A DNA stretch of 37,588 nucleotides from Magnetococcales bacterium (GCA_015232395.1 JADFZT010000042.1:2802-40389), one strand, 5' to 3'; counted from the stretch's first letter, positions 1-37,588 are shown. Notes: generated by a model not told the origin, from the letters alone. A program made the numbers and translations.

Positions 1-3
1 GGC

Positions 4-1935
4 ATGTCTTCCCCCAATCAGACGCTCTCTCTGAAACAGGCTTTGTCGTTGGGCGTAACCCACCTCCAGTCCGGACGCCTGAAACCAGCCGAAAGGGTGT
101 TTCAGGCCATTCTGTCCGCCCACCCCCTACACGCCGGAGCCCACCATTACTTGGGCGTCATCGCTTTTAGGACCGGTCGCCTTGAAACCGCCCTATCCCA
201 TTTAAATCAAGCCCTGGAGCAACAGCCCAACCTGGCCGAGGCTCACTTCATTCTGGGGAATGTCTACAAAAAATTGGCCCAACAGGAAACGGCAGAACAA
301 AGCTATCGGCAGGCTTTGGCGATCAAGCCTGATTTTCCCATAGTGCTCAACAATTTGGGTGAGCTTCTTCATGAGATGGAACGCTTTGGGGAGGCAGAGG
401 CGTGTTTTCGTCGCGCCGTGGAGATCAAACCCCAATTTGCCGCAGCTTGCAACAACCTGGGCAAGGCGCTACGTGACCTGGGGCGTTTCAAGGAAGCCGA
501 AGCTTGTTATCGACGCGCCTTGGCGCTCAAACCAGCCTATCAGGAGGCTCTATACGGCCTGGCCAACATGTGCCGGGTTCAAAGGCTGAATGCCGAAGCG
601 GAATCGACCTGCCGCCGCGCCCTGGAAATCAATCCCGACTCCCCCCAAGCACTCAATATTTTGGGAAGGATTCTACAGGGTCAAAACCGTCTTGCCGAAG
701 CAGAGGCCTCTTTCCACCGCGCCCTGGAAGCTCAAGCCGATTTCGTCGATGCCCATATCAGCCTGGGGGTTATGTTTGAACAATCCGGCCACATCCAGAA
801 GGCCAAAAGCCATCTTCAAAAAGCGCTCACGCACTCACCAAACAACCTGATGGTGCGCAACAACCTGGCCAAAATCCTGCGGCGGGAGGGTCGGATCGAA
901 GAGGCCATCGAGATGCTCAAGACAGTCACTTTGGAGCAGATACGCACCAAGCGGGCCTTTGCCATTCCGTTTGAACTGGGCAAACTCTACGACAAGGTGC
1001 ACGACACTCCAAATGCCTTCAAGCAATTCACCCATGGCAATGAATTGGTTTCTGAAACCGAAGATGCCAAGCTGGCCGATAAGGAAAAAACGCTTCGGGA
1101 TATAGATCAAAAACAGACGCTGCTCACCTGGGGGTGGGTTGATTCCTGGAACAAAACACCCCATCCCGCCAAAGCGGCCCCGCCTTTTTTTCTGGTGGGC
1201 TTTCCCCGTTCGGGCACCACCCTTCTCGACCAGGTTCTCAACAGCCACCCCGCTCTACAGGTCATGGAGGAAAAACCTTGCCTGGATGTGGTCCAAAACA
1301 CCCTTTTGACCCTTCCCGGGGGTTATCCATCCCTGGCCGACCTGACTGAAACGCAACTCCAGGAACTTCGAAACATCTATTTTAGAGAGACTAAGCGCTA
1401 CCTCCCATCAGATCCCAATGCCGGACTTGTGGACAAGCTGCCTCTTAACATCATGCATATCCCCTTGATCATCAGGCTATTTCCCAACGCCCGGATCGTT
1501 CTCTCTCTACGCCATCCCTGTGACGTGGTCCTGTCCAACTTTATGCAGGATTATCAAATCAATGATGCCATGGCCAATTTTTTCACCCTGGAGGATGCCG
1601 TCCACTATTACACAAAAGTGATGGGGTTGTGGCAGGCCTGCCAAACTTTGCCATCGGGCTATTTTCACACCATCAAGTATGAATCCCTGCTAGTGGATTT
1701 GCCGGGTGAAATCGGCAAGCTCCTGGACTTTTTGGAGCTTGATTGGGACGACGCGGTTTTGGACTATCGAAGCCAGATTCAAAAAAGAGGCATTATCAAC
1801 ACCCCCAGTTATGCACAGGTCACCGAGCCCATCTACCAGTCGGCCAAATACCGCTGGAAGCGCTATGAAGCACAGCTGAAACCATACATTGGCTCCCTGG
1901 CCCCCTTCATCAAAGCCTTCGGATATGCCGAATAG
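4..1935 (+). CDS. TPR-repeat sulfotransferase (paralogue 1, divergent subtype)
   Basis: Predicted PAPS-dependent sulfotransferase with an N-terminal TPR scaffold. About nine TPR units (residues ~10-320) carry the usual G/A-x-x-L-x-x-x-G and A-x-x-x-Y/F-x-x-A-L spacing. A C-terminal Sulfotransfer_3/TPST-like domain starts near 395. The 5'-phosphosulfate loop reads GFPRSGTT (~399-406), and the 3'-phosphate-binding strand/helix reads RIVLSLRHPCDVVLS (~497-511). The 3'-PB segment and C-terminus differ from paralogues 2-5, which share RSPxDTCxS and a conserved QVRxxxYxxS tail, so this is a separate subtype. No signal peptide is visible, so it is probably cytoplasmic. The acceptor is unknown: a glycan is favoured by the locus, a protein tyrosine is possible by family. 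The ATG lies three bases from the window edge, so a start further upstream cannot be excluded. Confidence 0.85.
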   Translation: MSSPNQTLSLKQALSLGVTHLQSGRLKPAERVFQAILSAHPLHAGAHHYLGVIAFRTGRLETALSHLNQALEQQPNLAEAHFILGNVYKKLAQQETAEQSYRQALAIKPDFPIVLNNLGELLHEMERFGEAEACFRRAVEIKPQFAAACNNLGKALRDLGRFKEAEACYRRALALKPAYQEALYGLANMCRVQRLNAEAESTCRRALEINPDSPQALNILGRILQGQNRLAEAEASFHRALEAQADFVDAHISLGVMFEQSGHIQKAKSHLQKALTHSPNNLMVRNNLAKILRREGRIEEAIEMLKTVTLEQIRTKRAFAIPFELGKLYDKVHDTPNAFKQFTHGNELVSETEDAKLADKEKTLRDIDQKQTLLTWGWVDSWNKTPHPAKAAPPFFLVGFPRSGTTLLDQVLNSHPALQVMEEKPCLDVVQNTLLTLPGGYPSLADLTETQLQELRNIYFRETKRYLPSDPNAGLVDKLPLNIMHIPLIIRLFPNARIVLSLRHPCDVVLSNFMQDYQINDAMANFFTLEDAVHYYTKVMGLWQACQTLPSGYFHTIKYESLLVDLPGEIGKLLDFLELDWDDAVLDYRSQIQKRGIINTPSYAQVTEPIYQSAKYRWKRYEAQLKPYIGSLAPFIKAFGYAE

Positions 1936-2010
1936 AAAACACGGCTCTTCCGGCGGAAGCGTACGTGGGTGGGTGACCCAGTCTGTGGACAAGGTACCAT
2001 CCGCCACACC

Positions 2011-2313
2011 CTCGATTATCAGGGATTGAGGGCTCATTGGAACAGCATTTTTCCAGGGTTCATACATGAGATCCACCATGAAAAACTGGCTGCCAATCAA
2101 GAGGTTGAGAGCCGACGGCTACTCGACTATTGTGGGCTGTCATGGGATGCACGCTGTCTGGACTTTCATCAAACGGATCGCCCGGTACAGACCGCTTCCC
2201 TGTTACAGGTCCGCAAACCCATGTATCGCAGCTCGGTAGAGGGGTGAAAGCGATATGAAAAGGAGCTGCAACCTCTGGTCGATATCGTTGGCAAACCGGA
2301 GTCTGCCCAATAA
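2011..2313 (+). pseudogene. C-terminal remnant of a TPR-sulfotransferase
   Basis: About 100 codons match only the tail of the neighbouring sulfotransferases. They include an AHW segment, a NQEVESRRLLDYCGLSWD segment and VQTASLLQVRKPMYRSS. The tail is interrupted by TGA at 2245-2247, exactly where the paralogues have Trp in G/R-W-K-R-Y. The frame continues afterwards as KRYEKELQPL to a TAA at 2311. No P-loop and no TPR part precede it. The sequence between 1936 and 2010 is not recognisably related. The simplest reading is the leftover 3' end of a deleted paralogue, with a later nonsense change (TGG to TGA). Confidence 0.85.
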
Positions 2314-2392
2314 CCCACACCCGACAGCCCGCTGATACCGCCATCGACCATTCGAATCAAGCCAACCTCTAAGCCTATATCCCAAATCCACC

Positions 2393-3994
2393 ATGAACAG
2401 ATCCCAAGCCATGAACAGATCCCAACGCAGGCAACAAAACAAACAGTCCAAAACCCCTTCCGGATCCTCTCCCAATCAACTGGAATTCCAGATTGTTACG
2501 GGTTCATCGCCTGCTGCCACGACCAACCCCCTGGCCCTTCTGCAACAGGCTTTGACTCACCATCAAGGGGGACAGCTCCCAGCGGCTGTAGCCACCTATC
2601 GTCAGTTACTTTCCTTGCAGCCTCACAACATGACGGCGCTGTGCAATCTGGGTGCGGCACTGAAAAATCTGGGTAAACTGAAAGAGGCAGCAGACTGTTT
2701 TCAGCAGGCCCTGACCATCCAACCGGATCAAGTCCTGGTGTTGAGCAATCTGGGGCTCACCCTTCAGGATATGGGGCGCCTGGATGAGGCGATTCGCTGT
2801 TTTCAACAGGCCCTGACTCTGGATCCCAAGCAACCCGCCATCCACACCAACCTGGGATTGGCCCTGGCCACCCAAGGAGAGATGAAAGCAGCGATTGCCA
2901 GCCAACAAAAAGCGCTGACCATCGCCCCCGGCTTTCCCCAAGCCCATTTCAGCCTCTCCCAAGCGCAAAAAATTCTTCCCGAGGATCCCAGGCTGGATCA
3001 AATGGCCGCCCTGGTGAACCAGGAAAAAACCATCGAAGGCCGGGTCTACCTCCACTTTGCCCTGGGCAAAAGTTTGGCCGACCTGGGACGCCACGATGAA
3101 GCCTTTCGCCACTATCTGGCGGGTAATCGACTGCAACGCAGCCGCTTTCAATTTAATCTGAGACAGCGCAAAAAAAGCTTTCATCGCTACCGCGCCCAGC
3201 TGGATCAAACCTTTTTTGCAGCCAGGCAAGGGTGGGGAATCGATGATCCCACCCCGATTTTTATTGTAGGCCTGCCCCGCTCCGGCACCACCTTGGCAGA
3301 GCAAATTTTGGCCAGCCATCCAGACGTTTACGGTGCCGGGGAGCTGCCCTTCATCAAGCAGATTTTAATGGCCAAAACCGGTGCTGCCGACCTGGGTGAA
3401 ATTCCTCTCAAGATACCTGCTCTCAACGCGATGGATTTTCAGCAGATGGGGCGGGACTATCTGGACCGGCTTCGCAAGCAAGCCGCCACCGCCGCCCCCC
3501 TTCCCCGTTTTATCAGCGACAAGATGCCCTTCAATTTTATCTATATCGGGCTCATTCGTCTCATGCTCCCCCAAGCCCGCTTCATCCACTGCCAACGCTC
3601 CCCCCGGGATACCTGTCTCTCCATTTTTTTCGCCCATTTTTCCGAAATCCACCCTTTTGCCTATGACCTCACCGAGCTGGGGGGCTACTATCGGCTCTAC
3701 CGGGAAATGATGGCGCACTGGCACCAGCTTTTTCCCGGAAAAATTCATAACCTCTCTTATGAAAAACTGACCCGGGATCAGGAGGGGGAGACCCGACGAC
3801 TGCTCGATTTTTGCGGACTAAATTGGCAAGAAAACTGCCTTCACTTTCACAACACAGCCAGATCCGTCAAAACTGCCAGCCAAGTACAAGTACGCAAGCC
3901 CCTTTACCGAAGCTCCTTGCAACGTTGGCGATGCTATGAAGCAGGGCTGCAACCTTTAATCTCAGCTTTGGGAAACGCACCGGAGCCGGATTGA
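2393..3994 (+). CDS. TPR-repeat sulfotransferase (paralogue 2)
   Basis: Predicted cytoplasmic sulfotransferase. A basic/polar N-terminus is followed by about four TPR units (~residues 45-185), a helical linker carrying the LHFALGKSLADLGR signature shared by the family, and the sulfotransferase domain. The 5'-PSB loop is GLPRSGTT (~293-300). The 3'-PB motif is RFIHCQRSPRDTCLS (~396-410), and the conserved tail contains QVRKPLYRSS. Two in-frame ATGs at 2393 and 2411 sit in an 18-bp near-perfect tandem duplication, so the N-terminus begins MNRSQAMNRSQ. Neither has a convincing Shine-Dalgarno sequence. It lies 79 bp downstream of the broken paralogue and 73 bp upstream of paralogue 3. PAPS use is inferred from the motifs; the acceptor is unknown. 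Confidence 0.88.
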   Translation: MNRSQAMNRSQRRQQNKQSKTPSGSSPNQLEFQIVTGSSPAATTNPLALLQQALTHHQGGQLPAAVATYRQLLSLQPHNMTALCNLGAALKNLGKLKEAADCFQQALTIQPDQVLVLSNLGLTLQDMGRLDEAIRCFQQALTLDPKQPAIHTNLGLALATQGEMKAAIASQQKALTIAPGFPQAHFSLSQAQKILPEDPRLDQMAALVNQEKTIEGRVYLHFALGKSLADLGRHDEAFRHYLAGNRLQRSRFQFNLRQRKKSFHRYRAQLDQTFFAARQGWGIDDPTPIFIVGLPRSGTTLAEQILASHPDVYGAGELPFIKQILMAKTGAADLGEIPLKIPALNAMDFQQMGRDYLDRLRKQAATAAPLPRFISDKMPFNFIYIGLIRLMLPQARFIHCQRSPRDTCLSIFFAHFSEIHPFAYDLTELGGYYRLYREMMAHWHQLFPGKIHNLSYEKLTRDQEGETRRLLDFCGLNWQENCLHFHNTARSVKTASQVQVRKPLYRSSLQRWRCYEAGLQPLISALGNAPEPD

Positions 3995-4067
3995 GGAGAA
4001 GTGCCACCGACTGGTGGGAAACACCCCAGGAGTAACTACCACTCCCACAAACAAATGCGAGACTTGA

Positions 4068-5648
4068 ATGGACACCAAATCACCACGGAATGAACAAAAC
4101 ACCCCTCCCCGGGAAAAAAGTCCGTCAGGTGATCCCGGGAAAACCGCCTCTCAGAGTTCCACGCCTCCAGAGGCCATTGCCGCGCTGAAACAAGGGGTGG
4201 CCCACCACCAGACCGGCCAGCTGGATCAGGCCATTGCCTGGTATCGCCGGACTTTGACGATTGACCCCCAAAATATCAATGCCATGAATAACATTGGGGC
4301 TGTTCTCAAGATGCAGGGAAAGCTGAAAGAGGCCGAACAGCATCTGAAACGAGCACTCGCCATCAACCCCCATTTTGCCTCAGCGCACAATAGCCTTGGG
4401 GTCGTCCTGAAAAACATGGGCCGACTGGATGAAGCGATCCGACACCTCCGGCAGGCTATCGCCCTCCAAGCAAATTATGCAAACGCCCACCACAACCTTG
4501 CCAATGCCCTGTTGGAATCAGGCCACCTTGCGGAATCAGAAAAGCATCATCGCAAAGTACTTGCCATCAAACCGAATGACATTATATCCATTTGTAATAT
4601 TTCATATTTACACAAACACACCGAAAATGATGATCTTATTCGCACCATGGAATCCCTGCTGGCCAATACCCCGTCCCAGGGTGATCAAATCAATCTAAAT
4701 TTTACGCTTGGCAAAGCCATGGCTGACTTGGGACAATATTCAAAATCCTTTCAATATTTTGCAAAAGGCAACGCCCTAAAAAGAGAAAGCTTTCAATATA
4801 ATATCGAAACAAGCAAAAATGTCGTTCGCCATCTTCGCGAACTATGCACAGCCCCCTACCTGGAAGAGCGTAAAGACAGCGGCCATCCAAATCCCACCCC
4901 CATTTTCATCATCGGCATGATCCGTTCCGGAACCTCCCTTTTGGAACAGATCTTGGCCAGTCATCCAAAAGTATACGGTGGGGGAGAACTCAACTTTGTC
5001 AATCAAATTCTTTTCAAAGACCGACCGTTTGCAGAGGTGTCGTTGGCGGGAGAGGTTCCCAATTATTTTTCCGGCTTGAATGCAGAGGAGATTGCGCAAC
5101 TGGGGGCCGAATATATCGGTAAAATACGCGAACTATCCGCTGATGCTGTTCACATCGTGGATAAAATGCCCTTCAATTTTCTTTACATCGGTCTTATCCG
5201 GACCATACTTCCCCAGGCCCGATTCATCCATATCCGCCGTTCTCCGTTGGACACCTGCCTGTCCATATACCGGATTAATTTCGGCAACCATCTGCCTTTT
5301 GCCTATGATTTGACCGAGTTGGGACAATACTATCGACTTTACCTGCAGATGATGGCGCACTGGAACAAAGTGCTCCCGGGGGTCATACACGAAATTTCAT
5401 ACGAAGAGTTGACTGCCAACCAGGAGCAGGAAACCCGCAGGGTCCTGGCCTTTTGTGATCTGGAGTGGGATGATTGCTGTCTCCATTTTCACAAGACCAA
5501 CAGGCCAGTGCGTACGGCAAGTTTTCAGCAGGTCCGCCGCTCCATGTACCAGACCTCCGTGGATGGCTGGAAACGTTATAAAGACGAACTACAGCCACTG
5601 ATCATGGCCCTGGGGGATGCCGTGGATGACGTTTCCCTGACTGATTGA
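4068..5648 (+). CDS. TPR-repeat sulfotransferase (paralogue 3)
   Basis: Same architecture as its neighbours: a charged N-terminal tail, four TPRs (~40-175), the LNFTLGKAMADLGQ linker, then the sulfotransferase domain. The 5'-PSB loop reads GMIRSGTS (~283-290), with Ile where the paralogues have Pro and Ser for the second Thr. The 3'-PB motif is RFIHIRRSPLDTCLS (~385-399). The tail has QVRRSMYQTS followed by WKRYKDELQPL, the same ending as the nonsense-mutated remnant upstream. Part of the TPR and linker region (about 4550-4850) is visibly more AT-rich than its neighbours, which may reflect a recombined segment. Likely cytoplasmic, and its acceptor is unknown. Confidence 0.87.
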   Translation: MDTKSPRNEQNTPPREKSPSGDPGKTASQSSTPPEAIAALKQGVAHHQTGQLDQAIAWYRRTLTIDPQNINAMNNIGAVLKMQGKLKEAEQHLKRALAINPHFASAHNSLGVVLKNMGRLDEAIRHLRQAIALQANYANAHHNLANALLESGHLAESEKHHRKVLAIKPNDIISICNISYLHKHTENDDLIRTMESLLANTPSQGDQINLNFTLGKAMADLGQYSKSFQYFAKGNALKRESFQYNIETSKNVVRHLRELCTAPYLEERKDSGHPNPTPIFIIGMIRSGTSLLEQILASHPKVYGGGELNFVNQILFKDRPFAEVSLAGEVPNYFSGLNAEEIAQLGAEYIGKIRELSADAVHIVDKMPFNFLYIGLIRTILPQARFIHIRRSPLDTCLSIYRINFGNHLPFAYDLTELGQYYRLYLQMMAHWNKVLPGVIHEISYEELTANQEQETRRVLAFCDLEWDDCCLHFHKTNRPVRTASFQQVRRSMYQTSVDGWKRYKDELQPLIMALGDAVDDVSLTD

Positions 5649-5668
5649 GAAAATCAATCTCTTTTTTA
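5643..5668 (+). terminator. weak intrinsic terminator-like hairpin
   Basis: A GATTGA / TCAATC stem (6 bp, loop GAAAA) is followed by a T-rich run (TCTTTTTT). It overlaps the stop codon of paralogue 3. The stem is AT-rich, so it may attenuate rather than end transcription between paralogues 3 and 4. Confidence 0.4.
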
Positions 5669-5766
5669 GGCCTGAAAGGATTCAGTCTTTCATCGACATG
5701 TGGGGTCGGTTTCCATTCCAACCAAAGAAACGCCCCCTCGACCCCATTATTCATCGAAAGCGCTCC

Positions 5767-7320
5767 ATGAACGATACCGACGAACCGCTTGATCAGAAAC
5801 AAACTGGAGCAACCGGAAAGTCCGGTCATAGCGGAAAAACCAACACCGCCAACCCGGAAAACACACCTCTTCAAGCGATTGCCGCACTGCAACAAGGAGT
5901 TGCCAAACACCAAGCGGGTCAACTGGACCAGGCCATTGGCTGGTATCAGCAGGCCCTGGCGATCGACCCTCAAAACACCGACGCCTTCAGCAACATGGCT
6001 GTAGCCCTCAAGGGTCAGGGCAAGCTCCAGGCGGCGGCTGAAAGCCTGAAAAAAGCCCTCGCCATCAAGCCTGACTTTGCCTCCGCTCATAACAATCTGG
6101 GGGTGATCCTCAAAGAGTTGCACGCCTATGACGAAGCAACAGATCATTTCAAAAAAGCCCTGGCCTTAACCCCCGATTTTGCCCAAGCCCAGCACAATCT
6201 CGGCAACGCTCTGGCCGAAGCGGGAAAGATCGAGGAGGCGATGGTTTATCTGGAAAAAACCCTGGCTCTGAAGCCCGATTGGTGCAAAGCCCACTACAGC
6301 CTCACCCACATTCGCAAATATCGGGTATACGACCCCCAAATTCGCACCATGGAGTCCCTCCATGCCCGAGTCACCGATCGGGAGGAGCGCATCGCCCTCT
6401 GCTTCGCCCTCGGCAAGGCGATGATCGACCTGAAAGAACACGCCAAGGGGTTTCAATATCTTCTGGAAGCAAACCGACTCAAGCGCGCCACCTTTCAGTT
6501 TGACATCGAAAGAAGCACCAAGGATTTCATGGCATTCACAAAACATTTCAACCAAGCTTTTCTGGATTCAAAGGCGGGTTGGGGCCATTCAGACTCTACC
6601 CCCATTTTTATCGTCGGCATGCCCCGCTCCGGCACCACCCTGGTAGAACAGATTTTGGCTAGCCATCCAGAGGTGCATGGGGGTGGGGAACTCCCCTTCC
6701 TAGCGGATGCAGTACGGGAAAAATTGTTTGCTGTGGGACAACAGTCGGTCCTGCCCTTGACCGCCCAGATGGATCGGCAGGGGTTCGATCAGCTGGGGGC
6801 GGCCATCGTTGGCAAGCTCAGAAGCCTCTCCCCCCAGGCCCGCTTTATCACCGATAAAATGCCGATCAATTTTCTCTACATCGGCCTGATCCGGCTCTTT
6901 CTGCCCCAAGCCAAAATCATCCACTGCGTCCGCTCCCCCCTGGACACCTGCCTGTCCATTTTTCGAACCAATTTTACCGGGGATCAACCCTTTGCCTATG
7001 ACCTGACAGAGCTGGGCCGTTTTTATCAGCTCTACCGGCAGTTGATGACCCACTGGCACCAGATGTTTCCCGGGGCCATTTACGATATCCATTATGAAAA
7101 AATCATCGCCGATCAGGAGGGGGAGAGCCGTCGACTCCTCGACCATTGTGGCCTGGAATGGGATGATCGCTGCCTCTCCTTTCAAAAGACCCAAAGAACA
7201 GTCCGCACCGCCAGTCTGGAGCAGGTCCGCCAGCCCATCTATTCCAATTCCATCGGCACCTGGAAATCATACGAAAAAGAACTGCAGCCCCTGATCAAAG
7301 CCTTGGGGGACTGTATTTAG
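5767..7320 (+). CDS. TPR-repeat sulfotransferase (paralogue 4)
   Basis: Predicted sulfotransferase of 517 residues, with four TPRs (~40-175), the LCFALGKAMIDLKE linker and the sulfotransferase domain. The 5'-PSB loop is GMPRSGTT (~284-291), the 3'-PB motif is IIHCVRSPLDTCLS (~382-396), and the tail contains QVRQPIYSNS. The ATG at 5767 was chosen because MNDTDEPLD resembles the short polar N-terminus of paralogue 3 and GAAAG lies just upstream. An in-frame ATG at 5698 would add 23 residues (MWGRFPFQPKK...) that have no counterpart in the paralogues. It ends directly against the GT4 gene with no gap, which implies co-transcription and perhaps translational coupling. Confidence 0.87.
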   Translation: MNDTDEPLDQKQTGATGKSGHSGKTNTANPENTPLQAIAALQQGVAKHQAGQLDQAIGWYQQALAIDPQNTDAFSNMAVALKGQGKLQAAAESLKKALAIKPDFASAHNNLGVILKELHAYDEATDHFKKALALTPDFAQAQHNLGNALAEAGKIEEAMVYLEKTLALKPDWCKAHYSLTHIRKYRVYDPQIRTMESLHARVTDREERIALCFALGKAMIDLKEHAKGFQYLLEANRLKRATFQFDIERSTKDFMAFTKHFNQAFLDSKAGWGHSDSTPIFIVGMPRSGTTLVEQILASHPEVHGGGELPFLADAVREKLFAVGQQSVLPLTAQMDRQGFDQLGAAIVGKLRSLSPQARFITDKMPINFLYIGLIRLFLPQAKIIHCVRSPLDTCLSIFRTNFTGDQPFAYDLTELGRFYQLYRQLMTHWHQMFPGAIYDIHYEKIIADQEGESRRLLDHCGLEWDDRCLSFQKTQRTVRTASLEQVRQPIYSNSIGTWKSYEKELQPLIKALGDCI

Positions 7321-8436
7321 ATGGGTACCGGCAGCCAAGGGAAAGAGCGGCCATTTATTTTGGTGACCGGCACCGACCCCGAAAGCCAAGCCGGGGGAAT
7401 TGCCAATGCCCTGCCAGGCTATTTGGCAGCACTTGATTTCGCCGGTTTTGAGTGGCGCTTCATCCGCACCCACCACCCGACGGATCCCGGGAGCCGGTTT
7501 GGCATCTGGTTTGTCGCCCTTTTCCGGATCACCCGACAGCTTTTGAAACTCCGTTTTCGGGGCATCAAAGTACAGCACTACGGCCATGCCGGTGAGATGC
7601 CTGCCCTCTTTCGCCAGGGAGTCATTCTCTGGCTGGTGCGGCTGTTGGGTGGTCGGGCCGCGATCCAGCTCCACGCTCTTCAGGTCTCCGACTATCTCAA
7701 TCACCCCCTGAAACGCCGCCTCTTTCTCACCTTTATTTCAGGTGCAAATGTGGTGTGCGTTCTCACCCCATGGTGGCAACAACGCTTGACCGAGGCGGGG
7801 GTTAAAAAGCCCCTTGCAGTCATTCCCAACCCTCTTCCCGCCAGCCTGGAAACAATTGCCCAGCAGCCCATTCCATCCCTGCCCCCCCCAAAACCAAGCG
7901 AAAATCCCAACCCCGGGATCACCCTCCTGGCCATCACCCGCCTGGTACCTGGCAAAGGGATCAAGGAGGTCATAAAAGCCCTCACTTACCTTCCAGACAC
8001 CTTCCGGTTGATCGTGGCCGGAGATGGCGAAAACCGCCAGATGCTGGAAACCTATTGCCACACCCTGAATCTGGACAGCCGGGTGCAGTTTACCGGCTGG
8101 GTGAGCGGGAAAGATAAAGAAGATTTATTCAAAAATTCGGATATATTGTGCCTCCCCTCCCAGTGCGACTCTTTTGGGATCGTATTTGTGGAGTCGATGG
8201 GGTATGGTTTGCCGGTTGTGGCTCTTGATTCCGGCCCTATTGGGGATGTGGTCCCTCATGGTCGGGGAGGCCTGCTGGTCAAGCAAAACGACCCGGCCAC
8301 ATTGGTCGCTGCCATTCGCTCCCTGGAAAACCCTGAAAAACGCCTCTCCCTGGGCCAATCTGCCAAGAGATGGGTGCTGGAGCAATTTTCAGCCAGGGTG
8401 GTGGGAGCGCGTTTGGAAAAGCTATTCATGGATTAA
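7321..8436 (+). CDS. glycosyltransferase family 4 (GT-B fold)
   Basis: Predicted cytoplasmic retaining glycosyltransferase of 371 residues, a typical GT4 length. The N-terminal half has a glycine-rich start (ESQAGGIANALPGYL). The C-terminal Glycos_transf_1 domain shows LAITRLVPGKGI (~202-213), LIVAGDGE (~237-244), RVQFTGWV, and a donor-binding segment DSFGIVFVESMGYGLPVVA (~282-300). That segment corresponds to the EX7E motif with Asp in place of the first Glu. The ATG follows the previous stop codon directly, with GGGGGA upstream as the ribosome site. In this locus it most likely adds a sugar to the lipid-linked repeat unit. Donor and linkage cannot be read from sequence. Confidence 0.9.
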   Translation: MGTGSQGKERPFILVTGTDPESQAGGIANALPGYLAALDFAGFEWRFIRTHHPTDPGSRFGIWFVALFRITRQLLKLRFRGIKVQHYGHAGEMPALFRQGVILWLVRLLGGRAAIQLHALQVSDYLNHPLKRRLFLTFISGANVVCVLTPWWQQRLTEAGVKKPLAVIPNPLPASLETIAQQPIPSLPPPKPSENPNPGITLLAITRLVPGKGIKEVIKALTYLPDTFRLIVAGDGENRQMLETYCHTLNLDSRVQFTGWVSGKDKEDLFKNSDILCLPSQCDSFGIVFVESMGYGLPVVALDSGPIGDVVPHGRGGLLVKQNDPATLVAAIRSLENPEKRLSLGQSAKRWVLEQFSARVVGARLEKLFMD

Positions 8437-8533
8437 CCCGGGACAATCCCAACGGCTGATCCATGATTTACATTTATTATTCAATAATTTCGGCGATTAG
8501 AAGCCTGATATGGATTGAGGTTTAACCCCAGGG

Positions 8534-9802
8534 ATGGCCACTGAAAAATCTGACATATCCCAACCGCAGATCCAGGAGATAAACGACCTGGCCCTTCGGC
8601 TGGAGACCCACTTTACCCAAACCAATACCGCCACCTTTGACCCGGCTGATCTCTTTGGCACCCCCTACGGTATTCTGGTCAAAAAAATCTGGTACCGGAA
8701 CAAATATCTGGCGGTGCTGCCTGCCCTGCCGCTGTTGCTGGTGGATTTTTTACTGCCGGGCCTGAAGAGGCTGTTTGTCAAAAAACGCCAACACGCCATT
8801 TGTCTGGCCCACTGGGGTTTGGGTTGCCTGAACCTGGCGGAAGTCCATCCGGAACGAAAGGATGAATTCCTGGAGAAGGCCAAATCCTGCCTGAAGACCA
8901 TCAACGATTTGGCGGTAGAAACCCCCAACGGCCTTGGCTGGGGAATTCACCTGAATTGGCAGACCATCGACGGTCTGATCCCGGCCAACACCCCCTGCCA
9001 CACCCAGACCGCCTATGTCTTCGAACTCCTGGATCGACTGAACAAAATCGAGCCTTCGTCAGAATATGACGCGCTCCTGGCAAAAATTGTCCAACACACC
9101 GCCCACGACTACCGGCAGGTAGACCTCCCCACTGTGGATGGCCCCATTACCGGCTATTCCATCGTCGATGAACGCACGGTGGTCAACTCCCAAAGCTATC
9201 GGGCCATGATCCTGATCCGGGGTTATCAGCTCCTTCGGGATCCGCTGCTGCTGAATCATTTCAACCCCTCTCTTGATTTCGTTCTCCAGTCTCAAAACCC
9301 CGACGGCTCCTGGCCTTATGCCGTCAAGGAAAGCTTTATCGACTGCTACCATACCTGCTTCGTTTTGAAAAACCTGTTTAAGATTGAAAAAAACCTCAAA
9401 GCGCTCGGTACAGACCATCATCTACCTGAAGATCTACTGGACCGGGTTCAAACCGCCCTGCAAACAGGAACAGCTTTTTTTAACAATTTTTTGCTCAAAG
9501 ATGGGCTACCCACCCCTTTTGCCCTCCGGCATCGCCCGGTTTCATACTTGTGGGATAGCTATGACATTGCCGAATCCGTCAATCTGTTGAATCTCCAGCA
9601 GGATGACCGGACCATTGGTCAAATATTAAAATTATTCCAAACACGTCTAATAACCCGAGAAGGACTGTTACGATTCCGCTATTATCCGACCATTTCCCGG
9701 CTGGTGGAGGGTGCCACTTACATCAGGCACGCAAACACTGCCTTTTTTCTAGCGTTAACCTATATCTTACGAAGGCACGCAAACGATGGAAAAAGGGATT
9801 AA
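8534..9802 (+). CDS. alpha/alpha-toroid (prenyltransferase/squalene-cyclase-like repeat) protein
   Basis: A 422-residue helical protein. A QW-type motif (QSQNPDGSWPYAVKES, ~255-270) and repeated helical segments with spaced Trp and aromatic residues suggest an alpha/alpha toroid, as in squalene/oxidosqualene cyclases and glycan-active (alpha/alpha)6 enzymes. A hydrophobic stretch (~57-77, LAVLPALPLLLVDFLLPG) could bind the membrane. The DxDD catalytic motif of squalene-hopene cyclases is not visible, so cyclase activity is not claimed. It overlaps the methyltransferase gene by 17 bp, so the two probably act together. Similar toroid proteins sit in polysaccharide clusters with undefined roles; epimerisation, lyase-type or glycolipid modification are options. 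Function unknown. Confidence 0.6.
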   Translation: MATEKSDISQPQIQEINDLALRLETHFTQTNTATFDPADLFGTPYGILVKKIWYRNKYLAVLPALPLLLVDFLLPGLKRLFVKKRQHAICLAHWGLGCLNLAEVHPERKDEFLEKAKSCLKTINDLAVETPNGLGWGIHLNWQTIDGLIPANTPCHTQTAYVFELLDRLNKIEPSSEYDALLAKIVQHTAHDYRQVDLPTVDGPITGYSIVDERTVVNSQSYRAMILIRGYQLLRDPLLLNHFNPSLDFVLQSQNPDGSWPYAVKESFIDCYHTCFVLKNLFKIEKNLKALGTDHHLPEDLLDRVQTALQTGTAFFNNFLLKDGLPTPFALRHRPVSYLWDSYDIAESVNLLNLQQDDRTIGQILKLFQTRLITREGLLRFRYYPTISRLVEGATYIRHANTAFFLALTYILRRHANDGKRD

Positions 9803-10622
9803 TCCGACGACCCTTCTGGAACTGACGCAACACAATAAAAAGCTGGGTCTGATTCGGATTCTCAAAAGCATGCGCTATGAACGGGCTGCTGAATTGCCCC
9901 TGATCATCGATCACCTGCGCCCTCGCCTTGAGGAACCTCTCTACTATCTGGATGTGGGTACCGGTGATTCCATTTTACCGACCTTTCTTTATGACAACAG
10001 CCGATGGTCCATCACGGTTGTGGACAAATGCGATTGGCTGTCAGAGCAGAAAGAGTACATGCTCCGACTGGGCCATACCGTTCCCAATGACCGCTTTCAA
10101 ATTTTCAAACAAAATATCCTGGATTACACCCCCGAGACCCCTTTGGATTTCATCACCTCCATCTCTGTCATCGAACACATCGAAGATCCCTTTGATCTGG
10201 AAGTGATGAAACACACAGCCTCCCTGCTGAAGCCCGGAGGTATCTATCTGCTCACCACTCTGGTCAACGATGGATTCCCGAGGGATTTTTACAAGGATGG
10301 GGAGGTGTATGGGGATAACCGCAAGGGGAAGGTGTTTTATCAGCGCCACTACGATCTTGATCTTCTGCAAAAACGTGTCATTGAGCCATCGGGACTCGAA
10401 GAAGCCGGAAGAGTCTATTTTGGCGAATACGACTTTCCCTTTGGCGAAAAATTTCTCTATCCACCGATCCGCAGATATCCGGGTAAGCTCCTCTACAACT
10501 GGGCCTCCCACTACTTTGCCCAAAAATATCTCAGCTACTCCAATGAGCCCATCAGCCGCTCCACCCTCTCCATGGATACGGCAGCAGGTGTCGTACTGCT
10601 GTTAAGAAAACCTACTGGTTGA
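9786..10622 (+). CDS. class I SAM-dependent methyltransferase
   Basis: A 278-residue Rossmann-fold methyltransferase. Motif I is YLDVGTGDS (~55-63), the acidic end of beta2 is VVDKCDW (~78-84), motif IV is in FITSISVIEHIEDPFDLE (~120-137), and LLKPGGIYLLTT follows (~146-157). The ATG lies inside the end of the preceding gene (17-bp overlap) with GAAGG upstream. The locus points to O- or N-methylation of a sugar in the surface polysaccharide. Another small molecule cannot be excluded. No signal peptide or membrane segment is seen. Confidence 0.85.
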   Translation: MEKGINPTTLLELTQHNKKLGLIRILKSMRYERAAELPLIIDHLRPRLEEPLYYLDVGTGDSILPTFLYDNSRWSITVVDKCDWLSEQKEYMLRLGHTVPNDRFQIFKQNILDYTPETPLDFITSISVIEHIEDPFDLEVMKHTASLLKPGGIYLLTTLVNDGFPRDFYKDGEVYGDNRKGKVFYQRHYDLDLLQKRVIEPSGLEEAGRVYFGEYDFPFGEKFLYPPIRRYPGKLLYNWASHYFAQKYLSYSNEPISRSTLSMDTAAGVVLLLRKPTG

Positions 10623-10631
10623 TTCCAAAGT

Positions 10632-12551
10632 GTGAAAGCATCTGCCAAAAGCCCAGGTCCAAAGCCAAGTCGAGCCAACCTGCAAACGCTTTTGCAACAG
10701 GGGATGACGCTGCATCAGGCTGGCCGAATCAACGACGCCGAAAAAATTTATCAGCAGATCATGGCCGCCCAGCCCAATCAGGCCGATGCCCTGCAACTGC
10801 TGGGCGTGATCGCCTCCCAGAGGGGAGAGTGGGATCTGGCTGTCGACTATCTGGGCCGTGCCTGCGCCATCACCCCCCACCATCCAGCAGCCCTTTTTAA
10901 TTATGGTCTCGCCCTCAAGGAAAAGGGCGATATCGACCAGGCGCTGACCCAATTTCGAAAGCTCATCCGACTCAAACCCGACTTTGCCGAAGCCCACCAC
11001 CAACAGGGCCTGCTCCTACAACAATCGGGTCACCTTGAGCGGGGGGAAGCCGCACTGCGCCAGGCGATCCGGCTTAAACCGAACTTCCCCCAGGCCCACC
11101 ACGATCTGGGCAACATTCTACAAAATCGACAAGCTCTCCCCGCGGCCATTGCCAGCTACCGGGAAGCGTTACGCTTGAACCCCTCATTTCCCGAAGCCCA
11201 TTATAATCTGGCCAACGCCTTAAAATCCCAGGGAAAGCTGGCCGAAGCCAAAGGATGCTATCAACAGGCCATCCGGTTAAAACCGGACCTCTTACCCGCC
11301 CACAACAATCTGGGCACCCTGCTGATGGAGCAGGGAGAGCTTGCCCAGGCGGTCAACTGCTATCGAAAAGCCCTCCAGCTCAAGCCCGATTTTTCCCAAG
11401 CCCACAACAATCTGGGCAACGCCTTGAAAAGCCTGGGAGAGCTGGATGAGGCGGTTTGGCACTATCAACAGGCGATCACCTTCAACCCCACTTTTGCCGA
11501 GGCCCACCGCCACCTGACCCACACCCGCAAAACCGATCCCCACAGCACACACCTGGCCCAAATGGAAAAACTCCTGGCAGATTCCAACCTCCCGGATACC
11601 GACCGGATCCATCTGCATTTTGCCCTGGGCAAGGCCAAAAGCGATCTACAACGCACCCGGGAAGGGTTTCAACATTTTCTCACCGGCAACCGTTTGCAAC
11701 GCGCCCGGACTCCCTTCGACCTCAACCAGGAACGCGCTTTTTTTCAGGCCATCCAGGAGAGATTCGACCCCGCTTTTTTTACCGCCCGGGCTGACTGGGG
11801 AGTGCCCGACCCCACGCCGATCTTTATCCTCGGCATGCCCCGCTCCGGCACCTCCCTGGTGGAGCAGATTTTGGCCAGCCACCCCGATCTCCATGGTGCC
11901 GGGGAGCTGACGATCCTGGAAGAGAGTCTCCTGGCCCATCCGGGGATCCACTCCCTGCATCAGCTTCCCAAAAAGATAGCCACCCTCAAGCAGGCCGATC
12001 TGGAAACCATGGGGCAGAACTATCTCAGCCACTTACGGCAGCGCCATCCAGGCAGGATCCCCTTCATCTCCGACAAGATGCCGGGCAATTTTCGTTTCAT
12101 CGGCCTGATCAAAATCATGCTGCCCCACGCCAAGGTGATCCACATCCAACGCTCCCCGGTGGATACCTGTTTTTCCATTTTTCGCAACTATTTTGCCCAG
12201 GGCCACGACTATTCCTGGGATCTCACCGAGCTGGGGGGCTACCACCGCCTCTATCAAGGACTGATGAGCCACTGGAAAACGGTTCTGTCTGACTTCGTGT
12301 ACGATCTCTGCTATGAAGAGTTGGTTGGAAATCAGGAAGGTGAGACACGGCGACTGCTGGATTATTGTGGCCTCGATTGGCATACCCGGTGTCTGGCATT
12401 TCATGAAACACACAGAAGCGTCCTGACCACCAGCAACGTTCAGGTCCGCAAACCCCTCTATGCCAGCTCCGTAGGCACTGGAAAAGCCTTCCAAGAAGAA
12501 TTAACCCCCCTGCTGGCTGCCCTCGCAGGGAAGAATGGGCCCAACCATTGA
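10632..12551 (+). CDS. TPR-repeat sulfotransferase (paralogue 5, long TPR array)
   Basis: A GTG start at 10632 gives 639 residues beginning MKASAKSPG. About eight TPR units (~15-290), many with the AHNNLG-type consensus, make this scaffold twice as long as in paralogues 2-4. The linker LHFALGKAKSDLQR precedes the sulfotransferase domain. The 5'-PSB loop is GMPRSGTS (~401-408), the 3'-PB motif is VIHIQRSPVDTCFS (~500-514), and the tail contains QVRKPLYASS. It starts 9 bp after the methyltransferase stop codon, with no strong Shine-Dalgarno, so coupling is likely. The catalytic domain is clearly a sibling of paralogues 2-4, while the TPR part has expanded. Confidence 0.88.
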   Translation: MKASAKSPGPKPSRANLQTLLQQGMTLHQAGRINDAEKIYQQIMAAQPNQADALQLLGVIASQRGEWDLAVDYLGRACAITPHHPAALFNYGLALKEKGDIDQALTQFRKLIRLKPDFAEAHHQQGLLLQQSGHLERGEAALRQAIRLKPNFPQAHHDLGNILQNRQALPAAIASYREALRLNPSFPEAHYNLANALKSQGKLAEAKGCYQQAIRLKPDLLPAHNNLGTLLMEQGELAQAVNCYRKALQLKPDFSQAHNNLGNALKSLGELDEAVWHYQQAITFNPTFAEAHRHLTHTRKTDPHSTHLAQMEKLLADSNLPDTDRIHLHFALGKAKSDLQRTREGFQHFLTGNRLQRARTPFDLNQERAFFQAIQERFDPAFFTARADWGVPDPTPIFILGMPRSGTSLVEQILASHPDLHGAGELTILEESLLAHPGIHSLHQLPKKIATLKQADLETMGQNYLSHLRQRHPGRIPFISDKMPGNFRFIGLIKIMLPHAKVIHIQRSPVDTCFSIFRNYFAQGHDYSWDLTELGGYHRLYQGLMSHWKTVLSDFVYDLCYEELVGNQEGETRRLLDYCGLDWHTRCLAFHETHRSVLTTSNVQVRKPLYASSVGTGKAFQEELTPLLAALAGKNGPNH

Positions 12552-12674
12552 CGGGACTCGACAGGAGTGGTGTTTCAGGTTGACCCCGGGAGGCCAGCGC
12601 ATCCATCATAGAGGGGTTGGTGCACCCAGGATGAAACGCCCCACCCACTTTTTTATATATTGGATGGATGATAC

Positions 12675-14525
12675 GTGTGTGGAATTATCGGTACGGTCGG
12701 CTACCCCGGCCCCCTGGCCCCAGCCATCACCGCTTTACATCACCGAGGCCCCGACGGCTCCGGTGAAAAGCAGCTGGAGCTCCACGGCAAACCCATCCGC
12801 CTGGCCCACACCCGACTCTCCATACTCGATCTCTCCCCGGCAGGCCAACAACCCATGGTCAGCCGGGATGGACGCTGGTGGATCACCTATAACGGTGAGA
12901 TCTACAATCACCTGGAACTGCGCACCCCCCTGGCCATCCCGTTTCGGGGCCACTCCGATACCGAAACCCTGGTAGAACTTTTGGCCCACCAGGGGATCGA
13001 AAAAACCCTCCCCCTTCTCAACGGCATGTTCGCCTTTGCCGCCCTCGACACCCGGGAAGGCAAGCTCCACCTGGTCAGGGATCCCTTTGGGATCAAGCCC
13101 CTCTACCATCTCCACCATCAAGACACCTTTGCCTTCGCCTCCGAAGCCAGAGGAGTCAAAGCCCTGGGCGTGGTCCCGGGAGGGGTGGATCAAACCGCCT
13201 TGGAGGCTTTTTTCACCCTCCGGTATGTCCCCTCCCCCCAAACCCTCTGGCCAGGCATCAAACGCCTTCCCCCAGGCCACGGCCTCACCTTCGATATCGC
13301 CACAGGGGAGAGCCACATCTGGCGCTTTGTCACCCCTACCCGGGAGCGTTTCACGGGGAGTCTGGCGGATGCGGTGACGGCTTACCGCCAGGAGCTGGGG
13401 GGGGCGGTCGCCCGGCAACTTCTCTCCGATGTCCCTGTCGGAGTGCTCCTTTCCGGGGGAATCGATTCCGCCCTGGTGGCAGCGCTGGCCAAGGATGCCG
13501 GACGGGATCTGCCCTGCTTTTCAGTGGGATTCGGCCAGGGGCACGGAGAGTGTGAACTGGCCGATGCGGCTGAAACCGCCCAGGTGCTGGACCTGCCCTT
13601 TTCCCGGGTGGAAGTGAGCCCGGATCAGCTGCAAATGGCCTTTGCCGAAGTGACCGCCGCCATTGAGGAGCCTCTGGGCACCACATCGGTATTGCCCATG
13701 TGGTATCTGGTCAAAAAGGCCCGGGAAGATGTCACGGTGGTGCTCACCGGCCAAGGCAATGACGAACCCTGGGGGGGATATCGCCGCTATCAGGTGGAGC
13801 TACTGAGGAGCCTGGCTCCCTGGCCTGGGGGGTGGCAGGGGGCTGGATGGCTGACCAGACACCTCTGGCCGGGCATGCCGGATGTACTGGAGCGGGGTTT
13901 CAGAACCCTGCCGGTGCCCGATACCGCCAACCGCTTTGTGGAGGCGTGCGCCCTCTTTCCTGAAACATGGCGCCAACAGCTCCTGGGAACCACCTCGGAT
14001 GGCGGGGCTCGGAAGACGATGAACGGCTGGCTCGATTGGTTGCAGGGGAGCGATTGCGAGCCTGCCGAAAAGATGATGCGTCTGGATGCCCGCATGAACC
14101 TTTCGGACGATCTGCTTCTCTACGGCGACAAAATTTCCATGGCGGTCTCCCTGGAAACCCGGGTGCCGATGCTGGATGTGGAGCTGGTTCGCTTTGTGGA
14201 ATCCCTGCCCCTCTCCTACCGAATGGCCTTGCGTCAGACCAAGATTGTCCACAAAAAAATGGCTGAAGGATATCTGCCATCCACCATCGTCCATCGTCCT
14301 AAAAAGGGCTTCCAGGTGCCTTTCGGCGCTTGGTCCCGTGGTCCCTGGAAGGAGTGGGTTACCGCCGAACTTTTAGACTCTTCCGCCCCCCATTTTTCCC
14401 ATTTACAGCGCCGTGGCGTGGAAAAACTCTGGCAGGCGCATCTCGCTGGCAAGCCTGATCGCAGCCGCCAGGTGTTCGCGCTGTTGATGTTGGCCGTCTG
14501 GTGGAAGCAGCAGGAAAACCTATGA
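12675..14525 (+). CDS. asparagine synthetase-like glutamine amidotransferase
   Basis: A 616-residue AsnB-family enzyme with a GTG start that puts Cys at position 2 (MCGIIG), the nucleophile of class II glutamine amidotransferases. The N-terminal domain shows HHRGPDGSG, THRLS-type AHTRLSILD and YNGEIYNH. The synthetase domain has the PP-loop SGGIDS (~260-265) and LTGQGNDEPWGG (~356-367). The family transfers glutamine-derived ammonia to an adenylated carboxylate. In polysaccharide clusters such proteins are thought to amidate uronic acids rather than make free asparagine, and the neighbours favour that here. The stop codon overlaps the next start (ATGA). Confidence 0.88.
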   Translation: MCGIIGTVGYPGPLAPAITALHHRGPDGSGEKQLELHGKPIRLAHTRLSILDLSPAGQQPMVSRDGRWWITYNGEIYNHLELRTPLAIPFRGHSDTETLVELLAHQGIEKTLPLLNGMFAFAALDTREGKLHLVRDPFGIKPLYHLHHQDTFAFASEARGVKALGVVPGGVDQTALEAFFTLRYVPSPQTLWPGIKRLPPGHGLTFDIATGESHIWRFVTPTRERFTGSLADAVTAYRQELGGAVARQLLSDVPVGVLLSGGIDSALVAALAKDAGRDLPCFSVGFGQGHGECELADAAETAQVLDLPFSRVEVSPDQLQMAFAEVTAAIEEPLGTTSVLPMWYLVKKAREDVTVVLTGQGNDEPWGGYRRYQVELLRSLAPWPGGWQGAGWLTRHLWPGMPDVLERGFRTLPVPDTANRFVEACALFPETWRQQLLGTTSDGGARKTMNGWLDWLQGSDCEPAEKMMRLDARMNLSDDLLLYGDKISMAVSLETRVPMLDVELVRFVESLPLSYRMALRQTKIVHKKMAEGYLPSTIVHRPKKGFQVPFGAWSRGPWKEWVTAELLDSSAPHFSHLQRRGVEKLWQAHLAGKPDRSRQVFALLMLAVWWKQQENL

Positions 14526-16069
14526 CCGAGAGCACCATGCCAGAGATGGGTGGTCTCAGCCAACCGGCTGGAGAAAGCCACCAAGAAGGCGGGAGGCCAA
14601 GCCCGGTCGCTGAAAAACAGCCACCTCCCCTCCCCCATAAAAAACGGGCTCCAAGACCACCCAAAGGACTCTTTATCTGGATGGCCTTCATCGCCATCTA
14701 TCCCTTTTTCAAAAAACTCGAATTCATTAAAGAAATTCCGATCATCGGCATGCTGGAAGAGGTGCTGATGCTTTTGCTTTTGCCTCATGTTTTTCGAGGT
14801 CTGGCGATATTGTTCAGGGCTGGGTTTTGGGGTTACACGGCCTTTTTCGCCTACGTGGGCTATCTGATCATGGGGGTGATCAGCTGGGTTGGTTCTGGCA
14901 TTGATCCCGCCGCGATGGTGTTCCAGTTGGCCCTGGAACAAAAATTTCCCGTCATCACCCTGGCCTTTATCGGTGCCGGTCAAACCACTTGGATCTGGAG
15001 CCGTTTCAGTCTCATTGTCAAATTTTTACTGCTGCTTTCCCTGCCACTGGTGGTTTTTCAGATCATGGCCCCTCACACCTATGATGAGGTGTTTGCCGCA
15101 GGGGGCCACACCGCTTCATTGACCCTGCCCAACGGCTACAAATTGCCCAGGGGCGCGGGTGCTTTCTGGTTTCCCGGTGAGATGGCCGGTTTTTGCGCCA
15201 TGATGGGCGGCTTTTTTTATATCAGCATGCGGTTTAAAAAACCCCTTCCCGGAATGCCCAGGGAGGCAAACCATTTGGGGGGATCCCGACATCAGAATCT
15301 GATGAATCAAGCCAGCAACACCCTCTGGCTGGGGCTTGCCAGCCTGCTGTTGGTGCTGGCCTTTTCCCGTCAGGAGTTTGCCGGCTTTGTTCTCTGTATA
15401 GCGTTCATCTGGTTTATCTCCCTACCCAAGCAGGCCCTCGGGGTCAAACCCGCACTGATACTCCTTTTATCCGGCCTGGGAGCCCTGATCTTTTACCTGC
15501 TCCTACCCTATTTCATAGCGGTCGCTGAGAGCCTGGAACTCACCAGCATCGAAGATTCCCAAGCTGCCCGGGTGGTTTTCTATTATCAAGGGGTCATGAT
15601 AGCCCTCGACAAGTTTCCCCTGGGGGGAGGGCTGGGGGGATTTGCCGGCCATGCGGCAGCCACCTATGGCTCTCCACTCTACGATGCCCTGGAATTCCAT
15701 CGTTTCTGGTGGTATCGGGCAGGAGAATATCTCACCGATACCTTCTGGCCGCACATTTTGGGTGAGGCTGGATTTATAGGGCTATTCTGTTATTTATTGT
15801 CCATCGGCGCTTTGGCCATACTCTTCTTTCGCCTGGCCAGAAAGACCCGGGATCCCCTTTCCCGGGTCTACCTCCACACATCTCTCTTCACCGTCCTCTA
15901 CATGATGAGCGTTTCAGTCACCTCTCCGGTCTGGAACGGCTCCTTCGAATTGATGCTGGCCTGCTCCTGTTTTGGCATATTGGGCCCAGCCCTCTTAGAA
16001 CAGAAACGCCTTCATTCCCAAAAACTGTTCCGGGCGGGTATCAAGCCCAAATATTCTGCCCGCACTTAA
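14522..16069 (+). CDS. multi-pass membrane protein, O-antigen polymerase/ligase (Wzy/WaaL)-like
   Basis: A 515-residue inner-membrane protein. A Pro/Lys-rich cytoplasmic N-terminus (~1-50) is followed by roughly ten hydrophobic segments, for example FIWMAFIAIYPFF, SLIVKFLLLLSLPLVVF, LWLGLASLLLVLAF and ALILLLSGLGALIFYLLLPY. A long periplasmic-like loop before the last helices carries GGGLGGFAGHAAATYGSPLY, as in Wzy/O-antigen ligase proteins. The ATG at 14522 was chosen because it forms an ATGA overlap with the upstream stop and has AGGAAAA at good spacing. An upstream in-frame codon at 14501 lacks this. The role inferred from topology and context is polymerisation or ligation of the repeat unit. 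Sequence identity of this class is low, so the exact subtype is uncertain. Confidence 0.7.
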   Translation: MTESTMPEMGGLSQPAGESHQEGGRPSPVAEKQPPPLPHKKRAPRPPKGLFIWMAFIAIYPFFKKLEFIKEIPIIGMLEEVLMLLLLPHVFRGLAILFRAGFWGYTAFFAYVGYLIMGVISWVGSGIDPAAMVFQLALEQKFPVITLAFIGAGQTTWIWSRFSLIVKFLLLLSLPLVVFQIMAPHTYDEVFAAGGHTASLTLPNGYKLPRGAGAFWFPGEMAGFCAMMGGFFYISMRFKKPLPGMPREANHLGGSRHQNLMNQASNTLWLGLASLLLVLAFSRQEFAGFVLCIAFIWFISLPKQALGVKPALILLLSGLGALIFYLLLPYFIAVAESLELTSIEDSQAARVVFYYQGVMIALDKFPLGGGLGGFAGHAAATYGSPLYDALEFHRFWWYRAGEYLTDTFWPHILGEAGFIGLFCYLLSIGALAILFFRLARKTRDPLSRVYLHTSLFTVLYMMSVSVTSPVWNGSFELMLACSCFGILGPALLEQKRLHSQKLFRAGIKPKYSART

Positions 16070-16768
16070 AAACCACAACACGCCCCTCCTGTTGAGACAC
16101 CATTTTTGCAGGATCCCCCCAGCCATCTCTTACCGCCAAGGGTCACCTGGCTTGTTTTCCACAGCCAACAGACTCTCCCCTGGCCGTCGAAAAAACCATT
16201 TGATGGTGATCCATTCAATGGATCACCAAGCTTGATATCACACCAGAAGAGCGCGCCTGTTTTTTACCCTGAGAGAGAGAAAAACATCTGACTGGAACAG
16301 CGTTTGGCCTGCAAAAAAAATCAATCCACAACGCCGCCCCGTTGAATGTGTCCGATAGCATAGCCTGATTTACCACTCCATTGGCTGGCAATCGCCTTCT
16401 TTTTGTTGCATTGCAAAGGGGTTGAGAGCTATTCTCAGACAGGTAGAGAGTCCATCATACCGAATACGATCGAATGGTCCGAAATCAACCTCGCAAAATC
16501 GACCAGACCCCTTCTTCATTGGGTGCGTCGGGGCTTGCTTGGATTATGATGACGGTTGGATCACGGATGGGTTACGATGGCAACAAGCCGGGATGCCGGC
16601 AGAAAAGCATGAATCCGGCCAGATAGTTTCCCTGGAAACAGCCTTTCATCCAGAGGATAAACGGCTACGTTGGGACGGTGGATCCGTTATTCGGAAAATC
16701 CCCCCAAGGGACCGACCGTCAGGCCATCATGGGGCTCGACATTCTGGAATATGCGTGGAGTCGAAAGC
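16070..16768 (+). other. 699-bp non-coding stretch upstream of wecG-like gene
   Basis: No supported gene. Short open frames here (for example 16106-16291 and 16422-16772) have no recognisable domain, odd composition and no convincing ribosome site. The region contains the perfect palindrome at 16204-16228. It is the largest gap in the polysaccharide locus and is a good place for the promoter and regulatory sites of the genes from 16769 onwards. No clear sigma-70 or sigma-54 promoter could be assigned. Confidence 0.5.
16204..16228. promoter_or_regulatory. perfect 12-1-12 palindrome, operator-like
   Basis: TGGTGATCCATT, a central C, then AATGGATCACCA: every base of both 12-bp arms pairs. There is no following T-run, so it does not look like a terminator. 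Near-zero spacing between the arms is typical of a binding site for a dimeric regulator. It sits 541-565 bp upstream of the WecG-like start and about 135 bp after the Wzy-like stop. Confidence 0.6.
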
Positions 16769-17551
16769 GTGACGGAACCAACAACCAACCCTCCCCTGCC
16801 CCAACCGGTGGAAGTGATGGGAGCGGTCATGCACCCCTGGACCATGGCCACCACGGTCAAAGAGATCGAACGTCGCCTGGAGGAAGGTCGCTTTACCCAG
16901 CATGTGGTGGTCAATGTCGCCAAAGCGGTCAGCATGCAGGATGATAAAAAACTCAAGGAGGCGGTTTCAGTCTGTGATATCATCAACTTTGACGGCATGG
17001 GCATGGTCTGGGCTGGACGCCTGCTGGGTCGGGAAGTGCCGGAACGGGTAGCGGGAATCGATCTCTATTATGCCCTGCTCAAAATGGCCGAAGAGCGCCA
17101 ATGGCCCGTCTATCTTCTGGGGGCTCGGGAGCCGGTCATCGTAGAGGTGGAAAAACGCATCCGCGCTCTCCATCCCAAGCTGCCCATCGCTGGCTGTCAT
17201 CACGGTTATTTTTGGGAGGATGAACCCGCCATGGTAGAGGCGATTCGGACTTCCAGGGCCAAGCTGCTTTTTGTGGCCATCTCCTCTCCCCGCAAGGAGA
17301 CCTTCATCAATCGCTGGCGTGAGGAGTTGGGGGTCGATTTTGTCATGGGGGTGGGGGGCACCTTCGATGTCATGGCTGGAGTAGCCCGCCGTGCCCCGGT
17401 CTGGATGCAAAATGCCGGTCTGGAATGGTTTTTCCGGTTGCTGCAGGAACCCCAACGCATGTGGCGGCGCTATCTGACCACCAACGCCCGCTTTTTGGCT
17501 TGGCTGATGAAAGAACTGCTCCTCAACCGTCGGGGTAAAGGTACTGTGTAG
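16769..17551 (+). CDS. WecG/TagA/CpsF family glycosyltransferase (GT26)
   Basis: A 260-residue enzyme of the family that adds the second sugar to an undecaprenyl-PP-linked primer. Visible family segments are VVNVAKAVSMQDD, INFDGMGMVWAGRLLG, ERVAGIDLYYALL, VYLLGAREPV, GCHHGYFW, LFVAISSPRKETFI, FVMGVGGTFDVMAG and APVWMQNAGLEWFFRLLQEP. The GTG at 16769 was chosen because GGAG lies eight bases upstream and it gives the usual family length. In-frame starts at 16670 and 16751 would add 33 or 6 residues without family character. It precedes the phosphotransferase gene, matching first-sugar and second-sugar enzymes side by side. Confidence 0.88.
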   Translation: MTEPTTNPPLPQPVEVMGAVMHPWTMATTVKEIERRLEEGRFTQHVVVNVAKAVSMQDDKKLKEAVSVCDIINFDGMGMVWAGRLLGREVPERVAGIDLYYALLKMAEERQWPVYLLGAREPVIVEVEKRIRALHPKLPIAGCHHGYFWEDEPAMVEAIRTSRAKLLFVAISSPRKETFINRWREELGVDFVMGVGGTFDVMAGVARRAPVWMQNAGLEWFFRLLQEPQRMWRRYLTTNARFLAWLMKELLLNRRGKGTV

Positions 17552-17655
17552 GCGGTGTGAACCAAACGAAGACGGTTTGAAACCAATAAAAGTCTGACCG
17601 ATGCCATTGATCCTCCTGATCAACCGGCTTCGGTTCACGGACACGAAATCATTCG

Positions 17656-17681
17656 GAGATCCTCCCAAAAAGGCGGATCTC
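17656..17681 (+). other. 10-bp hairpin in the gap before the phosphotransferase gene
   Basis: GAGATCCTCC, loop CAAAAA, GGCGGATCTC: a 10-bp stem with one mismatch, followed by TGTTT. It lies in a 171-bp gap between the WecG-like and phosphotransferase genes. It could be a weak terminator for the upstream gene or a 5' leader element. The T-run is too short to be sure. Confidence 0.35.
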
Positions 17682-17722
17682 TGTTTAATCCACGTTAGTG
17701 CAAACAATTCGGGCTGAAAAAA

Positions 17723-19141
17723 TTGGGCGAAAAATCGGGACCAGGCATACTGAAGACCCACTCCACGCTGCTCAGTGGCATCATGCGCCTATTGGACCTC
17801 TGTGTTCTGTTCGGCGCATTGATCCTCTCTTGGCTGCTGATCTTTGGTGAACCACCCTCCACGTGGTTCATGATCAGCCGGGGAGTGGTCATTCTACCCT
17901 TATGGGGCATCGTCTTTTCCGCCTTCCAGCTCTATCGACCCTGGCGGGGCACCTCCCTGTGGGTAGAAGTCCGGGTCACGACCTGGGCGCTCTTTTCCAT
18001 GCTCACAGCCATCGTGCTGATGGAGATGGCCTTAAGCGACATTCCCCGCCATCTGCTGGGGGCATGGATCTCCACTTCCTGGCTGGGACTGGTCAGCTAT
18101 CGGGTAGGGCTGCGCCTGTTTTTGCGCTGGGTTCGTCGCAAGGGCTACAATCAACGCAAGATCGTCATTGCCGGTGCGGGACGTCTGGGTGAAAAGGTGG
18201 TCCGACAGCTAAACACCGCCAGCTGGACCGGTATGGACACCATCGCCTTTTTCGATGATCGCCACCGCACTGATCCCGAACTGGGAGAGTCCCTCATGGG
18301 TATTCCGGTCCTGGGAGACCTGGACGCTATGGCGGAATATGTCGAAGAGGAGAATGTCGATCAAGTGTGGATCGCTCTCCCCCTGCGGGCCGAACACCGC
18401 ATGAAAGAGGTGATTCACAGCCTGCGTTTTTCCACCGTGGATCTACGTTTTGTGCCGGATATTTTCGGCTTTGACCTTTTAAACCACTCCATCTCCGAAG
18501 TGGTCGGCATCCCGGTGGTCAATCTTTCCGCCACCCCCATGGATGGTCTCAACCGTATCGTCAAGGCAATTGAAGACCGCATTGTGGCGGCCATGATCCT
18601 GGTGATCATCAGCCCCCTGCTCCTGGCCATCGCCACGACCATCAAGATCACCTCTCCGGGACCGGTGCTGTTCCGCCAAAAACGCCACGGCTGGGACGGT
18701 CGCATCATTGAAGTGTGGAAATTCCGCTCCATGCATCTCCACAAAGAAGAGCCCGGACAGGTGACCCAGGCCTCTGCCACCGACGACCGCATCACCCCCT
18801 TTGGTCGTTTTCTCAGACGCACCAGTCTTGATGAATTACCTCAATTTATCAACGTCCTCCAAGGACGCATGTCGGTGGTAGGCCCCCGCCCCCATGCCGT
18901 GGTCCACAACGACTATTATAAAGAACAGGTAGACCGCTACATGCTCCGCCACAAGGTCAAGCCGGGCATTACCGGCTGGGCTCAGGTCAACGGCTGGCGG
19001 GGTGAAACCGAAACCCTCGAAAAAATGCGCCGCCGCATCGAACATGACCTTTACTATATCGAAAACTGGTCTCTTTGGTTCGACATCAAAATTATTCTGC
19101 TCTCCGTACTGCGAGGCTTCGTCAATAAAAATGCCTATTGA
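17723..19141 (+). CDS. polyprenyl-phosphate sugar-1-phosphate transferase (WcaJ/WbaP-type)
   Basis: Membrane phosphoglycosyltransferase that starts repeat-unit assembly by moving sugar-1-phosphate from a nucleotide sugar to undecaprenyl phosphate. The N-terminal half has four to five membrane segments. A Rossmann-like CoA-binding_3 domain follows (IVIAGAGRLGEKV, ~148-160). The C-terminal bacterial sugar transferase domain (~275-470) carries VLFRQKRHG, WKFRSM, RRTSLDELPQFINVLQG, MSVVGPRP and PGITGWAQVNGWRGET. The best start is TTG at 17723 (an in-frame stop lies at 17696). The first ATG, at 17783, would trim 20 residues and still keep the first membrane helix. The sugar is unknown. Full length for the family. 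Confidence 0.92.
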   Translation: MGEKSGPGILKTHSTLLSGIMRLLDLCVLFGALILSWLLIFGEPPSTWFMISRGVVILPLWGIVFSAFQLYRPWRGTSLWVEVRVTTWALFSMLTAIVLMEMALSDIPRHLLGAWISTSWLGLVSYRVGLRLFLRWVRRKGYNQRKIVIAGAGRLGEKVVRQLNTASWTGMDTIAFFDDRHRTDPELGESLMGIPVLGDLDAMAEYVEEENVDQVWIALPLRAEHRMKEVIHSLRFSTVDLRFVPDIFGFDLLNHSISEVVGIPVVNLSATPMDGLNRIVKAIEDRIVAAMILVIISPLLLAIATTIKITSPGPVLFRQKRHGWDGRIIEVWKFRSMHLHKEEPGQVTQASATDDRITPFGRFLRRTSLDELPQFINVLQGRMSVVGPRPHAVVHNDYYKEQVDRYMLRHKVKPGITGWAQVNGWRGETETLEKMRRRIEHDLYYIENWSLWFDIKIILLSVLRGFVNKNAY

Positions 19142-19170
19142 TTTTCCTCTCCTGGAGGGGTGTTGGCGCC

Positions 19171-20184
19171 ATGGATAATCACTCCGCGCCCCCTCCCTCC
19201 CAACCCAGCACAACGCCACCTGACAACCCAACCCCATCCGGTCAAGGGTTCCATCCCGGGCAGATCCACCATGGAACGATTCCACCATCGCCCCCACCAA
19301 ACCAATTGATGGGCTATCCTCCCTCCCCTGAAATGGAAATGGAGGAGTCCATCGATCTGCTCGTCTACTGGCGGCTGTTGATGGATGCCAAGTGGTTGAT
19401 CATGCTGCTGGTTTTGCTATCGGCCACCCTTTTTGCCGCCATTGCCTATCGCATCACACCGGTCTATCGGGCCGAAACCATGCTGCTGCCCCAAACCCCC
19501 GACACCAACCAAGCGGGTATGCGGGCTCTGGCCCAGTTTGGCGGTTTGGCCAATGCGGCGGGATTTTCCCTGGATGAGCCGGACGCCAAGGCCCAGGCCA
19601 TTCTGGTCTCACGCACCGTTGGTTTGCAGCTGATTCATGATGAGGAGATGTTTCAGGTCTTGATGCGGGAAGAACTCAACGAGGCGGAAGAAAAAGGGAA
19701 GCCGCCACCGACGATTCAGGACGCCTATAAAAAATTCAAGGAAGAGGTCCGCACCATCCAGAATGTCAAAAAAACCGGCTTGGTCAGATTGAGCATGGAG
19801 TGGGAAAACCCGGTATTGGCCGCAGCCTGGGCCAATCGCTATGTCATTTTGGCAAATAATTATCTCAGGGAAGATGCCATCCTGGAGGGCCGAAAAAATA
19901 TCGATTATCTGACCAATCAGTTGGAACAGATCACCAACATTTCCGTTCGGGAAGCGATCTATCGGATGATCGAAATGGAAACCCAAAAGGTGATGCTGGC
20001 TGAAGGGCGGTTGGAATATGGCTTCAAGGTGATTGATCCGGCCATCGTTATTGATCTGGATAAATACAGCAAACCCAACCGTCCCCTGATGTTGATCCTG
20101 GGTGCGGTATTGGGCATGATGCTGGGAATCACCCTCGCCCTGGTTCGGGGCATAAGCGCCACACGAAAACAGAATCAGAGCTAA
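19171..20184 (+). CDS. Wzz-type chain-length determinant (PCP family)
   Basis: Inner-membrane polysaccharide co-polymerase of 337 residues. A Pro-rich cytoplasmic N-terminus (~1-60) leads into the Wzz signature (EESIDLLVYWRLLMDAKW) and helix 1 (~74-95). A periplasmic alpha/beta and coiled-coil domain follows, then helix 2 (~305-325), preceded by the Pro-rich KYSKPNRPL segment. There is no C-terminal Walker-box kinase domain, so it is not a fused BY-kinase. The ATG at 19171 was chosen because GGAGGGG lies ten bases upstream. An upstream in-frame start at 19138 would overlap the phosphotransferase stop. Confidence 0.88.
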   Translation: MDNHSAPPPSQPSTTPPDNPTPSGQGFHPGQIHHGTIPPSPPPNQLMGYPPSPEMEMEESIDLLVYWRLLMDAKWLIMLLVLLSATLFAAIAYRITPVYRAETMLLPQTPDTNQAGMRALAQFGGLANAAGFSLDEPDAKAQAILVSRTVGLQLIHDEEMFQVLMREELNEAEEKGKPPPTIQDAYKKFKEEVRTIQNVKKTGLVRLSMEWENPVLAAAWANRYVILANNYLREDAILEGRKNIDYLTNQLEQITNISVREAIYRMIEMETQKVMLAEGRLEYGFKVIDPAIVIDLDKYSKPNRPLMLILGAVLGMMLGITLALVRGISATRKQNQS

Positions 20185-20214
20185 AGACGACTCCCCACGA
20201 TCAGACAAATATCC

Positions 20215-20244
20215 CAAACCATTCAGGGGTGACCTGATGGTTTG
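20215..20244. terminator. hairpin between convergent genes
   Basis: CAAACCATTCAGG and CCTGATGGTTTG form a 12-bp stem with one bulged T and a short loop. It lies between the Wzz-like gene (+) and the lipoprotein gene (-), where a bidirectional terminator is expected. There is no strong T-run on either strand. Confidence 0.4.
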
Positions 20245-20281
20245 AGAGTGACTATCAGATTCTAAAGCGCTGACCTCCTGC

Positions 20282-21127
20282 TCAACGCCCCCCCGAAACC
20301 GGTTTACCCGCCTCCAGCATCCACAACTCCAAAGGTTCATGCTCTGGAGAAAAATATTGAATGGAGCGCCGCACCTTTCCGGTTTCGGTGTCGGCCCAAA
20401 ACTGATTGACAAAGCGCCATCCCAAAAGCTCCGCGTCACACGCCTCTTTGACGTGCACCACCGGATAAGAACGTTCCAGCAGTTCAATTCGGGACTCTCC
20501 CATCCCCTCCATCAGACAGCGCACCATCACCCCATAATGATCCCTGAGTGGCTCTTCGGGTGTTTCTCGATTGAGCCAGGAGCCGATGGAGGAAGCTGGC
20601 TCAGACATCTGATTATTTCCTTTAAAAACAGTCAGATCTATAGTTCTCTGGGAAACATTACCCCACGCCTCCAACCGGTGTAACCCAACCAGAACCGGAT
20701 CTTCACGCAGTAGGTCGGAAAAGGTGAGATCCTGTTCAAATCCCACCGTTCGCACCAACCGGCCTTGGCGGGTTGCCAAAATCCGACGGTTGTCCTCAGA
20801 GACCCAATATTGTTTGCTTTGTTCAATTTTCCGGGGGGAGAGAAAAAACCACTCCCCTTCTCCAGCCCTTGCCAAGACTGACGCATTTGGTAGATTGTCC
20901 AGATAGTGTCGGGAGATCGGATAGCGATTGTCATCATGGCCGACCTGGTGTTCAACGTAGACATTTTCCTCTGCAACGGCGGTAGAAAACTCCCCGCCCG
21001 ATGCTGAACGGCCCGGCGCTGGCAACAAGGGGGAAGAACACCCCACAAGACCCATCCCGACTGCCATGAGCAGCGCCAGGGTACATGCACTTTTTCTCAA
21101 ACCTATTCCCGGATGATGGCCGAACAT
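20282..21127 (-). CDS. GfcB/YjbF-like outer-membrane lipoprotein
   Basis: A 281-residue lipoprotein. The signal peptide ends in a lipobox LVGC with the lipidated Cys at ~30 (followed by SS, favouring the outer membrane). The middle segment YWVSEDNRRILATRQGRLV plus RTVGFEQDL, and the end segment FWADTETGKVRRSIQYF, resemble the YjbF/GfcB family (group 4 capsule lipoprotein). In that family a W-V/S-x-D stretch is followed by GRLVRTxG and a terminal FWVDPxTGxVWRS. This matches its position beside a Wza-like exporter, as in gfc and yjb operons. The ATG at 21127 has AAGGAG ten bases upstream. It overlaps the start codon of the divergent exporter gene by two bases. An upstream in-frame start at 21184 is unlikely. 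Confidence 0.65.
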   Translation of the reverse strand: MFGHHPGIGLRKSACTLALLMAVGMGLVGCSSPLLPAPGRSASGGEFSTAVAEENVYVEHQVGHDDNRYPISRHYLDNLPNASVLARAGEGEWFFLSPRKIEQSKQYWVSEDNRRILATRQGRLVRTVGFEQDLTFSDLLREDPVLVGLHRLEAWGNVSQRTIDLTVFKGNNQMSEPASSIGSWLNRETPEEPLRDHYGVMVRCLMEGMGESRIELLERSYPVVHVKEACDAELLGWRFVNQFWADTETGKVRRSIQYFSPEHEPLELWMLEAGKPVSGGR

Positions 21128-23879
21128 GTCTGTTGAACTCCTTCTTTCCCGGTTGTCCAAATTTCGATCTGTCACCTGGTTCATTCTGCCGATCCTGCTG
21201 ATGCTCCTGGCCCATCCTGCCTACGCCTTCATGAAGGAGGTGGAGAACAACCCGGCATTGACTGAAGACCGGCTGCTGGAGCTTCTTTCCGGTCGCAACA
21301 CCCCGGAAAGCCAGTTCCTCTCCCCTCTCGACAAGCTACGAGAGGCCAAGAAGTCACAAAAGATGCCAGGGAAGTCCCTAAAAAGACAGGGTGAAGAAGA
21401 AATTCAGTCAGATCTTTCGGTTCTGGAGGCCGATTATTCCCTGCGTACCGGCACCCCCCTCACCCAGTTCGGCTATGACGTTTTCAACAAGGAACAGACC
21501 GGCGGCCCCTTGACCGGCGCCATCGGCGAAGACTATCGCATCGGCATAGGCGAACAGATGGTGCTGATCTTTCGGGGCAAGGAATCCACAGACCATCAGG
21601 TCAAAGTGGATCGGGAAGGCCGCATGATCCTACCCGGCATGCCCCCCATCCAAGCTGCGGGACGCACTTTCGGTGAAGTACGCCAGGAGGTCAAGGAACG
21701 CACGCACAAGGCCATGGCCGGAACCGATGTCTTCCTCTCTATCGGTGCGGTGCGCTCCTTTTCAGTAATGGTGGTCGGAGAGGTAGCCGAACCCGGTGGC
21801 CACCGGCTCACCGGCCTCTCCACGGTGATGGATGCCCTCTCCCTGGCCGGTGGCATCAAAAAAACCGGCAGCCTGCGCACCATTCGTCTTCAGCGGCAAA
21901 ACCATACCCGCAAGATCGACCTTTACGACCTTCTGATCGACGGTCGTCTGCCCCAGGATTTGACCCTCCAGGAGGGGGACGTCATCATGGTGCCCCCCAT
22001 CGGCCCCACGGTGGCAGCCGCCTGGAACGTCATCCGCCCGGGCATCTTTGAACTCTCCTCCAATCAGCGACGCATTTCCCTCTCTGAACTCCTCGGCTGG
22101 GCCGGGGGGTCGATTCGTCCCAGCGGCAACCACCACTATTTGCTCTCCCTGGATTCTGGCGGCAACGAAAAGCTGATCGACAAATCCCGCCTGACCAGAA
22201 GCCACGCCCAGCCCGGGGATGTTTTGCTCACCCGCTGGAAAGAAGGCAAACGGCTGGGCTTTGTCTCGGTTCAAGGTAACGTCAAGGGCAGCCCCGTTGT
22301 CCGAGCCCTGGCCCAAACTCCCACAGTGGCAGACCTGGTCAGATCCATCACCTTTGAAAAAAATCCCTACCTGCTGTTTGCTGTTTTGGAAACGACCGAC
22401 GAAAACACCCTCAAACGCCAATTCCAACCCCTGAACCTGCATGGGGTTTTGAGCGGTCAGATCGATCACCCCCTGAAAGACGAAGATGTCCTGATCGTTC
22501 TCGGTACCGAGGATGTCCAGTTTTTAACCACCGATCCAGTCAAAAATGCCCGTGGTTCCCCTTCCTGCCAAGTGCTCTCCATGAAGGCGGACGAAGAGTT
22601 GGTGGAAATCACCAGCGAAGCCAATCTCTCTTTTTCACAAGAAGAGGAGGTTCGGTTCGAGCCACGGGATCTGGATGAAGATGAACAAGAAGAGTCTGAC
22701 AGGATCCGCGATTTTCGCTCTTACGATAAAGAGCCCAGCGCTGCTGCAGCCTTCTCAGCCAGTCAACTGGAAACCCTGGTCAGCGCCAAGGGCATCGACC
22801 TGATGCGCTGTCCGGACCTGCTGCGTGCCAATGTCGGACTACTGAAATTTCTTTTGGAATTCAGTCTGACCCTCCATGGTGAAATTCGTGAACCCGGGGT
22901 CTATCCCATCACCCCTGGAACCCCTCTGGATCTGGTCATCACCAACGCTGGCGGCCTGACCCGGGAAGCGGACACCACCCTGGTGGAACTCTCCCGGGAA
23001 GTGGCCTCCCAGGGGGGTAGCAGCTCCACAGTGGTGCGTAACAGGCTGAACCTGTCGGATGATTTTGTCAGCCAGGAAACCGCCCTGCTCCCCAAGGATA
23101 CCCTCCTGTTCAACGCGACCTATAGCGACCGGGAAAGAGGCATTGTCAATCTCTCAGGCGCTTTCATCCGGCCTGGTGGCTATGAAATCCGTCGGGGGGA
23201 ACGACTGCTGGAGCTGATCCTGCGAGCCGGAGGGCTGACGGACCAAGCCTATCCCTTGGGGGCAGTCTTCTCCCGAAAGTCGGTCAAAAAGAGCGAAGAG
23301 GAAGCCTTTAACAAATCCGCTCTGGAGGTGGAACGGGCCATGGCCTCCATGGCAACCGATACAGATGAAAACACCGACTCAAGCAATCTTTCCATCCTCA
23401 AAGCCTTGGCAGACTCCCTGCGCAATACCGAACCGGTGGGACGGGTGGTTGTTGAGAGCGACCCCACCATCCTCCAGGTACGCCCCGAGTTTGACATCAT
23501 CATGGAACCCGGCGACAAGCTCTATATGCCCAAACGGTCCAACTTTGTCACCGTCACCGGTGAAGTGTTGAACCCCGGCAATCTGAGCTTTTTATCTGGA
23601 GCCAATGCAGAGGACTATATCACCCGATCCGGCGGCTTGAGGAAGACGGCCATGAAAGAGGCCATTTTCATGATCAGCCCCAACGGAGCGGCCCAACCCC
23701 TGAACCCGGACACCTCCTGGAATGCCAGGCAGCCCATCGTGACCGTGGCCCCTGGCAGCGTTATCGTGGTGCCTCTGGATCCCAAGCCTTTCGACTGGAT
23801 GACCACCTCTATCAATATCACCGAACTTTTGAGTCAATTGGCGGTGACCGCAGCCTCGCTGGCGGTGATCGGCAATTAG
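21126..23879 (+). CDS. Wza-like polysaccharide export protein with multiple SLBB domains
   Basis: A 917-residue secreted protein, more than twice the length of E. coli Wza. The signal peptide ends in AYA near residue 34 (no lipobox). A Poly_export domain starts at ~135 (DYRIGIGEQMVLIFRG, then DREGRMILPGMPPI). SLBB-type segments follow near 215-290 (VMVVGEVAEPGGHRL, LTLQEGDVIMVPP), ~580-650 (LHGEIREPGVYPI), ~675-730 (NLSGAFIRPGGYEI) and ~790-870 (VTGEVLNPGNLSFL). A C-terminal hydrophobic helix (~895-915) is present. An acidic low-complexity stretch lies near 515-535. It probably forms the outer-membrane/periplasmic channel for the sulfated glycan. The start codon overlaps that of the divergent lipoprotein gene. 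Confidence 0.88.
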   Translation: MSVELLLSRLSKFRSVTWFILPILLMLLAHPAYAFMKEVENNPALTEDRLLELLSGRNTPESQFLSPLDKLREAKKSQKMPGKSLKRQGEEEIQSDLSVLEADYSLRTGTPLTQFGYDVFNKEQTGGPLTGAIGEDYRIGIGEQMVLIFRGKESTDHQVKVDREGRMILPGMPPIQAAGRTFGEVRQEVKERTHKAMAGTDVFLSIGAVRSFSVMVVGEVAEPGGHRLTGLSTVMDALSLAGGIKKTGSLRTIRLQRQNHTRKIDLYDLLIDGRLPQDLTLQEGDVIMVPPIGPTVAAAWNVIRPGIFELSSNQRRISLSELLGWAGGSIRPSGNHHYLLSLDSGGNEKLIDKSRLTRSHAQPGDVLLTRWKEGKRLGFVSVQGNVKGSPVVRALAQTPTVADLVRSITFEKNPYLLFAVLETTDENTLKRQFQPLNLHGVLSGQIDHPLKDEDVLIVLGTEDVQFLTTDPVKNARGSPSCQVLSMKADEELVEITSEANLSFSQEEEVRFEPRDLDEDEQEESDRIRDFRSYDKEPSAAAAFSASQLETLVSAKGIDLMRCPDLLRANVGLLKFLLEFSLTLHGEIREPGVYPITPGTPLDLVITNAGGLTREADTTLVELSREVASQGGSSSTVVRNRLNLSDDFVSQETALLPKDTLLFNATYSDRERGIVNLSGAFIRPGGYEIRRGERLLELILRAGGLTDQAYPLGAVFSRKSVKKSEEEAFNKSALEVERAMASMATDTDENTDSSNLSILKALADSLRNTEPVGRVVVESDPTILQVRPEFDIIMEPGDKLYMPKRSNFVTVTGEVLNPGNLSFLSGANAEDYITRSGGLRKTAMKEAIFMISPNGAAQPLNPDTSWNARQPIVTVAPGSVIVVPLDPKPFDWMTTSINITELLSQLAVTAASLAVIGN

Positions 23880-24000
23880 CATCGACCAGCTGAATGCACA
23901 CACAACACACTTCACCTGGACACAGCCTTCTCTGAAAAAAATCTTCGGATTCGTTCGATCATTCAAGACAAAGATCTGATCGACAAGCAGGGTTCCAATT

Positions 24001-24022
24001 TATTCCAATTCCAGATCATTAG
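24001..24022 (+). repeat. left terminal inverted repeat of IS630 element (with TA)
   Basis: TATTCCAATTCCAGATCATTAG. It matches the reverse complement of the right end at all but about three positions. Confidence 0.85.
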
Positions 24023-25133
24023 TGTAATAATATGCGCATCATCCCTCAAGAAGAAGGAGATGCACAGATGGCAAGAAAGCCGAGTGGGCTGGAGGTGGTG
24101 GGGCGCGCCAAGGAATATCTGACCAAAGCCAAGACTGTGGCCGAGTTGCGACAAGCTCAAGCAGTCGTTCTTCCCATCGAATTTGGCATGTCCATGGCCC
24201 AGACGGCGCAAATTCTTGGTGTGTCGGTGGGTTGGGTATGCCGGTTACGGACACGGTTCATTCGAGAAGGCGGCAGGTCTTCACCAGTCGGAGCAGGGCG
24301 AGGCGGCAGGCGGCGTGAAAACATGAGCCGCGAAGAAGAAGCTGAATTTCTGGAGCCTTTTTTTGACAAGGCCAAAGCAGGCGGCGTCCTTGTTGTGGAG
24401 GAAATCAAGCGCGCCCTGGATGAATGTCTTGGGCGCAAGGTTGCCTTGTCCTCGGTCTACAACCTGTTGCACCGCCATGGGTGGCGAAAGCTGACTCCGG
24501 ACAAACGCCACCCGCAATCCGACCCAGAGGCTCAGGCCGATTGGAAAAAAAACTGCCCGAAATCATTGCCAAAATCGATCGGGAGTGGCCGAAGGAAGGG
24601 CCGATCAGGCTGATGTTCCAAGATGAGGCTCGTTTTGGGCGCATCTCCGATACACGAGCCTGCTGGTGCTCGAAGCCATTCCGACCCGTCTGCCAAGCCA
24701 TGGTGTCCCACCAATACACCTACGCTTATGGTGCGGCATCGGTGGCGGACGGTCAGTTTGACAGCCTCATTTTGCCGCACGTCAACGGAGCGTGCATGCA
24801 GATATTCTTGGATGAGATCGGGACGCGATACCCGGATGACCGCATCGTCATGGTGATGGATGGGGCAGGATGGCATAAAAGCCAATCGCTCATCCCACCG
24901 GACAACATGCGTCTACTGTTTCTCCCGCCCTATGCGCCAGAACTCAACCCTATGGAGCATATCTGGGATGAATTGCGTGAGAAGTGGTTCCACAACAACG
25001 TCTTTGCAAGTCTCAATTCTCTTGAACGGCATCTGGAAGCCGCTCTCCAAGCCCTGGAAAAAGACCACGCGCGCGTGCACTCTATCGTGGCATGGCCATG
25101 GATAAATAATGCTCTATTGATTTAGAATTGGAA
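24003..25133 (+). mobile_element. complete IS630-family insertion sequence
   Basis: A 1131-bp element bounded by near-perfect terminal inverted repeats (TTCCAATTC at both outer ends). It is flanked by TA dinucleotides at 24001-24002 and 25134-25135, the TA target duplication expected of IS630/Tc1-mariner elements. It carries one transposase split over two frames. Both ends and the coding parts look intact, which suggests a recent insertion. It lies between the exporter gene and tRNA-Leu. Confidence 0.88.
24068..25125 (+). CDS. IS630 transposase, made by -1 frameshift
   Basis: The first frame (24068-24613) encodes the helix-turn-helix half (AQILGVSVGWVCRLRTRF; second HTH KRALDECLGRKVALSSVY). 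The second frame (read to 25125) encodes the DDE catalytic domain. The catalytic residues are in MFQDEARFGR, VMVMDGAGWHKS and APELNPMEHIWDELR. The frames join at an A8 run (24545-24552) containing the heptamer A AAA AAC (24547-24553) in the zero frame, a classic -1 slippery site. The fused product would read ADWKKKLPEII across the joint. The ATG at 24068 has AAGGAG eight bases upstream and is preferred over the ATG at 24032. A simple inactivating indel is the alternative, but the canonical heptamer argues for programmed frameshifting. Confidence 0.85.
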
Positions 25134-25135
25134 TA
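25114..25135 (-). repeat. right terminal inverted repeat of IS630 element (with TA)
   Basis: The reverse complement reads TATTCCAATTCTAAATCAATAG, the partner of the left end. The transposase stop codon (25123-25125) lies inside this repeat. Confidence 0.85.
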
Positions 25136-25138
25136 AGA

Positions 25139-25224
25139 TGGTACCCGCGGTGGGACTCGAACCCACACTTCCGAAGGAAAACGGATTTTAAGTCCGTAGC
25201 GTCTACCGATTCCGCCACGCGGGC
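25139..25224 (-). tRNA. tRNA-Leu (anticodon UAA)
   Basis: An 86-nt gene on the minus strand with encoded CCA. The 5' acceptor GCCCGCG pairs with CGCGGGT (G1-U72 as in other leucine tRNAs). The D-arm contains AATCGGTAGACGC, the anticodon stem is ACGGA/TCCGT around CTTAAAA, a class II variable arm (TTTCCTTCGGAAGT) is present, and the T-arm contains GGTTCGAGTCC. The 3' end is three bases from the TA duplication of the IS630 element. Confidence 0.95.
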
Positions 25225-25242
25225 AAAGCATTCAACATCTTG

Positions 25243-25270
25243 TTTATAAAGAATTTCCATCATGGGTCAA
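25243..25270 (-). promoter_or_regulatory. sigma-70-type promoter of tRNA-Leu
   Basis: On the minus strand, TTGACC (-35, 25265-25270) and TATAAA (-10, 25243-25248) are separated by 16 bp, ending 18 bp before the mature tRNA 5' end. The spacing and position fit a tRNA promoter. Confidence 0.65.
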
Positions 25271-25287
25271 GCGACCAGATTAGGCAT

Positions 25288-25318
25288 TGTATAATATTTT
25301 CCAATTATACAGTATAAT
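25288..25318. repeat. AT-rich inverted repeat plus extra half-site
   Basis: TGTATAAT (25288-25295) and ATTATACA (25304-25311) are perfect inverted copies eight bases apart. A third copy, GTATAAT, follows at 25312-25318. The repeat lies between the tRNA-Leu promoter and the integrase relic. It could be arm-type or operator sites left by the lost element, or simple AT-rich sequence. Confidence 0.4.
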
Positions 25319-25341
25319 ATTTCTCTCTCCCACCCCCATCT

Positions 25342-25509
25342 TCAGCCCCCCACCCGCTCCCGTAGCGGAACAACCGTCTCAACCTCCCTGGCTTTGACAT
25401 AATGTTCGGTCATCTGGGCTGAGGTGTGTCCGGCCAATCTCTGGGCATCCATCCCCAACCGTGTGGCATCGATCAACGCCTTGGCGCGAATGTCGTGGAT
25501 TCGGAAAGG
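25342..25509 (-). pseudogene. C-terminal relic of a tyrosine recombinase (phage-type integrase)
   Basis: The minus strand encodes 55 residues ending in a stop at 25342-25344. They keep the C-terminal catalytic boxes of tyrosine recombinases: H-x-x-R in FRIHDIRAKA, the LAGH box in QRLAGHTSAQM, and the tyrosine nucleophile context MTEHYVKA. The N-terminal and first-Arg portions are missing. Immediately upstream (25511 on) the frame changes into transposase-like sequence, so the gene was cut by an insertion or deletion. It is a marker of a former integrated element near tRNA-Leu. Confidence 0.85.
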
Positions 25510-25510
25510 C

Positions 25511-25727
25511 TGTACAGGGATTGAAGAATCGTCAGGCCAGCCATTAGGCGAATCGGAATGCCGGGACGGCTAACATCCGCATACAGAGGCCCGAACCGAT
25601 CCTCCAAAGCGGGCCAGGCGATTCGATCCGCCAACAGGACCAGTTCATGATCAGGATTGCAAAGATCCTCCAAACGGGTGTCAAACAACCTGTTCTGAGG
25701 GTCGATTCGGCTTCTTGCTGGCTTCAT
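25511..25727 (-). pseudogene. N-terminal relic of an IS5-type transposase
   Basis: Starting at an ATG at 25727 the minus strand reads MKPARSRIDPQNRLFDTRL and continues through DPxHELVLLADRIAWPALEDRFGPLY to GIPIRLMAGLTILQSLYSLS. This is the N-terminal domain of IS5-group transposases, whose hallmark is an L-x-x-x-I-D/AW-x-x-LE-x-x-F then GRPG-x-PIRLM segment. After ~72 residues it runs into the integrase relic. The DDE catalytic domain is absent, so it is non-functional. Confidence 0.75.
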
Positions 25728-25824
25728 GATTTGCAAGATAATGGCTGGAGAAATAACGATTTCTTGCAAATCATAATACCACAAAACACTCATCAACGCA
25801 TTGGTTTTAAATGGAATTGTCTGT

Positions 25825-26048
25825 TTTGCGCGATCAACTACCGCAGCCCTCACCCGTACCGCTCAGGACGCCCAGGAGGAGGTGCGCCGTCAGCTTCCTG
25901 AAAAATTCACGATTCGTACCAAATGGGTCGCCAAAGGTACCGTATCCGGCCTGCAAACAAGAACAACCTGGAAGCTGCTGTCACCGTCCTGAATGACTTC
26001 ATGGCTCTGCAGGAAACCGGGGGGGGAGTGGGCATGAAATGCTCTTAG
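25825..26048 (+). pseudogene. frameshifted relic of a phage structural-type protein
   Basis: The first part reads TTAALTRTAQDAQEEVRRQL then FTIRTKWVAKGTVSG. A different frame then continues PANKNNLEAAVTVLNDFMAL and QETGGGVGM to a stop at 26046-26048. The two pieces together resemble small tail/virion-associated proteins of prophages (ALTRTA...AQ...VR...LP..F..R..WV.KG, then FMALQE.GG). That resemblance is from memory of the family pattern. The frame shift falls near 25945-25952. No intact start is evident. Confidence 0.5.
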
Positions 26049-26170
26049 CCTGGGGATGTGCTTGCCGTTCGGGCCTCCCCCGCTGATGAGAACTTGGACT
26101 AGAAAGCGATGAACCTGTAAAAAAAATGGGGTTTCGATAGGAACCGCCTAAAGAAAACGAATAGCGCAGT

Positions 26171-27583
26171 TCAATCGCAATAGGTCGCGCAGAGGATGGT
26201 ATAAATGATTGATTCCTGTTCCCCCATGTTTTCTTCAGCAAGGTCTTTCTGCTCCTGAAAATCTTCGTTCAGGTCGTAAAGTGCATTCGTCCCATCCTCC
26301 AGATACCGGATCAGATGTTTGTCCTCCCGGTAAATGGAAACAATTTCCCCTTTATCCTTATGATCAACGAAGGAAATCACCGGGTGTTCATCCAAGTTGA
26401 TTTCCTTATCCGTCTGTAGGTAAGGCAATATGGAGCGAGCATCGATTGAAGGAATCTCCAGTTTGAGCCAATCGAGGATGGTTGGCAGCAGATCAAAGGT
26501 GCGCACCGGGGATTTGACTACCTTTCCCCGCCTTTGGTAGGGAAATTTGATCACCAAAGGGACAGCAAGCTCCGCATCCAACAAATCGGTGCCGTGTCTG
26601 AAGTTGGCGTTGTGGTCAAGCATGATCTCTCCATGATCAGAGGTCACGATAATCAGGGATGAATCGTAGATGCCAGCCTCTTTGAGCTTTTCAAAAAGCT
26701 TGCCGAGCTGAATGTCAGTATAGCGAATGCTCGCATCATAGGCGGCAACATACATCCGCCCATCCCGATAGATTCCGCTATCGCCTCCCGGCTCACCAAA
26801 TCGATCCAGCAAACGGTCAGAAAAGTGTTCCTCTTTCAAATGACCAGACGGGTCAGGCAAAGAATCGACAATGACCTTCTCCGCATTTTTGAATGTCTGG
26901 TCGTTCAGATAACGCTCAAAATAATTGGTCTGATCAATAGCTGCGGTATAAGGCCAGTGGGGGTTGAATAACCCTAAAAACATAAAAAACGGCTGTTCCT
27001 GGCTCTCCAAATTATTATCAAGCCAAGAGGCCGCTACCTTGACGGCATCTTCATCCAGGCGGGAGGGAGCGGTACGGGTAGAGGTCTCGTCAAAATCCTT
27101 GACGATATATCCAATCATTCTATTGCGTTGAATAGAGAGGGTGTAGTAGCCCCCCTGATCCTTGAAAGTTTCGATCAGGGAGCCGGAGGTGTAGGGCAAC
27201 ACATTATCGTCGTCAGGCTTGAAGAGGTTGCCGTGGTTGAAAGGGTAGAGCCCCCATAAGAGGGAAGAGACTGCAGGCATAGTCCAGGAGGATTGACTCT
27301 TGGCTTCGGTGAACAGATAGCCTTGTTCGGAAAGTTTTGAAAGATTCGGCGTGGTGTCGCGATCATATCCGGCCAAAGAGGTATGATCATGGCGCAGGGT
27401 ATCGATATGGATCAAAAAAATGTGGGGAAATTCTTCCAGGGAAGGGGAAACAAGTTCACTAGGAATCTGCTGTGAACTCTCCCCTTGGTGATGCCCTCCC
27501 CCCGCAGCAGCCGGCCTCGTCACGGACGAAAAAAGCATGGCGCAAAAAAGAAACATAAAAACAAAACGGTTCATTGAAAGCAT
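26171..27583 (-). CDS. secreted alkaline-phosphatase-superfamily (sulfatase-fold) enzyme
   Basis: A 470-residue predicted exported hydrolase or transferase. The signal peptide is MLSMNRFVFMFLFCAMLFSS and onward, ending near AAAGG. The sulfatase-fold metal site is HIDTLRHDH near the N-terminus and VTSDHGEIMLDHN with NFRHGTDL later. The nucleophile region reads SSWTMPAVSSLLWG. It has Thr where true sulfatases have the Cys/Ser of the C/S-x-P-x-R formylglycine motif, and no Arg follows. Thr is the nucleophile in the phosphoethanolamine transferase/LtaS branch, so phospho-transfer or phosphodiester hydrolysis is as likely as sulfate removal. The ATG at 27583 was chosen with GGTGAG upstream. A TTG at 27616 or an ATG at 27574 are alternatives. 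Confidence 0.75.
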   Translation of the reverse strand: MLSMNRFVFMFLFCAMLFSSVTRPAAAGGGHHQGESSQQIPSELVSPSLEEFPHIFLIHIDTLRHDHTSLAGYDRDTTPNLSKLSEQGYLFTEAKSQSSWTMPAVSSLLWGLYPFNHGNLFKPDDDNVLPYTSGSLIETFKDQGGYYTLSIQRNRMIGYIVKDFDETSTRTAPSRLDEDAVKVAASWLDNNLESQEQPFFMFLGLFNPHWPYTAAIDQTNYFERYLNDQTFKNAEKVIVDSLPDPSGHLKEEHFSDRLLDRFGEPGGDSGIYRDGRMYVAAYDASIRYTDIQLGKLFEKLKEAGIYDSSLIIVTSDHGEIMLDHNANFRHGTDLLDAELAVPLVIKFPYQRRGKVVKSPVRTFDLLPTILDWLKLEIPSIDARSILPYLQTDKEINLDEHPVISFVDHKDKGEIVSIYREDKHLIRYLEDGTNALYDLNEDFQEQKDLAEENMGEQESIIYTILCATYCD

Positions 27584-27807
27584 GATGCTCACCAAACGAG
27601 AAAACCACCTTGCCAATTATTGGCCACCAGACAAAAAGGCGGCGTGGGAAAATCCGTTCAAACAAATCAGAGAGGCCTAAACAAACCTATTCCGCAACAA
27701 CCAGACCAATAGCACATTTTATCGGTGCGTGTCATAAAAAAATGGACTCCTTTGTCTTGTGAATTAAATTTAACACCCAATCCATTCCGTCAACCAGCAT
27801 CCACCAC

Positions 27808-27833
27808 AACTCACTACCTTTATTGAGTTTTTT
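27808..27833 (+). terminator. possible small intrinsic terminator
   Basis: AACTCA and TGAGTT (6-bp stem, 10-base loop) are followed by TTTT. No intact + strand gene lies upstream, so it may be the remnant of a lost transcription unit or chance. Confidence 0.3.
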
Positions 27834-27870
27834 AAGATAGCGGAACTGCTAGAGCTATAGGTATTCCTGA

Positions 27871-28023
27871 CACACTTATTTCGATAGCCATGGAGCCACC
27901 ATAATATATCGCTGGGGAGGGGAAGGGCGCAAAATACTCACCTTCCGGGATCTGGAGGAACAAAACACCATACCCACCCTGTGGGAAGCGGAAGATTGGC
28001 TGCCGGGGGAAGAGAATCCATAA
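27871..28023 (+). pseudogene. possible C-terminal gene fragment, unknown
   Basis: An open frame of 50 codons with no ATG/GTG/TTG start, following an in-frame TGA at 27868 and ending at TAA 28021-28023. It reads GATIIYRWGGEGRKILTF then RDLEEQNTIPTLWEAEDWLP. The composition looks coding (hydrophobic strand, acidic helix, Trp-rich tail). The family is not recognised. It could be the tail of a truncated gene. Confidence 0.3.
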
Positions 28024-28046
28024 TTCAGTAGGCTTCAAACTCCCAC

Positions 28047-28070
28047 AGGTGTTGTCCTGGACAACAACCT
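28047..28070. promoter_or_regulatory. palindromic operator-like site upstream of antitoxin
   Basis: GTTGTCC, a central T, then GGACAAC is perfect. The symmetry extends to AGGT...AACCT with one unpaired base. It lies 18-41 bp before the antitoxin start, overlapping where a promoter would be, as expected for autoregulated toxin-antitoxin operons. Confidence 0.55.
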
Positions 28071-28087
28071 GAAGGAAGTATCCAACC

Positions 28088-28370
28088 ATGAAACAGCTGC
28101 CCATGGCCACCACCCCGGAGCAGACCACCAAAGCCATTCATCACACCGTGGAAAGCCAGGAACGAATTATCCTGAACCAAGGGTGGAGAGGAAGTGGCTG
28201 CCATCATCCCCATGGCGAAATTTCGGCTGCTGGAACGGTTGCTGGAGCTGCTCGAAGAGCAACACGACATCGAAGCTGCTGAAAAAATTCTTTCCGACCC
28301 CGATCAACAGTGGCCCCCCCTGGAAGAGGTGATTCAAGAATTCGGTCTGGAAAACGAAATACCGGGTTGA
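28088..28370 (+). pseudogene. frameshifted Phd/YefM-type antitoxin
   Basis: The ATG at 28088 follows GAAGGAAG and begins MKQLPMATTPEQTTKAIHHT, then VESQERIILNQG. One extra base near 28181-28184 breaks the frame. One frame over, the protein continues as GEEVAAIIPMAKFRLLERLL, then ELLEEQHDIEAAEKIL, to a stop at 28368-28370. The joined product (about 94 residues) matches Phd-like antitoxins: a DNA-binding start, the ERIIL-x-x-x-G-E-E-V-A-A-I-I-P strand-turn, then an acidic toxin-binding tail. Without the shift the product is a 64-residue nonsense-tailed peptide. A sequencing error in the G run is the main alternative. Confidence 0.7.
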
Positions 28371-28632
28371 ACTCTCCCGATCCGCACGAAAAGAGCTGGC
28401 AGCCCTCTCCCAACAAACACGCTCCCGCCTGCTGAAAGCCATCCAAGCCCTCTCCGACAATCCCCGCCCCCATAACGCCAAAGCTCTACAGGGGGCCTAT
28501 CGGCTTTTCCATCGCCTGGGGGTGGGGGAGTTTCGAATCATCTATCACATTCATGATCAAGCCGTACGAATCCAGACGATCCGAATCGCCAGCCGCGGCC
28601 AAGTCTATCGCAATCTGCCCCGCCCCACCTGA
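28333..28632 (+). pseudogene. RelE/ParE-type toxin without a start codon
   Basis: An open frame follows an in-frame TGA at 28330-28332 and reads VWKTKYRVELSRSARKEL, then AALSQQTRSRLLKAIQALSD and GEFRIIYHIHDQAVRIQTIR with SRGQVYRNL, ending at TGA 28630-28632. This is the RelE/ParE fold: the Y-x-V-x-L/F start strand, the helical hairpin, the L-x-G-x-x-R-L...RIIY core, and a basic Arg-x-x-x-Y end. It overlaps the antitoxin tail, the normal layout. No ATG, GTG or TTG exists before the core; a GTC sits where a start would be expected. With the frameshifted antitoxin, the module looks dead. Confidence 0.7.
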
Positions 28633-28768
28633 TCAATTCCCCACAAAACAACCAGAAACCCGCTGCATCTCCCCTCCCCACACCCCACACCATTGACCCG
28701 GAACACCAGAACCCCTATACCGAAACCTTGAATGCATTCTCCCCTATTCCATTGATCCGAGGCGTTCC

Positions 28769-29977
28769 ATGGCCGACTCCAGCCGTCCCCAATTCAAAAG
28801 CCAAGCCACCCAAGCCCTCCACAGCGGCATCCATCGCACCGGAGAGCGGGAAAACAGCCCGGCGATCTTCGTCACCTCCAGCTTTGCCTACGAATCCGCC
28901 GCCCAAGCCCAGGCGGTGTTTGCCGGGAGCGAAGAGGGGAACGTCTACAGCCGCTTCAGCAACCCGACAGTGGAAGCCTTCGAGGAGAGGACTGCTACCT
29001 TGGAAGGGGGCGAAAAAGGACTCGCCACCGCTTCCGGCATGGCCGCCATCACCGCCACCTTTCTATCCCTCCTCTCCAGCGGCGACCATGTGGTGATCAG
29101 CCAGGCGGTGTTCGGCTCCACCTCCAATATCGCCTCCAGCGTGCTCTCCCGCATGGGCATTGGAGTAACCCGAGTCCCCCTCTCCGACACCCAGGCCTGG
29201 GCCGAAGCGATCACCCCCCAAACCAAGCTCCTCTTTTTGGAAACCCCGGCCAATCCTACGCTGGAGATGGGGGATCTGGCGGCTATTGGGGAGCTGGCGA
29301 AAAAAAATGATCTGCTGGTCGCGGTGGATAACGTCTTTTGCACCCCCATCCTGCAACAACCCCTGCGCTTTGGGGCCCACCTGGTGATCCACTCCGGCAC
29401 CAAATATATGGATGGTCAGGGGCGGGTTCTGGGGGGAGTCATCGTTGGTGGGGAAGAGCTGCTGATGGATAAAATCTATCCCTTCCTGCGCAACACCGGT
29501 CCGGCGCTCTCCCCCTTCAACGCCTGGGTGCTGCTCAAAGGGCTCGAAACCCTGCCCCTGCGCATGAAACGCCACTGTAAAACGGCTCTCTCCGTGGCGC
29601 AAAAGCTGGCCCAGCGGGACGATCTCCGAGGCAAGGTCTACTATCCCGGACTCCCCAGCCATCCCCAACACCAACTCGCCAGCCGCCAGATGTCCGGCTA
29701 TGGGGGCATCCTCTGCCTGGAGCTGGGCAGCCGGGAGCAGGCCCACGCCTTTATCGACCGGCTTCAACTCGCCACCATCACCGCCAATCTGGGAGACACT
29801 CGCACCCTGGTGACCCACCCCGCCACCACCACCCACGGACGCCTCTCCCCCCACGAACGCCTGTCAGCCGGGGTGACCGACGGCCTGGTGCGCCTCTCCA
29901 TGGGGCTGGAAGATGCCGGGGATATCATCGACGATCTGACCCAGGCTCTGGGGAACAACCCCGATGCCGGGGCGTAA
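28769..29977 (+). CDS. metZ: O-succinylhomoserine sulfhydrylase
   Basis: A 402-residue cytoplasmic PLP enzyme of the Cys/Met-metabolism family. The direct sulfhydrylation route makes homocysteine from O-succinylhomoserine and sulfide. Family segments are ALHSGIHRTGERENSPAIF, YSRFSNPTVEAFEERTA, ATASGMAAI (PLP phosphate region), DNVFCTPILQQPL (Asp contacting the pyridine N), and the Schiff-base Lys in HSGTKYMDGQGRVLGG (~212-227). The VLGGVIVG run after the lysine and the SATPF-like GPALSPFNAW segment are typical of MetZ rather than MetB. GAGG lies upstream of the ATG. No SAM riboswitch is recognisable in the 136 bp before it. Confidence 0.88.
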   Translation: MADSSRPQFKSQATQALHSGIHRTGERENSPAIFVTSSFAYESAAQAQAVFAGSEEGNVYSRFSNPTVEAFEERTATLEGGEKGLATASGMAAITATFLSLLSSGDHVVISQAVFGSTSNIASSVLSRMGIGVTRVPLSDTQAWAEAITPQTKLLFLETPANPTLEMGDLAAIGELAKKNDLLVAVDNVFCTPILQQPLRFGAHLVIHSGTKYMDGQGRVLGGVIVGGEELLMDKIYPFLRNTGPALSPFNAWVLLKGLETLPLRMKRHCKTALSVAQKLAQRDDLRGKVYYPGLPSHPQHQLASRQMSGYGGILCLELGSREQAHAFIDRLQLATITANLGDTRTLVTHPATTTHGRLSPHERLSAGVTDGLVRLSMGLEDAGDIIDDLTQALGNNPDAGA

Positions 29978-30117
29978 CCCCCCCCTCCCCGACCCGGCCA
30001 ATCACCCCCTGCCGGAATAAATGTCAAGAAAACAACTCTTGCCGAATCGGGCGGCAGGAGGCAAAATAGCATCTAATCCAACGCCTAACCTTCAAGCACC
30101 CCCCAACGGAGTCCACT

Positions 30118-30630
30118 ATGGGCCGATCCCATGACCGGGTATCCTCCTTCGCACCCCCCCCCGGCAACAACCCCATCAGCATGATCGAAGAGTATGCCAT
30201 CGATCAGGAATGGAACTCGGAACGGACCAACGAAAACGAACTCTGGGCGGAAATTCCCTCCCAGTGGGGCAACCAACGACTCTGGGCGGCCTTTCACGAA
30301 GATATGGGCTTTTTGCAGGTCAACTGCTACCTCAACATTAAAATCCCCCCCCGCTTCGTCAAGGAAGTCGCCCACACCATCACCCTCATCAACGAACGGA
30401 TCTGGCTGGGTCATTTCGAAATTTGGGGAGAAGAACAATCGCCGGTGTTTCGCGTGGTGGTGCCCCTGCGAGGCAGTGAACTCACCGTCGAGCAGATGGA
30501 AGATATCATCGCAGCGGTCTATCAGGAGATGGAACGGTTTTTCCCCACCTTTCAGTGGGTGATCTGGGGCGGCAAAAAACCCGACGACGCCGTAGCCGCC
30601 ACCATCGTCGAAACCGAAGGGGAAGCCTGA
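30118..30630 (+). CDS. YbjN-domain protein
   Basis: A 170-residue cytoplasmic protein resembling the alphaproteobacterial YbjN family (type III secretion chaperone-like fold). Visible are IEEYAIDQEWNSERTNENEL, WAAFHEDMGFLQVNCYLNIK, INERIWLGHFEIW, PVFRVVVPLRG, and a C-terminal helix EQMEDIIAAVYQEMERFFP. The family has been linked to stress or regulatory roles but has no defined enzymatic function. GGAG lies six bases before the ATG. It follows metZ by 140 bp and precedes galE by 60 bp, all on the same strand. Confidence 0.8.
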   Translation: MGRSHDRVSSFAPPPGNNPISMIEEYAIDQEWNSERTNENELWAEIPSQWGNQRLWAAFHEDMGFLQVNCYLNIKIPPRFVKEVAHTITLINERIWLGHFEIWGEEQSPVFRVVVPLRGSELTVEQMEDIIAAVYQEMERFFPTFQWVIWGGKKPDDAVAATIVETEGEA

Positions 30631-30690
30631 CCTCCCCCAGCACCACACCGGGCAGCCCAGGCCCTCCCATCCCCCCAACCCGGAGATCCC

Positions 30691-31707
30691 ATGAGTGGGA
30701 GCCATTCAGTCGCTGACCGACCCACCATCCTGGTAACCGGCGGTGCCGGGTTTATCGGTAGCCACACCTGCAAAGCCCTCTTTCAGGCAGGCTATCATCC
30801 GGTGGTCTTCGATAACCTCTCCACCGGACACCACTGGGCGGTCAAATGGGGCCCCCTGGAACACGGCGATCTGGCTGATCGCCCCCGGATCAAACAAGCC
30901 CTCAAACGCCACAAACCCCTGGCCATCCTGCACTTTGCCGGTTTTATCGATGCTGGGGAATCCACCGTCGATCCCGGTAAATATTATCACAACAACACCT
31001 TGGCCAGCCTCACCCTCCTGGAGGCGATGCGGGATCTTCAGATCCAAAACCTCCTTTTTTCCTCCACCGCCGCCGTCTATGGGGAACCCCGAACCACCCC
31101 CATCACCGAAAACCACCCCCGAATCCCCATCAACCCCTACGGCAACTCCAAGCTCGCGGTGGAAAAAATGATGGTCGATTTTGGCCAAGCCTACGACCTC
31201 AACCACCTCTCCCTACGCTATTTTAACGCCGCCGGCGCCGATCCCGATGGAGATCTGGGAGAAATCCACACCCCCGAAAGCCACATCATCCCCCTGATCT
31301 GCCAGGCGGCCAGCGGTCAACGCCCCCACATCGAACTCTTCGGGCAGGACTATCCCACCCCGGACGGCACCTGCATTCGGGATTATATCCACGTCACCGA
31401 CCTGGCCCAAGCCCACGTACTCGCCCTCAAAGCCCTGACCAACGACGCCACCCTCCCCCCCCAGCTCAATCTGGGTAACGGGCGAGGCTATTCGGTTTTG
31501 GAAGTGATTGCAGCGGTGGAAAAAGTGACGGGACGAAAAGTCCCCATTCAAAAGGCTCCCCGAAGAACCGGAGATCCGGCACAGCTGGTGGCCGATGCCC
31601 AAAAAGCCCGGAAGGCCCTCGGCTGGCATCCCCAACTGACCTCCCTGGAAAGGATGGTCCAACACGCCTGGGAGTTTTGGTGTCAAAAAGAGCTTGGTGG
31701 AGAATAA
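30691..31707 (+). CDS. galE: UDP-glucose 4-epimerase
   Basis: A 338-residue extended SDR enzyme. It interconverts UDP-glucose and UDP-galactose (or the N-acetyl forms). NAD binding is GGAGFIGSHT (~17-26), with DNLSTGHHW following. The catalytic SSTAAVYG (~123-130) and YGNSKLAVEK (~150-159) supply Ser/Thr, Tyr and Lys. RYFNAAGAD, DGTCIRDYIHVTDLAQAH and LNLGNGRGYSVLEV are family hallmarks. GGAG lies five bases before the ATG. It is likely to supply a nucleotide sugar for the surface polysaccharide locus at the start of the window, though it is not in that operon. Confidence 0.93.
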   Translation: MSGSHSVADRPTILVTGGAGFIGSHTCKALFQAGYHPVVFDNLSTGHHWAVKWGPLEHGDLADRPRIKQALKRHKPLAILHFAGFIDAGESTVDPGKYYHNNTLASLTLLEAMRDLQIQNLLFSSTAAVYGEPRTTPITENHPRIPINPYGNSKLAVEKMMVDFGQAYDLNHLSLRYFNAAGADPDGDLGEIHTPESHIIPLICQAASGQRPHIELFGQDYPTPDGTCIRDYIHVTDLAQAHVLALKALTNDATLPPQLNLGNGRGYSVLEVIAAVEKVTGRKVPIQKAPRRTGDPAQLVADAQKARKALGWHPQLTSLERMVQHAWEFWCQKELGGE

Positions 31708-31838
31708 ATCAAAGCCTCTCAAGCCTCTCGCCGAACCGCCCCACAAAGGGACCGATCACAGGCCTGAAAAAAAACGCCAACCCCACCCAAATCCCCCTTG
31801 ACATCGGCTAACCCAAACCGCTCAAAAGCTTTTTTCAG

Positions 31839-31873
31839 GTATCCACAAATCCTGTGGAAAAAGCTGTGGATAA
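31839..31873. other. cluster of three DnaA boxes (origin-like region)
   Basis: Three 9-mers lie within 35 bp. GTATCCACA (31839-31847) has one mismatch to TTATCCACA. TGTGGAAAA (31853-31861, reverse orientation) has one mismatch. TGTGGATAA (31865-31873, reverse orientation) is a perfect box. An AT-rich block follows at 31945-31982, a candidate unwinding element, and an inverted repeat around 31880-31900 (AAGGGGAA...TTCCCTT). The region is a 416-bp gap between galE and a convergent gene and contains no supported coding sequence. It may be a replication origin or a DnaA-titration site. Confidence 0.55.
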
Positions 31874-32123
31874 CTTGACTTTAAGGGGAATCTTTCCCTT
31901 GATATTCCAACCCTTCCGACAAGATGCCCGCTTTTTAGGCCCCATTTTTTTATCTGATTTTTCAATCTATTACAAAATTTCCATCAGACGATGGCGATTT
32001 TCATTTATAAGCGTATCATCAAAATGACTGGTTGGGGGGAACCTGTGAATCATTTACAGATTAACCGGGGGTTTATCGGCCAAAAGCCATTCCTCAAACC
32101 ACACTTCCCCCTCCTCCCCCGCT

Positions 32124-33437
32124 CTATTGCGTCCAGCCAAAACGCTCCCGCATCACCCCGGAAATATGCCCTGACATCCAGGCCTTTTGCTCCGCATCAA
32201 ACACCTCCCGCCACTCACTGGTGCGCCCTTTACGGAAACGGGTTTTTTTGGATTTTTCCGGCACCTTGATCATTTTCACATCGGGTTTGAAAAAGTGCAC
32301 CGCCTCCATCAAAAAGCGCGCTTCCCCTACCTCCCGCATTTTTTCAAAGGTGGTGATCATCACCTTCACCGGCCCCTGCTCCTGGCGGGCTTCATAGTCG
32401 AGCCAGGATTGGATCCATTGAATCTGCCGGGGATAATAGTTTTCCATCAGCCACTGCTGCCGCTCGGCTGTACTCATGGCAGGATAGCGGCTTTCGATGG
32501 CGCGGTTGCGATAAAACCCCAACCCCCCTTCGCAATGGTGAAAAAAGGAGAGCAGAGACTGCCTGGGATCCCGCACCTGGATTAAAACCCGATCCACGCC
32601 GGTACGATCCAAAACCGCCAGATTGTGTGGGGAGGCCTGGGCATGACTCCCCACCATCCCCCGCATGCCGGAGAGAGCTGCAATACCTGAAGGAATCAGG
32701 TGAATGGAGGGAAACAGGCCATCGCCACAATCGAACATGGAGCCGATACGCCCGATTCCCAAGGTCTGACAGAGCCCCTCCGTAAGAAAAGTGCCCGCCG
32801 ATTTGGGTAGCCAGCAAAAAAAAGTCAGTCCACGGCCATCCACCTCCCTCTTTTCCACATCGACGCCATTGCCCAGATGAAACTCCTTGAGAAGCTCTTC
32901 ACAAATAGCCAGCCGCCCTTGATGGCCATGAATGGCGGCCAGGGCTACCAGCATGGTCTTGTCATCCGGGTGTAACGCCATTCCCCGGCGGACAACCTGC
33001 TCAGCCACCGGAAAACAGACCTCCATCAACTCGACGCTCGCCTTGTGAAAATCAAAACGATTCGGCTCCAATTCGATGGCCTTGACCACCGCTTTTTCTG
33101 CCCCTTCCACCTGCCCTTTTCGGCCCAAAATCCAGCCCATGTTGTACCATGCCGCCGCATATTTGGGACTCAACTCCACCGCCTTGTTCAAAAACTGCAA
33201 GGCCTCCTCAAAAAGGTCCATCTTGCCCATCGTGATCCCCACCAGATTCCAAATAGCCGGTGAGCGCGGCTCGATGGCCAAAATCTTCTGGCAGCTGGCA
33301 ATGGTTTCCTTATGTTTATCAGCCTGATAGCTATCAATAGCCTTTTGATAAAAATCAGCAATTTGCGGATCCGCATCAGCGCTGATTTCAAGATCAATCA
33401 CGCTATCGGTCACCTTGGCAGCAGCAGAAACAATCAT
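32124..33437 (-). CDS. TPR-repeat sulfotransferase-like protein (divergent, solitary)
   Basis: A 437-residue protein with about three TPR units (~25-130), further helical repeats to ~190, and a C-terminal sulfotransferase-like domain. The P-loop-like segment reads FCWLPKSAGTFLTEGL (~205-220), with K-S-A-G-T replacing the R-S-G-T of the array paralogues. The 3'-PB-like segment is VLIQVRDPRQSLLSFF (~283-298), and MITTFEKM and a basic tail (KSKKTRFRKGRTSEW) follow. K-S-G/A-T is used by many sulfotransferases, so activity is plausible. It is far from the array and on the opposite strand. AGGA lies about ten bases before the ATG. No signal peptide is seen. Confidence 0.75.
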   Translation of the reverse strand: MIVSAAAKVTDSVIDLEISADADPQIADFYQKAIDSYQADKHKETIASCQKILAIEPRSPAIWNLVGITMGKMDLFEEALQFLNKAVELSPKYAAAWYNMGWILGRKGQVEGAEKAVVKAIELEPNRFDFHKASVELMEVCFPVAEQVVRRGMALHPDDKTMLVALAAIHGHQGRLAICEELLKEFHLGNGVDVEKREVDGRGLTFFCWLPKSAGTFLTEGLCQTLGIGRIGSMFDCGDGLFPSIHLIPSGIAALSGMRGMVGSHAQASPHNLAVLDRTGVDRVLIQVRDPRQSLLSFFHHCEGGLGFYRNRAIESRYPAMSTAERQQWLMENYYPRQIQWIQSWLDYEARQEQGPVKVMITTFEKMREVGEARFLMEAVHFFKPDVKMIKVPEKSKKTRFRKGRTSEWREVFDAEQKAWMSGHISGVMRERFGWTQ

Positions 33438-33514
33438 GGCAAAATTTTCCTGGTCACGACGACTTGACGAAAAGCCAAAACGGGTTTAGCCTTGGGTTCG
33501 TTTTTTAGATTGAC

Positions 33515-33589
<75 letters not shown>

Positions 33590-33606
33590 TTTTTCATTCT
33601 TTATCA

Positions 33607-33641
33607 AGCGGTTGGAGGGTTACCTTCCAGCCGCTTTTTTT
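33607..33641 (+). terminator. intrinsic terminator of tRNA-Val
   Basis: AGCGGTTGGAGG and CCTTCCAGCCGCT form a stem of about 12 bp with one G-U pair and a GTTA-type loop, followed by a T7 run. Confidence 0.85.
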
Positions 33642-34061
33642 GTGTCTGAGGCAATAAATTCATCCATGGCCAGCCAATATTTGCCTTCAAACCTCTACTG
33701 GCAACCAGCTTCTGGAAGACGGATGGAGGTCGCGTTCAACCGCCATCTCCCAGAACCCATAAATTCAGGCAAAAACCTTTGCAATTTTCATACCCTGATT
33801 CTGACCCCACTCTATCCACCAAACAGCCACTGTTTGTTGGAATCAGCATAACGGCACACTGAACAGTCTCACCTGCTATTTTCAAAACGAGGACTCTGGT
33901 GGCGCGGTCATTCAGCTGAGGGAGAATCAGCGACAGCCCCCCCTTCCTCTTGTCGTTCCAATCCCCGGGGGGCATACTGTGATTTTCGTCAGCAGAAATA
34001 CTGGAAGGTACCTGATAATGTCCCCCATGCTGGAGACCTTTTAAGGAGATCCATCAAAACC
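33642..34061. other. ~420-bp stretch without a supported gene
   Basis: Open frames on both strands here (33612-33851 +, 33736-33975 -) lack recognisable domains and ribosome sites, and one runs through the terminator. AAGGAG at about 34044-34049 belongs to the next gene. Nothing else was identified. Confidence 0.45.
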
Positions 34062-34280
34062 ATGAACGACTCTCCCTTTGCCAAACATCAAGCCATCACC
34101 CCGGAAGGAATCGCCAAGCTGGAACAGCTCAAAAGCGAGCTGGAAACCCTCACCCAGGCCATGCAGAGCATGGAGGGTAAGAGCAAGTATGAGATCGAAG
34201 GAACAGTGCGAGCCTTCCAGGATAAAGAGGGGGAAGTGCGGCAGTTTCTCCAGCAGTTGGGGCTGATGCCGGAAGGGTAA
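34062..34280 (+). CDS. small coiled-coil protein, unknown function
   Basis: A 72-residue protein of unknown family. After a short start (MNDSPFAKHQAITPEG) it is nearly all amphipathic helix, with a heptad-like segment IAKLEQLKSELETLTQAMQS and then an acidic/basic helix ending in QFLQQLGLMPEG. It has no membrane segment or Cys. AAGGAG lies about thirteen bases upstream of the ATG. It is separated by 219 bp from the large gene downstream. The resemblance of its first helices to the N-terminal coiled coil of GreA-type factors is slight and not relied upon. Confidence 0.65.
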   Translation: MNDSPFAKHQAITPEGIAKLEQLKSELETLTQAMQSMEGKSKYEIEGTVRAFQDKEGEVRQFLQQLGLMPEG

Positions 34281-34499
34281 GGAATAAATTCCAAAGTCCC
34301 AAACAGGCTAAGGATGACCGACAACACCGATTCGGCTGGCATTGTCATCGAATCTGCCTTCCCCTCTGGGGAATTTCCTGGAAAAATGGGAGGCATCATC
34401 CTGCAAAAAATGATACTCTGATCTGTGGAATATTCAGGCCCGATTTTTTTTATGACGGCGTGGGGCTTTACAATAAACAGTGGTTTGTAGAGGGTGGCG

Positions 34500-37055
34500 A
34501 TGAAATCATTCAAAGGTTTGTTAAACACCATCCGTGGGGATCAGCTTCCAGAAGCGCAGCAAAACCAGCAAACAGAGGAAAAACCCTCCCACACTTCCAC
34601 CCTCGCCCCCAACGAATTCCGCGCCATTTCCCGAACTGAACTGCCTCTGGCGATCACCATCGACAGCATCTCCTGTTACATCGATTATTCTCCAGAGCAG
34701 GCCCGCTATCGGATCAAAGCCACCTCCGGAAAAAGGATGTCCTCCGAGGAGACCGTCAACCCCACCGACCGCCATAGAAAAGCGGTCAGCAATTTTATGT
34801 ACAAAGGGCTCATCGGCATCCACCTCCACCCCTCCGGCATCATTCTACATCTGGATGAAGAAAAAAATTTCAAGGGAGAGGCCAGACACAACCAAACCCA
34901 TGCCGAAATCACCTCTGCCAAACCCAGCAAAGAGACCCAAAAAGAGCTTCAGGGGCGCCTGACCCAGATTGATCTGAAAGCCTGCTCCCAAAGCACCCCG
35001 CTACTGATCTGCCCCAACCACGGAAAACTCCATATGCTGGTGCGGCCCGATGCCGAAAAAAAGGGCCGCTTCGGGGTCTTTTTATCCAGCGCCAAAGGCA
35101 AGGAGCGGGAAAACACCCCCCCCTCTTTTTATTTTGAGCAGGGCAAACCCCTGATCCTGAGTCAGGATTTTTTAATCAAGCTCGCCACCATCGGCAAAGG
35201 CAACATCGATGCCCGCAACTGGAACGCTGAGTTGAGGGATCCCATACTTGCGCGTTTCACCCTCTCCGACAGCCACACCCTCAACGTGGAAGAGCTTTTC
35301 ACCAGCGATGGCCTGACCTTCCTGCTGGGAAATGCCGACCCCATCTATCTGGGCACCCCTGGCGTGCGCTCCGAAAAAGAAGAAGCGCAACATCAGAAAG
35401 AGTGCTTGGCTGCTGCTCGTGAGATCAGCTTGGTGGTTTCGAAAAATCTCCAGAAAAAAACCGCCAAGGAAGAGAAGGAAGCCGCCCGGGAGCGGGTGAT
35501 GGCGACCGTGCTGGGCAGCCTCAAGATGGATAGCCCGGAGGGGGTGCGGCTGCTGGCTCTGGAGCTTGCGTTAAAAGAGGTTTTGGCGACTCTCTATGGG
35601 ATCACTGGCGCCAGCGAAACAGCCATGCAGATCGACAATGAGCGCACCCGGTTGATTGATGCCATCACCCGGGAAACCATCGCCAAGCTGAAATCAGCCA
35701 GAACAAGGCAGATAGCCCTCACCGCCGTGCATCAGGCGGTCCGCAAGGCCGCCCCCAACTTCCCTCTGCCCCAACTGGGCAAGGGTATGGTGGAAGCTCT
35801 GCCCCCCTTTGATCAACAAGCTGCCGCCCGCCTGCCCAACGACCAGCTGATCGACCTGGCCCAGCATGCTGCGAAAACCCTGGTTTCAGCTAAAAATGTC
35901 AAGAATGTCAAACAGATTCTCCAGGAGATCAAAGACCATCCCGATCAAAAGGCGGCCCTCGTCCGGAAAGTACATCAGATCGGCTTTCGCTCCGCCAAAA
36001 AGGCCCTGGAGTATGCCCTGGTTCGGGCTTTGATCATGAAGGAGCTGCCAGCCATCGAAAAAATCAAACGGGCCGTACTCCAGGATCAGGCCCCCAAGGA
36101 GCTGGTAGCCGAAGAGCTGGAAAGCATCCAGAGAAGATATGCCGCCTATGCCGCCTATATGACCGCCTCTTTCCAAAAACGGCTGAAGCGCTCCATGGAC
36201 TCCACCCTCAAAGAGTTTCAATACGGCACTACCACCGACACCCACCATCGCATTCCCACCAAGGGCTTTTTGACCTACATGATCGCCCTGCGCACCGCTG
36301 GGGGGCAGCTGACCGAACAGACCGACAGCGTGCCGGCGGTCTCCCCCTTGCAAACCTTGCCGGGGACGGTTCCCCACATTGAATTTCTCAAACCCGACCC
36401 CACCGCTACCGAAGCAACCGTACGGGTTTCCCACAACGATTCGGTGTTGATCGAAACCACTTTCGAGTGCGGCTCTTTGGAAAATCCCGCGCCGGAAGGG
36501 GTGCCGCTCCCCCTGTGGCAGGCGCTGTATGGCTTGTCATCCAGGGTGGTGGATTTTTATCTCACCGGCGCTTCCCACCGGCTGGAAGATCGCAAGCAGC
36601 ATGAACGACTCATCACGCTGTTGACTGAAGAGCTGCTGAAAAAAATGCTCAATTTTCTCAGAGGGCTACAACGCAAACCCCCGGCCAACAACTATAATGA
36701 TCTGCACCCCCTGCTGCGGGAGTCCCGGATGGTGCTGATCACCCGAGGAGGGGAAAAGCCTGAGGATGAGTGGCTGGATCTGAAAAAACGGAGTGACTCT
36801 GTTCGGGAGCGCCCCCTCAACCTGAAACACGCCCTCAAGTTGATCGTCAACGATCTGCTGAAAAAGGGTGTTTTGAGCAAAGACTCCTACCGCTTCAAAC
36901 CCCAAATGCACACCTTTGCCACCGCCGGAACCAAAGCAGATGAAAAGATCCTCCTGCCCATCGAAATCCAGGTAGAACGCAGCCAGATCGCCATAAACGC
37001 CAAATTTAACGAAGAAATCTTCAAAAAAACCATCCACATCCCTGCGGAAAAATAG
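34500..37055 (+). CDS. large protein of unknown function (851 residues)
   Basis: No family is recognised. The N-terminal third is mixed alpha/beta with strand-like segments (ITIDSISCYIDYSPEQARYR, LIGIHLHPSGIILHL, STPLLICPNHGKLHMLV). The middle (~300-580) is long, charged helix, probably coiled coil (EKEEAQHQKECLAAAREISL, KEEKEAARERVM, KEFQYGTTTDTHHRIP at its end). The C-terminal third returns to mixed structure. No signal peptide or membrane helix is seen, so it is probably cytoplasmic. The ATG at 34500 has GAGGG five bases upstream and is preferred over the GTG at 34494. It is followed 261 bp later by a ParA-like ATPase on the same strand, a possible partner. Confidence 0.7.
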   Translation: MKSFKGLLNTIRGDQLPEAQQNQQTEEKPSHTSTLAPNEFRAISRTELPLAITIDSISCYIDYSPEQARYRIKATSGKRMSSEETVNPTDRHRKAVSNFMYKGLIGIHLHPSGIILHLDEEKNFKGEARHNQTHAEITSAKPSKETQKELQGRLTQIDLKACSQSTPLLICPNHGKLHMLVRPDAEKKGRFGVFLSSAKGKERENTPPSFYFEQGKPLILSQDFLIKLATIGKGNIDARNWNAELRDPILARFTLSDSHTLNVEELFTSDGLTFLLGNADPIYLGTPGVRSEKEEAQHQKECLAAAREISLVVSKNLQKKTAKEEKEAARERVMATVLGSLKMDSPEGVRLLALELALKEVLATLYGITGASETAMQIDNERTRLIDAITRETIAKLKSARTRQIALTAVHQAVRKAAPNFPLPQLGKGMVEALPPFDQQAAARLPNDQLIDLAQHAAKTLVSAKNVKNVKQILQEIKDHPDQKAALVRKVHQIGFRSAKKALEYALVRALIMKELPAIEKIKRAVLQDQAPKELVAEELESIQRRYAAYAAYMTASFQKRLKRSMDSTLKEFQYGTTTDTHHRIPTKGFLTYMIALRTAGGQLTEQTDSVPAVSPLQTLPGTVPHIEFLKPDPTATEATVRVSHNDSVLIETTFECGSLENPAPEGVPLPLWQALYGLSSRVVDFYLTGASHRLEDRKQHERLITLLTEELLKKMLNFLRGLQRKPPANNYNDLHPLLRESRMVLITRGGEKPEDEWLDLKKRSDSVRERPLNLKHALKLIVNDLLKKGVLSKDSYRFKPQMHTFATAGTKADEKILLPIEIQVERSQIAINAKFNEEIFKKTIHIPAEK

Positions 37056-37316
37056 CCCTTCAGGCCAGGCTATGGGGCTTGGCTGGGTGATGAGCAGAGC
37101 TTCCCCGATGGGATCTCCGGGAAGCGTGGACCATGGCGGCGAGCTGGGGAAAATGCTGGTTATTTAATGCCAGCAGACTGGTAATCATTTGTTGCTGCAA
37201 AACCTCTCTTGATTTACCCTTCTTCTTAATAAACACTAAATCACCTCAACCCTACGGTAAGATTGCGTCATGGTGCTGTTCCGGGGTGTATGCCTGATCA
37301 GAGCGGGAGGGATCTT

Positions 37317-37588
37317 TTGAAAAATCTCATCACCACCTTTTACAATTTTAAGGGGGGTGTGGGATGCTCCCTATTATTGGCAAACGTTGCTGCTGCCTTG
37401 GCGGGGAAGCGGAAGGTGTTGATTTGGGATTTGGATGTGGAAGCGCCGGGGTTGCATCACCTCGCAGCACTCACCCCGAACCCCAAGCCGGAGAGCGGCT
37501 TTTTGGAGTGGCTCAAGGGGTGGCAGGAAGAGTCCATTGAGTTATTGATGAAAATCAGAGGTGTGCGTGAGAGGGATCAGTCGTGGGT
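37317..37588 (+). CDS. ParA/MinD-like P-loop ATPase, N-terminal part (cut by window end)
   Basis: The first ~90 residues of a deviant-Walker ATPase. The start reads MKNLITTFYNFKGGVGCSLL, with the deviant Walker A KGGVGCS (~12-18), then LANVAAALAGKRKVLIWDLD, VEAPGLHHLAAL (the DxDxEAPG Walker A' region). The TFYNFKGGVG opening is typical of the KGGVG-R/x branch of large ParA-like proteins rather than chromosome-partitioning ParA; here Cys replaces the usual Arg/Lys. TTG at 37317 has GGGAGGG at good spacing. An in-frame ATG at 37290 would add nine residues. The rest of the protein lies beyond the window. Confidence 0.8.
   Translation, partial: MKNLITTFYNFKGGVGCSLLLANVAAALAGKRKVLIWDLDVEAPGLHHLAALTPNPKPESGFLEWLKGWQEESIELLMKIRGVRERDQSW

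Follow-up and report, generated by a model that had tools for sequence, protein, structure and literature searches.

Five TPR-sulfotransferase genes in a polysaccharide locus of a Magnetococcales bacterium: candidates for the sulfation of a surface glycan

What could a bacterium sulfate with five TPR-bearing sulfotransferases encoded close together? The question is raised by the window analysed here, i.e. the whole stretch of 37,588 nucleotides at 2802-40389 of contig C42 in a Magnetococcales genome of 4.94 Mb. Five intact genes combining TPRs with a Sulfotransfer_3 domain, and one decayed tail, are encoded at positions 4-12551, inside a polysaccharide locus. The sequence-only reading had placed them among glycosyltransferase, amidotransferase, methyltransferase and Wzy/Wzz/Wza-type genes, a setting that is borne out by profile matches and, for Wzy, by topology. 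The genes are as follows:

4-1935, plus strand: TPR-sulfotransferase 1, nine TPRs, of a lineage apart from copies 2-5 (PF13469, 129.8 bits; tree; TPR count; catalytic residues)
about 1990-2310, plus strand: remnant of another TPR-sulfotransferase, a decayed C-terminal tail interrupted by a stop codon in frame (2245-2247; tree: groups with copies 2-5)
2393-3994, plus strand: TPR-sulfotransferase 2, four TPRs (PF13469, TPR count, catalytic residues)
4068-5648, plus strand: TPR-sulfotransferase 3, four TPRs (PF13469, TPR count, catalytic residues)
5698-7320, plus strand: TPR-sulfotransferase 4, four TPRs, structure modelled (PF13469, TPR count, AlphaFold, Foldseek, catalytic residues)
7321-8436, plus strand: GT4-type glycosyltransferase (PF00534)
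8534-9802, plus strand: protein without family, weakly squalene-hopene-cyclase-like by profile, whose homologues pair with AsnB amidotransferases
9786-10622, plus strand: methyltransferase (PF13489)
10632-12551, plus strand: TPR-sulfotransferase 5, eight TPRs (PF13469, TPR count, catalytic residues)
12675-14525, plus strand: AsnB-like amidotransferase (PF00733, TIGR01536)
14501-16069, plus strand: polytopic protein, probable Wzy polymerase (deduced from topology and a weak HpsL match only)
16670-17551, plus strand: WecG/TagA/CpsF glycosyltransferase (PF03808)
17723-19141, plus strand: priming undecaprenyl-phosphate sugar transferase (PF02397)
19138-20184, plus strand: Wzz-type chain-length protein (PF02706)
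20282-21184, minus strand: GfcB/YjbF lipoprotein (PF11102)
21126-23879, plus strand: SLBB/Poly_export outer-membrane export protein with a GfcC-like end (profile match)
32124-33437, minus strand: sixth TPR-sulfotransferase, of a distant Sulfotransfer_1 type (homologue L230 above the PF00685 cut-off)

Furthermore, a Wzx-type flippase is encoded directly upstream of the window (L131:1065-2426), and copy 1 separates this Wzx gene from the other copies on the same strand; the contig ends about 2.8 kb upstream of the window. The genes that run from copy 2 through the Wzy-like gene are all on one strand, with intergenic gaps of -25 to 123 bases. Gene 1 abuts a scaffold N-gap whose flanking sequence is duplicated, an assembly artefact, so the extreme N-terminus of this gene is uncertain. 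As in the synechan locus, Wzx, Wzy (by topology only), PCP, OPX and priming transferase genes share one cluster with sulfotransferase genes; the five sulfotransferases compare with only two or three visible sugar transferases. Besides the separate descent of copy 1 (see below), the earlier description of the array is amended in two respects: the array is interrupted by the GT4-type glycosyltransferase, the 8534-9802 gene and the methyltransferase, and the sixth TPR-sulfotransferase had not been listed. The single-sequence model of this sixth protein (pLDDT 50) was too poor to use. Two further assignments were considered and rejected: (i) the 8534-9802 product as a uronyl C5-epimerase, which would suit a glycosaminoglycan-like product, had no Pfam or NCBIfam match in its favour, and the profile search pointed instead to squalene-hopene cyclase, without a strong single stretch; (ii) the gene at 26171-27616, which is sulfatase-like, was not accepted as evidence that sulfate is turned over, since its product has a threonine at the formylglycine Cys/Ser position and lacks the CxPxR arginine, so that a transferase or another hydrolase is more likely.

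All five ORFs match PF13469 Sulfotransfer_3 with 130-165 bits (cut-off, 27 bits) and each has strong TPR matches. A 34-residue periodicity gives 9, 4, 4, 4 and 8 TPRs in copies 1 to 5, the same numbers as were first counted, and profiles, repeat count and the copy 4 model agree that a TPR superhelix precedes the sulfotransferase domain. The tail, between copies 1 and 2, is what remains of a sulfotransferase domain (its final ~95 codons) and contains a stop codon; five intact genes and a broken tail had indeed been reported from the sequence. The residues of the PAPS site, on which the sequence-only reading had staked its proposal, are retained by alignment: none of the five copies has lost the 5'-PSB and 3'-PB motifs or the catalytic glutamate (R, S, G, E, K, R, S), the 5'-PSB motif being P-loop-like (PRSGTT/S). 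Across the alignment, the catalytic and PAPS residues are kept in at least 85 of 87 rows, and the positions of TPST2 Arg78, Glu99 and Lys158 and of the 3'-PB Arg/Ser in 86-87 of them; in TPST2, Arg78 belongs to the 5'-PSB, Glu99 is the base and Arg101 contacts the substrate. The Arg101 column holds proline and other residues, with no conserved arginine in the 87 rows. These observations support the view that the five enzymes are, on paper, catalytically intact.

The closest solved catalytic domain is that of TPST (phmmer, 1.7e-10). An AlphaFold model of copy 4 reaches a pLDDT of 88.5; values exceed 90 over most of the TPR region and the catalytic domain, and the first 50 residues are disordered. 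Foldseek matched its catalytic half to tyrosylprotein sulfotransferases (TMt 0.58-0.64, E 2e-8 to 3e-7) and its TPR half to OGT and SPINDLY. The array enzymes thus share with TPST1/2 and RaxST the closest solved fold (that of TPST) and the 5'-PSB Arg, catalytic Glu, Lys158 and 3'-PB Arg/Ser positions, but differ from TPST2 at Arg101; to our knowledge, TPST and RaxST have no TPRs. With OGT and SPINDLY (TPR + GT41) they share a TPR superhelix before a transferase domain, whereas the catalytic domain and the donor are different; TPR-GT41 genes are also neighbours in several loci. No obvious signal peptide was seen by eye in any of the five copies and PAPS is located in the cytosol, so the enzymes should work there. 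PAPS can be made, since an ATP sulfurylase and an APS kinase, for which a search had been proposed, are encoded in the genome.

The descent of the copies bears on the earlier proposal of one tandem family arisen by local duplication. In trees of catalytic domains (one with 143, one with 87), copy 1 falls both times in a separate deep lineage (SH-aLRT 100), together with a copy of the same genome on contig C58, tandem copies of a Hydrogenophilales MAG and Crenothrix copies, and this position rules out strict local duplication of all five. Copies 2-5 belong to a Magnetococcales-only clade (ultrafast bootstrap 96, SH-aLRT 90, 23 rows), which the tail joins in one tree and which also takes in many copies of another family and a C8 copy of the same genome; its age equals that of copies from other families. 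The copies are thus not all mutual nearest relatives, as a recent tandem duplication array would have them. The AU test does not reject a tree that forces copies 2-5 into a single clade (p 0.42); for these four, local duplication is no more than possible. Their identity is 46-59% in the catalytic domain and 28-42% in the preceding 100 residues, which is consistent with conserved chemistry and changing recognition. Sulfotransfer_3 matches number 21 in this genome and 0 to 29 per genome across the 41 genomes searched. The tandem arrangement itself is common, since sets of 2-4 and fused double enzymes occur in other loci; the five genes and the tail form the largest set among the loci read.

From the domain make-up, the intact active-site residues, the PAPS supply, the locus context and the predicted fold, we infer an acceptor, a division of labour among the copies and a role for the TPRs. 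With about an even chance of being right, the five would use PAPS in the cytosol as O-sulfotransferases belonging to a Wzx/Wzy polysaccharide pathway, sulfating the lipid-linked repeat unit before Wzx acts. In such a scheme (i) PAPS from the ATP sulfurylase and APS kinase would bind the 5'-PSB motif, (ii) the conserved glutamate would deprotonate the acceptor hydroxyl, (iii) the TPR superhelix would grip the acceptor or dock on membrane-bound assembly enzymes, and (iv) separate copies would sulfate separate positions of the repeat unit, which Wzx would flip afterwards. By analogy with OGT and SPINDLY, the TPR part may pick the substrate, which fits the faster divergence before the catalytic domain. 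This glycan role draws on the invariant catalytic and PAPS residues, the TPST-like and OGT-like model of copy 4 and the PAPS genes, as well as on the genes that surround the array (Wzx, Wzy-like, Wzz, export and priming). Several relatives in the clade of copies 2-5, in other Magnetococcales, have comparable neighbours: at L218 an AsnB amidotransferase together with an APS kinase and a fusion of pyruvate kinase with ATP sulfurylase, at L220 Wzy_C plus an ABC-2 exporter, at L222 a GT2, and at L164 NeuB and sugar epimerases. In addition, a paralogue of the 9786-10622 methyltransferase (78% identical) is encoded directly after a stand-alone sulfotransferase gene elsewhere in the same genome. The setting of copies 2-5 and of these relatives points to a glycan as the acceptor, and the Wzx/Wzy scheme proposed for synechan makes the lipid-linked repeat unit the likeliest one. 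Against it stand the scarcity of visible sugar transferases (on a contig that stops close upstream), some relatives of copies 2-5 that are found beside housekeeping genes (others adjoin TPR-GT41 genes), and the related genome G024, in which WecG (59% identical), AsnB (64%) and an 8534-type gene (29%) lie side by side without a TPR-sulfotransferase. Since G024 keeps the core without such an enzyme, the array is accessory to this type of glycan locus rather than part of its core.

A glycan role also has to face the fact that the closest solved catalytic domains are those of protein (tyrosine) sulfotransferases, not glycan ones, and that sister enzymes are encoded beside secreted proteins and peptide systems. 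The main alternative, which we consider a serious but less probable one, is that the enzymes sulfate surface or secreted proteins on Tyr, Ser or Thr like TPST and RaxST, the TPRs reading a polypeptide as in OGT and the location in a glycan locus being due to targets that are glycoproteins or co-regulated. Such a role would suit the TPST-like catalytic domain and OGT/SPINDLY-like TPRs, and the neighbours of several sister lineages. Indeed, (i) in 6/6 genomes with the upstream gene on the contig, genes of the C77-copy clade, an orthologous group, immediately follow a giant adhesin-like ORF (Calx-beta repeats in three of these ORFs, Ig-like repeats in one), with ABC or HlyD export genes close by in two; (ii) HprK_rel_A is encoded directly upstream of a sister TPR-sulfotransferase in 11 genomes (the C117 copy of this genome, eight of family f13 and two of f9), and PqqD and a short Tat-like peptide gene are present in both such loci read fully; (iii) a PEP-CTERM-type protein adjoins lineage-1 relatives in two species (Hydrogenophilales, Crenothrix). 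A tyrosylprotein sulfotransferase is also paired with type I secretion in a bacterium, in raxX-raxSTAB (PMC6637879). However, no exported-protein gene adjoins copies 2-5 within the window, Arg101, with which TPST2 contacts its substrate, lacks a conserved counterpart, glycan genes surround several relatives of copies 2-5, and no exosortase is encoded in this genome. In a crude test over 79 loci, predicted signal peptides were no commoner in adjacent than in distant genes, and only a signal combined with a terminal F/W was commoner upstream (5/41 versus 5/226). A Pfam tally of adjacent versus distant genes showed TPR, GT41, autotransporter and porin to be commoner beside TPR-sulfotransferases, with small numbers except for TPR.

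The deep split of copy 1 (SH-aLRT 100) and the PEP-CTERM-type neighbours of its relatives would also agree with a mixed use, in which copy 1 modifies a protein and copies 2-5 a glycan, enzymes for unrelated substrates having accumulated in the array; the placement of copy 1 between the Wzx gene and the other copies on the same strand, with no protein target seen, makes this rather improbable. That the array is mostly a redundant build-up of paralogues undergoing decay, without separate functions, could be suggested by the decayed tail and by the wide range of Sulfotransfer_3 numbers across the order, but every catalytic residue is kept in all five copies, although copies 2-5 are only 46-59% identical to one another, as would be expected if each had long been under selection, and we regard redundancy as highly improbable. 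More broadly, and with considerable doubt, the TPR-sulfotransferases might be a bacterial counterpart of OGT, i.e. a large cytosolic family in which each lineage is wired to its own exported target; surface-protein sulfation would then be common in Magnetococcales and other Proteobacteria, and the present array would be the capsule branch. The targets named for such a counterpart are giant Calx-beta/Ig adhesins, the HprK_rel_A/PqqD peptide system, PEP-CTERM proteins and capsule repeat units.

Sulfation of a Wzx/Wzy-type polysaccharide, the preferred role, has a known parallel. Synechan, encoded by Synechocystis xss, is a Wzx/Wzy polymer with two sulfotransferases and about two sulfates per repeat, so that a locus with more than one sulfotransferase gene has there a sulfate count that fits the enzyme count (PMC8205485). 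Synechan is made by a cyanobacterium with two sulfotransferases of distinct subfamilies and eight glycosyltransferases (PMC8205485), whereas the present locus belongs to Magnetococcales and has five TPR-bearing enzymes and few visible glycosyltransferases. This is not the first description of the protein architecture either: TPR + Sulfotransfer_1 proteins were tabulated in 2005 for M. loti, X. axonopodis and an uncultured bacterium, as single proteins of the same kind, with neither a function nor an array or locus context described (PMC554113). A literature search on TPR-sulfotransferases found no assigned function for the bacterial family. The architecture and the occurrence of sulfotransferases in cyanobacterial polysaccharide loci are therefore already known; the combination, the number, the lineage and the lineage-specific partner genes are new.

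In summary, among bacteria, sulfated polysaccharides had been reported from cyanobacteria only, according to the authors of the synechan study (PMC8205485), and this statement can be tested directly on a proteobacterial Wzx/Wzy locus that encodes five intact sulfotransferases. Given the ties of sister enzymes to giant adhesins and a peptide system, the family probably provides a general set of tools for cell-surface sulfation. If the genes next to the sister enzymes point to what these enzymes modify, giant adhesins and a Tat-like peptide would be candidate substrates as well.

In addition to the five intact copies, the analysis revealed further sulfotransferase genes, in one case next to genes related to sulfate activation:

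32124-33437 (-), sixth gene for a TPR-sulfotransferase (distant Sulfotransfer_1 type)
L157:15218-17147 (contig C12, close to its end), stand-alone sulfotransferase gene, then a methyltransferase gene
L063:7013-12091, L104:9929-14071 and L120:9587-13825, single ORFs, each a head-to-tail fusion of two TPR-sulfotransferase units
L218:7915-10619, APS kinase gene and adjoining fusion ORF, beside a TPR-sulfotransferase

Within the order, homologues of the sixth gene are found in only three other families. The methyltransferase of contig C12 is 78% identical to the one preceding copy 5 (9786-10622), the double ORFs belong to Paludibacterium and Bradyrhizobium, and in the fusion ORF adjoining the APS kinase, a pyruvate-kinase barrel and a PUA-like domain are combined with ATP sulfurylase.

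A sulfatase-family protein is also encoded in the window:

26171-27616 (-), sulfatase-family protein

In this protein, the formylglycine Cys/Ser is replaced by Thr and the Arg of CxPxR is missing; it is probably not a sulfate esterase. An 853-residue protein (34494-37055, +) had no match in searches against Pfam and NCBIfam. Adjoining the export gene, two overlapping frames (24032-25125, +) look, by eye, like a frame-shifted IS630-type transposase. The N-gap in the scaffold at the start of copy 1 (L131:2628-2830, contig C42), flanked on both sides by identical coding sequence, is an assembly artefact.

Two further gene neighbourhoods were identified:

L133:1-8592, L212, L213, L214, L215 and L217, TPR-sulfotransferases next to adhesin-like genes
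L132:2460-6626, L159:9446-14335, L023-L025, L030, L031, L033, L035-L037 and L042, HprK_rel_A with TPR-sulfotransferase

In the former, a giant adhesin-like gene is directly followed by a TPR-sulfotransferase of one orthologous group (six of six genomes). In two of the six, the Calx-beta repeats contain repeated DTLYEGDE-like stretches, which place tyrosines in an acidic setting; these stretches may simply reflect the Calx-beta consensus.

In the latter, the TPR-sulfotransferase lies immediately downstream of the HprK_rel_A kinase gene (11 Magnetococcales genomes), and both of the two loci read completely also encode PqqD_rel_X and a short gene with a Tat-like start (RRR..LKGLAAGVPAV). To our knowledge, no function has been assigned to the HPr-rel-A peptide system, of which this sulfotransferase may be a member.
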